Below, one piece after another: positions 1 to 64,000 of a stretch of 64,000 nucleotides of DNA. The notes beneath the pieces are model-generated. The model was not told where the DNA came from, made no database searches, and saw only the letters and a list, made by a program, of their open reading frames with translations. Numbering within the stretch: position 1 is the stretch's first letter; every line of letters starts with the position of its first letter. A program made the translations under genes and the position numbers. Source of the DNA: Bacteroidales bacterium (GTDB lineage: Bacteria > Bacteroidota > Bacteroidia > Bacteroidales > UBA932); the NCBI GenBank assembly GCA_017630215.1, contig JAGBVR010000003.1, positions 62,001 to 126,000 of the forward strand, written 5' to 3'.

Positions 1-1761
1 GTATATTCCAACTACACCCTTGCCGAGTACAATGTATTCGGAATCTACGAAGTGTTCGGCCACACGAACTGCCACCGTGGACGTTACCTCCCTTGGTACG
101 GTTTCAACACCGATATCGAGCTTTACAACAACACTACAGCTGATGAGAAATCAAGCATTGCAAGATACTCTCAGACAGCCACAAACGGTCAGCTGAATCT
201 TGCCAACGGCCCTTATAACGAGCTTATGGGCGGTATCGAAAGAGCAAACCTTGCAATCAGAGGAATCCGCCAGTACGGCAATCCTGAAACCAATGCCGAT
301 ATGGCGGAGCTGCTTGGCGAAGCGCTGACAGCTCGTGCTCTCCTCTACACCGAGCTTCTCAAAGCTTACGGAGAGGTTCCCGCACGTTTCGCTCCGATCG
401 ATGCAGAGACCATATATCTCAACAAGTCAGACAAGGATATCATCTACAAGCAGCTCCTTGCTGACCTTGAAGAAGCATTCGGATACATGAAATGGCCGGG
501 ACAGAGCGCAGCTACAGCTACAACCGACCGTCCGAGCCTTGCTTTTGCAAAGGGACTTTACGCACGTCTTGCCCTCATGGCTTCAGGATATTCTCTCCGT
601 CCGGACGAAGGACTTGTTGGAACCGGAAATCCGGGAACAGTAAGACTCTCTAATGATCCTGAACTTCAGAAGGATGTACTTTATCCTAAGGCATTGGCCG
701 CTCTCAAGGATGTAATAGAGAATGCAGGTCTGTCGCTTTATGACAGCTACGAGCAGCTTTGGAGAGACTTCAACAATATGGATATTTCAGCCGGTAAGGA
801 GGTCATTTATGTGATTCCTTCATCGGATACACGCGGACGCTGGAACTACACATTCGCCATCAGGACAGAAGGAAATCCGGAATGGTCTCAGGGTCCTACA
901 TCAAGCCGTGGAGGTACTGCCGGTCCAGTCCCTACCCTTTATTGGAAATATGAGGACGAGGATGTGCGCCGCGACATGAGCTGCGTGAACTGGAAATGGA
1001 TTCTCGGACCGGACGGCAAGAATATCCAGACACTTGCCGGACCTAATGACTGGTACTTCGGAAAATTCCGCCTTGAATGGCAGTTCAAGTCACCGTATAA
1101 CGGAGGAAATGATGATGGTATCAAGCCTGTATATATGAGATATTCTGACATCCTCCTTATGGCGGCTGAAATCGCAAACGATCCTGCATGCGGAAACCGC
1201 GACGAAGCATTTGCCAAGGATTGTCTCCTGAAAGTTCGCCAGAGAGCCTATAAGGGCAATGAAGGTACAGCCTCTGCATATGTCAACGGTCTGAGCGGCA
1301 AGGATGCCGTCTTCAATGCAATCGTTGATGAAAGAGCACTTGAGTTCGTAGGCGAGATGCTTCGCAAGCAGGACCTCATCCGCTGGAATCTCCTCAAGAC
1401 CAAGATCGACGAGTCGAGACAGGAACTTCAGGCATGGATGGACAATGCCGGCAGTGAATATGGCCCGGCCGTATGGTACAGATATGCAGAAGACGGTTCG
1501 ATCCAGACATATGGATACAATGAACCTGCAACTACAGAGGCAGCTCCGGGAGAAGGCTGGGAGTGCTATACTGATTCTAAGGGAGAAGTTTCGACATACT
1601 TCAAATTCATCAGCGAGGATACAGGCTCATACAGCGAGTCTGCCCAGAAGAAACTCGATTCATTCTACGATGTGAACCCTGATACCAAGCAGTGGTGGCC
1701 GATTCCTGAGGCAACTCTCGTGAACAGCCAGGGTACACTCATAAACGACTATGGATTCTAA
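1..1761 (+). CDS. susD: SusD/RagB-family glycan-binding lipoprotein, 5' end outside window
   Basis: This is the C-terminal part (about 586 residues) of a SusD/RagB outer-membrane lipoprotein. It would bind oligosaccharide at the cell surface as partner of a SusC TonB-dependent porin, which should lie just upstream of the window. The frame is open from base 1, so the GTG at 52 is only an internal codon and the signal peptide is missing. The family is recognised from the TPR-type helical layout (GGIERANLAIRGIRQYG, then LLGEALTARALLYTEL), the KPVYMRYSDILLMAAEIAND segment, RALEFVGEMLRKQDLIRW, and the typical tail WWPIPEATLVNSQGTLINDYGF. The next gene starts only 3 bases after the stop, so the two are co-transcribed. 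The following catabolic genes suggest a pectin-derived ligand, which is inference. Confidence 0.93.
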   Translation, partial: VYSNYTLAEYNVFGIYEVFGHTNCHRGRYLPWYGFNTDIELYNNTTADEKSSIARYSQTATNGQLNLANGPYNELMGGIERANLAIRGIRQYGNPETNADMAELLGEALTARALLYTELLKAYGEVPARFAPIDAETIYLNKSDKDIIYKQLLADLEEAFGYMKWPGQSAATATTDRPSLAFAKGLYARLALMASGYSLRPDEGLVGTGNPGTVRLSNDPELQKDVLYPKALAALKDVIENAGLSLYDSYEQLWRDFNNMDISAGKEVIYVIPSSDTRGRWNYTFAIRTEGNPEWSQGPTSSRGGTAGPVPTLYWKYEDEDVRRDMSCVNWKWILGPDGKNIQTLAGPNDWYFGKFRLEWQFKSPYNGGNDDGIKPVYMRYSDILLMAAEIANDPACGNRDEAFAKDCLLKVRQRAYKGNEGTASAYVNGLSGKDAVFNAIVDERALEFVGEMLRKQDLIRWNLLKTKIDESRQELQAWMDNAGSEYGPAVWYRYAEDGSIQTYGYNEPATTEAAPGEGWECYTDSKGEVSTYFKFISEDTGSYSESAQKKLDSFYDVNPDTKQWWPIPEATLVNSQGTLINDYGF

Positions 1762-1764
1762 TAC

Positions 1765-4700
1765 ATGACTAATATGAAAAGAATATTTTCAGCAATTATA
1801 TCTGGAGTGATGCTTCTCGCCTTAGGTACGGGCTTTTCAGGCTGTACCGAGGAGATGGTCAACATCAATGATGAGATATCTCTTGGAAGGTGCCTTACTC
1901 CTACCGAGCTTTCTGCCAAGGTTATAAACGGAGAGTTCATCGAGTTCTCATGGACAAAGTCCAAGGGAGCTACAGAGTTTGTTCTCGAACTGTATACAGA
2001 CGAGGCTATGAGCCAGAAGGTCGAGTCTTTCGTAATTCCTGCGGATGAGGTACCTTATACAGCTGACCTCGAGGCTGACATGACATATTATGCCCGCGTC
2101 AAGGGCGTCAATGCGGAAGGACGTATCCAGGACTCTAACTGGGCAGTCTACGACCGCGCTCTCCAGACCTATGCGATCAAGTCATCCCTCAACCCCGAAC
2201 TTGTAGACAGAAGTGCATCTTCCATCACAATCAAGTGGACAAAGGATCCTGAGGTTGACCATATCCGCATCACTCCAGCTCTCAATGCAGATGAAGAGTA
2301 CACACGTTTCGATGTATCAGCAGATGCTCAGTCAGCTGCCCAGGTAGAGGTTACAGGCCTCAATCCTTCAGTAAACTACACTCTCGCAGTACATTTCAAG
2401 AGTGCCCAGAGAGGTACAGTTTCAGCATGGACACGTCCATCTGTTGAAGGTGCTACTGAGGTTGCTACAGCAGAAGCACTCATTCAGGCCCTCACAGACA
2501 AGGCTCCAGTGATCAAGGTTGCTTACTCGGAGACTCCTTACGTTATCGGAAGCGTCGTTCTCGGTGGTCCGGTTGCAATCTACGGTGATGCGACAGCACA
2601 GGGAGCACAGCCAGTGATCCAGGGTGGTCTCAAGATCGGTGCTGACGTTACAAGCGTTCACCTCGAGGCTGTTACATTCGATGGTGCAGGTATTGCTGAT
2701 TATCCTCATAATCTTACATTCGACGCAGCGGCAACAGTCGAGAGCATTACTGTGGTAAACTGTAAACTCAACAACTACCTCCGCGGTGTCCTTTATGAGA
2801 ACTCAAAGGCTCCTGCTGTAGGTTCAATCAAATATGACGGTGTCGAGATCAACAACGTCACAGGTGACGGCGGTGACTGCTTCGACTTCCGCGGCAAGGC
2901 AACTGTAAACAGCATCGAATTCATCAACTCAACACTCAACACAGGTGCCCGCACATGGTTCCGTATTGACGCCAACACAGCGCTTGAGTCTATCAAGATC
3001 ACACACTGTACATTCAACAACCTTTGCTTCGCGAACAATGGCAACAACAACGGTATCTTCAACATCCGTGCTCTCAACGCAGCCGGCGCCGCTCCTGCAT
3101 TCGTACTGACTGACAATGTCTTCCTCAATATGAATGACGAAAACAAGAGATGCTGTCTGATTGCAAAGAACTCTACATCCGCTTTCCCATCAGAGATCGG
3201 AAACAACTTCTTCTACAACTGCTACGACAGATTCTTCATCCCTCAGAAGGATGGTTCTTCACTTTCAGGTGACGACCTCAAAAATGCCGCCGCAGAAGGA
3301 AGAGCACAGATCATTGTAAACGGCAGCGTGGAACTCGCTGAGGACCCTTGCGTTGACAGTGTACGCGACAAGTTCAATGTGACCAGCAAGGAAGTAATCG
3401 AGGCGAACGCAGGTGACCCAAGATGGTATGGCGTTTATGTAGAGATTCCTGAAGACCTGACTCAGAATGTAACCGCTACAGGCAAGGAATGGGACCTCAC
3501 TGATGGCCAGACCTTCAAGAAAGTTGCTGACAAGGACATGGTTCGCGACGGTATCCGCTTCTATGTAAAGAACACTCCTATCAACTTCACTAAGGAAGGA
3601 TTCGAGTTCACCGGTGAGGCGACTGTTGACGCAGAAGGCATTCCTGCTGACGGTGCTATCGGCATCAAGGTGAATGAGCCTGGCTCGATCATCATCTCTA
3701 CAGCTGAAGCAGCTGGCCATTCGAACCTTGTAGTAAGCCTTGACGGAAAAGTTTCTGCAGCTGTAGCTGCTGGCGCTGAGTATCAGAAGGTTACCTTTGC
3801 ATCTATCTCTCAGGAAAGCATGATCTACATCTACGGATGTCACCCTGCAACAATGACATTCCTTCAGTGGACTGCCGACACCCAGGTTCTTGACAAGGTT
3901 CTTGCTACCCCTGATGTGAAAATCAGCAAGACTGTAGTAAATGAAAGGGCAGAAGAGACCATCACTCTTACCTGGAATGCAATCGATTATGCAGGCTCAT
4001 ACAATGTAACTGTAGATGGAAAGGCTAAGAATATCACTGAGACCACATATTCTTTCGAGACATCCGGCTTTGCAGTCGAAGAGGCTGGCGGAGACTTCAC
4101 AATCCAGGTGACAGCGGTTCCTGCAGCTGACGACTACACACGCGTAGAGTCACAGCCTGCCGAGCTCTCATTCCATGTCAATGATGTGCCTGATGAGCCT
4201 GGAATCAAGGTGGTAAGATACACCCTTGCATTCCCTGATGCAGCCAACGCAGAAGAGAAATATATATGCGAAAACAACGCGGGATTCTATGTCCAGACTA
4301 CCGGCGGATGGGTCATCGACGCCAACTCTCAGAAATTTGCGGTTCCTGGAGCGTCAGAGTACGACCAGTACAGCTCACGTCTCAAAGGTTCGAAGACATC
4401 TGACAGCAAGACTATGACCATCACTGTTCCTAACGACGGTAAGCTCTACATCGCCGCACGCTCAGCGAACTCATCTGCTACCGACCGTACGATGGCTTTG
4501 ATGCAGGGCGACAAGGAAGTACTTGCTCCGACTGTCATCAAGGATGCCGACAAGTTCACAGCTGGTGACGCTTCTGTATTCCCATATGTTGTCGTAGATG
4601 TAAAGGCCGGTGAGATCCAGGTGATTCTGAACAATGGCATCAACTTCTACGGTATCATTTACGATGCTCTCGAAGGCGCTCCTGCAGGAGTCGACTATAC

Positions 4701-5142
4701 CTGGGACTTCTCTGCTCCTGAGTGGGTGGATGCAATGACAGGCAGCGGTATCGCGGCAAACACCAACGATTCCAACTGGAATCTTGAAGTCAACGGACTC
4801 AAGGTCGTTTCTGGCGGCGGATCCATGAAATGGAACTTCTCAGGAGAAACTTACTTCTGGCAGCCGGGAGGAAAGAGTGACGGAACTACACGTTACTTCG
4901 AATTTACCACCGAGTCTGCAGGCAAGCTCACAGTATATGCTTCAAATACAGGAAGCTCTGAGGATCTTACCAGAATGGTGACCGTAAAGGTAGGTGACGG
5001 TGAGCCTGAATCTCTTCCGGGAGGCTATTCAAGCTCAAATGGTGCTGTACCAGTAGAATTCAATGTCAAAGCCGGTACAGTCAGAATCTATCCTACAGGT
5101 AACGGACTGAGATTCTACAAGATCGAGTTCCACGCGAACTAA
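1765..5142 (+). CDS. Large surface lipoprotein with Fn3-like and right-handed beta-helix regions (DUF4957/DUF5123 type)
   Basis: An 1125-aa protein with a lipoprotein signal (MKRIFSAIISGVMLLALG, then a Cys in FSGC). An in-frame ATG at 1774 is an equally good start. Residues about 40-220 look like two Fn3/SusE-like sandwiches (FEFSWTKSKGATEFVLELY type strands). Residues about 230-530 show the regular hydrophobic turns and Asn-rich ladders of a pectate-lyase-like beta-helix. The rest holds more beta-sandwich modules, including a final one that reads like a carbohydrate-binding domain. It occupies the SusE/SusF-like position behind susD. No catalytic residues of a known lyase family could be identified, so a glycan-binding role is as likely as an enzymatic one. 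Confidence 0.8.
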   Translation: MTNMKRIFSAIISGVMLLALGTGFSGCTEEMVNINDEISLGRCLTPTELSAKVINGEFIEFSWTKSKGATEFVLELYTDEAMSQKVESFVIPADEVPYTADLEADMTYYARVKGVNAEGRIQDSNWAVYDRALQTYAIKSSLNPELVDRSASSITIKWTKDPEVDHIRITPALNADEEYTRFDVSADAQSAAQVEVTGLNPSVNYTLAVHFKSAQRGTVSAWTRPSVEGATEVATAEALIQALTDKAPVIKVAYSETPYVIGSVVLGGPVAIYGDATAQGAQPVIQGGLKIGADVTSVHLEAVTFDGAGIADYPHNLTFDAAATVESITVVNCKLNNYLRGVLYENSKAPAVGSIKYDGVEINNVTGDGGDCFDFRGKATVNSIEFINSTLNTGARTWFRIDANTALESIKITHCTFNNLCFANNGNNNGIFNIRALNAAGAAPAFVLTDNVFLNMNDENKRCCLIAKNSTSAFPSEIGNNFFYNCYDRFFIPQKDGSSLSGDDLKNAAAEGRAQIIVNGSVELAEDPCVDSVRDKFNVTSKEVIEANAGDPRWYGVYVEIPEDLTQNVTATGKEWDLTDGQTFKKVADKDMVRDGIRFYVKNTPINFTKEGFEFTGEATVDAEGIPADGAIGIKVNEPGSIIISTAEAAGHSNLVVSLDGKVSAAVAAGAEYQKVTFASISQESMIYIYGCHPATMTFLQWTADTQVLDKVLATPDVKISKTVVNERAEETITLTWNAIDYAGSYNVTVDGKAKNITETTYSFETSGFAVEEAGGDFTIQVTAVPAADDYTRVESQPAELSFHVNDVPDEPGIKVVRYTLAFPDAANAEEKYICENNAGFYVQTTGGWVIDANSQKFAVPGASEYDQYSSRLKGSKTSDSKTMTITVPNDGKLYIAARSANSSATDRTMALMQGDKEVLAPTVIKDADKFTAGDASVFPYVVVDVKAGEIQVILNNGINFYGIIYDALEGAPAGVDYTWDFSAPEWVDAMTGSGIAANTNDSNWNLEVNGLKVVSGGGSMKWNFSGETYFWQPGGKSDGTTRYFEFTTESAGKLTVYASNTGSSEDLTRMVTVKVGDGEPESLPGGYSSSNGAVPVEFNVKAGTVRIYPTGNGLRFYKIEFHAN

Positions 5143-5166
5143 ACTTAAACCTGTTTATATTCTATT

Positions 5167-5200
5167 GCGGAGCAGTGGCAGGTGCTGCTGCTCCGCTTTT
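5167..5200 (+). terminator. Stem-loop with T run between lipoprotein and GH43 genes
   Basis: GCGGAGCAG pairs with CTGCTCCGC around a short loop and is followed by TTTT. It sits in the 72-base gap, so it may end or attenuate the susD transcript before the GH43 gene. Confidence 0.65.
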
Positions 5201-5214
5201 AATGAAAGCATGAT

Positions 5215-7041
5215 ATGAGGCATATATTGGTTGCCGGTGCGCTGGCCGGACTTTCATTTGCTGCCGCAGCGCAGCAGCCATCCCAAAGCTGGAATCCTGA
5301 CAGAGGCACCCACTATGTCAATCCTATACTCAATGCAGATTACTCTGACCCGGATGTATGCCGTGTAGGAGACGATTTCTATATGACATCATCTTCTTTC
5401 GGGTGTTTCCCCGGCCTGCAGATTCTCCACTCGACCGATCTTGTGAACTGGGAGATAATCGGTGCGGCACTGACTGACTACCCTGGTCCGAACTGGTCAG
5501 ACGAAAGACATTGGGAGACCATAGGACAGAAGCTTGACACACCGGACACGCCTCCACCAGGCCACTTGGAATGGCGGACAGTTCCTCAGCACGGAAACGG
5601 AGTATGGGCGCCTGCCATACGCTATCACAACGGAGAATTCTACATCTATTGCGGTGATCCCGACAGAGGTATCTTCATGGTGAAGACATCCGATCCGAGG
5701 GGACGTTGGGAAGATCCGGTATGGGTGGTAAAGGCCAAAGGCTTCATCGACCCGTGCCCGCTATGGGACGAGGATGGCAAGGCGTACCTCTCGCACGGAT
5801 GTGCTGGCAGCCGTGCAGGGCACAAGAGCGTACTCTTCGTAGCTCCAATGTCTCCTGACGGCACAAGGCTTATAGGCCAGAGCCGGATCGTATATGACGG
5901 CCACGAAACCCAGCCAACCATTGAAGGCACCAAATTCTATAAATATAAAGGCAACTACTATATATTCTCCCCTGCCGGAGGAGTTCCTACGGGCTGGCAG
6001 GTAGTGCTCAAGGCATCAAGCCCATTCGGGCCATATCAGGAAAGAGTCGTAATGGCTCAGGGCAAGTCCGAAGTCAATGGCCCGCACCAGGGAGCCTGGG
6101 TAGATACTCCTTCCGGAGAACACTGGTTCATACACTTCCAGGACAAGGATGCATATGGACGAGTGGTGCATCTCCAGCCTATGGAATGGACCTCCGGGGA
6201 ATGGCCAGTAATAGGCTTAGATGAAGATGGCGACGGAGTCGGAGAACCTGTAGAAAGGTACAGAAAGCCCGCACTGAGAAGTTCCGGAGTCTTCCAGCCA
6301 GCTGAAAGCGATACTTTCTCGAGCATGGAACTCGGGCTGCAGTGGCAATGGCACGGTGTACCTTCACCTTATTGGTATTATACGGATGCCGGAGCCCGCG
6401 AGACCCACACAGACGGACTTGGAGCACTGAGACTCTACTCTGTGGATCAGGTAGACGGATGGCATAATCTTGGAGACTCACCTAATCTGCTTATGCAGAA
6501 GACCCCTGCAGATGATTTTACTGTGACGACAAAGCTCCGTTTCGTTCCAAACCCGCAGCTGAAGGAAAAGGGTGAGAACTGCGGATTCGTCCTGATGGGT
6601 CTGGACTATGCCACTTTAAGATTGACTGACACTTCGGAAGGTATTGTCCTTCAATATATAGAATGTAAAGATGCTTTGAAAGGCACTCAGGAAGAGATTC
6701 TGAAGACTGTTCCGGTCACTTCCACACCACTTCTTAAGCCTTATTCCAGCAAATACATGTCAACAACAGTTCCTCCTGTGGCCCCTGTCGCGTATAAGTC
6801 GGCTGAGGTATTCATGAAGATGGAGGTAAAACCAAAGGTAAGAAACGGCAATGTACCTGATCTTACAGCAAGGTTTTTCTACAGCCTTGACGGTTGGACA
6901 TGGACAGAACTCACTGAAAAACCGTTCACGGGCAAGCCCGGAAAATGGATCGGAGCAAAGTTCGGTCTGTACTGCAATCGCTTCGCATCAAAAAATGACA
7001 GCGGATGGGTACAGATAGATTGGATCAATGTAACGGAATAA
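5215..7041 (+). CDS. Glycoside hydrolase family 43, exported
   Basis: A 608-aa secreted enzyme with a cleavable signal peptide (MRHILVAGALAGLSFAAAAQ). Residues about 35-330 form a five-bladed GH43 propeller. NADYSDPDVCRVGDDFYM carries the probable base Asp, FIDPCPLWDEDGKAYL the pKa-modulating Asp, and the Glu in TQPTIEGTKFYKYKGNYY the probable acid. Residues about 365-605 are a C-terminal beta-sandwich of the kind seen in GH43 beta-xylosidases and arabinofuranosidases. It probably removes arabinose, xylose or galactose side chains from pectin, judging only from its neighbours. Exact substrate cannot be read from sequence. It is followed 38 bases later by the uronate genes. Confidence 0.92.
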   Translation: MRHILVAGALAGLSFAAAAQQPSQSWNPDRGTHYVNPILNADYSDPDVCRVGDDFYMTSSSFGCFPGLQILHSTDLVNWEIIGAALTDYPGPNWSDERHWETIGQKLDTPDTPPPGHLEWRTVPQHGNGVWAPAIRYHNGEFYIYCGDPDRGIFMVKTSDPRGRWEDPVWVVKAKGFIDPCPLWDEDGKAYLSHGCAGSRAGHKSVLFVAPMSPDGTRLIGQSRIVYDGHETQPTIEGTKFYKYKGNYYIFSPAGGVPTGWQVVLKASSPFGPYQERVVMAQGKSEVNGPHQGAWVDTPSGEHWFIHFQDKDAYGRVVHLQPMEWTSGEWPVIGLDEDGDGVGEPVERYRKPALRSSGVFQPAESDTFSSMELGLQWQWHGVPSPYWYYTDAGARETHTDGLGALRLYSVDQVDGWHNLGDSPNLLMQKTPADDFTVTTKLRFVPNPQLKEKGENCGFVLMGLDYATLRLTDTSEGIVLQYIECKDALKGTQEEILKTVPVTSTPLLKPYSSKYMSTTVPPVAPVAYKSAEVFMKMEVKPKVRNGNVPDLTARFFYSLDGWTWTELTEKPFTGKPGKWIGAKFGLYCNRFASKNDSGWVQIDWINVTE

Positions 7042-7079
7042 TCATTAATTTTACAATCTGAAACATAAGATATAGCACT

Positions 7080-7874
7080 ATGGTAAATTTTTCTCTTGAA
7101 GGCAAGGTTGCTCTTGTGACCGGAGCCGCTTACGGAATAGGATTCGCAATGGCTCAGGCGCTTGCCGAGGCTGGTGCAAAAATAGCGTTCAACTGCCGCA
7201 CACAGGCCAATATGGACAAGGCACTTGAAGGATACAAGGCCCTTGGAATCGAAGCTAAAGGATATATATGCGACTGCACTGATGAGGAAGGTGTAAAGGC
7301 AATGGTAGCCGACATCGCAGCCACTCTTGGACCTGTAGACATTCTGGTTAACAATGCCGGCATCATCAAGCGCATTCCGATGCACGAGATGGCTGCAGAA
7401 GAGTTCCGCCAGGTTGTTGACATTGACCTTATTGCTCCTTACATATGCGCGAAGGCGGTACTTCCCGGAATGATGGAGAAAAAAGCCGGAAAGATCATCA
7501 ATGTATGCTCAATGATGTCCGAGCTCGGTCGTGAAACCGTTTCCGCATATGCTGCAGCAAAGGGAGGACTCAAAATGCTTACAAGAAACATTGCATCGGA
7601 ATACGGCCAATACAATATCCAGTGCAACGGTATCGGACCCGGTTACATTGCTACCCCGCAGACAGCTCCGCTTCGCGAGCGTCAGGAAGACGGCAGCAGA
7701 CACCCGTTCGACTCTTTCATTGTAGCAAAGACTCCTGCCGAACGCTGGGGAACACCGGATGATCTTATGGGACCTGTCGTATTCCTCGCTTCAAAAGCCT
7801 CTGACTTTGTGAACGGACATATCCTCTATGTAGACGGAGGTATCCTTGCTTACATCGGAAAACAGCCTAAATAA
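7080..7874 (+). CDS. kduD: 2-dehydro-3-deoxy-D-gluconate 5-dehydrogenase (SDR family)
   Basis: A 264-aa short-chain dehydrogenase without a signal peptide, so cytoplasmic. It shows the Rossmann motif TGAAYGIGFAMAQALA, the NNAG motif, the catalytic Ser (NVCSMMSELG) and the YxxxK motif (YAAAKGGL). Strong overall likeness to KduD supports reduction of 3-deoxy-D-glycero-2,5-hexodiulosonate to 2-keto-3-deoxygluconate. It is followed 3 bases later by the EIIC-like transporter, then by kduI, kdgK and eda, which fits the ketouronate pathway. A generic gluconate dehydrogenase is the alternative, less likely in this context. Confidence 0.9.
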   Translation: MVNFSLEGKVALVTGAAYGIGFAMAQALAEAGAKIAFNCRTQANMDKALEGYKALGIEAKGYICDCTDEEGVKAMVADIAATLGPVDILVNNAGIIKRIPMHEMAAEEFRQVVDIDLIAPYICAKAVLPGMMEKKAGKIINVCSMMSELGRETVSAYAAAKGGLKMLTRNIASEYGQYNIQCNGIGPGYIATPQTAPLRERQEDGSRHPFDSFIVAKTPAERWGTPDDLMGPVVFLASKASDFVNGHILYVDGGILAYIGKQPK

Positions 7875-7877
7875 CAT

Positions 7878-9284
7878 ATGGAACAGGTATTCAGTTACAT
7901 TATCGGACTTGGAGCTGCCGTAATGATGCCTATAATCTTCACGATTCTGGGCGTCTGCATCGGCATCAAGTTCAGCAAAGCCCTCAAGAGCGGACTTCTC
8001 GTAGGAGTCGGATTCGTCGGGCTTTCAGTGATCACTTCCCTGCTGACGAGCACTCTCGGGCCTGCTCTAGGACGAGTGGTCGAAATCTACGGGCTGCAGC
8101 TGAAGGTCTTCGACATGGGATGGCCTGCGGCTGCCTCAGTTGCATACAACACCTCTGTCGGCGCCTTCATCATACCGGTGTGTCTTGGGGTGAACATACT
8201 TATGCTGGTAACAAAGACTACCAGAACCGTAAATATAGACCTGTGGAACTACTGGCATTTCGCATTCATCGGAGCCATAGTCTATTTTGCTTCGGACAAT
8301 ATATGGTGGGGATTCTTCGCAGCCATCATATGCTACATCATAACCCTGATTCTTGCCGACTATACTGCCGACAGATTTCAGAAGTTCTATGACAAGATGG
8401 ACGGAATCTCCATCCCGCAGCCTTTCTGCCAGGGTTTCGTACCTGTCGCAGAAGTCCTGAACAAAGGTCTGGACAAGATCCCGGGCATCAACAGACTGGA
8501 TATCGACGCAGAAGGAATGAAGAAGAAATTCGGACTCCTCGGAGAACCTCTGTTCCTTGGTATCCTGGTCGGTATAATCATCGGAGCCCTCTCATGTGAA
8601 AGCTGGGCTCAGGTAGTTGAAAAGATTCCTTACATTCTCGGACTCGGAATAAAGATGGGAGCCGTAATGGAACTTATCCCACGTATCACTTCGTTGTTCA
8701 TCGAAGGTCTCAAGCCGATCTCAGATGCGACACGAGAGCTGATTGACAGAAAATTCAAGGGAGCCAAGGGTCTGAACATCGGCATGAGCCCGGCACTGGT
8801 AATCGGACATCCTGCCACATTGGTAGTATCACTCCTGCTCATCCCTGTGACACTCATACTTGCAGTCGTGCTTCCGGGCAACGAGTTCCTGCCTCTTGCA
8901 TCTCTTGCCGGAATGTTCTATGTATTCCCTCTGATCCTCCCTATAACAAAAGGCAATATACCCAAGACCTTCATCATCGGCTTGGTTCTGATGCTCATAG
9001 GACTTTACTTTGTGACCGATCTCGCCCCATTCTTCACGCAGGCTGCGCAGGACGTGTTCTCAAAGACAGGTGACACTGCCGTAGCGATTCCAGCAGGATT
9101 TGACGGAGGCTCGCTAGACTTCGCTTCAAGCCCGCTTGCCTGGGTGATTTTCCATCTTTCCTATTCTTTCAAGTGGATCGGAGTGAGCGTCCTCGTGCTC
9201 GTCACAATGTTCCTTATGTTCCTCAACCGCAGGGCTATCATCAGATACCAGAAGGTCTCTGACACTGATAACAATCAACAGTAA
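7878..9284 (+). CDS. GatC-like PTS galactitol EIIC-family transporter, no PTS partners
   Basis: A 468-aa polytopic membrane protein with about ten hydrophobic segments. It is closely reminiscent of the EIIC-Gat family ([20 protein letters not shown] at the N-terminus, [19 protein letters not shown] in the second half). No EIIA, EIIB, HPr or EI gene lies nearby, and the protein carries no fused IIA/IIB domain. It therefore probably works as a PTS-independent permease. Its place between kduD and kduI suggests it imports a deoxy-keto-uronate, which is inference. The start ATG is 3 bases after the kduD stop and the kduI ATG is 4 bases after its stop. Confidence 0.87.
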
Positions 9285-9288
9285 CAAT

Positions 9289-10230
9289 ATGAAGAAAACA
9301 ATTTTATTTACATTAATCAGTCTTATGACAATGACAGCAAATGCACAGTTGAACTATAAAGTTCAGACAGCTTGCCATCCAGATGACGTAAAGCATTATG
9401 ACACAGAGCGTCTGCGTGGCTCATTCCTTATGGAAAAGGTAATGTCACCAGACGAGATCAACCTGACATATACCCTCTATGACCGTCTCATTTATGGCGG
9501 TATCATGCCGGTGAACCAGACACTCGTTCTCGAGACATTTGACGAACTCAAGGCAGAGCATTTCCTCGACAGACGAGAGCTTGGCGTCATCAACGTAGGT
9601 GGCCCTGGCGTCGTTACTGTAGACGGAAAGGAATATCCTATGATCTTCAAGGAAGGTCTTTATGTAGGTTGCGGCAAGAAGGAAGTAACTTTCAGGAGTG
9701 TGGATCCGGCGAATCCGGCAAAATTCTACATAAACTCTACCCCGGCCTACAAGGAATATGTGACTCAGCTTATCACAACAGACAAGAATGCCGATCCTAA
9801 GAAATATGCCATCGCTCAGTCAGACAAGTACGGAAAGATGGAAGACAGCAACGACCGAGTTGTGAACCAGCTGATCGTAAGTTCTGTTCTCAGCAAGGTA
9901 AAGGGAGGCGGAACCAACCAGCTCCAGATGGGTCTTACAGAGCTCAAGCCGGGTTCTGTATGGAACACAATGCCGGCACACACCCACACGCGTCGTATGG
10001 AGGCTTATTTCTACTTCAATGTTACTCCCGGCAATGCAATCTGTCATCTCATGGGCGAGCCTAAGCAGCAGCGCCTTGTATGGATGCAGAACGAGCAGGC
10101 CATCACATCACCCGAATGGTCGATCCACGCTGCAGCCGGAACCAGCAACTATATGTTCATCTGGGGAATGGGCGGCGAAAACCTTAACTACGGCGACAAG
10201 GATGAAATTCCTTACACTGAAATGAGATAA
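9289..10230 (+). CDS. kduI: 5-dehydro-4-deoxy-D-glucuronate isomerase with export signal
   Basis: A 313-aa KduI, about 35 residues longer than the usual cytoplasmic enzyme (about 278). The N-terminus [20 protein letters not shown] is a clear type I signal peptide with an ANA-Q cleavage site. The mature part matches KduI throughout: [51 protein letters not shown] with metal ligands His231, His233 and Glu238, and [22 protein letters not shown] with a further His. A short insertion lies around residues 160-200. Known KduI interconverts 4-deoxy-L-threo-5-hexosulose uronate and 3-deoxy-D-glycero-2,5-hexodiulosonate; here it should act in the periplasm. Confidence 0.92.
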
Positions 10231-10237
10231 TAACGTC

Positions 10238-10258
10238 ATCCCCGGCTTGACCGGGGAT
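10238..10258. repeat. REP-like palindrome between kduI and kdgK
   Basis: A perfect 8-bp stem (ATCCCCGG / CCGGGGAT) around CTTGA, preceded by GTC. It resembles dispersed GTCATCCCCGG-type palindromes common in bacterial intergenic spaces. It lies inside the operon and could modulate mRNA stability or act as a weak terminator; there is no T run. Confidence 0.7.
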
Positions 10259-10272
10259 ATAACAAGAAAAAT

Positions 10273-11313
10273 ATGGCTAAAGTAATTACATTTGGCGAGA
10301 TTATGCTCCGCCTTGCCACACCGGGATATCTTAGATTCTCACAGACCAAACAGTTTGAGGCCACTTTCGGTGGCGGTGAAGCCAATGTTGCTGTTTCACT
10401 TGCCAACTACGGCATTGATACTGAGTTCGTGACTCGCTTCCCTAAGAACGACATTGCCGCAAGCTGCATAAAGGATCTTCACAGTTATGGCGTAGGTACA
10501 AGGCATTGCATCTTCGGTGGCGACCGTCTCGGTATCTACTTCCTCGAGACAGGTGCTGTCGCTCGCCCAAGCAAGGTTGTTTATGACCGCGCACACTCCT
10601 CTATCGCTCAGATCGAGAAGGGTATGATCGACTGGGAGAAGGTGTTCGAGGGTGCAGACTGGTTCCATTGGACAGGTATCACTCCAGCTATCAGCCAGGG
10701 TGCTGCAGACGTATGTCTTGAAGCTATCCAGGCGGCAAACCGTCTCGGCGTGAAGGTATCATGCGACCTTAACTACCGCAAGAACCTCTGGAAATACGGC
10801 AAGACAGCTTCTGAGGTTATGCCTGAGCTCGTTGCCGGTTGCGACGTCATCCTCGGTAACGAGGAGGATGCGGAGAAAGTATTCGGCATCAAGCCAGAGG
10901 GATTCGATGTTACTGCAACTCACGGTGAGGTAAACGCAGCAGAGTTCGAGAGCGTATGTACCCAGCTTATGGCGAAGTTCCCACGCGCGCAGAAAGTCAT
11001 CATCACTCTCCGTGGATCAATCAATGCAAACCACAACACATGGGGTGGCGTTCTTTACAGTAATGGCACTCTCTACCAGTCTCCACGTTACGACATCACT
11101 CACATCGTCGACCGCGTAGGTGGAGGAGACTCGTTCATGGGAGGACTCATCTATGGTCTCATCACATTCCCTGAGGATGACCAGAGAGCACTCAATTTCG
11201 CTGTTGCAGCTTCTTGTCTGAAGCACACCATCTACGGAGACTATAACCAGGTGACAGTTGCAGAGGTGGAAAACCTTATGAAAGGAGACGGATCAGGACG
11301 AGTATCAAGATAA
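10273..11313 (+). CDS. kdgK: 2-dehydro-3-deoxygluconokinase (PfkB family)
   Basis: A 346-aa sugar kinase of the PfkB/ribokinase fold, cytoplasmic, phosphorylating KDG to KDPG. Visible motifs are the N-terminal [15 protein letters not shown], a substrate-lid region, and the anion hole with catalytic Asp in [17 protein letters not shown] (the usual DTxGAGD is DRVGGGD here). KDG specificity follows from overall similarity and from lying directly before the KDPG aldolase. The spacing to the next ATG is 4 bases, so translation is probably coupled. Confidence 0.93.
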
Positions 11314-11317
11314 GATT

Positions 11318-11983
11318 ATGGCAAAATACAACAAACAACAGGTAATAGCGGCAATGAAGGAGACAGGCATGGTTCCCGTCTTCTATCACGCTGATCTTCA
11401 GACTGCAAAGGCAGTGGTAAAGGCTTGCTACGATGGTGGCGTGAGAGCATTCGAGTTCACAAACCGCGGTGACTTCGCTCACGAAGTATTCGGAGAATTG
11501 GTAAAATATGCCAATGCGGAACTTCCCGGAATGATTGTCGGAATCGGCTCAGTGGTGGACCCTGCAACTGCAGCACTCTACCTCCAGCTTGGAGCCAATT
11601 TCGTTGTAGGCCCTCTTTTCAACCCGGACATAGCTCCGATATGTAACCGCAGGCTTGTTCCATACTGCCCGGGATGCGGTACCGTGTCAGAAGTGGGAAA
11701 GGCACAGGAACTCGGCTGCGACCTTTGCAAGGTCTTCCCCGGTGACGTCCTCGGACCTGCATTCGTGAAAGGTCTGAAGGCTCCTATGCCTTGGAGCCAG
11801 CTAATGGTGACAGGTGGTGTCAAGCCGACTCGGGACAATCTTGAAGGATGGTTCAAGGCTGGTGTCACTTGCGTAGGAATGGGCAGCAACCTATTTCCAA
11901 AGGAGGCTATTGCCACCAAGGATTGGGAGGCAATCACCAAACTCTGCAAAGATGCTCTTGAGATAATCAGCGAGATCAGATAA
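11318..11983 (+). CDS. eda: 2-dehydro-3-deoxy-6-phosphogluconate aldolase
   Basis: A 221-aa class I aldolase of the KDPG/KHG family that splits KDPG into pyruvate and glyceraldehyde 3-phosphate. The Schiff-base Lys is in [14 protein letters not shown], the phosphate-binding loop in MVTGGVKPT, and the N-terminal barrel strand GMVPVFYH is typical of the Bacteroidota form. It is the last step of the pathway formed by the preceding genes and the last gene of the operon. A long inverted repeat starts 37 bases after the stop. Confidence 0.94.
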
Positions 11984-12019
11984 TATCTGAAATCACATCG
12001 GTTCAATTGCACTTCTCAG

Positions 12020-12097
12020 CATACGCTCTCTTGCTAACTCCATACACATTGCTAAATCGCTTTTGTGATATGCGTAGATTTTGCAAGAGAGCGTATG
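12020..12097. repeat. 15-bp perfect inverted repeat after eda
   Basis: CATACGCTCTCTTGC at 12020-12034 is the exact reverse complement of GCAAGAGAGCGTATG at 12083-12097, with 48 bases between. A third partial copy (TTGCAAGAGAG) begins at 12171, overlapping the promoter of the CDF gene. It could be a large stem-loop ending the eda transcript or an operator-like pair; there is no T run to favour a terminator. Confidence 0.7.
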
Positions 12098-12165
12098 TAT
12101 GATAATCCCTGCACCTTACGCGCAAGAAATCAGCAGAAACTCGCGCAGACGCCAAGCAAAATCAT

Positions 12166-12173
12166 TACATTTG
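12166..12173 (+). promoter_or_regulatory. TAnnTTTG -7 box for the CDF transporter gene
   Basis: TACATTTG matches the Bacteroidota -7 consensus and lies 15 bases before the ATG at 12188, favouring that start over the upstream in-frame start at 12065. A similar TAGATTTTG precedes the second repeat copy at 12075, followed by the same CAAGAGAG. Confidence 0.6.
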
Positions 12174-12187
12174 CAAGAGAGAGAATC

Positions 12188-13084
12188 ATGGAAAACAGAG
12201 AAAAAGAAATACGGAAAGTTACCTTATGGGGAGCTGTTGTGAACATCACGTTGACAATAGCCAAGCTTCTGGCCGGAACATTCGGACGAAGTGCCGCTAT
12301 GGTGGCTGACGGCGTGCATTCTCTGTCGGATCTCCTGACCGACGCTATTGTGCTTATATTCACTCACATATCGTCTAAGGGAAAGGACAGGAAGCATTCA
12401 TTCGGACACGGCAAGTTCGAAACTATGGCTACCCTCACGATCAGTGTCATACTTATTGTCGTTGGCGCCAAACTTATGGAAGGAGGCATCAGAAGCATAA
12501 TCGACGTAGCCAACGGAAAAGATCTGCCAAAGCCAGGATATATCGCTCTTATTGCAGCCATTGTCTCGATCGTCCTGAAGGAAGTTCTGTACCATTGGAC
12601 AGCAAAGGTAGGAAAAAGCACAAGCAGCCCGGCAGTAACAGCCAATGCCTGGCATCACAGAAGCGACGCTCTATCGTCCATAGGTTCACTCATCGGTATC
12701 GCAGGCGCTATCATCCTAGGGCACAAATGGACCATATTGGATCCGATAGCTTCCTGCGGAATAAGTATCGCGATAATTGTCGTGGCTGTGAAGATGGCAA
12801 TCCCATCCCTGAATGAGCTCCTGGAGACATCACTTCCCGAAACCACTGAGAATGAAATAATTGCAACAGCATCTTCAATCAATGGCGTGAAGGACATACA
12901 TAATCTGAAGACCCGCCGTAACGGAATCTCAGCCATTATTGATGCCCACATAGTCGTCGACCCATCAATCAGTATAACAGAGGCTCATGACATCGCAACC
13001 GAAGTGGAAGACGCTCTGAGCCGCAAGTTCGGAAGCGAGACCCAGGTGAGCATACATATCGAACCAGACAAGAACTCAAGATAA
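12188..13084 (+). CDS. Cation diffusion facilitator (CDF) family efflux transporter
   Basis: A 298-aa inner-membrane metal-ion/proton antiporter, probably exporting Zn2+, Fe2+ or a similar ion. The start at 12188 is chosen because a promoter box lies just upstream and MENREKEIRKVTLWGAVVN is the normal CDF N-terminus; the in-frame ATG at 12065 would add 41 residues of no recognisable character. Transmembrane helices II and V carry the metal-site motifs (AMVADGVHSLSDLLTD and AWHHRSDALSSIGSL), and the C-terminal roughly 90 residues form the cytoplasmic ferredoxin-like domain (SQVSIHIEP-type end). Its stop overlaps the next start by one base. Confidence 0.92.
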   Translation: MENREKEIRKVTLWGAVVNITLTIAKLLAGTFGRSAAMVADGVHSLSDLLTDAIVLIFTHISSKGKDRKHSFGHGKFETMATLTISVILIVVGAKLMEGGIRSIIDVANGKDLPKPGYIALIAAIVSIVLKEVLYHWTAKVGKSTSSPAVTANAWHHRSDALSSIGSLIGIAGAIILGHKWTILDPIASCGISIAIIVVAVKMAIPSLNELLETSLPETTENEIIATASSINGVKDIHNLKTRRNGISAIIDAHIVVDPSISITEAHDIATEVEDALSRKFGSETQVSIHIEPDKNSR

Positions 13085-14166
13085 TGAAAAGACCGGCAAA
13101 CATCGCCCTCCTTTGCGGAGCGGCCGCAGTGATTCTCAGCTGTATAATCATGATGAATCTGCTTAAAAACGACACAACTATGGAAATACTGACCGGCACA
13201 TACGGCGGACAGATCTACAGGTACGGTTTCGACACCGAAAGCCTGGAGTTCACCCTTCAGGAAAAGATCGAAGCAGAAAATGCATCATACGCAATAAAGG
13301 ATGCAGACAATATCTATGCAGTAAGCGAGACAGGAAACGCCTCAGGAGCGTACTCATTCAGCATCGGTTCACCGACAGTAATGACCGCGGACAAAAGACA
13401 GACCGGAGCTGATCCGTGCTTCATCATGAAATATGATGATAAAATCCTCACAGCCGATTACAGCGGCGGCTCGATCAGTATATTCCCTATAAGCGGCGGT
13501 GCATTGGGAGACTGCCTCCAAAGTCTTGCCTTCCATGGCAATGGTCCGGTGGGAAGCAGACAGGAATCCTCTCACATCCACCAGCTCAAACAAATTCCTC
13601 AGACCAGCTGGATACTGGCTTCAGACCTTGGTGCAGACAAGATCCGCATCTTAAGATTCGAGGACGGAAGCCTGGTGCACAAAGCTGACATCGACTGTCC
13701 TGCCGGAAGCGGCCCGAGGCATATGGAATTCAGCAAGGACAATAAAACCCTTTACTGCATTTCTGAACTTTCCGGAAATGTCCTGGTTTACTCTATCAAT
13801 ATAACAGACACCCCTCAGTTCACCCTCATCCAGGAAATACAGGCCGACGAAGTCAATGCCGGAGGCAGCGCAGACATCCATCTTCATCCTTCAGGACAAT
13901 ATCTCTACACATCCCACCGACTGGACAATGACGGTATTTCGATTTTCAAGACCAGGACAGACGGTACATTGACAAAGATCGGATATGCCCGCACCGGCAG
14001 GCATCCGCGCAACTTCCTGATCACTCCTGACGGAAGATTGCTGTTGGCAGCTTGTATGAACGACCATCTTGTCCAGGTATTCAGAATTGGGGCAGACGGA
14101 GCATTGACATTGACTCCTTCAGTACTCAGATTTGAAAATGACAGGCCTTCCTGTCTGACTCTATGA
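13084..14166 (+). CDS. Lactonase-family seven-bladed propeller (6-phosphogluconolactonase-like)
   Basis: A 360-aa protein of the YbhE/Pgl-type lactonase fold, with an N-terminal hydrophobic segment (IALLCGAAAVILSCIIMMNLL) that should anchor or export it. Typical propeller motifs are ILTGTYGGQIYRYGFD, ASDLGADKIRILRF, GSGPRHMEFSKDNKTLYCISELSGNV and TGRHPRNFLITPDGRLLLAAC. Cytoplasmic family members hydrolyse 6-phosphogluconolactone, but an exported copy may act on another lactone. An internal Met at residue 33 would give a soluble form. It overlaps the CDF gene by one base. Confidence 0.82.
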   Translation: MKRPANIALLCGAAAVILSCIIMMNLLKNDTTMEILTGTYGGQIYRYGFDTESLEFTLQEKIEAENASYAIKDADNIYAVSETGNASGAYSFSIGSPTVMTADKRQTGADPCFIMKYDDKILTADYSGGSISIFPISGGALGDCLQSLAFHGNGPVGSRQESSHIHQLKQIPQTSWILASDLGADKIRILRFEDGSLVHKADIDCPAGSGPRHMEFSKDNKTLYCISELSGNVLVYSINITDTPQFTLIQEIQADEVNAGGSADIHLHPSGQYLYTSHRLDNDGISIFKTRTDGTLTKIGYARTGRHPRNFLITPDGRLLLAACMNDHLVQVFRIGADGALTLTPSVLRFENDRPSCLTL

Positions 14167-14272
14167 TAAAGGAAATGCGTAAAGAAGTAATTTTTACAAA
14201 ATGGATACCGATTATCAATAGATTATTTTATAACTTCACCAAAATTTCCAGTAACTGAATAACCAATAACAT

Positions 14273-16405
14273 ATGAAGAAGATAATGATAGAAAGGGGAA
14301 AGGTGATCCGAGTACCTCGGGACGTCGAATTTAAAGGTGGTCACTCACAATACGTACCGCACATTGTCGCCGATGCTGGTAAGACAAGGCGTGTATTAGA
14401 GGATCTGAATTGGGTCCTCAGCCCTCTTGGTCTTCCTATCGAGGCTCAGGGATGGATGAGACCAAGGATATTCCCTCAATATGATTCATTTACTTCAGCC
14501 AGCAATATACCGGAACTTTTGCAGGGAGATCCGGAAATGCTGCAAGAGACTTTTGGTAAGGCGAAATTCATTATTCGTCTTAAACTTGATTCGGAAAAGT
14601 TCAATTATTACTATATAGACGAGAACCTGCCTCAGAACTTCGATCTGACCGATATAATCGCTTGCCTGGATAATGCGGAGCGTATAAAGGAACATTGTCG
14701 CAGAATCCAGGTTACACTCGACACTGGAAAAAGCATGCAGCCTTTAGTCTTTGAGTTCAACGACTATTCTTTGCCTATAATAAAGATAGCTCTCTCGGAG
14801 GCTGCCTACATTGCCAAGAATTACGGAGCAATATATTACTCTGCGTCTTATGGCCGTGATGCATCAAGACTAAATAAGGTTCTGGCCAAATTAATGGCTA
14901 CCGATATGGAGTATACGGACGATGAGAAAATCAAGCTCGTTCACCCAGTCCAGAGCATAAAGAAGTTGTTCGCGTTTTATGAGGAAAATCCCGAATTAGA
15001 GGACAGATTGGATAAAGCCCTGATGATCACAAGCCTCGGAATAGAAGATGATTACGAGTATTTCTATTTGGTTGAGGGGAATTTATCGACAGTGGTGGAC
15101 GTGATCAGGCAACAGAAGGATATATCTGACATTTCCGCCTCAGTCTGGTCTGATAACTTAGTGAAAGCTACCTGCGATACTTGCCCATTCAGAATTGGCA
15201 AGTATAATGAAGACTATGTCACAAAATTCTTCTCTCAAAAAGAATTAGAACAAATTATAACTGATGTTGAAGAAGGAAATATCGAAGACCTTATTTCTCA
15301 GATTTATGGAAATCAGGGTAAAGAGTTATATGATCTCATATTATCCGACAAAGGTATTTCTGATGATGCGGAAATGAAGAAGAGGATAACGGATACTGTA
15401 TCTAGTGTACTTAAGAAAAGATTTAATCGTGAGTGCACTAATGCCAGAACCATAAAAGTGAGTCAATCAGAAAAAAAGACAGCGAAAAGATTTCTCGAAC
15501 TCCGTGAAGGTGACGGAAAAATAATGAATTTCTATGCTAAAGATTCCAGCAGAGCAACTTACTCTGCTCATGTCCTTCTGCTTCATGCATTATATTCTGA
15601 ATGTTCGAAATCCACTATGACGGTTTTCCCGTTTCATACCGATAGCTTCGAGGGCCCTTGCAATAAAGAATTGAAGGAATCAGTGTTCAAAAGGAGAAAA
15701 ATATATTATAGTCAGGAGCTGGCAATATTATTTGGCTTATTGTATAATCTATATTACTTTAGAAATAGCAGCTCTGCTACGAATGAAGACTGGGGCAATA
15801 ATATTGTCGATCTGATCATCTGTTTTGATGAGAAACTTGATGAGAACAGCATCCTTCAAAAGATAAAGGAGTTTGGAGCATTAGTCAATAGTCCCGATTT
15901 TCGCATTAATGCTAAAAGTCTGATTACCGACAAAATAGGATTTATATCTAAATACCTGGAGGCTTTAGGTACAATTAAGTTCACTAGTGAAAGCGAGATG
16001 GCTCCATCTTATTTGGACGCAATCTGCGATATAATAGAAAATAAGAATGAAACCATCATACGAAGATCCGAGGATGGAAGCGAAAATGTGTATGATGTCA
16101 ATATTATATATAAAGCACTACAGAAACTTCCTGGCAAACTCTCTGAAATGGAAAATAGACATGGTCCTTATCAGAAGTTCGTCATATATGAAGACTATGA
16201 AGAGCTACTTAAAAGGGATAATTTCAACAGTAAATTCGACGCAGCTTATAAAAACATCAATGAGGTCTTGTTTGGAGCGCAATATAGCAGTAAGCTTCGT
16301 AAAGCTCTACCTAAGATTCATTTAGAAATTGATAACAACGTTGATGTTGTATTCAATAATCTATGTAAACTGTTCAAGGCGTTATTCCATTCCTGGGATA
16401 AGTAA
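14273..16405 (+). CDS. Unrecognised 710-aa protein at start of accessory island
   Basis: I do not recognise this protein. It has no signal peptide or obvious membrane segment and looks cytoplasmic. Visible points are a short basic N-terminus, a CDTCPF motif (Cys301, Cys304) in the middle, and charged helical stretches in the C-terminal half. The codons are noticeably richer in A/T than in the genes to the left, fitting acquired DNA. It is followed 19 bases later by the BspA-type LRR gene on the same strand, so the two may form a unit. No nuclease, kinase or ATPase motif was found. It could be a recognition or effector protein; that is only a guess. Confidence 0.75.
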   Translation: MKKIMIERGKVIRVPRDVEFKGGHSQYVPHIVADAGKTRRVLEDLNWVLSPLGLPIEAQGWMRPRIFPQYDSFTSASNIPELLQGDPEMLQETFGKAKFIIRLKLDSEKFNYYYIDENLPQNFDLTDIIACLDNAERIKEHCRRIQVTLDTGKSMQPLVFEFNDYSLPIIKIALSEAAYIAKNYGAIYYSASYGRDASRLNKVLAKLMATDMEYTDDEKIKLVHPVQSIKKLFAFYEENPELEDRLDKALMITSLGIEDDYEYFYLVEGNLSTVVDVIRQQKDISDISASVWSDNLVKATCDTCPFRIGKYNEDYVTKFFSQKELEQIITDVEEGNIEDLISQIYGNQGKELYDLILSDKGISDDAEMKKRITDTVSSVLKKRFNRECTNARTIKVSQSEKKTAKRFLELREGDGKIMNFYAKDSSRATYSAHVLLLHALYSECSKSTMTVFPFHTDSFEGPCNKELKESVFKRRKIYYSQELAILFGLLYNLYYFRNSSSATNEDWGNNIVDLIICFDEKLDENSILQKIKEFGALVNSPDFRINAKSLITDKIGFISKYLEALGTIKFTSESEMAPSYLDAICDIIENKNETIIRRSEDGSENVYDVNIIYKALQKLPGKLSEMENRHGPYQKFVIYEDYEELLKRDNFNSKFDAAYKNINEVLFGAQYSSKLRKALPKIHLEIDNNVDVVFNNLCKLFKALFHSWDK

Positions 16406-16424
16406 CATCTAAATAGTACATAAT

Positions 16425-17807
16425 ATGAATAGCTACCTAACAATAGAGAACGGCGTGCTGACCGAGTGTGACAAAAATGCATCCGGAAATATTATTATTC
16501 CCGACGAAGTGGTTTCTATAGGAGACTACGCTTTTTGGAACTGTTCTTCTTTAACCTCAATACATATTCCATCAAGCGTAACATCTATAGGAGACCGCGC
16601 TTTTGGGGGCTGTTCTTCTTTAACCTCAGTTACAGTCAGCCCAGATAATCATGTTTACGATTCACGCGACAATTGCAATGCTATAATTGAGTCTGTATCC
16701 AACAAGCTGATTGCCGGCTGCAAGACAACGATTATTCCCGATAGTGTGACAGAAATTGGCGCAGGTGCTTTTGGAAGATGCGAATATTTGGAGGCAATTG
16801 CCATACCATCGAGTGTGATTACCATAGGCAACTCTGCTTTTTATGGATGCTCATCCCTGACTTCAGTGATAATTCCAGAAGGAGTCAGAGAGATAGGAAA
16901 GCAAGCTTTCCACTTTTGCCTGGCATTAAGGACAGTCATGATACCATCAAGTGTAATCTGGATAGGATATGCGGCATTATTTGACACCCCATCTCTAGTA
17001 TCCTTAACAGTAAGTCCAGATAACCAGGTCTATGACTCGCGTGACAATTGCAACGCTCTGATCGAGTCGGCTTCCAACAAGTTGATTGTCGGCTGTCAGA
17101 CAACGGTGATTCCCGAGAGTGTGACAGAAATAGGCGCAGAGGCTTTCATAGGTATCAAGTCTTTGACCTCAATATATATTCCGGCTGCTGTGAGAGTAAT
17201 CGGAAGAGCCGCTTTTTTTTGGTGTCCATCTTTAACTTCGATAAATGTCAGTCCTGACAACCAGGTCTATGACTCGCGTGACAATTGCAACGCTCTGATC
17301 GAGTCAGCTTCCAACATGTTGATTGTCGGCTGTCAGACAACGGTGATTCCCGAGAGTGTGACAGAAATAGGCGCAAAGGCTTTCATAGGTATCAAGTCTT
17401 TGACCTCAATATATATTCCGGCTGCTGTGAGAGTAATCGGACAAGATGCCTTTTATCGCTGTTCATCTTTAACTTCGATAACTGTCAGTCCTGACAACCA
17501 GGTCTATGACTCGCGTGACAATTGCAACGCTCTGATCGAGTCGGCTTCCAACAAGTTGATTGTCGGCTGTCAGACAACGGTGATTCCCGAGAGTGTGACA
17601 GAAATCGATGAAAGTGCTTGGGAAATGTGGAAATCTTTGGAGTCAATCCGTTTCCCTGACACTATCACAGGGATAGAGCAGTGCTTGCAATGCTGTACTT
17701 CATTGACCCATGTATCTCTGCCGATTTCGCTGATAGAGGGAAGATACGACAACCCTATGAGACATAATGAAATTCCCACATTGCGATCTATCGAGATCCG
17801 TCTCTAA
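16425..17807 (+). CDS. BspA-type leucine-rich repeat protein (LRR_5) without signal peptide
   Basis: A 460-aa repeat protein built of BspA/TpLRR units of the form SIGDYAFWNCSSLTSIHIPSS. Four longer insertions read VSPDNQVYDSRDNCNALIES with small variations. BspA proteins are usually exported surface proteins that bind host matrix, but this one begins MNSYLTIENGVL with no secretion signal and no anchor, so it is probably cytoplasmic. Two and a half nearly identical 237-bp units lie at about 17011-17600, which shows recent unit duplication. A run of eight T at 17213-17220 lies within the frame. It follows the 710-aa gene. Confidence 0.88.
   Translation: MNSYLTIENGVLTECDKNASGNIIIPDEVVSIGDYAFWNCSSLTSIHIPSSVTSIGDRAFGGCSSLTSVTVSPDNHVYDSRDNCNAIIESVSNKLIAGCKTTIIPDSVTEIGAGAFGRCEYLEAIAIPSSVITIGNSAFYGCSSLTSVIIPEGVREIGKQAFHFCLALRTVMIPSSVIWIGYAALFDTPSLVSLTVSPDNQVYDSRDNCNALIESASNKLIVGCQTTVIPESVTEIGAEAFIGIKSLTSIYIPAAVRVIGRAAFFWCPSLTSINVSPDNQVYDSRDNCNALIESASNMLIVGCQTTVIPESVTEIGAKAFIGIKSLTSIYIPAAVRVIGQDAFYRCSSLTSITVSPDNQVYDSRDNCNALIESASNKLIVGCQTTVIPESVTEIDESAWEMWKSLESIRFPDTITGIEQCLQCCTSLTHVSLPISLIEGRYDNPMRHNEIPTLRSIEIRL
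17011..17600 (+). repeat. Tandem 237-bp coding repeats in the LRR gene
   Basis: The string TATGACTCGCGTGACAATTG recurs at 17031, 17268 and 17505, a constant period of 237 bp (79 codons). Copies are almost identical at DNA level, so repeat number could change by recombination. Confidence 0.9.
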
Positions 17808-17848
17808 AGATTGAATCACCAATAGGTCCTATGAAACCTGCAGGTCGC

Positions 17849-19459
17849 TCAGCAGAAGCCTATTTTAGTCCTGGCTTTGACGACAGCTGGTTTGTATTCG
17901 GGTATGTCATCTGAAGTGATAGTGATCAACGCCTTGTTTCCTGTCACTCCTTGGAGAATGCACCTTTCAGCATGCTTTATCATGATATTCTCCCACAAGG
18001 TGGAAACCTCTCTGGCATTTGCCCAACTACCAGCTGTCCTGGCGTCATACATTCTCTTCAAGAGATCATGAATCAGCTCGGAAACCGAGGCCTCGAGTAT
18101 ATATCCTCCTCTGAAGATACGGTTTATGGCCATTTCATGTAATTGTTCCAAATCATAATCCTCGAAAACAAACCGGTTTGGAAAGCGTGATCTGATGCCC
18201 GGGTCTGTCTGCATGGCCTTCTCCATTTCTTTTTCATAGCCGCAAAGGAGTACGGCAAAATCTCTTTTCGACTCATCGGCCAAGGCAGTCATCATGATCG
18301 GCATGACATTGCGGGAATAGTCTGACTCGTTAGCGCCAAGCATCAGATTGTGAGCCTCGTCAATCATCAGCACAGAGCCTTCGCTCATAGCCAGAAGCAT
18401 TGCGACATTTCTTTCTTCGCTACCTACCCAGCGTCCCAGAAACGATGCTCTGTTGGCGACAATCACGTTGCCTTTGGATAATATCCCTGCCGAGTGTAAC
18501 AGAGAGGCAAACAAGAGAGCAATCGTAGATTTGCCTGTTCCCGGATTTCCAAGCAGGCATGTATGCAGCGAGACGCTCGGCAGCTTGACATGAATATTCC
18601 TTGCTTGCAGTTTGTCACGGAACAGAGACAGATTCCGTATTCTGCGGATGTGCTCCTTTATTTCATCCAGACCTACCATACTTTCCAATATTGCATCTGC
18701 ATTTTTGATCGGCGCATAAATTTTCACAGGCGGAAGATTGCCTCGCGAATAGCTGGATGTGCCATCTGGCTGAAGACTATGATAGACTGGGTCATCTTTA
18801 TCGATTACAGATTCGACATCCACTTCCAGGAAAAGAGGCTGGTCCGGTGCTCCGGCACTTACTTTGACCTCCTCAACGGACAGTTGGGTAGAGCCATCTA
18901 TAACCCTGCCATATTCTTTAAGATCAATATCAGACTCAATGGATTTCATGCTGCTATAAATATCAGCAAAGCCCTTTAAGAAGTCTGGGAACTTGTCCGT
19001 AGTTATGCTCAAGGCATCAAGCCTTTTGACCATTCTGACAGACACCCGCATATTTTTCCATATGCCCTGGATATCATCGTCATTTATAATTCTGGAAGTA
19101 GTTATCAGCACAGAAGCGAAACTTTTTGTCTTTCCGCCAAGCAGTTTCCTAAGCGACTCTGTTACGGCATAGAGTCTGAATACCGGACTTATGCGATATG
19201 ATGCCTCGCTGAAATATAAAGGCAAGCCCTCATTAAAGGGTGCTTCGTCAGCAAGTTCATCCCCTTGATAGTCGTCAATCATAAGTATGACAGCCTCTTC
19301 CGCAGCGATACAGAGATAAAGTCTTCCAGCATCCGGCACAGCAGAGCGGAGGGAATAAACACAAGAGTGAAGAAGGGCTGTGTTCAATTGTCCACACATT
19401 TGCGCCTCATTCTTTTGGGCAATTGCCGAGATGATCGAATTGATGAAACTGTTATTCAT
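17849..19459 (-). CDS. CbbX/CfxQ-type AAA+ ATPase with novel N-terminal domain (AAA-1)
   Basis: A 536-aa protein. Residues about 1-200 form a domain I cannot name (LYLCIAAEEAVILMIDDYQGDE). Residues about 260-510 are one AAA+ module of the CbbX/SpoVK/EccA-like clade: Walker A GNPGTGKST near residue 300, Walker B GSVLMIDEAHNL, and arginine-finger region SRFPNRFVFEDYDLEQL. The tail ends KIGFC. It is clearly paralogous over full length to the proteins at 25286-26899 and 47367-48987. It faces the LRR gene and lies 42 bases from its end. Family members remodel protein complexes; the target here is unknown. Confidence 0.87.
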   Translation of the reverse strand: MNNSFINSIISAIAQKNEAQMCGQLNTALLHSCVYSLRSAVPDAGRLYLCIAAEEAVILMIDDYQGDELADEAPFNEGLPLYFSEASYRISPVFRLYAVTESLRKLLGGKTKSFASVLITTSRIINDDDIQGIWKNMRVSVRMVKRLDALSITTDKFPDFLKGFADIYSSMKSIESDIDLKEYGRVIDGSTQLSVEEVKVSAGAPDQPLFLEVDVESVIDKDDPVYHSLQPDGTSSYSRGNLPPVKIYAPIKNADAILESMVGLDEIKEHIRRIRNLSLFRDKLQARNIHVKLPSVSLHTCLLGNPGTGKSTIALLFASLLHSAGILSKGNVIVANRASFLGRWVGSEERNVAMLLAMSEGSVLMIDEAHNLMLGANESDYSRNVMPIMMTALADESKRDFAVLLCGYEKEMEKAMQTDPGIRSRFPNRFVFEDYDLEQLHEMAINRIFRGGYILEASVSELIHDLLKRMYDARTAGSWANAREVSTLWENIMIKHAERCILQGVTGNKALITITSDDIPEYKPAVVKARTKIGFC

Positions 19460-19613
19460 ATCCGGGTTATGTTTATAAGATGAATCAATATGGTTCTTAT
19501 CTGTTTACTGGCTACAAATAAACTAAGTTCAGCACTGCTGTCCTATTACATACTCAAGTATTTCCCCAAAACTCAGAATAATTAGTCTCTTTGTATGATT
19601 AAGAACATTAAAT

Positions 19614-19803
19614 ATGAAGACAAGAATCTTTTCAATATTGGCAGCGTCCAGCTCCGGAAGAGAGTGAAGTTCCGGCACTTCCTGCCGATCTGCAGCCGGA
19701 CAATATCTCATTCAATCATAAGATCATGCTTCTTCAGCATACGGGGACAGCATGTCCGAACTGTCCGCGCCTGATGGTTTCGTTGAAGGAACTGGCTGGT
19801 GAT
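19614..19803 (+). pseudogene. Fragment of the Omp28-like lipoprotein gene
   Basis: A degraded copy of the 5' part of the gene at 27205. The segment starts ATGAAGACAAGAATCTTTTC, lacks the stretch coding for most of the signal peptide and proline-rich linker, then matches the CxxC region codon by codon (HTGTACPNCPRLMVSLKELA is identical in protein). A stop codon follows soon after the first ATG in its frame. It ends abruptly where the rnr-like fragment begins. Confidence 0.87.
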
Positions 19804-19980
19804 GGAGACTACGAGCACGGATGCGGAACCTCCTTCATTAAAGGCGAAGACGGCTCATTTGACAATGTCACCGTCGGCATCAACAAAGCCGCCCGCAAGG
19901 AAAAGGTCCGCAAGGCCATCCAGGAATCCAAGCGCAAGACTCGTAAAGCCGCAAAAAAGAACGCCTCTAAAAAACAATAG
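19804..19980 (+). pseudogene. Fragment of the 3' end of an RNase R gene from a related genome
   Basis: The translated piece YEHGCGTSFIKGEDGSFDNV continues in register with the C-terminus of the RNase R encoded at 61606-63996 through VRKAIQESKRK. The DNA differs at many third codon positions, so it is not a recent copy of the local gene but probably came from a related species. It is fused in frame to the preceding lipoprotein fragment, leaving an 84-codon open frame from ATG 19726 to 19980. I consider that frame a fossil rather than a functional gene. Confidence 0.87.
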
Positions 19981-20002
19981 CGTAGAGGGCATAAGTATTT
20001 AG

Positions 20003-20041
20003 AATGGTGTGACCGATTTAAAATCGGTCAGACCATTTTTT
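20003..20041 (+). terminator. Stem-loop with T run before cassette A
   Basis: TGACCGATTT pairs with AAATCGGTCA, extended past a mismatch by TGGT/ACCA, then TTTTTT. A near-identical stem (50242-50268) sits at the corresponding end of cassette B. Confidence 0.8.
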
Positions 20042-20045
20042 GTGG

Positions 20046-20165
20046 TACTATAGTATTTCTCTCTCCCTCTCCTTATTAATGCCTTAATTGCAGCGAAATT
20101 CATCACTTATAAGTTCTTTGACATGCGAGGCAATACGTTTGAGCCAACAGTAAACAACGCAGTTT
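20046..20165 (+). repeat. Upstream region shared by cassettes A and B (copy A)
   Basis: Begins with the palindrome TACTATAGTA and includes CTCTCCCTCTCCTT, GAGGCAATACGTTTGAGCC and AGTAAACAACGC. The same elements in the same order occur on the opposite strand at 50208-50095. It probably holds the promoter of the cassette. No TAnnTTTG box was identified with confidence. Confidence 0.8.
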
Positions 20166-20203
20166 TAACTGTATAGTAACACTTCAAAAAATAAGAAAAA
20201 CAA

Positions 20204-21151
20204 ATGTTTACATTTCTGATAAAACCGACCAATGCCTGCAACCTGCGATGCAAGTATTGCTTCATTCAAGACACGCTTAAAGCGTCGTCAAAAATTATGT
20301 CTGTTGATCTGGCTAAGAAGACGATAGACAAAATCGCAGAATTTATCATCGAGCATGATCAAAAAGAATGTAAGATCATATGGCACGGTGGAGAACCTCT
20401 TTTGTGGAAAGCTTCAAACTACGATGCTGTGTTGTCATATATGTATGATGCTTATCCTGAAATATCATGGGAGAATGCCATGCAGTCCAATTTGACCTTA
20501 TTGACAGATGAGCATCTTCGTGTCATAAAGAAATATGATATAGATATAAGTACATCAATGGATGGATACGAGCAAGTGCATGATCAGACCAGGCTGACAT
20601 CTGATGGCTCCGGCAGCCATTCTTTAGTACTGGAAAAGATCAGGACTTTACGTGGAGAAGGAATCAACTTTGGACTTATCTTAGTCTTGACATCCAGAAA
20701 TATAGATAAGATAATAGATATTTATCGTTACTATAAAAACTTGAACCAAGGTTTTCTTATCAATCCTTTGCTTGCAGAAGGAGAGGCCAAGACTAACGAG
20801 GACTTATCTATAACGCCGGAACAGTATTCGGAAGCTATGATAAAGCTTTTTGATTATTGGGTGAAAGACAAGGATGCGGTGAGTGTTTCAAATTTCGTGG
20901 AATGGACTTCGTCGATAGCAACTGGAATGACTTCCATCTGTTCATTTTGTCGGAATTGTCAGACCATCTTCAGTGTGATCGAACCTAATGGTGACATTGC
21001 TCCATGCGACCGTTTCTGCGGTCATAAGGAATTCATTTTCGGAAATATACAGACTGATGATTTAACAGATGTCTATGAGAGAAAATATCGAGCCTTCGCA
21101 AATCGTGCTTATATTTTGAAGGATTCAGAATGTCAAGATTGCAGGTTCTGA
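20204..21151 (+). CDS. Radical SAM/SPASM peptide-modification-type enzyme, cut by in-frame UGA (rSAM1)
   Basis: A 315-aa open frame of a radical SAM protein: CNLRCKYC (Cys12, Cys16, Cys19) binds the SAM-cleaving 4Fe-4S cluster, IIWHGGEPLL is the GGEP-type SAM site, and CSFCRNC with CDRFCGH and CQDCRF begins the SPASM auxiliary-cluster domain. The frame stops at UGA (21149-21151) where relatives usually have an aromatic residue. The same frame then continues with NVCNGGCPSES and a terminal Cys to a natural stop at 21298, which overlaps the peptide start as ATGA. Full length would be 364 residues. It may be inactivated, or produced by UGA read-through. Confidence 0.88.
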   Translation: MFTFLIKPTNACNLRCKYCFIQDTLKASSKIMSVDLAKKTIDKIAEFIIEHDQKECKIIWHGGEPLLWKASNYDAVLSYMYDAYPEISWENAMQSNLTLLTDEHLRVIKKYDIDISTSMDGYEQVHDQTRLTSDGSGSHSLVLEKIRTLRGEGINFGLILVLTSRNIDKIIDIYRYYKNLNQGFLINPLLAEGEAKTNEDLSITPEQYSEAMIKLFDYWVKDKDAVSVSNFVEWTSSIATGMTSICSFCRNCQTIFSVIEPNGDIAPCDRFCGHKEFIFGNIQTDDLTDVYERKYRAFANRAYILKDSECQDCRF

Positions 21152-21298
21152 AATGTCTGCAATGGAGGCTGTCCTTCTGAAAGCATCGGTGGCATGGGAG
21201 ATATCAATCATAAGACAACTTATTGTCATGCTATTAAATCTATATATACACATATAGAAAACTTTATTATTAATCATTTAACACCTTACAAATTATGA
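21152..21298 (+). pseudogene. Remainder of the rSAM1 SPASM domain after the UGA
   Basis: Same frame as 20204-21151. It codes for NVCNGGCPSESIGGMGDI and then TTYCHAIKSIYTHIENFI, supplying the missing SPASM cysteines and a normal end. No other disruption is visible, so the nonsense change looks recent. A remnant of this tail also survives in cassette B. Confidence 0.85.
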
Positions 21299-21519
21299 GA
21301 CTGAATTGTAACACCCCTTATTCCAACCCGTTCCTCTTCATCAACAGGGCTATAGCCGAGAAGGAGGAAAGAATCAAGAGACGTTGCGGAAATCTAGTGA
21401 ATTACTATGATCATGATGCTGGAGTTTATCGCAATATAACCAGTAAATATGTACATATTAACACGGCATGGACTGACACTATGCATTATGAGGACTATGA
21501 CGATAGTTATAGTCTCTAA
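21295..21519 (+). CDS. Short precursor-like peptide of cassette A (74 aa)
   Basis: Starts with ATG overlapping the rSAM1 stop (ATGA). The first 30 residues (CNTPYSNPFLFINRAIAEKE, then RIKRR) are strongly conserved with the 37-aa peptide at 49900-50013, and both end DDSY(S/L)L. The middle is rich in Tyr, Asp, His and Asn (NYYDHDAGVY, DTMHYEDYDDSYSL). A conserved N-terminal half with a variable polar C-terminal half, next to a radical SAM/SPASM gene, is the layout of a RiPP leader and core. This is inference; the family is not one I recognise. Confidence 0.72.
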   Translation: MRLNCNTPYSNPFLFINRAIAEKEERIKRRCGNLVNYYDHDAGVYRNITSKYVHINTAWTDTMHYEDYDDSYSL

Positions 21520-21537
21520 TCGGAGATCCTCTCAGTC

Positions 21538-21780
21538 ATGAAACATAAACAAAAAAATACAGCTCTTATATATTACGTAAAACAACAATACACACTGACA
21601 GATACAGACAGATCCCTCTTAAGTATTTTTTCAGGATACTTGTTCGGAGAGAAAGAAATTTCAGATATCTCACTTCCATATATCGAGATCGACTATTCCC
21701 TGGAACCGGAACATGTAAAGGAAAATCCTTGGCTGGAAAGTGCTGATGGAGAACAGTTTGAACAGCTGAACGCACAGTGA
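21538..21780 (+). pseudogene. Truncated N-terminus of the 269-aa HMLAH-type protein
   Basis: An 80-aa frame matching the first roughly 65 residues of the protein at 48984-49793 (YYVKQQYTLTDTDRSLLSIF, then FSGYLFGE and NPWLESADGE). It breaks off after ADGEQFE and runs straight into AAA+ sequence, so the rest of this gene and the first half of the AAA+ gene were deleted. Confidence 0.85.
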
Positions 21781-22343
21781 ACAAGATACTTGAATTGGCT
21801 CAAGGTGGAGTGCTGTTCATTGATGAAGCTTATCTTCTTTCATCGAGCGATGAAAGGGATCCGGGAAGGGTAGTAATTCAGATGCTGCTGGATATATTGG
21901 CTGACCAGAGCAATAGAGATATAGCAATAGTCCTGGCCGGGTATCCGGATAAGATGCAAGAACTTCTTGCCATCAATCCCGGTTTGACCAGCCGTTTCCC
22001 GAATGTCTTTTATTTTGCTGATTTCAATCTTCAGGAACTGAACTTTATCGCCAAGGCCAATTTCGAAAAATACGGTTATAACCTTACGGATGAAGCCGAG
22101 GTCCAGCTCGAGAAATGCATCAAGGAAGCGTACGACAGGCGGGATCCTCAGACCTGGGGCAATGCCCGGGAAATGCACAACTTATATGAGGCTGTAATTT
22201 TACGGCACGCACAAAGGTGTGTGGCAGAAGGACTTACATTGGAAGATGTGGATCTCCTCATAACAATTGAGCCCGAAGATATCCCCATTCCCAATATTGA
22301 ACACATCACGATTACCCGCACTCAGAAAATCGGCTTCAGATGA
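21777..22343 (+). pseudogene. C-terminal half of a CbbX-type AAA+ ATPase lacking Walker A (cassette A)
   Basis: A 188-aa frame from a GTG overlapping the previous stop. It keeps Walker B (GGVLFIDEAYLL), the SRFPNVF arginine-finger region and the KIGFR tail, and is very close to the C-terminal half of the cassette B ATPase. It lacks the Walker A loop and the N-terminal domain. It cannot bind ATP normally, though it could still be made as a small domain. Confidence 0.85.
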
Positions 22344-22351
22344 TGATGCAA

Positions 22352-22445
22352 TACTAAAGTATGCATTTACTATACTATGAACCCCTTCCTACCTTTGTTC
22401 CAGCAAACGATCGTTCAGCGATAGCTACCTGAGAACGACGTGGAC
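22352..22445 (+). repeat. Downstream region shared by cassettes A and B (copy A)
   Basis: Starts with TACTAAAGTA 8 bases after the AAA+ stop and contains CCAGCAAACGATCGTTCAGC, found on the other strand at 47280-47361. A 15-codon frame MNPFLPLFQQTIVQR begins at 22378; it faintly resembles the NPFLFINRA leader of the 74-aa peptide. Nothing else was recognised in this gap before 22555. Confidence 0.75.
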
Positions 22446-22554
22446 CATGAAGGTTAGATAAAATGTCTTTGATGTTAATCCGGCATAGACATGGGGGCTA
22501 TACAAAGGCAGACTATGTACAATAAAATTCAGTTATTAACACTTAAAGTTTTTG

Positions 22555-22564
22555 AAAGGAGGTG
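22555..22564 (+). promoter_or_regulatory. Perfect Shine-Dalgarno sequence before the 26-aa peptide
   Basis: AAAGGAGGTG lies 6 bases before ATG 22571. Strong Shine-Dalgarno sites are rare in Bacteroidota, and no other gene in this window was seen to have one this good. Confidence 0.7.
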
Positions 22565-22570
22565 TATGAC

Positions 22571-22651
22571 ATGCTTGAAAACAATGCTATTGAGTTATTG
22601 ATCATTAAGCAAAGCCCTTGGTGTGACAATGGAACGAGATCCGGCAAATAG
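22571..22651 (+). CDS. 26-aa peptide, candidate precursor for rSAM2
   Basis: A tiny frame with a perfect ribosome-binding site. It starts MLENNAIELLIIKQ and ends SPWCDNGTRSGK. It is followed by a stem-loop terminator and then by the radical SAM gene, a common layout when a precursor is made in excess over its enzyme. A single Cys and Trp, with Asp, Asn, Thr and Ser near the end, would be plausible modification sites. I know no family match, and a leader-peptide role in attenuation is the main alternative. Confidence 0.5.
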   Translation: MLENNAIELLIIKQSPWCDNGTRSGK

Positions 22652-22690
22652 TTATTCCATGGCTGAAACTATTACAGCAAGGTAGCTATG

Positions 22691-22737
22691 GAGGCCATAT
22701 ATTAAGATTGGGGATAATTAATGTATGGCCTCTTCTT
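22691..22737 (+). terminator. Stem-loop between the 26-aa peptide and rSAM2
   Basis: GAGGCCATATATTAA pairs with TTAATGTATGGCCTC (15 bp, one G-U), followed by TTCTTT. It probably stops most transcription ahead of the radical SAM gene, acting as an intra-operon attenuator. Confidence 0.7.
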
Positions 22738-22778
22738 TAATTCCACAACTGTTTTTGAATCACTAATAAGGAAAGAAC

Positions 22779-24155
22779 ATGAGAATGACATTGTCCGCAA
22801 AATTTGCATTGAGAGGCTGGAAGTCACTGCCGTATGCGTTGGTGGATATCACTACTGGTGAGTCGTACTTCATTACAAGTAAGACTTTTAATGCTATTAT
22901 AGATGCAACTTCCCAAGATACTGCATACCTTCAAGAAAGTGAAGTTATATCTTGCTTGATACGAGAGAATATACTGATTGAGGAAGATAGGGAATTGTTT
23001 GATTATCAAAAATATAAGCAATATTCCTCAAGGTATATCAAAAATGCACACTGGGCTGTAACGAACTTATGTAACTATAAATGCAAGCATTGCTTTATCT
23101 CTGCTCCGACAACAACAAGAAAGGGCTTAGACACCGGCTCTTGCAAAATGATAATCGACAAACTGGAAGAGTTCGGCATATATAACTTATCTATCACCGG
23201 AGGTGAACCATTCATCAGGAAAGATATTATAGAAATCATGCAATATGCAAAGTCAAAGGGTATACTTCTGACAGGCATATTTACCAATGGAAGCTTGTTG
23301 ACCAAAAAACACATAAATGCAATGCTTGCAATTGGTCTAAGACCAACGTTCTATATAAGCTTTGATGGTTGGGAAACTCACGACTGGCTCAGAGGGGTTA
23401 AAGGGGCAAGAGAGAAAGCTATGGAAGCAATTGCATTGCTTAAAAAAAATCATTTGCCTGTCCATCTTACCTATATGATATTAAAGAAAAGTCTGAAGCT
23501 CATTCTTCAGGATTTAGACTCTCTTGCCATGTTAGGGGTCGATAAAATCAGATTCGGTTTGATGAGCAGTACCGGAGAATGGAGTAAATCAGGGGAGGCC
23601 CATAATGTGTCTTTCAAAGAAGTTCTGGAGCACATTGTCAAAATATTACCTGAGATTATCGAGCGCAAATATCCCTTCAGTATTGATGTTGCAGGCATCA
23701 TCATGATTGAGCAATATGCGTCAAAATTCAGAATTCCAATGGATAAAGGGCGTATTGATGATGAGCTTCTTAATAAAATTCCGTGCTGTACCTGTGCTCG
23801 TAATAGCTTGTATATCAATCCTACCGGTTGCTTGACAGGCTGCGAAATATTAGGGGAGTTGGAGGGAGAGCACTATCCGAATATCATCACTGCAGATGCA
23901 GATTCATTATTCTGCATGTCTCACGGGTATTCTAAACTAGCAAACCGATCGCTCGGAGATCTTTTTCAAGTGAATAGAGATTGTCAGACTTGCCAATATG
24001 TCACTGTATGCCGAGGAGGGTGTCGAGCCAATGCTTACTTTCATTCTGGAAACATTAATGGCGTAGACAACAATGCCTGCACATTTTTTAAAGGTGGATA
24101 TTATGAGCAAATTTTACAATTGATGGAAGCGTTAAAGGTCTGTAGATGTGAATGA
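22779..24155 (+). CDS. Radical SAM/SPASM protein with N-terminal PqqD-like region (rSAM2)
   Basis: A 458-aa enzyme. Residues about 1-85 (ALVDITTGESYFITSKTFNA and following) look like the PqqD/RRE-type winged helix that binds leader peptides. The radical SAM core has CNYKCKHC (Cys98, Cys102, Cys105) and ITGGEPFIRKD. The C-terminal SPASM domain has CCTCARNSLYINPTGCLTGC and CQTCQYVTVCRGGCRANAYF plus a final Cys. Such proteins install thioether or carbon-carbon links or epimerise residues in RiPPs. The gene appears intact. Its stop overlaps a 23-codon frame as ATGA. Function on the 26-aa or 74-aa peptide is inference. Confidence 0.9.
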   Translation: MRMTLSAKFALRGWKSLPYALVDITTGESYFITSKTFNAIIDATSQDTAYLQESEVISCLIRENILIEEDRELFDYQKYKQYSSRYIKNAHWAVTNLCNYKCKHCFISAPTTTRKGLDTGSCKMIIDKLEEFGIYNLSITGGEPFIRKDIIEIMQYAKSKGILLTGIFTNGSLLTKKHINAMLAIGLRPTFYISFDGWETHDWLRGVKGAREKAMEAIALLKKNHLPVHLTYMILKKSLKLILQDLDSLAMLGVDKIRFGLMSSTGEWSKSGEAHNVSFKEVLEHIVKILPEIIERKYPFSIDVAGIIMIEQYASKFRIPMDKGRIDDELLNKIPCCTCARNSLYINPTGCLTGCEILGELEGEHYPNIITADADSLFCMSHGYSKLANRSLGDLFQVNRDCQTCQYVTVCRGGCRANAYFHSGNINGVDNNACTFFKGGYYEQILQLMEALKVCRCE

Positions 24156-24223
24156 CAGACGATTCCTCTTTCCCTTCGGAGATGTACTCTCATGACGGCC
24201 ATGAGCTGACTGCAAAACAATAA
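24152..24223 (+). CDS. 23-aa frame coupled to rSAM2, contains YSHDGHE
   Basis: ATG overlaps the rSAM2 stop. The peptide runs MTDDSSFPSEMY then SHDGHELTAKQ. Cassette B downstream sequence (minus strand, near 47246-47266) encodes PSGTYSHDGHEP in a frame without a start. The conservation could be protein-level or only a shared DNA element, since another frame (PFGDVLS) is also conserved. Coding status is uncertain. Confidence 0.35.
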   Translation: MTDDSSFPSEMYSHDGHELTAKQ

Positions 24224-24245
24224 AAATTAATTGAAACATGAGATT

Positions 24246-24926
24246 ATGAAAAAAACAGAAAAGTTGCTTTCTTTTCAGGAGATGGTGGATAAGTACCGGG
24301 TTCCTGCTACAAACAAGTCTTTCCTTTTAGATGACAGTGATGCCGATCATCTGATCATAAGCCCGGGGTTCCACTCTCTTCAGATTCAAGAACTGGGGCA
24401 TGATGATGAAATCGTTCAGGAGTTCGCCCGCTTATGGATGAAGGGCGAATTGGATACTGCAAAACAGCTTCTTGTAACAGTCATTGAGGGAAAAGGGGTC
24501 TGCGGAAATGAACATATCGGTATCATTTTAGCGTCTGTGCTATCGTATACAGGAGATTATTCTGAAATTAAGCACCTGCTTGCAAGCTGTGTTAAAACAG
24601 CAAGTGAGGAATTGCTGATTATTGCTGTAAACGTGTTGTTCCAGGCATCTATCCTAACCAAAACCTTATCTGTGGCAGAGGCCTGGGATGCAAAAGATTA
24701 CCAGGATCCTGAATTCCAGCTGCATCGGGGAAGGCTGGCTCTGTGCAAAGGAGAAGAGGAAAAAGCTATCAGGTGTTTTGCATCAGCCTCACGTCTGGTT
24801 TCGGATGAGAGTTGCAATGAATTTATAAGAATGATTGCTCATCACGAACTTAACCAGATCTTCACTTCTGGCGATGATACTTTTTCTTTCAATCTATGCA
24901 ATAATCCGGGAGGCTACCTGTCGTGA
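24246..24926 (+). CDS. TPR-like helical protein, 226 aa
   Basis: The ATG at 24246 is preferred to a TTG 15 bases upstream. After a charged N-terminus (MKKTEKLLSFQEMVDKYRVP), residues about 70-200 consist of helix pairs with TPR character (GELDTAKQLLVTVIEG, HRGRLALCKGEEEKAIRCFA). There is no signal peptide. The last residues, NLCNNPGGYLS, are coded by DNA resembling the left arm of the hairpin at 25090-25128, so the end of the gene may have been created by insertion or deletion there. It could be an adaptor for peptide maturation. It has no counterpart in cassette B. Confidence 0.72.
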   Translation: MKKTEKLLSFQEMVDKYRVPATNKSFLLDDSDADHLIISPGFHSLQIQELGHDDEIVQEFARLWMKGELDTAKQLLVTVIEGKGVCGNEHIGIILASVLSYTGDYSEIKHLLASCVKTASEELLIIAVNVLFQASILTKTLSVAEAWDAKDYQDPEFQLHRGRLALCKGEEEKAIRCFASASRLVSDESCNEFIRMIAHHELNQIFTSGDDTFSFNLCNNPGGYLS

Positions 24927-24955
24927 GACTCGTATCCGCTTGCAAACTGGAAATC

Positions 24956-24970
24956 TGCAATACTATAGTT
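24956..24970 (+). repeat. Copy of the boundary palindrome after the TPR gene
   Basis: TGCAATACTATAGTT matches the TGCAATACTAAAGTA element found at the ends of cassettes A and B. Confidence 0.5.
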
Positions 24971-25100
24971 CCAATGCACGGAATAGTATACGATCGTCTA
25001 AATTTGCAGTTGTAAAGATAAGGGTGAAGACTGGTGCTTAGCTAGACGCGATTTTCCAATCTTCCTCTTAGAATAGCTAATAAGACATGATAATCCGGGG

Positions 25101-25275
25101 GCGACCAGTCGTGAAGATTCGTCGCCTCTTTTTTTTTACAAAGTCAACTTTCAAATGTTTTCCACACAGTCATTTTAAAGCAGGCTGATTCCGTATACAT
25201 ATAATACTAGAGTATGGAATAGCTCATGTTGGGAGAAGTAGGTTTATTTGCATAACACAAACTAATATTACTTAA
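25101..25275 (+). repeat. Long direct repeat, left copy, including terminator hairpin
   Basis: About 175 bp nearly identical to 26967-27129 apart from a gap of about 12 bases. It starts with the hairpin GGCGACCAGTCGTGAAGATT / TCGTCGCC plus a run of T (25101-25137), then AAGTCAACTTTCAAATG and GTTGGGAGAAGTAGG. It occupies most of the gap before AAA-2 and probably carries its promoter. Confidence 0.9.
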
Positions 25276-25285
25276 ATCTAATTAT

Positions 25286-26899
25286 ATGAATAAGAGTTTC
25301 ATCAATTCCGTCAAATCTGCGGCTGCCATAAAGAAAGAGGCACAAATGTACGGAGAATTGAACCTTGCTCTCCTCCATGCCAAGATCTATCCCCTCAAAG
25401 CTGTCCTGCCGGGTGCCGGAAGGCTTTATCTCTGCGTAGCCGCAGAAGAGGCAGTAATCCTTATGATCGATGAATATCGTGGTGATGAACTGGCGAGTGA
25501 GGAACCACTCCATGGAGAATCGCCTTTGTATTATAGCGAGACATCTTCTCGCGTCAGTCCCGTCTTCAGGCTATGGGCTGTTACGCTTGAGCTGAAAAAA
25601 CATCTTGAAGGCAAAGTGAAACAGTTTGCCTCTGTTATGCTCACGACCTCCAATATTATAAACGAACCTGACATCGAAAACATATGGAAAAACATTCGGG
25701 TGCATGTTCGAAGGGTAAAAACTTTCACAGGCTTGAGTATTACCGCTGACAGGACTCCTAAATTCGTGAGGGCATTTACAGACATATATTCGGCAGAAGA
25801 AACTGTCGAGTCACATGTGGATATGGAAGAATATCGCAATGCTGTATCTGGAACTTTACAGCCTTTTATAGATGAAGATGACAGTGAATCAGTTCATCGT
25901 GATGTTCAGCCTCTTTTTGTGGAAGTGGATGTGGAGTCTATAATTGACAAGGATGATCCTGTATACCATTGTGTACAACCAGATGGAACATCCAGTTATT
26001 TGAGGAGCAACCTTCCGCCTGTGAAGGTTTATGCCCCCATCACCAATCCGGATGCAGTGCTGGAAAATATGGTCGGGCTGGACGATGTCAAGAGCCACGT
26101 TCGCCGAATCACCAACCTTTCTCTCTTCCGCAAGAAACTGGAGAACAAAAACATACATGTGAAACTTCCGACTATATCCCTACATACCTGTTTTCTGGGT
26201 AATCCGGGAACAGGAAAGAGCACTGTTGCAGTTTTATTCGCCTCTCTTTTGCATGCGGCTGGAGTTTTATCCTCAGGGAATGTAATTATCGCCAACAGAG
26301 CCTCTTTCTTAGGACGTTGGGTGGGTTCTGAGGAAAGGAATGTCGCAATGCTTCTTGAAATGAGCAAAGGTTCGGTCCTGATGATTGACGAAGCACACAA
26401 TCTAATGCTCGGAGCTAATCCATCTGACTATTCGCGAAATGTCATGCCAATAATGATGACGGCTCTCGCGGACGAGACAAATAGAGACTTCGCGGTTTTG
26501 CTGTGTGGCTATGAAAAGGAAATGGATGAGGCAATGGCCACTGATCCCGGAATCAGGTCGCGCTTTCCTAACCGTTTTGTTTTCGAAGACTACAATGTCG
26601 AGCAACTCTATGAAATGGCTGTTGGCCGCATAGTCGGGGGTGGCTATATTCTTGAAGACACAGCTTCCGAAAAGCTCCATGATATTTTGCAGCTGATGTA
26701 CGACCATAGGGATCCCGCAAATTGGGCAAATGCCAGAGAGGTTTCCACACTATGGGAGAATATCATGATCAGGCACGCCGAAAGATGTATCCTCCAAGGA
26801 GTGAGCGTGAATAAGGCGTTGATCACGATCACTTCCGATGACATACCAGAGTATAAGCCTGTTGCTATCAAGCCTAGGACTAAAATCGGCTTCTGCTGA
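25286..26899 (+). CDS. CbbX/CfxQ-type AAA+ ATPase with novel N-terminal domain (AAA-2)
   Basis: A 537-aa intact paralogue of AAA-1. The N-terminal domain (residues 1 to about 210) matches AAA-1 closely (GRLYLCVAAEEAVILMIDEY). A linker with FVEVDVESIIDKDDPVYH follows. The AAA+ module has Walker A GNPGTGKST (about residue 305), Walker B GSVLMIDEAH (about 361-370), arginine fingers in SRFPNRF (about 423-430), and the tail RTKIGFC. The gene is framed by 163-175-bp direct repeats, so it forms a unit that could be lost or multiplied by recombination. It may supply the ATPase function that cassette A lost. Confidence 0.9.
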   Translation: MNKSFINSVKSAAAIKKEAQMYGELNLALLHAKIYPLKAVLPGAGRLYLCVAAEEAVILMIDEYRGDELASEEPLHGESPLYYSETSSRVSPVFRLWAVTLELKKHLEGKVKQFASVMLTTSNIINEPDIENIWKNIRVHVRRVKTFTGLSITADRTPKFVRAFTDIYSAEETVESHVDMEEYRNAVSGTLQPFIDEDDSESVHRDVQPLFVEVDVESIIDKDDPVYHCVQPDGTSSYLRSNLPPVKVYAPITNPDAVLENMVGLDDVKSHVRRITNLSLFRKKLENKNIHVKLPTISLHTCFLGNPGTGKSTVAVLFASLLHAAGVLSSGNVIIANRASFLGRWVGSEERNVAMLLEMSKGSVLMIDEAHNLMLGANPSDYSRNVMPIMMTALADETNRDFAVLLCGYEKEMDEAMATDPGIRSRFPNRFVFEDYNVEQLYEMAVGRIVGGGYILEDTASEKLHDILQLMYDHRDPANWANAREVSTLWENIMIRHAERCILQGVSVNKALITITSDDIPEYKPVAIKPRTKIGFC

Positions 26900-26966
26900 G
26901 ATTGTGGCCATAGGCTAGTTGCTTAGCGCTTTTTGCTTTTAATTTTTTTCTCATAAAATTACAGAG

Positions 26967-27129
26967 GCGACCAGTCGTGAAGATTCGTCGCCTCTTTTTT
27001 TTACAAAGTCAACTTTCAAATGTTTTCCACACAGTCATTTTAAAGCAGGCTGATTCCGTATAAGAGTATGAAATAGCTCATGTTGGGAGAAGTAGGTTTA
27101 TTTGCATAACACAAACTAATATTACTTAA
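26967..27129 (+). repeat. Long direct repeat, right copy
   Basis: Second copy of 25101-25275, starting with the same terminator hairpin (stem GAGGCGA.../...TCGCCTC and T run) 67 bases after the AAA-2 stop. The rest of the interval to 27204 holds the promoter of the next gene. Confidence 0.9.
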
Positions 27130-27178
27130 TTCCTTGAAAACGGGTATCTTTTTTAAGAAACAGCAACAGAAAAATACC

Positions 27179-27186
27179 TATCTTTG
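27179..27186 (+). promoter_or_regulatory. TAnnTTTG -7 box for the lipoprotein operon
   Basis: TATCTTTG lies 18 bases before ATG 27205. It shows that the TTG at 27184 is not the start. Confidence 0.75.
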
Positions 27187-27204
27187 CGACTTAAGACTCA
27201 GATT

Positions 27205-28062
27205 ATGAAAATGCGATTTTTCTCAATATTGGCGGCATCGCTGCTGATTATGGGCGGATGTACCGGCGATGAGCCGCAGACTCCGCCGCCACCCTCACCT
27301 GAAGAGGCTGAAATCCCGGCACTTCCTGCCGATCCGCAGCCGGACAATTTATCCTTCAACCATAATATCATGCTGCTGCAGCACACCGGAACTGCATGTC
27401 CGAACTGTCCGCGTCTGATGGTTTCGCTGAAGGAGCTGGCTTCTGATAAGAATTATGCTGATACATATCAGCACGTAGCCTCACATTCATATAATACCGA
27501 CGATCCAGCATATTCGAAGGCTGCAAGCCAGATTTCAGGACAATCGCGCGCCTACCCTGACCTGTCATTCAATCTCGGTGCGGAAAGTACCGGAAATGAC
27601 ACGTCTCTGCCTACTATCAAGAGGTATATTGACCAGCTTCACAAGAAATCTGCCGATGTCGGAATTTCCGCTGCAGCCGGGCTTTCAGGCAATACAGTCA
27701 CCGTCAATGTACAGATCAAGGCTGCCATGGACAATAATTACAGGGTCACAGCATGGCTGCTGGAGGATGGCATTGAAGCCGAGCAGGATGGAGCGACAGC
27801 AGAGTGGATGCATACCCACGAGAATGCTTTGAGAGCGTTTTCCGGTACTTCCCTCAACATGGGTGTTTATGGTGAAAGACTGGGGGATCTGAAAGCCGGT
27901 CAGACGGCTGAAAAGGTGCTGACAATTGCTGTTGAGGAAGGATGGAAAGCAGAAAACTGCAAGGTGCTGGTAATTGCCAATTCATCGGTGGAGGGCAGAT
28001 ATGACCTGGCGAATTGCATCATTTGTCCTATAGGAGGAACTGTAAGTTATGATTATAAGTAA
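27205..28062 (+). CDS. Omp28-like outer-membrane lipoprotein with CxxC motif
   Basis: A 285-aa lipoprotein (MKMRFFSILAASLLIMGGC lipobox) with a proline-rich linker and then a thioredoxin-like segment HTGTACPNCPRLMVSLKELA typical of Omp28-related Bacteroidota proteins. The C-terminal half is a beta-sandwich (NTVTVNVQIKAAMDNNYRV). Function of the family is not settled; thiol chemistry or surface binding is suggested by the CxxC. It begins a three-gene operon. A broken copy of its 5' region lies at 19614-19803, beyond the left part of the island. Confidence 0.85.
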   Translation: MKMRFFSILAASLLIMGGCTGDEPQTPPPPSPEEAEIPALPADPQPDNLSFNHNIMLLQHTGTACPNCPRLMVSLKELASDKNYADTYQHVASHSYNTDDPAYSKAASQISGQSRAYPDLSFNLGAESTGNDTSLPTIKRYIDQLHKKSADVGISAAAGLSGNTVTVNVQIKAAMDNNYRVTAWLLEDGIEAEQDGATAEWMHTHENALRAFSGTSLNMGVYGERLGDLKAGQTAEKVLTIAVEEGWKAENCKVLVIANSSVEGRYDLANCIICPIGGTVSYDYK

Positions 28063-28063
28063 G

Positions 28064-29620
28064 ATGAAGAAGTTCTTTATCTACATGTCAGCAGTTCTTG
28101 CTGCTGTCCTGAATATTGCATGCAATCCGCAGGAAAAGCCTGTGGAAGTAGAGAAAGATCCGTTTACCATAGAGATTCACGACCTGCATTCAAGCTATTG
28201 CAAGGTTACGGTGACTCCCGCGGATCCGGACACACCGTATTTTCTGGGAGTCAGCACGGAAGATTATTTCAAAGAGTTCGGTTCATTGGACAACATGAGT
28301 GAAGCCGCGACTAATTTCATTGAGACTCAGCTGATAGAGAATCCCGAGCTTTCGGTTGCGGACATCATGCACAAGGGAGTATATACCCGTGATGTGACGG
28401 GATTGAAACCAGAGCAGAAATTCATTGTGTTTGTCTGCCATACGGGTAATAACGGAGAGGTCATTTCCGAGATAGAATATATCACTGAAACCACCCCTGC
28501 TCTGGCCGAATCCAAGCTTACATTCGAAATAGAACTGGACCAGATCACGGCGACAAGTGCTATGCTGTTCATCACTCCAAGCACTGACGATCAGTATGTA
28601 TGGCTGGAATTCCCGGAGTTTGTATATAAGGATATGTCAATGGAGGAGCTGGAGGCATTCCTACTGAAGAACTACAAGGCGTTCTTCGGCATGCACGCAA
28701 CCACCGGAGAAATGATGTATTCCTTTGATAACAAGCTGGATCCGGATACGGAATATATGGTCATTGCTTTCGGATATGACGGAGGCATAACTACAGATCT
28801 GGCGACTAAGAAGTTCCGTACACTGAAGCCGAATGACCCTACGGATGTGACTTTCGAATTCTCTTATGCCAATCTTACAAGCCGCAGTGTGGACATGACA
28901 TTCATTCCTTCGGACAATACGGTTTCTTATCTTGCTGTCGTAGTGGACGAGGCTACTCTGGAAAGATCCGGCGGACCTACGGAAGAAGGAGTGAAGAAAC
29001 TGATTGACAAGGAAATAAAGAAGGCAATTGCATTTGGAGACTGCGAGGACAAGGCGGAATTCGCACAATATTACGCCCAACGTGGCAAACAGACTGGAAG
29101 CTTCGCTGTGACAGCGGGAATGAAACATTATGCGTGTGCAGTATGTGTCAATGAAGCTGGCGAATACGCTTCCAAGGTAGGGATTGCTGAGTTTATCACT
29201 CCGGCAGAAGGTACGACAGACGCTTCAGCAACAGCTTCTTTCGATAAATGGTTTGACGGAGATGCATTGGCGGCAGCTGACGCAGGGCTGTATGGAGACT
29301 ACGCAGGATGGGCCGTACTTCCTATCAGATTCACTCTTGGAGGTTCTGCCGTGGATATCATATATACGATTTACCCTGTAGCTGTCATTGAAGAGGAAGG
29401 AGCTACGGATGAAATGATACGTGAGATTCTTTTAGACAATTCTCTTCTGGGCGAGTATAATTTCTACGCAGAAAGCAGGGAAGATGTGCAGCTGGAATGG
29501 AACTGTGCTTACAGACTTTATATGCTGGCATTGGATGTTAATGATAATGCCGGAGAGCTCATGACCATGGACATTCCAGCATTGACAAAGAATGGAGCAT
29601 CACCGGTATCAGAATTCTAA
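28064..29620 (+). CDS. Lipoprotein with three or four Fn3-like repeats
   Basis: A 518-aa lipoprotein (MKKFFIYMSAVLAAVLNIAC). The mature protein repeats a pattern of about 110 residues: an ITATSAMLFITPSTDD-type strand, then DTEYMVIAFGYDGGITT-type ends, which is Fn3-like. I recognise no enzyme motif. ATG 28064 is one base after the previous stop and is preferred over the overlapping ATG at 28049. It is probably surface-exposed and works with its two lipoprotein neighbours. Confidence 0.8.
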   Translation: MKKFFIYMSAVLAAVLNIACNPQEKPVEVEKDPFTIEIHDLHSSYCKVTVTPADPDTPYFLGVSTEDYFKEFGSLDNMSEAATNFIETQLIENPELSVADIMHKGVYTRDVTGLKPEQKFIVFVCHTGNNGEVISEIEYITETTPALAESKLTFEIELDQITATSAMLFITPSTDDQYVWLEFPEFVYKDMSMEELEAFLLKNYKAFFGMHATTGEMMYSFDNKLDPDTEYMVIAFGYDGGITTDLATKKFRTLKPNDPTDVTFEFSYANLTSRSVDMTFIPSDNTVSYLAVVVDEATLERSGGPTEEGVKKLIDKEIKKAIAFGDCEDKAEFAQYYAQRGKQTGSFAVTAGMKHYACAVCVNEAGEYASKVGIAEFITPAEGTTDASATASFDKWFDGDALAAADAGLYGDYAGWAVLPIRFTLGGSAVDIIYTIYPVAVIEEEGATDEMIREILLDNSLLGEYNFYAESREDVQLEWNCAYRLYMLALDVNDNAGELMTMDIPALTKNGASPVSEF

Positions 29621-29624
29621 AATC

Positions 29625-31097
29625 ATGATAAAAAGAGTATTATATTTTGCAATTACCTTGTTTCTTGCATGCGGATGCAATGGAGCAAGCCGTTCACAAG
29701 GTGAAGAAATAACACATTCTTCAGGTGCGGCAGAGATGATAGAAACTCTGCCTGTGACAGGAACATTCATTAATCTTCCATATCAGGATGTTCGCAACAA
29801 GTATACAAACCCTCAGTACATGGACTGCACCGATCCGTCCTTATGGGTAGCGAAAGTGGCTGAAATGAAAAAGATGGGAATGGAGTATCTCGTCTTCATG
29901 TCTGTGGCAAATGAGGAAAAAGCCTATTATCCGTCTAAGCTGATGGACTGGCATTATCCGGAGTGGCGAAAGAGTCCTGTAGATGCGATAATGGATGCCG
30001 CGGCAGAGCATGGAATGAAGGTGTTCATGAGTACGGGATGGGCTAAGGATCAGGATGACAATCTGCGCGATCCTAAGATAAAGGGACGACAGATCGAAAT
30101 GATGACCGAGCTGGCAGGACTTTATGGCAGTCATCCGGCAATGTACGGCTGGTATCTGCCTGTGGAGGATTGTTTCGGTCCTATTCTGACTGACTATGCC
30201 GTGGATGCCGTCAATGCCCTTACGGCCCGTGCCAGAGAGCTCACTCCGGGCAAGAAGATAATGATATCTCCATACGGTATATTCAATTCTGACTTTGACG
30301 ATCCGCGTTACGAACAACAGATTGCCCGTCTGACGGTGGATATCATTGCATATCAGGATGAAATAGGCTGTGTGAGAGAGAGATACCCTTTGACCCGCCT
30401 TCGCGGAAACTGGAAGAAACTCCGCGCAATCCATGACAAAACCGGGATCCAGATGTGGGCCAACTGTGAATCATTCACATGGGAGAAAGGCACCAACGAC
30501 AGATCTTCAGCCCTTATTCCGGCCGCATATAGCCGTCTTCTTGCTCAGCAGGTGGCCGCAACAGCCGGCGGAGCGGAAAAAATCATTTCATTCGTGATGT
30601 GCGGCATGTATGAGACAGCAGACAGCCGTTATGAGCTGGGACAGCCTGTATGGTCGGCGAAGGCCGGCTCGGATTATATGGATTGGCTTGAGGGCAAAGG
30701 CATATGGCCATTGGTTGCAGATGTGATGTCAGGCAGATATGGACCGTCGGCCACTGAAGATATCTCAGATCCGAGATGGATGAAATATACTTCTGGAACA
30801 TCTGAAATCGATCTTGGATATAAAGATGGTGCGGAGCCGGAATGGATTATGGTGAGAATGCTCAACTGTGCCAAGGATAAGGTCGTACCACCGCAGAAGA
30901 TTTTCTTCTTCGGAAGTGAGGATGGCGAAAAATGGAATCTTCTGGAAATCCAGGATACTCCGGCCTTCCCGAACACACTCCATGATGCATTTATTGATCA
31001 TGTTGTGTTCAAGCCGTCCGTTAAATACAGATATTTCAAACTGGCGTTTACAAGTGAAAACGATGTGATGCTTGAAGTGATCGACAAAACCATATAG
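29625..31097 (+). CDS. DUF4434-like TIM-barrel lipoprotein
   Basis: A 490-aa lipoprotein (MIKRVLYFAITLFLACGC). Residues about 50-300 read as a glycosidase-like barrel of the DUF4434 type (MKKMGMEYLVFMSV, GMKVFMSTGWAKDQDDN, YGWYLPVEDCFGPILTDYAV, IMISPYGIFNSDFDD, QMWANCESFTWEKG). The Glu in LPVEDC and in ANCESF are candidate acid residues. The C-terminal 120 residues are a beta-sandwich like a carbohydrate-binding F5/8 domain. It is probably a surface glycosidase, but the substrate cannot be named. Confidence 0.75.
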   Translation: MIKRVLYFAITLFLACGCNGASRSQGEEITHSSGAAEMIETLPVTGTFINLPYQDVRNKYTNPQYMDCTDPSLWVAKVAEMKKMGMEYLVFMSVANEEKAYYPSKLMDWHYPEWRKSPVDAIMDAAAEHGMKVFMSTGWAKDQDDNLRDPKIKGRQIEMMTELAGLYGSHPAMYGWYLPVEDCFGPILTDYAVDAVNALTARARELTPGKKIMISPYGIFNSDFDDPRYEQQIARLTVDIIAYQDEIGCVRERYPLTRLRGNWKKLRAIHDKTGIQMWANCESFTWEKGTNDRSSALIPAAYSRLLAQQVAATAGGAEKIISFVMCGMYETADSRYELGQPVWSAKAGSDYMDWLEGKGIWPLVADVMSGRYGPSATEDISDPRWMKYTSGTSEIDLGYKDGAEPEWIMVRMLNCAKDKVVPPQKIFFFGSEDGEKWNLLEIQDTPAFPNTLHDAFIDHVVFKPSVKYRYFKLAFTSENDVMLEVIDKTI

Positions 31098-31121
31098 AAA
31101 ACTAAGAAAAGACTGATAACC

Positions 31122-31571
31122 ATGATTGCTGTACTTTCTGCGACGACGATTCTGAATGCGCAGGAATACAGGCTGAATGAAAAAGGATACTTCAATTATG
31201 AAGGTGTCGATGCGATGGCCTTCGATGACTTCTATCCGGAAGGGCATCAGGGAGGTATTTCATTCATAATGAACGGCAAGCGAGTCGCTACAAATGGAGA
31301 TATCCGTTTCGACGAGACCCCTGTCACATGGACGATGCAAGGCTGTCTCCAGAGGGAAACCACATCGACGGATATGTACAGTCGCAGAATGATCTTACAA
31401 GACACCAGGCCCATGATATTGTAGGAGGTCTTAATGTCGGCGGATGGCATGATGCTTTCCGTCCTGAAATCGATGTCACAAGTATTGATCAGGCTGAGCA
31501 TAAGGTGGAAATCCACCAGCCTGACGGAAAGAACGACATCCTGCAGCAGATCGAGCACATCGATACTATAT
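31122..31571 (+). pseudogene. Broken glycoside hydrolase (GH9-like) fragment
   Basis: Starts with a signal-like peptide (MIAVLSATTILNAQ) and the N-terminal sandwich VDAMAFDDFYPEGHQGGISF. The frame shifts near 31330 to code for HDIVGGLNVGGWHDA and then HQPDGKNDILQQIEH, motifs of GH9-type cellulase catalytic domains with the middle missing. At least one frameshift and one internal deletion are visible, and the remaining catalytic domain is gone. It would have been the fourth gene of the lipoprotein operon. Confidence 0.72.
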
Positions 31572-31698
31572 TTCCATAGATGTCGTCCACCTCGATGAAG
31601 CCGTTGTTCTTGGCGATATCATTGGTTCCGGCGATAATCAGGACATATTTCGGATGCAGATTGACCACATCTTTCCTCATTCTCACCAGCTCTTGCAT
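31572..31698 (-). pseudogene. SGNH/GDSL hydrolase fragment
   Basis: The minus strand codes for LHPKYVLIIAGTNDIAKNNG, the block III region (G-x-ND) of SGNH esterases, with nothing of the Ser or Asp-His blocks. It abuts the GH9-like fragment, showing a deletion that joined two oppositely oriented genes. Confidence 0.75.
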
Positions 31699-31714
31699 TT
31701 GTTGTATCGGAAAT

Positions 31715-33379
31715 TTATTTGCTATGATATATAAGTTTCCTGGTCTGCGGGTCGCGTGAGAACATTTTGAAATAGTCCCACATCATCTGAGCGGCCGGCA
31801 TGAAATTCCAGTGGCCGTAATCCACTACTGCGATAACCTTTATGAGCGGTTTCTCGTCCTTGTAGAAGAAACCGGTCTCCACCTTTATACCTTCTCCCTT
31901 GTTGGTGGTAATGGTCTTGCGGTCAGCAAGCTCAAGTCCGAAGATAGGGTCGATTGAAAAATCGAGATCCGCAGTCACTTCCATTCCATTGAGCTGCTGG
32001 TATGTGTTCCATGCGTTGAGGTAGCTGTTGCCTTTGTAATTGTCCTGTGTGTAGAACGGAACCACCAGGTCGGATGTTCCGAGCATAGAACAATAAGGCA
32101 TCTCGACTGCTCCTCTCTTCTGTGTCGCGTCTGCCCAGAGGGAATCGTAATTGGAAAACCTGCCCGTTTTTGCTCCGGAATAGATGCCGCCACAGTTTCC
32201 TCCTACCGCTGCAAATACATATGACTTGCAGATTCCGAGGGCGGTGGCTGTTATCGAGCCTGCAGAAAGTCCCTGGGCATATACTCGTGAAGGGTCCAGC
32301 TGAGGATATCTGGCCAGAAGTATGCCGATCACCTGCTCGACACCATCGAAGCCCATGACTCCATAATTCTTGCTTCCCTGCCATTCCATTTCGACAACGA
32401 AGAATCTCTCCTTGCCTGCAACCTGGATGAAACCGGATGTCTCGGCCTGGGTACGCGGGTCGTTTGTGTTGCCATGAAGAAGAACCATTACAGGGACACT
32501 TGCCACCGGGGCTCCTTCGATGAGTTCCTCAGGCCAGTATTCATACCAAAGCCATGGCATAGCGCCTCTTTGGTCCAATGTCACCGCCTCTCTTCTGATG
32601 CCGAGTGATTCGTGTACTGTGTATGGCTCGAGCTCGTATGGACCATATTGTCCGTATTTCGCCCCTTCGTAATGGGTGTGCTTATAGTTATTGAATCTCA
32701 GGTTCTTTACAAGTATTTCATCCCACGCCTTGTCGAAGGTTTCTGCCAATGTCGCATTTGTATTTTCATCCACAACTACTGCAAGAAGCTCCTCTTCAGC
32801 GTTTACGTATCTGTCGTCATGCTTTACTGCCTTGTTCATTGCAATATATGGCTTTGCTGACTTGGCTGCATTCTTGCCTGCAACATAGGCTGGGACTCCC
32901 CAGGATTGTGCCGGCGTCTTGCCTGGCTTTCCGTCGATTGTCAGGATGCCGGCAATATGTCCGGCTGCATCAGTAGGAGCGAGGACAGAGTTGATGAATG
33001 TCGCTCCGTTTCCGATACCGATGACTTTGAGGTTACCTGAACGCGCTCTGTTGAAGACCTCCTTGAACCCTTCGAAGTCTGCTGTCTTGTCATATTTTTC
33101 GTCCACAGGGTTGATGACATAGATGCTGACATGGTTTTCCTTTATGACATCCCTCATGTCAAATTTTTCTACAAGTTCCTTAGCTCCAGCCTCATCCACC
33201 TTGGTGTCCGGATAGATGAAGAAGGTCGGGTTGTGGTTGTATGACCTTCCTTCCGGCTGGACCACGTTGTAGTTGAATTCGAAATAAGCAATGTTTTCAG
33301 GCATCTTCGGCTGCTGATTCTGCGCATAACTGAGCAATGCTGCAGTCAGAGTTGCAATAATCAAAAGGAATCTTTTCAT
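31715..33379 (-). CDS. Exported alpha/beta-hydrolase, esterase or depolymerase type
   Basis: A 554-aa secreted protein (MKRFLLIIATLTAALLSYAQ) starting at the ATG at 33379 rather than an upstream TTG. The N-terminal half is a sandwich-like region. The C-terminal half is an alpha/beta-hydrolase with VMVLLHGNTNDP (oxyanion loop), nucleophile elbow GLSAGS, and a late His in VVDYGHWNFMP. The layout resembles PHB-depolymerase/feruloyl-esterase-like proteins. It probably removes acyl groups from plant polysaccharide; the substrate is not certain. Confidence 0.78.
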   Translation of the reverse strand: MKRFLLIIATLTAALLSYAQNQQPKMPENIAYFEFNYNVVQPEGRSYNHNPTFFIYPDTKVDEAGAKELVEKFDMRDVIKENHVSIYVINPVDEKYDKTADFEGFKEVFNRARSGNLKVIGIGNGATFINSVLAPTDAAGHIAGILTIDGKPGKTPAQSWGVPAYVAGKNAAKSAKPYIAMNKAVKHDDRYVNAEEELLAVVVDENTNATLAETFDKAWDEILVKNLRFNNYKHTHYEGAKYGQYGPYELEPYTVHESLGIRREAVTLDQRGAMPWLWYEYWPEELIEGAPVASVPVMVLLHGNTNDPRTQAETSGFIQVAGKERFFVVEMEWQGSKNYGVMGFDGVEQVIGILLARYPQLDPSRVYAQGLSAGSITATALGICKSYVFAAVGGNCGGIYSGAKTGRFSNYDSLWADATQKRGAVEMPYCSMLGTSDLVVPFYTQDNYKGNSYLNAWNTYQQLNGMEVTADLDFSIDPIFGLELADRKTITTNKGEGIKVETGFFYKDEKPLIKVIAVVDYGHWNFMPAAQMMWDYFKMFSRDPQTRKLIYHSK

Positions 33380-33480
33380 AATGCATATGGTTTGTCGCAA
33401 ATTTCAGTAAAATTTCTGAAATTCATAATATGTATGTGTATTCTTATTCGTTCAGATTCATTTATTTGTACGAAAATTCA

Positions 33481-33488
33481 TAAGTTTG
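33481..33488 (+). promoter_or_regulatory. TAnnTTTG -7 box for the tandem esterase gene
   Basis: TAAGTTTG is 23 bases before ATG 33512, with TTTG elements further upstream. Confidence 0.6.
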
Positions 33489-33511
33489 CGAAAGAATAAC
33501 ACTGAACCATC

Positions 33512-35245
33512 ATGAAACGATACTTCTCACTTATCATTTTTGCTCTCCTGTCATTCAGTCTGGCGGCAGGAGAAAGACAGACCATCTGGCCTGAAAGAAA
33601 GATGCCCCACCGCCAGGAACATCAGATCGCCGCAATGACAGATGAGGCTGGAAGACCGGGATTCAATGCAGATAAGCACAGAACGGCATATATCGAATGG
33701 TATGACGCCCCTGCTGTGGAAAAAAGAAACGGCGGATGCATGATTCTGATCTCAGGAGGAAGCTATGAGTGCTGCTGTGATGTCGGACTTGTAAAAGAAT
33801 GGAACGAGAGGTTCACCGAACTTGGATTCCAATGTGTCAATTTCGTATACAGAACTCCTCGTCCTGAGGGTTTGCCGATATATCAGACGGCTTGGGAGGA
33901 CGGTCAGCGTGCTGTAAGAATGGTAAGAAGCCAGGCCGCGAAAAGAGGATTCGATCCGGAAAAGATAGGTGTGATATCAATGTCTGCGGGTTCTCATCTG
34001 GGACTTCTGCTTGCCACAAGTTCCCAGACTCCTGCATATGAGAAAGTCGACAAGGTGGATGATGTTCCTTGCCATATAAATTGGGCTATAGTAAATGCTC
34101 CCGCCTATGGAACCACCGATGCGGAGCAGGGTACTCCGGCGCTCAGACAGGGGTATGGAGCGGATGTGACGCTAAGTAAGGTGTTCAGATTCGATCAGAG
34201 GACCTGTCCGATGAGCCTTCATCACGGTGGCACGGACATCTATTCTCCATATACGTCCATTCTCGTGTATAAAAAGCTCAGGCAGATGGGAATTCCTGCA
34301 GAACTGCATCTTTATGCAGATAAAGGACACGGGGCCTTCGGACTGGAAAGAGGCGTGGAATTCATGCGTCAGATGGGATATATGGGAGAGATACAGGAAG
34401 AGGAAAGGCTGATGGACAGATATACCTGTGACGATGCCCGTGGTTTTTATACAAAGGAAAATGTATGGCCCGACGGCAAGACACCGGATTTGAGGCAGGA
34501 GCAGTGCGTTCCATACATCGAATGGCATATTCCGGAGAATCTGACTACCAAGGCAATACAGATAGTTTATTCTGGAGGAGCATATTACAGAAACGACCCT
34601 GATGGATTCGAGGTCGCTCCGATAAGAAGATATCTTAATGAAAAGGGTATGGCTGTGGTTACATTGAAATACCGTACACCACGTCCGGAAGGAGGTCTGG
34701 CCAAACATACGACAGCCTGGCAGGACCTGCAGAGAACCATCAGGATTGTCCGCAGTCAGGCTGAAGCAAAAGGATTGGATCCTGACCGCATAGGCATAAT
34801 GGGAAGCTCGGCCGGAGGCCATCTGACCCTGATGGGAGTGACTTCTTCGCGCCATAGGTCCTATTGGCCGGTAGATGAGATTGACCGGATTTCATGCAAG
34901 GTACAATGGGGTGTGGGCATTTATCCTGCATATGTGCTCAGTGACGGATTTGATGGGGAAAACTCAGAAAGCGGTAACTCTGAAGGGCATTTCATTGCTC
35001 CTGAATTCTCTTTCGACCTTGATACTGCCCCGATGGTCTTCATACACGGAGATGCGGACGGATATTCGGCAATGGGGTCCGTGAGAGTCTGGGAGAAGAT
35101 GGCGATGATGGGTATCCAGTCCGATCTCCATACTCTTGCCACGAGATATCATTGCTTCCATCGGGAAGCTTCTGAGGGAACCGGAAGCTACACGCATTTG
35201 GACAGAATATGGGAATTCCTCACATCCAAGGGGTTCAACAAGTAA
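33512..35245 (+). CDS. Exported protein with two tandem alpha/beta-hydrolase domains
   Basis: A 577-aa secreted protein (signal MKRYFSLIIFALLSFSLAAG). Two homologous esterase/lipase-like domains follow each other (about 50-290 and 320-570). Each shows an oxyanion strand (MILISGGSYECCC and IQIVYSGGAYYRN), YRTPRPEG, a WQD/WED-QRAVRMVRSQA helix and a nucleophile elbow (ISMSAGSH and IMGSSAGGH). The second elbow fits GxSxG; the first starts with Ser. Domain 1 keeps GHGAFG as a His site and domain 2 has YHCFHREA. It is probably an acetyl- or acyl-esterase made by domain duplication. Confidence 0.83.
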   Translation: MKRYFSLIIFALLSFSLAAGERQTIWPERKMPHRQEHQIAAMTDEAGRPGFNADKHRTAYIEWYDAPAVEKRNGGCMILISGGSYECCCDVGLVKEWNERFTELGFQCVNFVYRTPRPEGLPIYQTAWEDGQRAVRMVRSQAAKRGFDPEKIGVISMSAGSHLGLLLATSSQTPAYEKVDKVDDVPCHINWAIVNAPAYGTTDAEQGTPALRQGYGADVTLSKVFRFDQRTCPMSLHHGGTDIYSPYTSILVYKKLRQMGIPAELHLYADKGHGAFGLERGVEFMRQMGYMGEIQEEERLMDRYTCDDARGFYTKENVWPDGKTPDLRQEQCVPYIEWHIPENLTTKAIQIVYSGGAYYRNDPDGFEVAPIRRYLNEKGMAVVTLKYRTPRPEGGLAKHTTAWQDLQRTIRIVRSQAEAKGLDPDRIGIMGSSAGGHLTLMGVTSSRHRSYWPVDEIDRISCKVQWGVGIYPAYVLSDGFDGENSESGNSEGHFIAPEFSFDLDTAPMVFIHGDADGYSAMGSVRVWEKMAMMGIQSDLHTLATRYHCFHREASEGTGSYTHLDRIWEFLTSKGFNK

Positions 35246-35254
35246 AAAAGTTAA

Positions 35255-35262
35255 TATCTTTG
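35255..35262 (+). promoter_or_regulatory. TAnnTTTG -7 box for the aminopeptidase gene
   Basis: TATCTTTG, 18 bases before ATG 35281 and just after the previous stop. Confidence 0.7.
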
Positions 35263-35280
35263 TAGAAAACAGATACAGAT

Positions 35281-36708
35281 ATGTTCAATTCAGAAGTATA
35301 TATAAACCGACGCCGTGGCCTCCTGTCGAAGATGGAGGCGCAGGGCGCGAAGGGTATTGCCATCTTCCTGGGCAATGCCGATGCTCCGACCAATTATCGT
35401 GGCAATGATTATAAATTCCGTCAGGACAGCAGTTTCCTGTATTTCTGGGGTGTGGATGAACCTTGGTTTGCGGCAATCCTTGATCTGGATAATTCAGACG
35501 AGTGCCTCTATGGCAATGATGTCGACATCGATGACATAATCTGGATGGGTCCTCAGCCGACTGTAGTATCAAAGGGGGAGGCTGTAGGTTGTGCGAAGAC
35601 CCTGCCGCTTGGTGAATTCGACAAGGCTGTAGCCAAGGCGGTGTCTGCAGGCCGTCCGGTGCATTTCCTTCCGCCTGCAAGGTATTATAATCAGATGAAG
35701 CTGGCGGAACTTACTGGTATTCCGAATGCAGAAGTCCGCAAGGTCGGACCGGTAGAGGCAGGTGGTGCTTCCGAGGAACTTGTGAAAGCTGTAGTAGCTC
35801 TGCGTCTGATCAAGGAACAGTGCGAGATCGAAGAGATGGACAAGGCGGCCGAGATCGGTTACTGGATGCATACAGAGGCGCGCAGGGGATGTAAACCGGG
35901 AGTTCTTGAGCAGGAGATAGTGGGTCGTATGGAAGGAGTCACATACTCGAAAGGTTGGGGCCCTTCGTTCACGACAATTCTTTCTCAGAACGGTGAGACT
36001 CTGCACAATCACAGCCATCATCAGATCATCACTCCGGGCCGTCTGCTCGTAGTGGATGCGGGTGCTGAGAGCAATACTCACTATGCTTCGGACTTTACCC
36101 GTACATATCCATGCAGCGGAAAGTTCACAACAAAGCAGCGTGAGATTTATGATATCGTAGAGCAGGCTAACGAACTGGCTTTCAGCATCACCAAGCCTGG
36201 CACATCTTATTGGGACGTGCATTGTGCTACCGTACGTTATATGCTTGAGCAGCTCAAGGCTCTGGATTTCGTACGTGGAGATGTCGACGAAATGGTGGCT
36301 TGCGGAATCTCCGGACTTTTCATGCCTCACGGACTAGGTCACAATATGGGTATGGATGTTCACGATATGGAGGATCTTGGCGAGAACTATGTAGGTTATG
36401 GAGACGAACGTCAGCGTTCTCCGCTTCTGGGTATGGGCAATCTGCGTATGGCCCGTGACCTCAAGCCGGGACATGTTGTAACAGATGAGCCTGGAATATA
36501 TTTCATTCCTGCGCTGATCGAGCAGTGGAAGCGTGAAGGAACCGACAGGGGCTTTGTGAATTACGAGAAACTTGCCGGATATTATGATTTTGGAGGTATT
36601 CGTCTTGAGGATGATGTACTGGTGACAGCAGATGGTGCACGTCGTCTAGGCCCTTATCGTCTTCCGATAAAATCGTCTGATATAGAAGATGTTATGTCTA
36701 ATGAATAA
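35281..36708 (+). CDS. pepP: Xaa-Pro aminopeptidase (M24B)
   Basis: A 475-aa cytoplasmic metallopeptidase that removes N-terminal residues ahead of proline. The N-terminal domain (1 to about 170) is the AMP_N type (TNYRGNDYKFRQDSSFLYFW). The pita-bread catalytic domain has the five metal ligands: Asp in LLVVDAGAE, Asp in ASDFTRTYP, His in MPHGLGHNMG, Glu in TDEPGIYF and Glu in GGIRLEDDVLV. Length and motif order are normal. A large inverted repeat lies 2 bases after the stop. Confidence 0.93.
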   Translation: MFNSEVYINRRRGLLSKMEAQGAKGIAIFLGNADAPTNYRGNDYKFRQDSSFLYFWGVDEPWFAAILDLDNSDECLYGNDVDIDDIIWMGPQPTVVSKGEAVGCAKTLPLGEFDKAVAKAVSAGRPVHFLPPARYYNQMKLAELTGIPNAEVRKVGPVEAGGASEELVKAVVALRLIKEQCEIEEMDKAAEIGYWMHTEARRGCKPGVLEQEIVGRMEGVTYSKGWGPSFTTILSQNGETLHNHSHHQIITPGRLLVVDAGAESNTHYASDFTRTYPCSGKFTTKQREIYDIVEQANELAFSITKPGTSYWDVHCATVRYMLEQLKALDFVRGDVDEMVACGISGLFMPHGLGHNMGMDVHDMEDLGENYVGYGDERQRSPLLGMGNLRMARDLKPGHVVTDEPGIYFIPALIEQWKREGTDRGFVNYEKLAGYYDFGGIRLEDDVLVTADGARRLGPYRLPIKSSDIEDVMSNE

Positions 36709-36710
36709 TT

Positions 36711-36808
36711 GAAATCCAGACTATGTAAGGAGAAGACATGCCACGCCGGCTAGGGGGTGCCCGATCATCGGGAGGGCGGGGGTCTTCGGATTACATAGTC
36801 TGGATTTC
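36711..36808. repeat. Long inverted repeat with structured G-rich core, unclassified
   Basis: GAAATCCAGACTATGTAA (36711-36728) pairs perfectly with TTACATAGTCTGGATTTC (36791-36808). Inside, GAAGAC pairs with GTCTTC and CCCGA with TCGGG, and the remaining core is G/C-rich. It may be a structured RNA, a 5' leader of the DUF456 gene, an oversized terminator or a MITE. No family was recognised. Confidence 0.8.
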
Positions 36809-36827
36809 GAAAGAATAGGATTGTAAT

Positions 36828-37304
36828 ATGGAAACAATAATTATCATATTGGCGATATTGGCCGGAGTCATCGGAATCGTCGGAAGTATTGTCCCGGGAC
36901 TTCCGGGGCCACCTGTAAGCTGGATCGGACTTCTGCTTCTCTTTATTTGGGGACCTGAAGAAATGTCGGTCAACACTCTCATTATCTGGGGAATAATCAT
37001 GGTGCTGGTCACAATCATCGACTACATTGTTCCGATGTGGTTCACCAAGGTCACCGGAGGCAGCAAATATGCCGAACGCGGTGCTATTGCCGGTCTTATC
37101 CTCGGCATAATCTTCACCCCGATCGGCATGATTCTCGGTTCTTTCCTCGGTGCCCTTCTGTGCGAATGGTATTACACGCGGGCAGGTTTCGGACAAGCAT
37201 TCAAGGCAGCAACAGGCTCCTTCCTCGGATTCATAATGGGCACAGGTCTGAAGACCATTGTTTCTGTCCTTATGATATGGAAGATAATAATCTTCTGTTT
37301 TTAA
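36828..37304 (+). CDS. DUF456 family membrane protein
   Basis: A 158-aa protein with four to five hydrophobic helices and several small-residue-rich segments (IVGSIVPGLPGPPVSWIGLL, GAIAGLILGIIFTPIGMILG). This is the pattern of the small DUF456 membrane family. Function of the family is unknown to me; it sits in the inner membrane. The gene is alone, between the inverted repeat at 36711-36808 and a strong terminator. Confidence 0.87.
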   Translation: METIIIILAILAGVIGIVGSIVPGLPGPPVSWIGLLLLFIWGPEEMSVNTLIIWGIIMVLVTIIDYIVPMWFTKVTGGSKYAERGAIAGLILGIIFTPIGMILGSFLGALLCEWYYTRAGFGQAFKAATGSFLGFIMGTGLKTIVSVLMIWKIIIFCF

Positions 37305-37317
37305 CCTTATAATAGCA

Positions 37318-37363
37318 AACTGCCCCCGATCGCACTGAAGCTGATCGGGGGCAGTTAGTTTTT
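37318..37363. terminator. Strong stem-loop between convergent DUF456 and asd genes
   Basis: AACTGCCCCCGATC pairs with GATCGGGGGCAGTT (14 bp) around an 11-base loop, followed by AGTTTTT on the + strand. It probably serves the DUF456 gene and may also help end asd transcription. Confidence 0.85.
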
Positions 37364-37365
37364 CC

Positions 37366-38370
37366 CTATCTTGGAAGAAATCCTTTCTCGATAAGCTTCT
37401 CAGCTATCTGGACTGCATTTGTGGCAGCACCCTTTCTGAGGTTATCTGCAACACACCAGAAGTTGAGGCCGTACTTGACTGAAGGATCGCGACGGATTCT
37501 ACCTACGAAAACATCATTCTTTCCCCACGCATAGAGTGGCATAGGATAGACATTGTTCGCAGGGTCGTCCTGAAGGGTTACGCCAGAGGTTTCCTCCATC
37601 ATTCTTCGTACATCCTCGATAGTGAAATCATTCTCGAATTCGAGGTTTATCGATTCTGAGTGGCCTCCCTGAACCGGCACGCGGACAGTAGTAGGAGAAA
37701 CTCCGATACTGTCATCTCCGAATATCTTATGCGTTTCGTTGACCATCTTCATTTCCTCCTTGGTGTAGCCCGACTCAAGGAATGAATCTATGTGAGGTAG
37801 GATGTTCTGGTCGATAGGATGCGGATATACTGCGTCATATTCTCCCCATTTACCGCCGGCGCGCTCAGCTGTCATCTGATCCATTGCCTTATATCCTGTT
37901 CCGGTAACAGACTGATATGTAGATACTACAATGCGCTTGATCGTATATGCCTTGTGAAGAGGCCAGAGCGGAAGGAGCATCTGAATGGTAGAACAGTTCG
38001 GATTTGCGATGATATAGTCTGATTCTTCGAGGACATCACCGTTGATTTCCGGAACGACGAGTTTCTTGGTCGGATCCATTCTCCAGTGAGATGAGTTGTC
38101 GACTACGCGTGTGCCCACCTCGGCGAATTTAGGTGCAAGCTCTGCTGATGTGCTTCCTCCAGCAGAAAAGAGGGCGAGGTCTGGACGTGCGGCAATGGCA
38201 TCCTCTGCACTTACCACTGTCCATTCCTTTCCCTGGAATGTAATCTTGCGTCCGACTGACTTTGCCGAAGCTACCGGAAGGAGCTCCGTTACAGGGAAGT
38301 TCCTTTCTGCAAGAACTTCCAGCATTCTGGTGCCTACGAGTCCTGTGGCACCCACTACAGCTACTTTCAT
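37366..38370 (-). CDS. asd: Aspartate-semialdehyde dehydrogenase
   Basis: A 334-aa enzyme of lysine, threonine and methionine synthesis that reduces aspartyl phosphate to the semialdehyde. It has the N-terminal GATGLVGTRMLEVL nucleotide loop, the catalytic Cys in IANPNCSTIQM, and the GGHSESINLEFE region with the active-site His. The start is at 38370 (MKVAVVGATG); the longer open frame to 38433 runs into a duplicated upstream region. With thrA, metX and metY nearby it supplies homoserine for methionine. Confidence 0.95.
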   Translation of the reverse strand: MKVAVVGATGLVGTRMLEVLAERNFPVTELLPVASAKSVGRKITFQGKEWTVVSAEDAIAARPDLALFSAGGSTSAELAPKFAEVGTRVVDNSSHWRMDPTKKLVVPEINGDVLEESDYIIANPNCSTIQMLLPLWPLHKAYTIKRIVVSTYQSVTGTGYKAMDQMTAERAGGKWGEYDAVYPHPIDQNILPHIDSFLESGYTKEEMKMVNETHKIFGDDSIGVSPTTVRVPVQGGHSESINLEFENDFTIEDVRRMMEETSGVTLQDDPANNVYPMPLYAWGKNDVFVGRIRRDPSVKYGLNFWCVADNLRKGAATNAVQIAEKLIEKGFLPR

Positions 38371-38371
38371 A

Positions 38372-38685
38372 TTTTCTACTTTATTACTTAATTTGACAAT
38401 TCTAAACTTATCGCTGCTTTCGAGGGCGTGCATAATATGAAAATATGTCTACGTTACCTTTCCCCTAAATCCCCTTTCTCGGAAAGGGGACTTGCTATCG
38501 CTACGCTCAAAGTTTTCTACTTTATTACTTAATTTGACAATTCTAAACTTATCGCTGCTTTCGAGGGCGTGCATAATATGAAAATATATCTACGTTACCT
38601 TTCCCCTAAATCCCCTTTCTCGGAAAGGGGACTTGCTATCGCTACGCTCAAAGTTTTCTACTTTATTACTTAATTTGACAATTCT
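38372..38685. repeat. 141-bp tandem duplication upstream of asd
   Basis: Two full units (38372-38512, 38513-38653) and a partial third. Units share TTTTCTACTTTATTACTTAA and TTTCCCCTAAATCCCC and differ at one base seen (ATATGTCT against ATATATCT). Each unit contains the asd leader and, on the minus strand, TAAGTTTA, a possible -7 box, so the promoter appears duplicated. Confidence 0.9.
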
Positions 38686-38689
38686 TATT

Positions 38690-38867
38690 TGGATTTCTCG
38701 TCTCACTTCGTTCGCTCGAAATGACACTTGTGCTTCGTTTCAATGACACTTGTGCTTCGTTTCAATGACGGCAGTGCTTTGTATCTAATGACAATTGTGC
38801 TTAGTTCGAAGGGAATGGGCCTGTTACTTGTCATTTCGAGCGAGGCCTTGGCCGAGTCGAGAAATCT
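38690..38867. repeat. REP-like repeats left of the GIY-YIG gene
   Basis: Contains GATTTCTCGTCTCACTTCGT...CTCGAAATGACA, several spaced AATGAC(A/G)-nTTGTGCTT units, and an inverted GTCATTTCGAGCGAG...GAGAAATC end at 38830-38867. It fills the gap with no coding frame. Confidence 0.85.
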
Positions 38868-39159
38868 ATTTGCTAAATTCTTCGAACAAATCCCTTAAGT
38901 CAGGGTTAATTGTCCTGACCAACCAATCCTTTTTCTCTCTTCTCCACTTTTTAAGTTTCTTTTCTCTTTCAATAGCCTGGTCTATGTCTGAATACTTTTC
39001 ATAATATACGAGCTTGGTGCAATTATATTTTTGAGTAAATCCTGGTATCTGACCACTCTTGTGTTCTTGTACTCTACGTTCAATGTCGTTTGTTACCCCA
39101 ATATATAAAGTGGTGTTATTGGTGTTTGACATTATGTATATGTAATATGTGTTGTACAT
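38866..39159 (-). CDS. Small GIY-YIG endonuclease-domain protein
   Basis: A 97-aa stand-alone GIY-YIG domain: YYIYIMSNTNNTTLYIGVTN carries the YI...YIG hallmark, followed by the conserved Arg (DIERRVQEHK), KYNCTKLVYYEKY with the Glu region and KLKKWRREKKDWL. It belongs to the YhbQ/UPF0213-type group found widely in Bacteroidota. Its stop codon lies within an inverted copy of the TCTCG...CGAAATGAC repeat, and another copy lies just upstream of its start. The arrangement suggests a link between nuclease and repeats. Confidence 0.9.
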   Translation of the reverse strand: MYNTYYIYIMSNTNNTTLYIGVTNDIERRVQEHKSGQIPGFTQKYNCTKLVYYEKYSDIDQAIEREKKLKKWRREKKDWLVRTINPDLRDLFEEFSK

Positions 39160-39167
39160 AGTTTATG

Positions 39168-39300
39168 GATTTCTCGTCTCACTTCGTTCGCTCGAAATGA
39201 CAGTTGTGCATTCTCTCGTAATGACAGTTGTGCATTCTCTCGAAATGACAGTTGTGCATTCGCTCGAAATGACAGTTGTGCGTTCGCTCGTAATGACGAC
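39168..39300. repeat. REP-like repeat and 24-bp tandem units right of the GIY-YIG gene
   Basis: GATTTCTCGTCTCACTTCGT then about four units of TCGAAATGACAGTTGTGCAT with period 24. The first part is the inverted counterpart of 38830-38867. Confidence 0.85.
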
Positions 39301-39326
39301 TGTACGTTGTTCGCAGTTCTTGCGGT

Positions 39327-40610
39327 TTACGACAATTGCAGCGCAGCATTCAAGTCAGCGATGAGGTCATCGACATTCTCGATACCGACGCTGAGACGAA
39401 GCATGTTAGGGTAAACTCCTGCGGCAACCTGTTCCTGAGGACTGAGCTGGGAATGAGTTGTGGATGCAGGGTGAACGATGAGCGACTTGGCGTCTCCCAC
39501 ACTGCCCACATGAAGAATAAGCTCCAGGCGGGTCACAAGCGACGCTGCAGCCTCGAAACCTCCTTTGACGCGGAAGGTAAGTACGCCTCCGAATCCGTGC
39601 CGCAGGTATTTGCATCCGAGTTCGTGGTACGGATTGTTCTTCAGACCGGGGTAATTCACGCTCTCGACAGCCGGATGCTTCTCCAGGAACTCAGCAATTG
39701 CGAGAGCATTGTCGCAGCAGCGTTCAGCTCTCAAGGACAAGGTCTCGAGACCTTGGAGCATAAGGAAAGAGTTGAATGGAGAGGCTGCCGGACCAATGTT
39801 GCGGAGTCCGTCCACGCGAACGCGTCCTGCAAATGCGGCGTCACCGAAAACCTCCTTGTAGACAAGTCCGTGATAGCTCTCCGAAGGAGCCGCAAGCAAT
39901 GGATATTTCTCTGGAGTCCAGTCGAAGTTTCCTCCATCGACAACTACGCCTCCGAGAGCGGTTCCGTGTCCGCAGATCCACTTGGTCGCCGAATGGATGG
40001 ATACATTGGCTCCCCATTCGAACGGACGGAAAAGATAACCTCCCATACCGAATGTATTGTCCACCATCACGCAGACTCCCTTGCGACGAGCCATCTCGAC
40101 GATTGGTTCATAGTCAGGAATATTGAATGCCGGATTACCGATGTTCTCGAGGAAGATAGCCTTTGTGCGGTCATCTACAAGAGCTTCCAGGTCGGAAGCT
40201 TTGTCGCTGGCTGCAAAACGCACCTCGATACCCATATCACGAAGTGTTATCGCAAACATTGTGAATGTACCTCCGTAAAGGAACGGCTGGGCGACGATAT
40301 TGTCCCCCGGACCGCAGATGTTGGTTATCGAAAGGAATACGGCAGATTGGCCTGATGCTGTGGAAACAGCCGCCACGCCTCCTTCGAGGGCGGCCATGCG
40401 CTTCTCGAAGACCTCGTTGGTCGTATTGGTGATGCGGGTGTATATGTTGCCCGGACGCTTGAGCTCGAAAAGCTCAGCTCCATATTCCATGCTGTCGAAA
40501 GTATAGGCTGTGCTCTGGTAGATAGGCACTGCGGTACCCTTCGAAACAGGATCGATCTCCTGTCCTGCCCTTACCTGAAGGGTCTCGAATTTATAGTTTT
40601 TGTTATTCAT
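39327..40610 (-). CDS. metY: O-acetylhomoserine sulfhydrylase (PLP enzyme)
   Basis: A 427-aa PLP-dependent Cys/Met metabolism enzyme making homocysteine from O-acetylhomoserine and sulfide. The PLP Lys is in SIHSATKWICGHGTALGG. Other hallmarks are YTRITNTTNEVFEKRMAALE, the VDNTFGMGG motif with the PLP Asp, and the C-terminal SLIVHPASTTHSQL. Length fits the MetY (O-acetylhomoserine) type rather than the shorter MetB/MetC. It pairs with metX and thrA on the same strand. Confidence 0.94.
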   Translation of the reverse strand: MNNKNYKFETLQVRAGQEIDPVSKGTAVPIYQSTAYTFDSMEYGAELFELKRPGNIYTRITNTTNEVFEKRMAALEGGVAAVSTASGQSAVFLSITNICGPGDNIVAQPFLYGGTFTMFAITLRDMGIEVRFAASDKASDLEALVDDRTKAIFLENIGNPAFNIPDYEPIVEMARRKGVCVMVDNTFGMGGYLFRPFEWGANVSIHSATKWICGHGTALGGVVVDGGNFDWTPEKYPLLAAPSESYHGLVYKEVFGDAAFAGRVRVDGLRNIGPAASPFNSFLMLQGLETLSLRAERCCDNALAIAEFLEKHPAVESVNYPGLKNNPYHELGCKYLRHGFGGVLTFRVKGGFEAAASLVTRLELILHVGSVGDAKSLIVHPASTTHSQLSPQEQVAAGVYPNMLRLSVGIENVDDLIADLNAALQLS

Positions 40611-40628
40611 ATCTTATGGGATTTCTCG

Positions 40629-40778
40629 TCTCGCTACGCTCGCTCGAAATGACAACAGTCTCGCTACGCTCGCTCGAAATGACAACAGTATCGCTACGCT
40701 CGCTCGAAATGACAATAGTATCACTACGTTCGCTCGAAATGACAACAGTATCACTACGCTCGCTCGAAATGACAACAG
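40629..40778. repeat. Five 30-bp tandem REP-like units between metY and thrA
   Basis: Unit TCTCGCTACGCTCGCTCGAA + ATGACAACAG, five copies without spacers. Each unit holds a GC-rich inverted segment and the CTCGAAATGACA end seen around the GIY-YIG gene. It lies between thrA and metY on their transcript. Confidence 0.93.
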
Positions 40779-40825
40779 TATCACTTTTCAGCATGACGAT
40801 CATTCTGCACGTAGCAGACGTTATC

Positions 40826-43288
40826 TTACATTATTATATCATTTAATACTCCCGAGGCAGTCTGATACGCTCCGGCACCTGCTCCCTGCACTACGAGAGG
40901 AGACGGATAGAAATCAGTCTGGATGATTGCACAGTTGTCGGTTCCGCTGAGAGTGAAAAGCGGATGCGACTCATCCACATTCTCCAGTCCTATCTTTGCC
41001 TTGTAGCCAAGCTCCGAGGTTTCGTCCTTCACAAGGGAAGCCACGAAGCGCTGCCTCAGTCCCTTAGTAGCAGCCTCATTGTATCTTGCTGCAAAAACCG
41101 CCTCATTCTCAGCAAGTTTCGCGTAGAAAGCCTCCACATCTCCCTCGAAGAATTCTTCCCCAAGAATCGGAGATATCTGCACATCCTTCTCGTCAAGCGG
41201 GACACCAGCCTCTCGTGAGAGAATCAGAAGCTTTCGCAAAACATCGCGTCCACTGAGGTCGAGACGTGGGTCCGGCTCTGTATACCCGGCATCCTGTGCT
41301 CTCTTGACCACCTCTGCGAATGATCCGCTGGCGCCACCATCATAGTTGCTGAAGATATAGTTCAATGTACCGCTGAGGACTGCCTCGATACGCACGATCT
41401 CGTCGCCGCTGTGCACGCTGCGAGAAATTGACTCGAGGATAGGCAGAGCGGCTCCCACTGTAGTCTCGTAGCGAAGAGTAGCTCCAATCTCGATTGCAGC
41501 TTCCTTCAATGCCGCATACTGACGGTATGGCAATGAGAATGTGATCTTGTTGCAGGCCACGACTGAGTATCCCCTCTTGAAGAGGTTCATATATTTGAAT
41601 GCAATATCTGCTGAGGCGGTGCAGTCCACGAACACTGAATTTTCGAGCGAAAGTGTCGCCAGATGAGTGAAATATGCCTCATCTGCGGCGCTGATTCCAT
41701 TGTCAAGCTGTGCCTTTATATCATTGAGTTCCAGACCGTTCTTGTCAATGATGAAGCGACGACTGTTCGAAAGTCCGCAGATGCGCAGACGGCGTCCGGT
41801 ACGAGCTGCAATCTTATCCCTGTTCTTTGCAATGATGTCCACCAGCGCCCTTCCCACTGTGCCGAAACCTGCTATGAATAGATTTATGTCCTTTCCACTT
41901 CTTTTGTCGAAGAATTCGTTGTGGATAGTCTTTATGGCTGCCTCTGCATCCCCAGACGAGATGATCACCGAGATGTTCCTCTCAGACGATCCCTGCGCAG
42001 TAGCGCGTACCGGGATACTGTTACGTCCCAGGGCAGCAAGCATTCGGCCAGTCGCACCTGTCTGGTTAAGTACGTCATCTCCTACGAGACATACGATGGA
42101 GAATCCCTTCTCGACCTTGAGAGGATTGAGCTTTCCAAGGGAGATTTCATATGCGAAGCATTTGTCTGCGGCCTCGCGTGCCTTTTCCGCATCCTTTTCA
42201 GAGACGGCAATGCACATTGTATGCACAGATGACGCCTGTGTAATGAGGATTATATTGATGTCATTCTGGCTGAGAGTCTCGAAGAGGCGGCTTGAAAAAC
42301 CGGGAATGCCGACCATTCCGCTTCCTTCCAGTGAAAGGAGTGCGATATTGTCAGAGTTTGAAATTCCGATTACGGAATCCTTGCTTCGTGGCGGATGCTT
42401 CTCGATGAGGGTTCCGTGTGCCTCGGGCTCAAAAGTATTCTTTACATAAATCGGAATTCCTTCTGCCACAACAGGCTGGATAGTAGGAGGATAGATCACC
42501 TTTGCTCCGAAGTGCGAAAGTTCGAGGGCTGCCTTGTAAGAGATGTTGCTGATAGTACGGGCAGTAGGGACGACCTTAGGGTTCGAGGTCATCATGCCGG
42601 GAACATCAGTCCAGATCTCGAGAATGCGGGCTTTGCAGCCTACTGCATAAAGAGCCGCGGTGTAGTCCGAACCTCCGCGTCCCAGAGTGGTGGTCCTGCC
42701 CTGCTTGTCAGAAGCGATGAAGCCCGGAAGAACGAAGAGCTGGGTGATCGGATTGTTCTCCACCATTTCGTTTACCCTGAAATATGTCTTCTGGATGTCT
42801 ACTGTATTCTTGTCGCCCTTGGCCACGGTGCGGATGATCTGTCTTGAGTCGATCCATTTGGTTGCAATACCGATGGAAGCAAGTTTCGTAGCGAGAATCT
42901 TTGTTGACCAGAGTTCGCCGAAAGCCTGAATCGCGTCAAGGCTAGCCGGGGAGAGCTCACCAAGGAGATATACGCCATGGGCAATACTCCTGAGCGAGTC
43001 AAATAACCCATCGCATACCTCTTTAGATTCCGCTTGCTTCTCCACAGGAAGGAAAGAGTCGATTATCTCGTGGTGTCTTGCCTGGAGCTCATCGATGAGA
43101 GCCTTATAGCTCTCGTCACGTTCTGAAGCAAATGTTCCTATCTTTATGAGAGTATCGGTGCATCCGCTGATGGCAGACGATACCAGAATGGTCCTGTCGC
43201 GGTCCACGGCATTGACGACGATGTCAACGACCTTGGCCATATTCTCAGCATTGGCTACCGAAGAGCCTCCGAATTTCAATACCTGCAT
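40826..43288 (-). CDS. thrA: Bifunctional aspartokinase / homoserine dehydrogenase
   Basis: An 820-aa fusion. The aspartokinase (1 to about 290) starts MQVLKFGGSSVANAENM and has TTLGRGGSDYTAAL. Two ACT regions (about 310-460) follow for feedback control (VCLVGDDVLNQTGATGRMLA). The homoserine dehydrogenase (about 470-820) has NLFIAGFGTVGRALVDII, VDCTASADIAFKYMNL and VLSGTLNYIFSNYDGG. It catalyses the first and third steps from aspartate to homoserine, with asd supplying the middle step. Full length and unbroken. Confidence 0.95.
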   Translation of the reverse strand: MQVLKFGGSSVANAENMAKVVDIVVNAVDRDRTILVSSAISGCTDTLIKIGTFASERDESYKALIDELQARHHEIIDSFLPVEKQAESKEVCDGLFDSLRSIAHGVYLLGELSPASLDAIQAFGELWSTKILATKLASIGIATKWIDSRQIIRTVAKGDKNTVDIQKTYFRVNEMVENNPITQLFVLPGFIASDKQGRTTTLGRGGSDYTAALYAVGCKARILEIWTDVPGMMTSNPKVVPTARTISNISYKAALELSHFGAKVIYPPTIQPVVAEGIPIYVKNTFEPEAHGTLIEKHPPRSKDSVIGISNSDNIALLSLEGSGMVGIPGFSSRLFETLSQNDINIILITQASSVHTMCIAVSEKDAEKAREAADKCFAYEISLGKLNPLKVEKGFSIVCLVGDDVLNQTGATGRMLAALGRNSIPVRATAQGSSERNISVIISSGDAEAAIKTIHNEFFDKRSGKDINLFIAGFGTVGRALVDIIAKNRDKIAARTGRRLRICGLSNSRRFIIDKNGLELNDIKAQLDNGISAADEAYFTHLATLSLENSVFVDCTASADIAFKYMNLFKRGYSVVACNKITFSLPYRQYAALKEAAIEIGATLRYETTVGAALPILESISRSVHSGDEIVRIEAVLSGTLNYIFSNYDGGASGSFAEVVKRAQDAGYTEPDPRLDLSGRDVLRKLLILSREAGVPLDEKDVQISPILGEEFFEGDVEAFYAKLAENEAVFAARYNEAATKGLRQRFVASLVKDETSELGYKAKIGLENVDESHPLFTLSGTDNCAIIQTDFYPSPLVVQGAGAGAYQTASGVLNDIIM

Positions 43289-43385
43289 ATATTGTTGTTA
43301 TGTTTAGAGTTTCATTTTGTGGATATCATCCACGGTTACATGCCACTTTCGTGGTCGGTGTTTCCACACAGGCCGGCACCGACAT

Positions 43386-44408
43386 TTACGGCAACAACGG
43401 CCGTATGATGGCGGTGAGCTGGTCATTTTCCAGCAGAAAACCGTCGTGACCGAACTTTGAAGTGATCTCGTGATACACAGCTCCAGGTACATTGGCAGCA
43501 ATCATCTTCTGCTCTTCGACCGGGAAGAGTCTGTCGCTGTCGATGCCGATGACCGTACATTCTGTCCTGATACTTTGCAATGCCTTTACCACTCCACCTC
43601 GGCCACGCCCGACATTGTTGCTGTCTACTGACCCGCAGAGATAATAGTATGAATATGCATCGAAGCGGTCAGAAAGTTTCTTTCCCTGATATCTCTGATA
43701 CGAGCCTGCCCTATCGGCGAACAGACAATCCTCATCCTTTTCCCACTGCGTAGCGTTGTATCCCTCATAGCTTCTATACGAGATAAGGGCTATGCTTCTT
43801 GCACATCTAAGTCCTGTTTCCCCGCCCTTGAGCGAAGCGCATTCACGGAATGTAGGGTCAGTCTCGAGAGCCATCCTCATGGATTCATTGAATGCTGTAA
43901 GCCAAGGTGTCACGCGCACTCCACAAGCGATATACACAGCCTTCTTTATGACCTCCGGCTTCATGATCGACCATTCCACCGACTGGAATCCTCCTATGGA
44001 TCCTCCCACCATGAAATCGATGTGCTCTATTCCGAGATGTTCGCGCACAAGATCGTTGGCACGGACAATATCGCGAACGGTAACTGCCGGGAAATCAAAG
44101 TAATATGGCTTTCCCGTCTTAGGATCAATGCTTGATGGGCCAGAGGACCCATATGCCGAGCCGAGCATGTTGGCACAGATCACGAAGTATTTCTCTGTGT
44201 CGAAAAGCTTGCCCGGACCTACGAGTTCGGGCCACCAGTCCTGGGCGTCGGAATTGGCTGTAAGAGCATGGCAGATCCATATCACTTTCCTCTGATCGTC
44301 CTTCTGCCACTCTTTTTCCGAGCAGTGATATACGACCTTCAGACCATCTATGCTTCCGCCGGCCTCGAATTCAAAAATATCCTTATGTATGTATTCTCGT
44401 CTTATCAT
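43386..44408 (-). CDS. metX: Homoserine O-acetyltransferase
   Basis: A 340-aa alpha/beta-hydrolase-fold acyltransferase that activates homoserine for methionine synthesis. It shows the nucleophile in VGGSIGGFQSVEW, the catalytic Asp in IGIDSDRLFP, the His in FGHDGFLLEND, and the early LTANSDAQDWWPELVGPGK loop. It is the first gene of metX-thrA-metY on the minus strand. The 97-base gap to thrA contains a small hairpin (GTGGATATCATCCAC at 43319-43333) but no SAM riboswitch that I can recognise. Confidence 0.94.
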   Translation of the reverse strand: MIRREYIHKDIFEFEAGGSIDGLKVVYHCSEKEWQKDDQRKVIWICHALTANSDAQDWWPELVGPGKLFDTEKYFVICANMLGSAYGSSGPSSIDPKTGKPYYFDFPAVTVRDIVRANDLVREHLGIEHIDFMVGGSIGGFQSVEWSIMKPEVIKKAVYIACGVRVTPWLTAFNESMRMALETDPTFRECASLKGGETGLRCARSIALISYRSYEGYNATQWEKDEDCLFADRAGSYQRYQGKKLSDRFDAYSYYYLCGSVDSNNVGRGRGGVVKALQSIRTECTVIGIDSDRLFPVEEQKMIAANVPGAVYHEITSKFGHDGFLLENDQLTAIIRPLLP

Positions 44409-44521
44409 AGTCTAAAGTCTTATCGAAAGTTTCACACCTTCCGTCCAGAACCCTCCTTATCTTCCAAAGTCCCTCCTTGTCATTCTGAGTTCAGCGTGGG
44501 AATATACACCGAAAAAACGTG

Positions 44522-44529
44522 CAAAGATA
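44522..44529 (-). promoter_or_regulatory. TAnnTTTG -7 box for metX
   Basis: The minus strand reads TATCTTTG about 115 bases before the metX start, giving a long 5' leader. The leader includes a REP-like fragment (GTCATTCTGAGTTCAGCGTG at 44479). The 275-base metX/lrp gap is otherwise A+T-rich. Confidence 0.6.
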
Positions 44530-44683
44530 CTGATTATCTGACTAATTCGGCCTGCAAAGATGATATATTGGGATAATATATGCAACCTTTCTTAAATATT
44601 CGGGAAATTATTCTAATTTTGCTAAGATTTAGATAATACACAGAATATTATTCTACAAAATACTATTTTCAAAGATTTAGATT

Positions 44684-45151
44684 ATGGAATCGTTAGACAG
44701 GATAGACATCTTGATTCTGCGTGAATTACAGAAAGACGCAAAACTTACGACAAAGGAACTTGCTGCAAAGGTCAATCTATCTCCATCTCCGGTGTTCGAA
44801 AGGCAGAAGCGACTTGAAAGAGAGGGATATATCAAGAAGTACGTCGCTGTTGTGGATCCGATAAAGACCGGCAATGGAATAATGGTCCTGTGCAATGTCC
44901 GTCTGAAGCATCACAGCAAGGAATTCAGCCAGCGCTTCACCTCGGTGATTTCTCAAATCGATGAGGTGGTGGAATGTTTCAACACTTCCGGAGACTATGA
45001 TTACCAGCTGAAGATTTATGCACGTAACATGCGTGATTATCAAGACTTTGTACTAGGTACCCTTGGAGATTTGGACTGTATAGGTTCGCTGCATAGTATT
45101 TTCGTGATCGGAGAAGTTAAAAACACGCTAAGTGTACCGCTCAAGGTATAA
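44684..45151 (+). CDS. Lrp/AsnC-family transcriptional regulator
   Basis: A 155-aa regulator with an N-terminal winged helix (LDRIDILILRELQKDAKLTT, LAAKVNLSPSPVFERQKRLE) and a C-terminal RAM/ACT-like ligand domain (VVECFNTSGDYDYQLKIYAR). Members sense amino acids and bind DNA as octamers. It is divergent from metX, so control of methionine genes is likely but not shown. Its own -7 box was not identified. Confidence 0.93.
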   Translation: MESLDRIDILILRELQKDAKLTTKELAAKVNLSPSPVFERQKRLEREGYIKKYVAVVDPIKTGNGIMVLCNVRLKHHSKEFSQRFTSVISQIDEVVECFNTSGDYDYQLKIYARNMRDYQDFVLGTLGDLDCIGSLHSIFVIGEVKNTLSVPLKV

Positions 45152-45157
45152 ATTGAT

Positions 45158-45165
45158 TATCTTTG
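45158..45165 (+). promoter_or_regulatory. TAnnTTTG -7 box for the permease gene
   Basis: TATCTTTG, 21 bases before ATG 45187. Confidence 0.7.
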
Positions 45166-45186
45166 TAAACTTTTGGAAAACAGAAT

Positions 45187-47046
45187 ATGATAGCAACACT
45201 TATAATTTTATTAATTTCAGCCATCTTTTTTGTCAGCGGCAAGGTTCGCTCTGACCTGGTGGCTATCTGTGCCCTCCTGGCACTTCTGCTCTGTCAGGTA
45301 TTGAACCCTTCCGAAGCCCTTTCCGGCTTCTCTAACACTACGGTCATAATGATGGTCGGACTTTTCATAGTCGGAGGAGGAATCTTCCAGACCGGTTTGG
45401 CCAAAATGATCGGAAGTAAGGTTATGACTCTTGCGGGAAAGAGCGAGTTGAGGCTTTTCCTTCTGGTGATGATCGTTACTTCTGCTATAGGAATGTTTGT
45501 AAGCAATACCGGAACAGTGGCATTGATGCTTCCGATTGTCGTCAGTATGGCAGCTGCTGCAGGAACTTCTTCACGACGGTTGCTGATGCCATTGGCCTTT
45601 GCCAGCAGTATGGGAGGTATGATGACTCTTATCGGTACACCTCCTAACCTTATTGTAAGCGACACTCTTGTTTCTGCAGGATATGAGCCTCTTGGCTTCT
45701 TTTCTTTCCTCCCCGTAGGTATCGTGACACTTGTGGTGGGTATCCTGTATATGCTTCCCGCTACCAGGATGCTGACAGCCAGGGAGAAGTCCAAGGACAA
45801 GAAGAAGGATGGCAAGTCTTTGAAGGAACTGGTGAAGGAGTATGGAGTCACTGACAATCTTTTCCGTGTTCACATCAAGAATCACGATTCCAAGGCCATC
45901 GGTCAGACTGTTGTGGATCTGAATATTTACAGAGAATATGGAGTAAATGTTCTTGAGCTCAGGCGCAGTACGGGTCAGAACCGCTTTGTCCGCACCGTGA
46001 ACCAGCAGCTTGCTTCCCCTGACCTTGTGCTTAAGCAGAATGATGTGCTGTATCTTTCCGGAGACATCGACATGGTCACAAAGTTTGCAGAAGATTATTC
46101 GCTCAGGCTTCTGGACAATCATGTTGATGAGATAGATGGAAGCTCGTCAAATGCTTCGATGGATTTCTTCGATATCGGAGTTGCTGAGATATTGATCATG
46201 CCGACATCTTCTATGATCAACCGCACCATTATTGACGCAGGCTTCCGCAGCAAGTTCAGCGTCAATGTACTGGGCATCAGAAGAAAGAAGGAATATATCC
46301 TGAATGATCTGGGCAGCGTCAAGATGCTGAATGGTGACGTGCTGCTTGTACAAGGAGCATGGAAGGATATCGCACGCATGAAGAATGAGTCGACCAACTG
46401 GGTAGTTCTCGGAGAGCCTCTCCAGGAAGCTGCGAAGGTGACACTTGACCACAAGGCCCCTATTGCTGCAATCATAATGATAGGTATGATTGTGATGATG
46501 GTAGTGGACAGCATCCCGGTAGCTCCGGTGACATCAGTTCTTCTTGCAGCTGTGCTTATGGTGGTAACAGGCTGCGTACGCAGTGTCGAAGCAGCCTACA
46601 AGACCATCAACTGGCAGACAATCGTGCTATTTGCCGCTATGCTTCCGATGTCTATCGCCCTTGAGAAGACAGGAGTTTCAGAAATGATCTCGAACAGTAT
46701 TGTGACTGGTCTTGGAGGCAGCGGTCCACGTATTCTTCTGGCAGGAATATATGCGGCGACATCCGTAATGACGATATTCATCAGCAACACTGTGACAGCC
46801 GTGCTTATGGCACCGATTGCTCTTCAGTGTGCAATGCAGATTGGGGTGAGCCCGGTTCCATTCATGTTCGCTGTAGCAGTAGCGGCAAGCATGTGCTTTG
46901 CCTCGCCGTTCTCGACACCGCCTAATGCGCTTGTCATGTCTGCGGGACAATATACATTCATGGACTATGTGAAGGTCGGACTTCCACTCCAGATCCTTAT
47001 GGGAGTAGTAATGGTGTTCGCTCTTCCGCTGCTCTTCCCATTCTGA
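45187..47046 (+). CDS. SLC13-family anion permease with two TrkA-C (RCK_C) domains
   Basis: A 619-aa membrane protein. Two halves of ArsB/SLC13-type helices carry the symmetric motifs FVSNTGTVALMLPIVVSMA with IGTPPNLIVSDT, and FISNTVTAVLMAPIALQCAM with STPPNALVMSAG. Between them, residues about 210-400 are two RCK_C domains (IGQTVVDLNIYREYGVNVLE and INRTIIDAGFRSKFSVNVLG). This layout is that of Na+/sulfate or dicarboxylate symporters. Sulfate uptake would fit the neighbouring methionine genes, but that is inference. Confidence 0.91.
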   Translation: MIATLIILLISAIFFVSGKVRSDLVAICALLALLLCQVLNPSEALSGFSNTTVIMMVGLFIVGGGIFQTGLAKMIGSKVMTLAGKSELRLFLLVMIVTSAIGMFVSNTGTVALMLPIVVSMAAAAGTSSRRLLMPLAFASSMGGMMTLIGTPPNLIVSDTLVSAGYEPLGFFSFLPVGIVTLVVGILYMLPATRMLTAREKSKDKKKDGKSLKELVKEYGVTDNLFRVHIKNHDSKAIGQTVVDLNIYREYGVNVLELRRSTGQNRFVRTVNQQLASPDLVLKQNDVLYLSGDIDMVTKFAEDYSLRLLDNHVDEIDGSSSNASMDFFDIGVAEILIMPTSSMINRTIIDAGFRSKFSVNVLGIRRKKEYILNDLGSVKMLNGDVLLVQGAWKDIARMKNESTNWVVLGEPLQEAAKVTLDHKAPIAAIIMIGMIVMMVVDSIPVAPVTSVLLAAVLMVVTGCVRSVEAAYKTINWQTIVLFAAMLPMSIALEKTGVSEMISNSIVTGLGGSGPRILLAGIYAATSVMTIFISNTVTAVLMAPIALQCAMQIGVSPVPFMFAVAVAASMCFASPFSTPPNALVMSAGQYTFMDYVKVGLPLQILMGVVMVFALPLLFPF

Positions 47047-47110
47047 TATAGATAACAAAATAGAAAGGGCAGTAATTCAACCTTGTGAGCTGCCATATCA
47101 TTCCCATTTC

Positions 47111-47158
47111 ATGAACAAAGAGGCGACGAATCTCACGACTGGTCACCTCTTTGTTCAT
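47111..47158. terminator. Hairpin shared with the direct repeats, end of cassette B
   Basis: ATGAACAAAGAGG...CCTCTTTGTTCAT with an inner part reading GACCAGTCGTGAGATTCGTC on the minus strand, the same core as at 25101 and 26967. It sits between convergent permease and cassette B and may end both transcripts. Confidence 0.8.
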
Positions 47159-47224
47159 TTTTATTATGAAGTTTGCATATTATAGCCGGCTATCAACAGT
47201 GCTCTGTAAGCCATGCCCTCTTAT

Positions 47225-47361
47225 CCGTTTTCCAGGTTGCGCCGGCTCGTGGCCGTCGTGAGAGTACGTCCCCGAAGGGAGGAAGAAAGTATTGCTGAAC
47301 GATCGTTTGCTGGTACAAAATTAGGGAGTTATATAGAGACTGTGAAGCAAATACTAAAGTA
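47225..47361 (-). repeat. Downstream region shared with cassette A (copy B)
   Basis: On the minus strand, TACTAAAGTA-type core (47352-47361), CCAGCAAACGATCGTTCAGC, then CCTTCGGGGACGTACTCTC and ACGACGGCCACGAG. The first half matches 22352-22420 and the second half matches 24160-24205, which are 1.7 kb apart in cassette A. The join shows deletion of the rSAM2 region. No gene was recognised here. Confidence 0.8.
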
Positions 47362-47366
47362 CTGCA

Positions 47367-48365
47367 TCACCTGAATCCTATTTTCTGAGGACGGAGAATC
47401 CTGGCATTTTCTACATTTGGGACAGGTATATCTTCAGGTTCAATCGTTATCAAGACATCAATATCTTCCGACGTAACACCTTCTGCCATACACCTTTGTG
47501 CATGTCGTAGAATTACAGCCTGATATAGATTCTCCATTTCGCGAGCATTTCCCCATGTTTCCGGATCTCGGTTGTTGTATAAATCCTTGATGCAATTCTC
47601 CAACTGTGCTTCGGCCTCATCACCAAGATTATAACCCATCTTTTCGAACTTTGCACAAGCAATAGTTCTTAGTTCCGAGACGTTGAAATCTGCGAAGGTG
47701 AAGACATTTGGAAAACGGCTGGTCAAGCCTGGGTTGACAGAAAGAAGTTCATGCATCTTATCCGGATATCCAGCCAAAACAATTGCGATATCTCTATTTT
47801 TATCGTCAGCCAAAATATCCAGAAGCATCTGGATTACAATTCTTCCCGGGTCTTTGTCGTCATTTGTGGCGAGGAGATACGCTTCATCAATAAACAAAAC
47901 GCCACCCTGAGCCAATTTAAGTATCTTACCCACAACACTTTCCGCATGTCCCCAATACTTATCGATAAAGCTGGAACGATCAGCAATCACGACTTGACCT
48001 GTCGACAAAAGCCCAATATCATAAAGCAGGCTGGCGTATAATCTTGCGACAGTGGTCTTGCCGCATCCGACTGACCCGGTAAATATGGCATGAAGGTTTA
48101 TATCCTGACTCGACGACAAAGTAAGTGGGGCCATCAAAGCATTATAGCATGCAAATGTTGACAGTTCCTCTATCTTGCGTTTTACTTCTTCCAATCCTGT
48201 CAATTCCATCAAGGCACGTCTGGGGTCGGATTCTCGACGATAGACCTCTACTTTCGGTATTGACAACACTTTCTTCCCCCCCGGGGTATTCATCATAGAA
48301 ATCCGGATCATCCTCAACCCATTTCCTGATATCCACCCGCTTAGGCGGAGACTCAAACTCTTCAT
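47367..48365 (-). CDS. AAA+ module of the cassette B ATPase (AAA-3), separated by a frameshift
   Basis: The part from about 48270 downwards codes for a CbbX-type AAA+ module: TGLEEVKRKIEELSTF, Walker A TGSVGCGKTTVARLY, Walker B GGVLFIDEAYLLATND, arginine region SRFPNVFTFADFN, and tail RPQKIGFR. The first roughly 30 residues of this open frame are out-of-frame sequence; the true upstream part is in the other frame (48142-48987). The two join at C7 48276-48282 (G7 on the coding strand). With six G the gene would be one 539-aa protein like AAA-1 and AAA-2. Walker A reads GSVGCGKTT instead of GNPGTGKST. Confidence 0.85.
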   Translation of the reverse strand: MKSLSLRLSGWISGNGLRMIRISMMNTPGGKKVLSIPKVEVYRRESDPRRALMELTGLEEVKRKIEELSTFACYNALMAPLTLSSSQDINLHAIFTGSVGCGKTTVARLYASLLYDIGLLSTGQVVIADRSSFIDKYWGHAESVVGKILKLAQGGVLFIDEAYLLATNDDKDPGRIVIQMLLDILADDKNRDIAIVLAGYPDKMHELLSVNPGLTSRFPNVFTFADFNVSELRTIACAKFEKMGYNLGDEAEAQLENCIKDLYNNRDPETWGNAREMENLYQAVILRHAQRCMAEGVTSEDIDVLITIEPEDIPVPNVENARILRPQKIGFR

Positions 48366-48987
48366 CAGAAATCACGGGCCTGCCCTCTCCATCTGTTTCC
48401 TCCACGAACTTAGAGTTATATTTCTTCCGATCATACGAAGAAGGCTCGGCATCCCTGACTGACTCAAGAAATGACGCCACATCTGAAGATAGAGCAATAT
48501 CATCACAAGATATTTTCCGGAGATTTTCCGTCAGATTCTCAAGCGACATCCTTACTTTGACATTAAGGCGCCTCCAGCCGCGCTCCATATCCACGGAATT
48601 AACGATATTGCTATCTGTAAGAAGCAGTCCAGCTATCTTATCCTTCGCTACCTCGCAATGCTCGGAAAATGCCTCCATATAAGAGACAAGTTCATACACA
48701 GGGCTCTTTCTTCTGGACGCAGATGTATGATAACATGGATATGAGCACCCTTCTCCGATATACTCATTTGCCATTTCGCATTTGTCATTCATGGCATGAT
48801 CAAGCATAATGAACACGTGCTCTTCTCCCTTGGAACACAGATAGATATGCCTATCCTGAAGTTCCTTTACCAGCACAAGCCTGCTGGATTTTCCCGAAAT
48901 CACTGTCATGAAACCCGACCACATCGTATCTTCATCTCTCCTCTCCAGGATGGAGAGGAAGAGTTGCTTCAAACTTATCGGTTTCAT
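48142..48987 (-). CDS. N-terminal domain of the cassette B ATPase (AAA-3), frameshifted
   Basis: Residues 1 to about 235 correspond to the N-terminal domain of AAA-1 and AAA-2 (HIYLCSKGEEHVFIMLDHAM aligns with RLYLCVAAEEAVILMIDEY; VAKDKIAGLLLTDSNIVNSV aligns with FASVMLTTSNIIN). After EYPGG the frame runs into unrelated residues and should switch to the frame of 47367-48365. The start ATG overlaps the stop of the preceding gene (ATGA). The G7 tract may be a sequencing error, a mutation, or a slippage switch. Confidence 0.82.
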   Translation of the reverse strand: MKPISLKQLFLSILERRDEDTMWSGFMTVISGKSSRLVLVKELQDRHIYLCSKGEEHVFIMLDHAMNDKCEMANEYIGEGCSYPCYHTSASRRKSPVYELVSYMEAFSEHCEVAKDKIAGLLLTDSNIVNSVDMERGWRRLNVKVRMSLENLTENLRKISCDDIALSSDVASFLESVRDAEPSSYDRKKYNSKFVEETDGEGRPVISDEEFESPPKRVDIRKWVEDDPDFYDEYPGGEESVVNTESRGLSSRIRPQTCLDGIDRIGRSKTQDRGTVNICML

Positions 48988-49793
48988 TGTTTTTTCAAGA
49001 TTGGAACAATATCTTCATAAACCACATATTTTGGATTAATCTCTGGCCATAAGTTGTTTATATAGTCAGCATTTCTAGCTAAAGAAATCGCCACCCCGAA
49101 ATCATCAAGCGTAGCATCAACAAAATCCCGGTACCTTCGATAGTTTTCAGACTGGACATCTGACAATTTCGTAAAGAGTTCCAGGGGTTCCGAATCAGAT
49201 TCCAATGCAAAATAGATCAGCAGCTGCGCTATGGTTTCCAGATATCCTTCCGAACACTTTCTGAAATACTCCGGAGCAGCCACATGATACTGCATCTTTA
49301 TAAATTTCGTGTCGCACCCGTTGTTCTCCATCAAGGCCAGACATATTCTCGTTTCTTCTTTCCAGAAAGGCGTCACCAACACCCCTTTAGGGCATTGAGT
49401 CACATAATGAGCAAGCATGTGGATCAATACCAAAGCCCTCAGGAGATCTTCATTGACCTCAAGCAAGCTGGCATTTGCTGCAATAGCCCTGTCATATAAG
49501 GTGATCGAGAATGTTTCCGGTATATAGCATCCCATCTTCTCCATATCAAAGAAACCATCATTCTCGTCGCGACATGCAAAAAAATCCTTTCTCAGCAGAT
49601 TAAAACGCTCGCCATCAGCGCTTTCCACCCATGGATTTTGCTTTACCAGCTCCGGTTCCAGGGAACGGTCGATCTCGATATACGGAAGTAAGATATTTGA
49701 ACTTTCTCTCTCTCCGAACAAGTATCCTGAAAAAATACTTAGGAGGAATCTGTCGGAGTCGGTCAGTCTGTATTGTTCTTTTACGTAATACAT
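48984..49793 (-). CDS. Unrecognised 269-aa protein with HMLAH motif (cassette B)
   Basis: I do not recognise the family. No signal peptide. Residues about 125-200 read LVLIHMLAHYVTQCPKGVLV, then WKEETRICLALMENN and SEGYLETIAQLLIYFALES. The spacing of HxxxH and the later E-x-x-A-Q is like a zinc-peptidase core (HExxH...E), but the catalytic Glu would be Met, so it may be an inactive or merely look-alike fold. It lies between the short peptide and the AAA+ gene, overlapping the latter by ATGA. A truncated copy is at 21538-21780. Confidence 0.75.
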   Translation of the reverse strand: MYYVKEQYRLTDSDRFLLSIFSGYLFGERESSNILLPYIEIDRSLEPELVKQNPWVESADGERFNLLRKDFFACRDENDGFFDMEKMGCYIPETFSITLYDRAIAANASLLEVNEDLLRALVLIHMLAHYVTQCPKGVLVTPFWKEETRICLALMENNGCDTKFIKMQYHVAAPEYFRKCSEGYLETIAQLLIYFALESDSEPLELFTKLSDVQSENYRRYRDFVDATLDDFGVAISLARNADYINNLWPEINPKYVVYEDIVPILKKQ

Positions 49794-49899
49794 AATACTT
49801 TTCTTTTAGTAGTTTTTGTAATCCCTGCAGTAAAGTCAGATTCAACTTTTTCCACCGGGCATAATTCATTTCGCACTTCACGATTGTTACGGCATATTG

Positions 49900-50013
49900 T
49901 CAGAGGAGATAACTATCGTCACAATAACGTCTCTTGATTATTTCCTCCTCGGCTACAGCCCTATTGATGAAGAGGAACGGGTCGGAATAAGGTGTGTTAC
50001 AACTTTGTCTCAT
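49900..50013 (-). CDS. Short precursor-like peptide of cassette B (37 aa)
   Basis: Too short for usual gene callers. The peptide starts MRQSCNTPYSDPFLFINRAV and ends AEEEIIKRRYCDDSYLL. It matches the leader of the 74-aa peptide at 21295 and shares its DDSY-L end, but lacks the intervening 35 or so residues. High conservation of the first 30 codons and identical position ahead of the HMLAH gene argue that it is real. Whether a core remains is unclear. Confidence 0.7.
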   Translation of the reverse strand: MRQSCNTPYSDPFLFINRAVAEEEIIKRRYCDDSYLL

Positions 50014-50078
50014 AACTTGAAGGTTTTAAATGGTTAGCAATAAATTTTTCCACATGAGCTCTTGTTTTTAATGCATTA
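50014..50078 (-). pseudogene. Remnant of rSAM1 C-terminus in cassette B
   Basis: The minus strand encodes NALKTRAHVEKFIANHLKP immediately before the peptide start, matching HAIKSIYTHIENFIINHLTP at the end of rSAM1. The rest of that gene is absent; the shared upstream region resumes at about 50095. This shows deletion of rSAM1 from cassette B. Confidence 0.8.
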
Positions 50079-50094
50079 TCATATATTGAAAATC

Positions 50095-50208
50095 CGCGTT
50101 GTTTACTATTGGCTCAAACGCATTGCCTAGTAAATAAAAGAACCTAGCATGTAAATGTGTCCGAAAGAACGGCATTTTAAAGGAGAGGGAGAGCAAAGTA
50201 CTTTAGTA
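50095..50208 (-). repeat. Upstream region shared by cassettes A and B (copy B)
   Basis: Minus strand: TACTAAAGTA (50208-50199), GCTCTCCCTCTCCTT, AGGCAATGCGTTTGAGCC, AGTAAACAACGC. Counterpart of 20046-20165. Its distal half must hold the promoter, if any. Confidence 0.8.
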
Positions 50209-50233
50209 TTGCAACAAACCAGATTCGTGCATA

Positions 50234-50268
50234 TGAAAAAAAATGGTGTGACCGATGATCACACCATT
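50234..50268 (-). terminator. Terminator of the CotH/GH92 operon
   Basis: AATGGTGTGA pairs with TCACACCATT and on the minus strand is followed by TTTTTTT, 29 bases after the CotH stop. It resembles the stem at 20003-20041. Confidence 0.85.
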
Positions 50269-50296
50269 TGAAACATATATATCGATTTTTAAGTTA

Positions 50297-52327
50297 TTAT
50301 TGATTATTCTTTACATACACATCAAATTTGACAAGGCGTTCTTTCACACAGTTTTTGAGAAAATTGACCTCTGCCTCATATGTACCGAGTGCTTGAAAAT
50401 TCATATGTACCTGAGAGTTAAGGATATCCCAGCGCTTGAAGTTCAGTTCCTGTGATTCCTGAAGAAGGACATGTGTCCGGTCCAGATATTCCGGAAGACT
50501 CTTGAGATCACCTTCTTCAAGGGCCTGGTTCCAATACTGAGCGAGCAGCTTCCTGGCCTCAGGATCCTCCTTGACGATTCTTCTTGCGATATCCCTGACA
50601 GCATCGCTTGCAGGAGACGGAACAAAGAGGAAGATGAAATCGTCATTGGCATTGACTGGATATGATCTGTAGTCATTGTCGAAGGAGAGGTCGTGATCCC
50701 ATGTAGGGCCTGCGTATAACTTGCCATCGGTCGCATCCTTGTACATATAGACACTCCAGAGAAGGTCGGTATTGCCACAGAAATCTCCTACCAGAAGGTT
50801 GCGGAGGAAACTTTCCAAATCGAGGTACTTCCTGTATCCCTTTTCCGGATCGGTGAAATCTTCCCCCAATGCCGCCGTTTCCATCTGATTGAAGAATGAT
50901 TCAATATGCTGCCTCTGAGCATCCGTGATATCATCTTCATCAGGATGCTTGATGGTCACAGGAGTACCTCGCCAAGACCAGAAGGCCGAAACCTCCTTCC
51001 ATGCATAAGCGTCAATTTCTATCAGATATCCATCCTTGGCAGGAACCCTTCCTTCGGCAGCCTCCACCTGGTCACAAAGCTGATAACACCCTCTGTATTC
51101 ACCATTTACAATCACATCCACCGGATGACAATAAGGTGTATAAGTCTGCCCTATTCTCCTGCTGGCTTCGAAAGCGAGAATATTCCTCATCAAGGATTTG
51201 TCGCTATAGTTACTTATCAATGTCCATTTTTTCGCAGATGCAGGAGCTCCTAAAGGACTCTGCTTCGACTTGAACTTCAGTCTGTAAGGCTTCTTCGGAA
51301 ACTGATCCCAGCTGGCATTTCCTCGTCCTCGCACTCCCGTCTCAGCAGCGGCAAGAAGATTTGTGCCATCCTCAGAAATGACATACACAGTGCTGGATAA
51401 CTCTTCTTCTTTTGAAACGATTTCCTGAGAGCCTTCCGTATTGATCACCACTGTCGGAAGATTGGTCAGCTGGTATAGTTTCGAATCGTCTCCTTCATCT
51501 TCATAACCATAGAATTCCAGTTCGGCGAGATTGCACCTTACATCGTTAGGGGACACATAACGTACATAGCGGAATCCTCTGGAACAGCTGGTCTGTTCAT
51601 AAGTCATCTGTCTCTCCGGAGCTGACTGCTTGATCATATGGATAGGGAGAGCATCGCTGAAGTCAGGATTGTTCGCACCTTCTATCATCGCAAGTTCCAC
51701 TCTGTGTGGCTGAGTGATTCTAGGCGAATAACCGACCTTTGTAATGACATGCTTCGAGCCCAGGTCCAGCCCCACCCAGGTTCCGGAACGTTCATAAGAG
51801 GCAAAATATGTCTCGTAGTCACCGTCAAAGACATTATTCTTCACATTTACGGTAGTAGACTGGCTGCCAGAGCTGTAATCCACTGAATATTTGGAACCTA
51901 TGACCGTACCAGAGAGCTTTGTCGGCTTTGGATCCGGCTTTTTGTCAGTAGTGGCTGTGATATGATCCTCAGTCCAGACCTGATCATCAGACTTAGTATA
52001 AGCCCATCCCCAGATATAATAGGTAGTATTGTCCTTCAGGCCATTGATGACGATTTCATTGGTTCCATCTGACGGGACTCCTGCACTCTTCAGACCTCTT
52101 CCTCCTTTCTTGTCTGAAAACTCACTGTATGTGACTCCCCAGCGGTTGAACATGTCCAGATCCTTACCGGAGGCTGAAATCGTCAGGGTTATACTGCTGG
52201 CATCGCAGACTGCATTCCCAAGCGAGAGAATGATGTCAGGTTTGCTCGGAGTATGTGGTTCATCCGGCTCAGTGCATCCGACCAGAAGAAAGGACAAGGC
52301 TGTAAAAAAACGGAGTAAAGGCTTCAT
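50297..52327 (-). CDS. CotH-kinase-family lipoprotein with discoidin-like domain (copy 1)
   Basis: A 676-aa lipoprotein (lipobox FLLVGC). Residues about 30-130 are Fn3-like, 140-280 an F5/8-type carbohydrate-binding domain (VFDGDYETYFASYERSGTWVG, VGLDLGSKHVITKVGYSPR). Residues about 290-660 are a CotH kinase-like domain: VRGRGNASWDQFPKKPYRLK, NGEYRGCYQLCDQVEAAEGR, and GPTWDHDLSFDND with the metal-binding Asp pair. Bacillus CotH phosphorylates spore coat proteins; the substrate of these surface proteins is unknown. It ends a four-gene operon with two GH92 enzymes and a paralogous CotH. Confidence 0.88.
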   Translation of the reverse strand: MKPLLRFFTALSFLLVGCTEPDEPHTPSKPDIILSLGNAVCDASSITLTISASGKDLDMFNRWGVTYSEFSDKKGGRGLKSAGVPSDGTNEIVINGLKDNTTYYIWGWAYTKSDDQVWTEDHITATTDKKPDPKPTKLSGTVIGSKYSVDYSSGSQSTTVNVKNNVFDGDYETYFASYERSGTWVGLDLGSKHVITKVGYSPRITQPHRVELAMIEGANNPDFSDALPIHMIKQSAPERQMTYEQTSCSRGFRYVRYVSPNDVRCNLAELEFYGYEDEGDDSKLYQLTNLPTVVINTEGSQEIVSKEEELSSTVYVISEDGTNLLAAAETGVRGRGNASWDQFPKKPYRLKFKSKQSPLGAPASAKKWTLISNYSDKSLMRNILAFEASRRIGQTYTPYCHPVDVIVNGEYRGCYQLCDQVEAAEGRVPAKDGYLIEIDAYAWKEVSAFWSWRGTPVTIKHPDEDDITDAQRQHIESFFNQMETAALGEDFTDPEKGYRKYLDLESFLRNLLVGDFCGNTDLLWSVYMYKDATDGKLYAGPTWDHDLSFDNDYRSYPVNANDDFIFLFVPSPASDAVRDIARRIVKEDPEARKLLAQYWNQALEEGDLKSLPEYLDRTHVLLQESQELNFKRWDILNSQVHMNFQALGTYEAEVNFLKNCVKERLVKFDVYVKNNQ

Positions 52328-52395
52328 GGTATTTATTTTTTTAGATTCTTACGATCGGACAAGCCCGCTCAGAATGACAGGAATGATAAGGACTG

Positions 52396-54639
52396 TCAGT
52401 CCTCCATTGTAAATTCCAGCGTATTTCCCTTCATCAGGTCCCCATATCGGAGGAAATCCGCCTTCGTTTTGTGACCGCCGATAGTGAAGTTCTTGATGTA
52501 CGTACCTAAAGGACCGTCAGTACCACTGACATTAGATGCATTGATATTCAAGATCTTTCCATTCTCAAGATGTACTTTCATACGAGGGAAGTATGGCCTT
52601 CCGACGGCATATTGGTCCGATGCAGGACACACCGGATAGAATCCCATTGCCGAGAATACATACCAGGCAGAAGTCTGTCCGTTGTCCTCATCTCCGCAGT
52701 ATCCGTCAGGAGCGCTGCTGTAGAGTCTGTCCATCACTTCGCGGACCCATTTCTGTACCTTGCGAGATTCCCCTGCCCAGTCATAGAGATAGATCATATG
52801 CTGTGCAGGCTGGTTGCCGTGAGCGTAATTGCCCATATTTGCTACCTGCATCTCTGTGATTTCGTGGATGCGGTAGCCATAGTAACTGTCGTCGTATACC
52901 GGCGGCACGACAAATACAGAATCAAGCATTGCCGTAAATTCTGCACGACCGCCCATTGATTCCATCAGTCCCTCCACATCGTGGAATACCGACCAAGTGT
53001 AATGCCAGGCATTGCCTTCAGTGAAGGCGCCACCCCATTTGTACGGACTGAACGGCTCTTGGAAACTTCCGTCCGCATTGCGTCCCCTCATCAGATTATG
53101 GGAAGGGTCGAAGACATTCTTCCAATTGTTCGAACGGGCCTCCCACTTGCGTAGTTCTTCGGCAGGACGGCCGAGCTTTCTGGCAAGCTGGAGGATACAC
53201 CAGTCATTGTATGCATATTCAAGAGTGCGTGCCACGCTTTCGTGGATTCCTACATCGTATGGGATATAGCCGAGTGTATTGTAATATTCGTGACCCAGAC
53301 GACCTGTAGAGCTTACTTCAGGATGCACATGTTCCGTACCATAGACAATACAGTCGTAAAGGGTCTGCCAGTCTTCTACAGGGGTAATGCCTTTGAGGAT
53401 GGCATCCGCTACGACAGATGCGGAATTATTGCCTACCATGCAGCCACGATGTCCCGGACTTGCCCATTCCGGCAGAAACTCGTTTTCTCTGGCAATATTG
53501 GCCAGCCCCTGCTGAATTTCCTGATTCACAGAAGGATACACAAGATTCAACAGAGGGAACAAGGCTCGAAAGGTATCCCAGAATCCGGTATCAGTATAAA
53601 GATATCCGTCACATACATGACCGTTATAAGGACTATAATGGACAGGCTTTCCTTCTGCATCGATTTCATAGAATTTGCGTGGGAAGAGAAGACTTCTGTA
53701 CAGGCAGGAATAGAATGTGCGGTGCTGGTCTTCCGTGCCTCCGCCGATCTCGATGCGTCCAAGAACATCGTTCCATCTCTCTCTGGCGGCTTCCTTCACC
53801 TGATCGAAGGTCAATGTATCGACTTCTTCGAAATTCCTCCAAGCCTGATCCAATGAAATGAATGAAGATGCGGCCTTGACACCTACCTTCTCTCCGCGAA
53901 CGGTCTTGAAACCGACCGAGGCTATTATACGGTCTCCTTCGAGCTCTTTTACAGCCAGTCCCGGATTGCCGGCTCCGTCGTACAATGTCCAGACCTCGAT
54001 ATCTTTATCGAACTTCAGCACGAACCAGTTACGGAAATTGTCCGGCACTCCCCCACTGTTTTTAGTAGTGTAACCGAGGACTGTATTCTCCTCGGGGATA
54101 ACCTTGATCCAAGATCCTTTATCAAATGCATCAATGACTAATCCGGAAGTCTCACTTTCCGGATATGTAAATGTAAATGCCGCCGCTCTTTCACTCGGAC
54201 TTACTTCTGCATTTATATCGTGATCAGCCAGATATACCTGATAATAATATGGCTTGGCAGTTTCGCTCTTGTGAGAAAACCAGCTGGCGCGGGAATTTTC
54301 ATCTACTGCCGACGCATCCCTTACAGGCATGATTGAGAACTGGCCGTAATCGTTTATCCATGGAGAAGGCTGGTGAGTCTGCTTGAAGCCTCTTATAATA
54401 TTCTGATCATAACGATAAGCCCATCCATCTCCCATCTTTCCTGTTACCGGAGTCCAGAAATTCATACCCCAAGGCAGTGCAATCGCAGGATAGGTATTTC
54501 CGGTGGAAAATGCATGATGCGACATGGTACCGGTAAGAGTGGATACGTATTCCACAGGATCGCTCACCATTTCGGGCCTTTCGTGACTGCAGGCAGTCAG
54601 AAGACCGATAAGGCTCAATATGATTATCAGTCTTTTCAT
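52396..54639 (-). CDS. GH92 alpha-mannosidase, lipoprotein (copy 1)
   Basis: A 747-aa calcium-dependent exo-alpha-mannosidase of family 92. The lipobox is LIGLLTAC; the ATG at 54639 (MKRLIIILSLIG) is chosen over an upstream in-frame start. Motifs are GTMSHHAFSTGNTYPAIALP at the N-terminal sandwich and, in the catalytic (alpha/alpha)6 domain, GNYAHGNQPAQH and CGDEDNGQTSAW. The sequence GNQPAQH differs from GNEPSHH of the neighbouring copy, which suggests a different linkage preference. It probably trims host or yeast mannose glycans. Confidence 0.92.
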   Translation of the reverse strand: MKRLIIILSLIGLLTACSHERPEMVSDPVEYVSTLTGTMSHHAFSTGNTYPAIALPWGMNFWTPVTGKMGDGWAYRYDQNIIRGFKQTHQPSPWINDYGQFSIMPVRDASAVDENSRASWFSHKSETAKPYYYQVYLADHDINAEVSPSERAAAFTFTYPESETSGLVIDAFDKGSWIKVIPEENTVLGYTTKNSGGVPDNFRNWFVLKFDKDIEVWTLYDGAGNPGLAVKELEGDRIIASVGFKTVRGEKVGVKAASSFISLDQAWRNFEEVDTLTFDQVKEAARERWNDVLGRIEIGGGTEDQHRTFYSCLYRSLLFPRKFYEIDAEGKPVHYSPYNGHVCDGYLYTDTGFWDTFRALFPLLNLVYPSVNQEIQQGLANIARENEFLPEWASPGHRGCMVGNNSASVVADAILKGITPVEDWQTLYDCIVYGTEHVHPEVSSTGRLGHEYYNTLGYIPYDVGIHESVARTLEYAYNDWCILQLARKLGRPAEELRKWEARSNNWKNVFDPSHNLMRGRNADGSFQEPFSPYKWGGAFTEGNAWHYTWSVFHDVEGLMESMGGRAEFTAMLDSVFVVPPVYDDSYYGYRIHEITEMQVANMGNYAHGNQPAQHMIYLYDWAGESRKVQKWVREVMDRLYSSAPDGYCGDEDNGQTSAWYVFSAMGFYPVCPASDQYAVGRPYFPRMKVHLENGKILNINASNVSGTDGPLGTYIKNFTIGGHKTKADFLRYGDLMKGNTLEFTMED

Positions 54640-54665
54640 TGTCAATAATATTCGTGGCGGGAGAA

Positions 54666-56861
54666 TCAATACCAAATTGCCGGCTGAGGTCCCATATTCA
54701 GGACAAGGGTACTGCCGGCAGTGATGTCCTTATGTTCGATATAACCTTTTGAGTAAGGCTTCCCGTTGAGCGTAACGCTCTGGATGTACCTGTTACGGTC
54801 GCTGTTGTTCTGCGCGATGACATTGAACCTGATGTCGCGACCCTTGCCGTCGACTCCGACCTTTACCGACGCCTTGTCGAACAAAGGACTTCCCAGCCAA
54901 TAGCGGTCGGTACCCGGCTCCACCTGATAGAATCCCATAGACGAAAGGATATACCAAGCTGACATCTGTCCGACATCTTCATTTCCGGAAAGACCGTCAG
55001 ATCTGCTGCTGTAGAGGGTAGTAAGCACTTCGCGGACCTTGTCTGCAGTCTTCCAAGGCTGTCCTGCCATCGTGTAGAAATAAAGGATATGATGACTCGG
55101 CTCGTTTCCGTGGGCATATTGTCCTATCAAACCCGATATATCTGGAGAAACTTCCTCACCTTCAATAACTGACGAAACCACAAAGAGCGAATCCAATTTC
55201 CCCACGAATGCATCCTTACTTCCGAAACGATCCACAAGCCCTTCGAAATCATGAGGTACGAGCCAGGTATATTGCCATCCGTTACCCTCGCAATAGTCAT
55301 CAGCACGATGGGAAGAATAGAACGGACTGTAGTCCTTACGGAATTCCCCCTTGCTGTCCCTGCCCCTTATGAACCTCAGCTGAGGGTCGTACAGATGCTG
55401 ATATGACTTGCTGCGGTTCTGGAAATATTGACGATCTTCCTCCTTTCCGAGAATCTTTGCCGCATTGGCCAATGCCCCGTCAGCGAGGGCATACTCGAGG
55501 TCGTATGCCACTGATTCATTCATAAGATCACAAGGAATATATCCATATTCCATTCTGTACTGCTGACCTCTGTCCGGCCTGAGAGCGGAAGTTTTCATTG
55601 CCTCAAAAGCCAGCTCATAGTCGATACCGTCGAAGCCTTTGACAATGGCATCAGCAACCGGAGGAATACCAGGATTTCCCACCATGCAATTGGTCTCGCA
55701 TCCGTGGAGATGCCATACAGGAAGCTTGCCCTGCTTCTTGCAGATATCGAGCATCGTATTTATGAAATCCTTGTACCTTTCGCTCTGGAAGATACTGTAT
55801 AGAGGCATTGCCGCTCTGTAAGTATCCCATAATGAGAATGTTGTGTACGTATGGTGGTTTGCAGCTTCATAAGACTCGCCGTCAGCTCCGCGATAGCTTC
55901 CATCTACGTCACAAAATGTCGAAGGGGCAATCATCGAGTGATACAATGCAGTGTAAAAAATCCTGCGTGCGTCTTCGTTCTTTGTCTCTATGCGGATTCT
56001 GCCGAGTTCCTCGTTCCAGGCGTCAGCGGCTTCTTTTACAGTTTCATTGAAATCCCATCCGGGCAATTCGGCCTGCATATTTTCATATGCATTTTCCATA
56101 CTGACTGGCGACAATGCCACTTTCATAAGAATCTGCTCTGCATCCTGAGTCTGGAAATCGGCCTTAGCAAAGAATGGTTTATAATCGATGCTGTGTATGC
56201 CCAGATCCTTGTACGGCTTGGAGAACTCTGCATAGAAATACACCTTCTGGTCATCTGCCCAGCCTCTTGAAAATCTGTAGCCCCTGACAGCATTGTCCCC
56301 GCAAGCCTCGATGAACGTATCCGTAGGCCTGTCCCAGCATCCTCCGTTCATAAGGTCGATTACGATTCCCGCATCTTCTGAGGCCGGGAAGGTATATCTG
56401 TGCATTCCCACACGGTTGGTGGCAGTAAGTTCGACATTGACTCCGTAACGGGTCAAAGGTACACTATAATAGCCAGGTCTTGCAATCTCTTTAGTACGGT
56501 CGGCATATGACCAAAGGCCTGACTGAGGATCGCTTTCCTTTCCACGTGCATAGGTGAGATCGTTTCCAGTCACCGGCATCACAGTGATATCGAAAAGGTC
56601 TCCGATTCCGGTACCGCTCAGGTGTGTATGGGAAAATCCTATGACCGTAGAATCGCTGTCGTGATAGCCTGAGCACCAGTCCCAATCCTGAGGGATGCTG
56701 GTCGGCCCGAGCTGCACCATGCCGAAAGGTACATTGGCACCGACAAATACATGTCCGTGTCCTCCGCTGCCGATTTTGGGATCGACATATCGTGTATAAT
56801 ATTCTTTTGCTGAGCATCCGAGCAGAAGTGCTGCGGAACATAATATTGCCAGAAATCTCAT
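54666..56861 (-). CDS. GH92 alpha-mannosidase, lipoprotein (copy 2)
   Basis: A 731-aa GH92 enzyme with lipobox ALLLGC. It shows YVDPKIGSGGHGHVFVGANV (N-terminal domain), FSHTHLSGTGIGDL, and the catalytic-domain motifs GQYAHGNEPSHHILYFY and SGNEDVGQMSAWYILSSMGF. GNEPSHH is the form typical of alpha-1,2-mannosidases, so alpha-1,2 activity is the best guess. The stop of the upstream CotH gene is 1 base away and the next GH92 starts 26 bases later, so all are one operon. Confidence 0.93.
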   Translation of the reverse strand: MRFLAILCSAALLLGCSAKEYYTRYVDPKIGSGGHGHVFVGANVPFGMVQLGPTSIPQDWDWCSGYHDSDSTVIGFSHTHLSGTGIGDLFDITVMPVTGNDLTYARGKESDPQSGLWSYADRTKEIARPGYYSVPLTRYGVNVELTATNRVGMHRYTFPASEDAGIVIDLMNGGCWDRPTDTFIEACGDNAVRGYRFSRGWADDQKVYFYAEFSKPYKDLGIHSIDYKPFFAKADFQTQDAEQILMKVALSPVSMENAYENMQAELPGWDFNETVKEAADAWNEELGRIRIETKNEDARRIFYTALYHSMIAPSTFCDVDGSYRGADGESYEAANHHTYTTFSLWDTYRAAMPLYSIFQSERYKDFINTMLDICKKQGKLPVWHLHGCETNCMVGNPGIPPVADAIVKGFDGIDYELAFEAMKTSALRPDRGQQYRMEYGYIPCDLMNESVAYDLEYALADGALANAAKILGKEEDRQYFQNRSKSYQHLYDPQLRFIRGRDSKGEFRKDYSPFYSSHRADDYCEGNGWQYTWLVPHDFEGLVDRFGSKDAFVGKLDSLFVVSSVIEGEEVSPDISGLIGQYAHGNEPSHHILYFYTMAGQPWKTADKVREVLTTLYSSRSDGLSGNEDVGQMSAWYILSSMGFYQVEPGTDRYWLGSPLFDKASVKVGVDGKGRDIRFNVIAQNNSDRNRYIQSVTLNGKPYSKGYIEHKDITAGSTLVLNMGPQPAIWY

Positions 56862-56862
56862 T

Positions 56863-58908
56863 TTATCGTCTCACTAATTCATCAAACTTCTCAAAGCGGC
56901 CGTCAATATAATTCTTCACGGTCTGCACTTCCTTATCATATGATCCCAGAGCCTGGAAATTCATGTGCACATGCTGGTTCAGGATCTTCCATCGTTTGAA
57001 ATTCAATTCCTGGGCTTCCTGAAGCAGTTCGGCATTCTGATCTACTACTGCGTTCAGATTCTTAAGATCACCTTCATTGCAGGCAGCCTCCCATAGTTCG
57101 ACCAGCCTTTCCTTTGCCTGAGGGTCTTCTTTAACGATTCTGGTAACCATCTGCCTTACAGCCTCGCTTGCCACTGAGCCGTTGGAAGCATAGATGTAGT
57201 CCCAGAGATTGTTTATCGGGTAGGTTCTGTAGTCGTTTTCAAATGCCAGATCATAATCCCAGACCGGACCGGTATACAGTTTTCCATCCGCTGCATCCTT
57301 ATACATATAAACGCTCCAGTATGTGTCTGTATTTCCCGCGAATTCACCTACAATGAAATTCTTGAGAAAACTGTCAAGATCCAGATATTTACGGTAGCCA
57401 TGAGTCGGGTCAGTATAATTGGCTGCAAATACCGCAGCCTCCATCTGATTGAAATAATCATTAATGAACTTCCTCTGCTCTTGGGTTATCTCGTCTTCGT
57501 CCGGATGTTTGATGGTGACCGGAGTACCTCTGTTCGAGCTGAACCACACATCCTCACTATAGGCATAAGCATCGATTTCGACAAGATAGCCGTCTTTTGC
57601 ATCCACTCTTCCTTTGGCCGCCTCTACTTGGTCACAAAGCTGATAACATCCTCTGTACTCACCGTTTACAATCAGATCCACAGGATGATAGAATGGAGTA
57701 TAGATGAGTCCTACCCTACGGCTGACTTCGAAAGCAAGCATATTTCTCATGAGGGTTTTGTCACCGTAATTGCTCAAGAGAGTCCACTTCTTCGCCGAAG
57801 CCGGTGCTCCAAGAGGACTCTGCTTCTCATCAAATTTGAGTCGGTAAGGCTTCTTCGGAAAGTCCCAGCTGGCATTTCCTCGTCCACGGATCTCGGTACC
57901 GCTTGTCGCCAGAAGGTTAGTTCCATCCTCCGATATGATGTACACATTACTGATCAGATTCTTCTCCTTTTCGATGACTTCCTCTCCGCCAGCGATATTC
58001 ACCACTACTGTCGGGAGATTGGTCAGCTGATAAAGACGTGAGTCATCCCCTTCACCCTTATATCCGTAGAATTCAAGCTCGGCAAGGTTGCATCGCACAT
58101 CGTTGGGAGATACATAGCGGACATATCTGAATCCACGGCTGCAGGTGATGTCTGCATAATGCATGGTCTTGTTCACACCCGGCGCCTTCACAATCCATAT
58201 AGGAAGCGCATCGCTGAAATCCGGCTCGTTCGCACCTTCAAAAAGCGCGAGTTCCACTCTCTGCTGCTGGTCGATACGAGGCGACCAGCCCACCTTGGTG
58301 ATGATGTGCTTCTCTCCCAGATCAAGCCCTACCCAGGTACGGGAACGGTCATACGAAGCGAAGTATGTATCGTATTTGCCGTCGAAAACATTGTCTTTTG
58401 TATTGACCGTGGTGGACTTTGCATTGCTGTTATTATAATCCACAGAATATATCGAACCGATTACAGTTCCGGAAAGCCGGTCCGGATCCAAAGGTCTGTC
58501 CGGATCCTCAGGTTTTTCTGGTTCCTCAGGTTTTTCAGGCTCCTCAGGTTCCTGCGGTTTATCCGGACCTTTCTGCTGGGTAAGGAAATATGTTGCCACC
58601 GCTTCACCACAACGGAAAGTAAAGGCCGCCTTCCTATCACTTCCCGACGCGTTCTCCTGAACGGTAATCAAAACAACATCTCCGCTTTTTCCTTCCTTTA
58701 CAGACTGCAGCGCCCAGTCATGGGTGCCGGTCAGGGTCCATACTCCCGAGGAAGTCACAGTTATGGACATTGTCTGCTGCTGATAATCGATCACAGCCTC
58801 CTTAGAACTCAATGAAATGTGCTGTGGCCGTTGCTCTACAGGATCACAAGCCGATGCAGCAAAGAATGAAAGAAGGACAATGATGTGTAAAAAGTATTTC
58901 ATAATCAT
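56863..58908 (-). CDS. CotH-kinase-family lipoprotein with BACON and discoidin-like domains (copy 2)
   Basis: A 681-aa lipoprotein (lipobox FFAASAC; ATG at 58902 also possible). Residues about 30-115 are a BACON-type sandwich (ISLSSKEAVIDYQQQTMSIT, VWTLTGTHDWALQSV). A proline-glutamate linker (PEEPEKPEEPEKPEDPD) follows, then an F5/8-type domain and a CotH kinase-like domain with GPVWDYDLAFENDYRTYP. From the F5/8 domain on it is very similar to copy 1. BACON domains often bind mucin-type glycans, so the operon may target host glycoproteins; that is inference. Confidence 0.9.
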   Translation of the reverse strand: MIMKYFLHIIVLLSFFAASACDPVEQRPQHISLSSKEAVIDYQQQTMSITVTSSGVWTLTGTHDWALQSVKEGKSGDVVLITVQENASGSDRKAAFTFRCGEAVATYFLTQQKGPDKPQEPEEPEKPEEPEKPEDPDRPLDPDRLSGTVIGSIYSVDYNNSNAKSTTVNTKDNVFDGKYDTYFASYDRSRTWVGLDLGEKHIITKVGWSPRIDQQQRVELALFEGANEPDFSDALPIWIVKAPGVNKTMHYADITCSRGFRYVRYVSPNDVRCNLAELEFYGYKGEGDDSRLYQLTNLPTVVVNIAGGEEVIEKEKNLISNVYIISEDGTNLLATSGTEIRGRGNASWDFPKKPYRLKFDEKQSPLGAPASAKKWTLLSNYGDKTLMRNMLAFEVSRRVGLIYTPFYHPVDLIVNGEYRGCYQLCDQVEAAKGRVDAKDGYLVEIDAYAYSEDVWFSSNRGTPVTIKHPDEDEITQEQRKFINDYFNQMEAAVFAANYTDPTHGYRKYLDLDSFLKNFIVGEFAGNTDTYWSVYMYKDAADGKLYTGPVWDYDLAFENDYRTYPINNLWDYIYASNGSVASEAVRQMVTRIVKEDPQAKERLVELWEAACNEGDLKNLNAVVDQNAELLQEAQELNFKRWKILNQHVHMNFQALGSYDKEVQTVKNYIDGRFEKFDELVRR

Positions 58909-58927
58909 TTCTGTTATCCGTATCAGA

Positions 58928-58935
58928 CAAATATA
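58928..58935 (-). promoter_or_regulatory. TAnnTTTG -7 box of the CotH/GH92 operon
   Basis: The minus strand reads TATATTTG 19 bases before the ATG at 58908. No SusC/SusD or regulator gene accompanies the operon. Confidence 0.7.
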
Positions 58936-59044
58936 GCAATAATCGGCATATGTTCTCCACGGAGGAGCCTAAATTCTTGATATTGATTGAAATATGTAAT
59001 CCACGTGCTGCACTTCGGGGAGCACGGAGATGGCATAAAACAAT

Positions 59045-59078
59045 GACAGCCAGCGAGTTGGGATTCTCGCTGGCTGTC
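59045..59078 (-). terminator. Terminator after gpmI
   Basis: GACAGCCAGCGAG pairs perfectly with CTCGCTGGCTGTC (13 bp), 22 bases past the gpmI stop. The remaining 110 bases up to 58935 show nothing clear. Confidence 0.8.
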
Positions 59079-59100
59079 GTTATCTTTACAAAGTACCAGA

Positions 59101-60624
59101 CTAGATAAGCGGCTGTCCGGTCATTGCTGCCGGCTGCTCGATGCCCATGAGCTTAAGGATTGTAGGAGCTACGTCGGCGAGCTTGCCGTCCTTTACTTCC
59201 TTAACCTCGTCACCTGCGTTCACTACGATGAATGGAACATCATTGAGCGAGTGAGCCGTATTAGGAGTTCCGTCCTCGTTAAGAGCATAGTCAGCATTAC
59301 CATGGTCAGCTGTGATAAGTACGGTGTAACCCTGTGCCTTTGCAGCCTCAACGACCTTCTCTACACATGTGTCGACTGCTACTACAGCCTTGCGGATAGC
59401 CTCATAGATACCTGTGTGGCCGATCATGTCACCATTAGCGAAGTTAAGAATGATCAGATCGTTCCTGCCTGTGTTGATAGCTTCTACGAGTTTCTCGGTT
59501 ACCTCAGGAGCGCTCATCTCCGGCTGGAGGTCGTAAGTGGCCACCTTAGGAGAGTTTACAAGGATACGGTCCTCGTTCTCGAAGAGAGACTCGGCACCAC
59601 CATTGAAGAAGAATGTAACGTGTGCATACTTCTCAGTCTCAGCGATACGGAGCTGGTTCTTGCCAGCCTTTGACACCACCTCACCGAGGGTCTCCTGTAC
59701 GTTCTCCTTGTCGAAGAGAATGTGAACACCTGTGAATGATGCATCATATGGAGTGAGACAGCAGAAGTAAAGCGGAAGAGTCTTCATTCCGAATTCAGGC
59801 ATATCCTGCTGCGAAAGCACTGCTGTGAGCTCGCGCGCACGGTCATTACGGAAGTTAAAGAAAATCACTGCGTCGCCTTCCTGAATCTTTGTAAGAGGCT
59901 GACCCTCAGCGTTTGTGATTACAATCGGCTTGATAAACTCATCGGTAACGCCTTCGTCATATGAAGCCTGGATAGCCTCTGTAGCCGATGTCGCGAATGT
60001 ACCCTTGTCCTCTACGAGCATATCATAAGCTTCCTTCACGCGCTCCCATCTCTTGTCACGGTCCATAGCGTAAAAACGACCGCAGACAGAAGCAACCTTT
60101 CCTGTTGACTTCGCCATCTCAGCCTCAAGTCCTTCTACGAAACCCTTTCCACTCTTAGGGTCAGTGTCACGACCGTCCATGAAGCAGTGTACGAATACAT
60201 TCTCGAGACCATATTCCTTAGCAACATTGAGGAATTCGTATACATGCTCGAGAGAGCTGTGTACGCCACCCATAGATGCAAGTCCCATGAGGTGGAGCTG
60301 CTTGTTGTTAGCCTTTACATAGTCGTATGCAGCCTTGATCTCAGGGTTCTGGAGGAACTTGTGCTCGCGTGCAGCGATATTGATCTTCACGAGATCCTGA
60401 TAAACCACGCGACCTGCACCGAGATTAAGATGACCTACCTCAGAGTTACCCATCTGACCCTCAGGAAGACCTACGGCCTCGCCGCAAGCCTTGAGTGTGC
60501 TCATAGGGTATTGTTTGCGAAGCGACTCTATGTAAGGCGCTCCCTGTGCATAGATGACATTAGACTCATCCTGTCTTCCCTCGCCCCATCCGTCGAGGAT
60601 CATAAGTAGAACTTTCTTGTCCAT
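59101..60624 (-). CDS. gpmI: 2,3-bisphosphoglycerate-independent phosphoglycerate mutase
   Basis: A 507-aa glycolytic enzyme of the alkaline phosphatase superfamily, interconverting 3- and 2-phosphoglycerate with two Mn2+. Motifs: MILDGWG (metal Asp), [14 protein letters not shown] with the phosphoserine, [40 protein letters not shown], and [12 protein letters not shown]. The start at 60624 ([16 protein letters not shown]) is preferred over an upstream start because the promoter box lies 39 bases upstream. Confidence 0.95.
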
Positions 60625-60662
60625 AATATTATGTGTTTTTAACAATTAGCAAATTTGCGGCG

Positions 60663-60690
60663 CAAAGATACAATTTTCTCTTTATATTTG
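60663..60690. promoter_or_regulatory. Divergent TAnnTTTG boxes for gpmI and the EEP gene
   Basis: The minus strand reads TATCTTTG at 60670-60663 for gpmI; the plus strand reads TATATTTG at 60683-60690 for the gene at 60715. Confidence 0.7.
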
Positions 60691-60714
60691 TGTGGATAAT
60701 TCCGTGTGAATGGT

Positions 60715-61545
60715 ATGAAGAAGTACATTGTCTGTATATTTTTATTCTTACTCGCCACTGTTTCTGCCCTCGCATGGCTTCAGGATCGTCAGCCAGTGGC
60801 TGGTCCTGAAAAAGCCGAAGGAACAAGGAGGATTGTCGCATACAATGTCGGCGTCTTCTCCAAGTATCAGACCAACAGCATGGAAGAAGTGGCAGAGCTG
60901 ATGCGTGAACTGGGTGCGGACGTAATTGCCCTTTGCGAACTGGACAGCTGCAACAGGCGCCATGATTCGTTCCAGCTCGAAGAATTCACCAGGATCCTAA
61001 GCGGAGAAAAGGATTCTTGGCAATATCATTTCGGCTCTGCTATGTCATGGGCAGGAGGTGCCTACGGAATAGGAGTGGCGAACTCATCCGACATTCAGGA
61101 CGGCTTTGAGATAAAGCTCCCCAAGGGTGAAGGACACGAGCCAAGAGTCTGCGTTGTGACTGAAACTGAAGAATATATCATAGCAGCCATACATTTGGAC
61201 CATAAGAATGAAGATGTGAGGATGGAACAGGCAAGAATAGTCACAGAACAGATGAAGAGCCGTTACCGTCGTTCGCGCAAGCCGGTTTTCTTGTGCGGAG
61301 ACTTCAACGCTGTGCCGGACAGCCCGACGCTCGCCATGCTTTCCGAAGATTGGACGGTTCTTTCAGAGACAGCGCCGACATACCCGGCAGATCATCCTCG
61401 AAAATGCATTGATTATATATTGGTGTTGAAGAACCGTGCGGAATATGAGGTAGTGAAGACCGAGGTGTGTACAGAGCTTGAGTCGGCTGATGTCCGCACA
61501 GTTTCAGACCATCTTCCGGTGTATGTAGATGTAATAATCAAATAA
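60715..61545 (+). CDS. Endonuclease/exonuclease/phosphatase (EEP) family protein, exported
   Basis: A 276-aa protein with an N-terminal signal or anchor (MKKYIVCIFLFLLATVSALA). EEP-fold motifs are RRIVAYNVGVF, ADVIALCELDS with the metal Glu, AAIHLDHKN, FLCGDFNAVPDSP (GDFN) and TVSDHLPVYVDV (SDHxP). The fold covers phosphodiesterases, sphingomyelinases and nucleases. The export signal suggests an envelope phosphodiesterase; the substrate is not known. The ATG at 60715 follows the promoter box better than the GTG at 60706. Confidence 0.88.
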   Translation: MKKYIVCIFLFLLATVSALAWLQDRQPVAGPEKAEGTRRIVAYNVGVFSKYQTNSMEEVAELMRELGADVIALCELDSCNRRHDSFQLEEFTRILSGEKDSWQYHFGSAMSWAGGAYGIGVANSSDIQDGFEIKLPKGEGHEPRVCVVTETEEYIIAAIHLDHKNEDVRMEQARIVTEQMKSRYRRSRKPVFLCGDFNAVPDSPTLAMLSEDWTVLSETAPTYPADHPRKCIDYILVLKNRAEYEVVKTEVCTELESADVRTVSDHLPVYVDVIIK

Positions 61546-61605
61546 ATTCAAATTAAAAGCACGAAAACAGGCAATTCCGTGCTTTCGAAAGCAAAAAGCT
61601 AACAT

Positions 61606-63996
61606 ATGGCAAGAAAGAAGAGTTACCGCGGCAAAGGTCGTGGAAAGAAGGAGAAGAAAGTGTTCCCTCAAGTGGTGGGAAGGGTGCAGATGACCAGAGA
61701 GGGCTATGCATTCATAATCATAGAGGGGGAAGAAGATGATGTTTTTGTAAAGGCTTCCAAGACAAGGGGGGCCTTGCATGGCGATACGGTACGCGTGTCT
61801 GTGACAAGGGAAAAGCTTGACAGACAGCGCCGCGAAGGTGAGGTGGTGGAGATTATCGAAAGATCTCCAAGACCGTTCATCGGTATCCTTCACGTAGTAG
61901 GCAATCAGGCCTGGGTGCTGATGCAGAGCCGCTTTATGCCTTATGACATCACGATTCCGTTCACAGAGACAGACAAGGAGCGCTACCGCAGGCATAAGGT
62001 AAAGAGTCAGTCAATGGCCGAGCCAAAAGACGACACAGGACATCTGAAACCGCTGGGCGATGAGCTTTATGCCATCCACAAAGTATATGAACTGGGAGAG
62101 GATGGCTATGGCCGCCAGGAACTTACAGTGCGCTCGGGAATGAAGGTAGCGGCAGTGGTGGATGACTGGCCTCGCAGCGAGATGTCTCCACGCGGACACA
62201 TCGTGGATGTGCTCGGAGAGCCTGGTGAAAACGACACTGAGATGCATGCTATCCTTGCAGAATATGCTCTTCCATACCGCTTCGAGTCAGAGGTGGCCAA
62301 TGCAGCCGATCAGATTTCCGAAGAAATTACAGCAGACGATCTCAAAGGACGTGAAGATTTCCGTAACGTACTGACTTTCACCATTGACCCGGCAGATGCC
62401 AAAGACTTTGACGACGCGCTGTCGTTCAGAAAGCTGGAGAACGGCAATTTCGAGATCGGAGTACATATTGCAGATGTAACCCATTATGTAAGACCAGGTT
62501 CAGTGGTAGACAAAGAAGCTCAGGAACGCGGCACATCAGTCTATCTGGTGGACAGGACCGTACCGATGCTTCCTGAAAAGCTCTGCAACAAGCTCTGTTC
62601 TCTCCGTCCGAATGAGGAAAAGCTGACATTCTCCGCTGTGTTCGAGATGACTCCTCTGGGCCGTATTGTAAATCAGAGATTCGGCAAGACCGTGATATAT
62701 TCCGACTTCCGTTTCGCATATGAAGAGGCCCAGGCAATAATCGACGAGCCTAAGGCTGCACACGAAGGTGTACCGGGAGAGATTGTAGATGCCGTCCTTA
62801 CCCTCCACTCTCTGGCAACAAAGCTCCGCAAGAAAAGATTCGCAGCCGGAGCCATCAATTTCGACCGTCCGGAAATGAAGGTCGAGGTGGATGAGAAAGG
62901 GCGTCCGGTCAATGTATACCAGAAGGTTACCAAGGAGGCCAATTGGCTCATTGAGGAATTCATGCTCCTTGCGAACCGCACCGTCGCCGAATTTGTTGCT
63001 ACCGGCTGCAAAGGCACGGGGGATGCGCCAGCAAAGAGTCGCAAGCAGGTCAAGACCTTCGTCTACCGTGTCCACGACGAGCCTAACCAGGAAAAGCTCG
63101 AGAATCTGCGCAATTTCATCGGCAATTTCGGCTACCGCATGGGACCGACTACTACAGGAAAGGAAATCTCGAAGGAATTGAACAATCTCTTCGTCGCAGC
63201 CAAGGACACACCTGAATACAATGCGATCGAGCTTCTTTCGTTAAGGACAATGGCCAAAGCGCGCTACGACACGGAAAACCTTGGCCACTATGGACTTGCA
63301 TTCAAGTATTATACTCACTTCACATCTCCTATCCGACGCTATCCGGATATGCTTGTGCACAGACTTCTTGCAGAATATCTTGCAGGAGGTCCTTCTGCAA
63401 AGCAGGAAACATATGACAAGCTTTGCAAGCATGCTTCAGAGCGCGAGATCGTAGCTGCTGAGGCTGAGAGAGCAAGCATCAAATACAAGCTGGTGGAGTT
63501 CATGCAGGACAAGGTGGGCTACACATTCGGAGGCAATATTTCCGGACTTACCGAGTGGGGCATGTATGTGGAGATAGAGCCTACCAAGATCGAGGGTATG
63601 GTACCTCTGAGAGATATCCGCAGCGATTTCTTTGAGTTCGATGCCGACCATTACCGTCTGGTAGGTAAACGCACCGGTATCGTATATAATCTGGGAGATC
63701 CTGTCCGCATCAAGGTCAAGAAGACCAATCTCGAGCAAAAACTCCTTGATTATGAACTGATTGAAAGCGGCCTTGAAGAGAGAGTATATGACCGTATAGA
63801 TTACGAACACGGCCGCGGTACATCTTTCATCAAGGGAGAGGACGGATCATTTGACAATGTCACCGTCGGTATCAACAAGGCAGCCCGCAAGGAGAAGGTG
63901 CGCAAGGCAATCCAGGAATCGAAGCGCAAGGCAAAGAAGGCTTCCGGCAAGAAAGCTGTAACGGATAAAAAGCAAAAATCAGAAAGAAAGAAATAA
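61606..63996 (+). CDS. rnr: Ribonuclease R
   Basis: A 796-aa 3'-5' exoribonuclease of the RNB family that degrades structured RNA. A basic N-terminus (MARKKSYRGKGRGKKEKK) is followed by cold-shock-like OB domains, then the RNB catalytic domain with TIDPADAKDFDDALSFRKLE (metal Asp residues), HIADVTHYV and HFTSPIRRYPDMLVHRLLAEY, a C-terminal S1 domain (ISGLTEWGMYVEIEPTKIEG) and a lysine-rich tail. A diverged copy of the last roughly 45 codons is found 44 kb away at 19804-19980. Confidence 0.95.
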   Translation: MARKKSYRGKGRGKKEKKVFPQVVGRVQMTREGYAFIIIEGEEDDVFVKASKTRGALHGDTVRVSVTREKLDRQRREGEVVEIIERSPRPFIGILHVVGNQAWVLMQSRFMPYDITIPFTETDKERYRRHKVKSQSMAEPKDDTGHLKPLGDELYAIHKVYELGEDGYGRQELTVRSGMKVAAVVDDWPRSEMSPRGHIVDVLGEPGENDTEMHAILAEYALPYRFESEVANAADQISEEITADDLKGREDFRNVLTFTIDPADAKDFDDALSFRKLENGNFEIGVHIADVTHYVRPGSVVDKEAQERGTSVYLVDRTVPMLPEKLCNKLCSLRPNEEKLTFSAVFEMTPLGRIVNQRFGKTVIYSDFRFAYEEAQAIIDEPKAAHEGVPGEIVDAVLTLHSLATKLRKKRFAAGAINFDRPEMKVEVDEKGRPVNVYQKVTKEANWLIEEFMLLANRTVAEFVATGCKGTGDAPAKSRKQVKTFVYRVHDEPNQEKLENLRNFIGNFGYRMGPTTTGKEISKELNNLFVAAKDTPEYNAIELLSLRTMAKARYDTENLGHYGLAFKYYTHFTSPIRRYPDMLVHRLLAEYLAGGPSAKQETYDKLCKHASEREIVAAEAERASIKYKLVEFMQDKVGYTFGGNISGLTEWGMYVEIEPTKIEGMVPLRDIRSDFFEFDADHYRLVGKRTGIVYNLGDPVRIKVKKTNLEQKLLDYELIESGLEERVYDRIDYEHGRGTSFIKGEDGSFDNVTVGINKAARKEKVRKAIQESKRKAKKASGKKAVTDKKQKSERKK

Positions 63997-64000
63997 CATA

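Follow-up and report, generated by a model that had tools for sequence, protein, structure and literature searches.

The window, i.e., the whole 64-kb stretch of DNA that was analysed, contains two related gene cassettes on opposite strands, which raises the question of whether they descend from a single peptide-modifying locus and what that locus made. Cassette A (20.0–25.1 kb, + strand) carries rSAM1, peptide A, gene fragments, rSAM2 and a TPR gene, and cassette B (50.27–47.1 kb, − strand) carries a remnant of rSAM1, peptide B, a 269-aa gene and an AAA+ gene. We consider it probable that A and B are duplicates of one two-unit RiPP locus that decayed differently, the mechanism proposed below included. 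The first unit of this ancestor would have comprised rSAM1, the precursor peptide, the 269-aa protein and a SpoVK/CbbX-type AAA+ ATPase, and the second rSAM2 and the TPR protein; a hairpin would have bounded the locus on either side.

Homology and probable decay of the two cassettes

The homology of A and B claimed in a preliminary description was borne out by blastn, which returned matching blocks in conserved order and relative strand: 20046–20190 with 50208–50065 (73%), 21251–21385 with 50056–49926 (85%), 21566–21769 with 49795–49592 (85%), 21783–22423 with 47927–47290 (75%, E 1e-119), 24171–24206, located 3' of rSAM2 in A, with 47280–47245 on the − strand (36 bp, 89%, E 3e-7), and 25100–25134 with 47147–47114 (91%, E 1e-6). 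The same alignment reproduced the reported fusion in A, where codon ~68 of the 269-aa gene (~65 in the preliminary description) runs into the AAA+ gene midway along its length, and the reported junction in B, which joins the two sequences that flank rSAM2 in A; the TPR gene is also absent from B. The leftover of rSAM1 in B is present (50010..50056, −, by blastn and coding frame), with a readable coding part of ~45 bp rather than ~65 bp; these last ~45 coding bp read HVEKFIANHLKP in B and HIENFIINHLTP in A. The truncated gene ends in A, together with the rSAM1 coding remnant and the joined rSAM2 flanks in B, argue for a duplication followed by differing deletions, a scenario that is well supported within the window. 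In A, deletion would have taken the 3' portion of the 269-aa gene together with the 5' portion of the AAA+ gene, and rSAM1 would have acquired a stop; in B, rSAM1, rSAM2, the TPR gene and the core of the peptide would have gone, and the AAA+ gene would have acquired a frameshift. A tRNA search of the 64-kb window found none, and a tRNA integration site was rejected.

The two copies lost different parts, as had been proposed, but they are not cleanly complementary, since each carries a further lesion absent from the preliminary description. In A, rSAM1 is interrupted by an in-frame TGA within its SPASM motif (CQDCRF*NVCNGGC), past which the frame reopens to 21298 and overlaps the start of the peptide gene. 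In B, the AAA+ gene (47367..48987, −) is frameshifted into ORFs 48142–48987 and 47367–48365 at a G7 run (48276–48282), the sole G7/C7 run in the window. Either of these lesions could stem from the assembly. The position of the frameshift, the open rSAM1 frame on either side of a single TGA, and the metagenome-type assembly, 57.8% complete, are what would be expected if the lesions were largely assembly or consensus errors and at least one cassette were functional; however, base errors cannot account for the large deletions, whose truncated ends are seen in A as well as in B, and beyond the cassettes long adjoining ORFs were seen, with no other obviously split gene by eye, which leaves this explanation quite improbable.

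Radical SAM enzymes and precursor peptides

rSAM1 (20204..21151, +) is a radical SAM/SPASM maturase by Pfam, with Radical_SAM (58 bits) and SPASM (32.6 bits) both above cut-off. Its best NCBIfam model is DynA (NF041298; 245 bits vs a cut-off of 450), and with a query that ends at the TGA it fell below the cyclophane-maturase cut-offs of YhhB (144.8/445 bits), GrrM/OscB (115.1/310) and XyeB (63.8/450). Peptide A (21295..21519, +; 74 aa) consists of a leader and an aromatic-rich core, and peptide B (49900..50013, −; 37 aa) of a leader and a DDSYLL end with the core missing; the two have in common the leader at the N-terminus and DDSY(S/L)L at the C-terminus, and B is without the 37 residues between them. 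Peptide A has nine aromatic-x-N/D/E motifs vs 3.35 expected, the motif having been chosen on this same peptide.

The motif class aromatic-x-Asp/Asn/Glu was fixed before the peptides of rSAM1 relatives were examined. The four closest relatives at E ≤ 1e-60 (two in genome G892, one each in G959 and G144; 33–37%) each have a small ORF adjoining or one gene off, and these peptides contain 7, 8, 7 and 2 motifs vs 3.0, 3.9, 2.4 and 2.6 expected. Three of these peptides are enriched (p 0.007, 0.008 and 0.0004), and that of G959 is not (2 vs 2.6, p 0.80); when pooled, 24 motifs were counted vs 11.9 expected, and none of 20000 shuffles reached as high. A fifth relative (G131) adjoins a GG-type peptide, which is of another kind, and the AAA+ gene, the 269-aa gene, rSAM2 and the palindrome described below were absent near the rSAM1 relatives in the stretches fetched. 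As described in PMC11002830, i,i+2 cyclophanes are formed between Trp and Asn/Asp by OscB and between Tyr and Asp by YxdB, and the aromatic-rich peptides beside the relatives would fit such triceptide-like chemistry. The RiPP reading gains support from these relatives with adjoining aromatic-rich peptides, and the product of the gene set was probably a small peptide carrying chemical cross-links.

The second unit of A comprises rSAM2 (22779..24155, +), a 458-aa protein with Pfam Radical_SAM whose best NCBIfam model is AhbD (113.5 bits vs a cut-off of 500), and a TPR-like protein (24246..24926, +; 226 aa if translation starts at the ATG, 231 aa if at a TTG at 24231) with a weak TPR signal and no other. 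In the mechanism we propose, rSAM1 would install i,i+2 cross-links at the aromatic-x-Asp/Asn/Glu sites of the peptide core, and rSAM2 may add a second modification. Anti-phage defence was rejected, PADLOC having returned nothing but viperin-type radical SAM matches for rSAM1 and rSAM2.

The 269-aa gene and the AAA+ ATPases

The 269-aa gene is full length in B (48984..49793, −) and is represented in A by an N-terminal fragment with 68 homologous codons (21538..21780, +). Its product matched no family in Pfam, NCBIfam, PADLOC or PHROG, and its predicted structure has a pLDDT of 32.7. A retains the C-terminal half of the AAA+ gene without Walker A (21777..22343, +). Two solo AAA+ genes also occur in the window, namely C (25286..26899, +; 537 aa), which is SpoVK/CbbX-type with an unnamed N-terminal domain, and D (17849..19459, −; 536 aa), which is 71% identical to C; C and D share ~40% with the AAA+ of A and B in the ATPase part and 27–31% in the N-terminal domain. 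Direct repeats (25100–25278 and 26966–27132, 92%) flank C, each with a hairpin and promoter region.

The ATPase part of B scored above the Pfam cut-offs for PF00004 (AAA; 48.2/21.2 bits) and PF17866 (AAA_lid_6; 46.6/24.3 bits), and C gave 49.9 and 37.3 bits, respectively. Judged from this AAA core and AAA_lid_6, the protein is a SpoVK/CbbX AAA+ ATPase at the superfamily level, and it lies below the equivalog cut-offs of CbbX (TIGR02880, 175.9/459.25 bits) and SpoVK (TIGR02881, 191.3/422.95 bits); its best solved relative is CbbX (E 1.6e-48). It could be a motor that remodels the peptide or an enzyme.

A shared promoter-like element

A and B, as well as both solo AAA+ genes, carry a composite element made of a palindrome, a spacer of exactly 28 nt and a TAnnTTTG-type -7 element. 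The 2.26-Mb assembly contains five exact copies of it, every one within this system, the palindrome pattern being derived from the same sites on which it scores. The exact sites lie before the rSAM2 unit (22352..22397, +, with TACCTTTG), after the TPR gene (24961..25006, +, with TAAATTTG; no gene before the hairpin), upstream of C (25205..25250, +) and of D (19515..19560, −), both with TTTATTTG, and after the AAA+ gene of B (47316..47361, −, with TAATTTTG; downstream unit deleted). The palindrome TACTATAGTA before rSAM1 (20046..20091, +) and the one at the start of cassette B (50163..50208, −) have weak -7 elements at this offset, each with three of six positions. Over the seven sites the 28-nt offset scores 34/42, the runner-up among 90 offsets tested being 21, and over the four non-homologous sites it scores 20/24 vs 13/24. 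With up to one mismatch, 12 places were found in the assembly, seven of them outside the system, and the reversed control gave 22, so that a site with one mismatch counts as background and weight is given to the five exact sites only. The short palindrome occurs in five places vs five in the control, all five real ones being inside A and B. With up to two mismatches the window has 11 matches, three of which (3894, 35425 and 51848) are unrelated places, vs a mean of 2.37 (largest 6) in 100 shuffles.

A promoter-like element sits between the AAA+ gene and rSAM2 in both copies, so that the single operon reconstructed in the preliminary description was probably a pair of transcription units. The units would probably belong to one putative regulon that includes both solo AAA+ genes, and a regulator acting on the palindrome, ~47 bp before the start site, may turn on both units and the solo genes together. 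Terminator-like hairpins lie at the left (20003..20037, +; -20.8 kcal/mol, z -6.0), with a counterpart at the left end of B, and right (25097..25129, +; -19.3 kcal/mol, z -3.3) ends of A, and hairpins at the left (50242..50268, −; -15.5 kcal/mol, z -5.8) and right (47114..47155, −; -24.9 kcal/mol, z -7.4) ends of B. Scanning for sigma-70 promoters and terminators gave no more sites than in shuffled sequence (22 vs 25.2 and 7 vs 9.0). A riboswitch or structured leader was rejected, there being no Rfam match in 17000–29000 or 46800–50600 at E 0.5, and the folds of the 5' leaders are no more stable than those of shuffled sequences (z 0.4 and 0.7).

Selection and divergence

The shared parts of A and B were once functional genes, as indicated by purifying selection (dN/dS of 0.33 for the leader, 0.46 for the N-terminal part of the 269-aa gene and 0.11 for the AAA+ gene). 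The solo genes C and D are intact, with a dN/dS of 0.07, and the AAA+ fragment of A has not changed more than its counterpart (one change found in A only and two in B only over 184 columns, few of them informative). These two observations, and the promoter-like element common to A, B, C and D, agree with a split, co-regulated pathway in which A provides peptide, rSAM2 and TPR protein, B the 269-aa protein, and C and D the AAA+ activity, complementing in trans under one regulator after a duplication with complementary loss; however, as assembled no copy supplies rSAM1, which has a stop in A and has been lost from B, and C and D have only the limited likeness to the A/B ATPase given above, and we regard such a pathway as unlikely. 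A similarly slim chance, marginally smaller, is given to a new RiPP system of four loci (A, B, C and D) that one regulator would switch on and that would still complement each other in trans after complementary gene loss; here a SpoVK/CbbX-type AAA+ motor with an N-terminal domain of its own and the orphan 269-aa protein would act as remodellers, either of the radical SAM enzymes or of the peptide once cross-linked.

The dS values are uneven among the blocks (0.26–0.31 vs 1.43), a spread for which a single duplication alone does not account. Such block-by-block differences, the repeated promoter and hairpin elements and the 92% direct repeats around C would also suit an independent construction of A and B from modules, with rSAM1 and rSAM2 units inserted into A and recombination at promoters and hairpins, but the rSAM1 coding end in B and the broken 269-aa and AAA+ ends in A mark both events as deletions, and this construction is therefore very unlikely. 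Differential decay of one duplicated two-unit locus remains the reading we prefer.

Searches for an intact locus

An intact operon elsewhere, looked for as a confirming test of the duplication, was found in no search. The 269-aa protein was sought in 200 relatives and in 395 phylum genomes (overlapping sets) and occurred in its own genome only; plasmids gave three weak matches (best E 0.4), and a single IMG/VR match of 21 residues was taken as chance, no query-like ORF being listed there. The AAA+ N-terminal domain was detected among 200 genomes in its own genome and in one chance-like match in G016, which was rejected as 38 residues within a 753-aa ORF of another kind. An AAA+ profile matched the ATPase domain in 75 of 400 same-genus genomes at 1e-25, the best match outside the own genome reaching 218.7 bits vs 545–557 for the own copies, and the genome contigs searched with C gave a single match (27%), which lies in the ATPase part. 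No record spanned 80% of the AAA+ query among 257 from plasmids and 11 from phages, and the best plasmid row, an ATPase of a B. finegoldii plasmid, had no match to the B N-terminal domain and no rSAM annotated nearby. The rSAM1 profile found its own genome only among 295 class genomes at a strict cut of 1e-75; rSAM1 and rSAM2 gave no match in IMG/VR, rSAM1 none in phages, and the peptide-leader DNA pattern none in IMG/VR. An rSAM1 relative used as query gave none in plasmids at 1e-40 and nine distant matches (22–31%) in IMG/VR.

Comparison with known systems

If the preferred reading is true, radical SAM peptide chemistry gains a motor of CbbX/SpoVK type along with an orphan partner protein; the palindrome, 28 nt and TAnnTTTG, which mark every unit, form a signature by which the other members of the regulon, and the regulator too, could be searched for in genomes of better quality; and the A/B pair is a readable case of biosynthetic locus duplication and decay. 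The earlier statement that no described RiPP class matches was too strong for the rSAM1–peptide pair, which resembles triceptide- or dynobactin-type chemistry. For the AAA+ and 269-aa partners, a limited literature search found no precedent in radical SAM peptide chemistry.

As in the triceptide systems (OscB, XncB, YxdB and YhhB), a SPASM radical SAM enzyme lies here beside a short precursor whose core has aromatic-x-Asp/Asn sites, and PMC11002830 describes Tyr-Asp and Trp-Asp/Asn i,i+2 links. In contrast to triceptides, the locus adds a 269-aa protein, a SpoVK-type AAA+, a second rSAM and a TPR protein, and rSAM1 falls below all NCBIfam cyclophane cut-offs, as its full-length relatives likewise do for YhhB, GrrM/OscB and XyeB. 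The dynobactin/darobactin maturases (DynA and DarE) provide the best-scoring model for rSAM1 and also for its relatives (300.6 and 261.5 bits, both below the cut-off of 450), whereas their precursors and neighbours differ. Like the SpoVK/CbbX/EccA ATPases, the AAA+ proteins here have AAA and AAA_lid_6 above the Pfam cut-offs, but they carry an unnamed N-terminal domain and are linked to a radical SAM peptide locus.

Homology and lesions of the two cassettes

Cassette A (20.0–25.1 kb, + strand) and cassette B (50.27–47.1 kb, − strand) share six blocks in conserved order by DNA comparison within the window: the region upstream of the radical SAM/SPASM maturase gene rSAM1, the rSAM1 end together with the leader of the peptide, codons 1–68 of the orphan 269-aa gene, the latter half of the CbbX/SpoVK-type AAA+ gene plus the DNA flanking it on the 3' side, 36 bp located 3' of the second radical SAM gene (rSAM2) in A, and the right-hand hairpin. 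The left hairpin is also present in both cassettes, and G+C content is 39.8% in A, 42.7% in B and 46.9% in the window. In A, the 269-aa gene is cut short at 68 homologous codons and the following AAA+ gene begins mid-gene, with ~1.66 kb missing relative to B across this junction, and rSAM1 carries a TGA stop within the SPASM motif, the frame being open thereafter up to the peptide start. B retains a ~45-bp coding remnant of rSAM1, has lost 37 peptide residues between the leader and the C-terminal end, contains neither rSAM2 nor the TPR-like gene, and shows an AAA+ frameshift at 48276–48282, the sole G7/C7 homopolymer in the 64-kb window, where slippage or phase variation is possible. From the rSAM1 remnant in B and the two truncated gene ends in A, these events can be polarised as deletions. 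The preliminary description of A and B as deletion derivatives is correct in outline. Sequence error may account for the rSAM1 stop or the AAA+ frameshift; outside the cassettes, the genes in the ORF listing, judged by eye, are long and adjacent, none of them obviously split, which argues against a generally poor consensus. As assembled, both deletion derivatives look non-functional for the full pathway. With cassette A as DNA query, the source assembly (2.26 Mb, 50 contigs, judged 57.8% complete) yielded no additional copy on any other contig.

The dN/dS values between A and B were 0.33 for the peptide leader (30 codons), 0.46 for the 269-aa gene (68 codons) and 0.11 for AAA+ (188 codons), and that between the solo AAA+ genes C and D was 0.07 with saturated dS, indicating that the shared parts had been functional coding sequence. 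The dS between A and B (21251–22423 versus 50056–47290) was 0.26–0.31 in the leader and 269-aa 5' blocks versus 1.43 in the AAA+ block, one possibility being that the 5' block was exchanged after duplication.

A recurrent promoter-like site

In A, the palindrome TACTNNAGTA precedes rSAM1 and follows both AAA+ and TPR (the copy at TPR with one base differing in the 3' half); in B, it precedes the peptide and follows AAA+; it also stands before the solo AAA+ genes C (25286–26899) and D (17849–19459). Exactly 28 nt past it stands TACCTTTG, TAATTTTG or TAAATTTG (three sites), or TTTATTTG (two sites), and the match is weak (3/6) at the starts of both A and B. Against TAnnTTTG, the −7 consensus of the Bacteroidetes primary sigma factor (PMC7366714), offset 28 scored 34/42 when all seven sites were summed, and the runner-up among 90 offsets reached 21; with one site per homologous pair, it scored 20/24 versus 13/24. 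The composite of palindrome and −7 element has five exact matches in the assembly, all within this system, and seven one-mismatch places elsewhere, no more than the reversed control gives (22). Most pairs of non-homologous sites have dissimilar spacers (5–10/28 identical; 17/28 for the A start versus B after AAA+), so conservation applies to the palindrome, the −7 element and the constant distance between them. We read the palindrome as a putative activator-type site centred near −47. The shared site leads us to read the reconstructed operon as two units of one regulon, in which rSAM1-peptide-269aa-AAA+ would form the first unit and rSAM2-TPR the second, with C and D belonging to the same regulon. 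Two co-regulated units are a more likely ancestral state than the single operon proposed earlier.

A one-mismatch composite, which may be background, was also observed at locus L119 (genome G000, contig C2:13071–13116), ~80 nt upstream of a leucine-rich-repeat gene of the BspA type that resembles the one at window position 16425.

Repeats and paralogues in the window

Direct repeats at 25100–25278 and 26966–27132 (92%) flank solo AAA+ gene C and carry the hairpin and the putative regulated promoter region; through this repeat, the Omp28 lipoprotein gene (27184) acquired a decayed palindrome copy at 27059 (two mismatches). A chimeric ORF (19654–19980) directly before cassette A joins a piece of an Omp28-type lipoprotein gene (19654–19803, 85% to 27298–27447) to a copy of the RNase R gene 3' end (19806–19938, 86% to 63798–63930). 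The CotH-kinase-type lipoprotein genes 50376–51917 (CotH match in Pfam) and 56936–58477 are paralogues in the same cluster with 70% DNA identity. Repeats between metabolic genes lie in the regions 38360–38685 and 38690–40785, with 38360–38544 matching 38500–38685 (97%) and diverged copies at 39150–39304 and 40601–40785.

Relatives of rSAM1 and the probable product

The best model for rSAM1 is the dynobactin maturase DynA (245 bits; cut-off 450). Matches to rSAM1 at 1e-40 were observed in 5 of 295 genomes of the order, namely its own, G892 (two loci, the second with an rSAM apparently frameshifted close to its start), G959, G144 and G131, and small ORFs adjoin these enzymes or sit one small-protein gene away. 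The motif class [WYFH]x[NDE], defined on the 74-aa peptide of cassette A before the relatives' peptides were seen, occurs 7, 8, 7 and 2 times in four of these (expected 3.0, 3.9, 2.4 and 2.6), the G959 peptide, with 2, displaying no enrichment and the GG-type peptide of G131 being left out; the pooled count is 24 versus 11.9 expected, reached in 0 of 20000 shuffles. The triceptide maturases OscB and YxdB cross-link a Trp or Tyr with the Asp/Asn at position i+2 (PMC11002830), and together with the motif enrichment this suggests that the product is probably triceptide-like. The locus is not filed as a triceptide because, in the protein family model search, rSAM1 lies under the cut-off of every model shown.

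The loci L100 and L102 (G892) and L045 (G144) are compact, with the order aromatic-rich peptide, membrane-anchored small protein and radical SAM enzyme.

In the ORF lists of the fetched stretches, the relatives' loci contain no AAA+, 269-aa, rSAM2 or TPR gene, so the locus in the window represents a variant carrying added parts. Its chemistry is probably a variation on an already known type, and what is new is the association with an ATPase of the SpoVK/CbbX type, along with the signature of the regulon.
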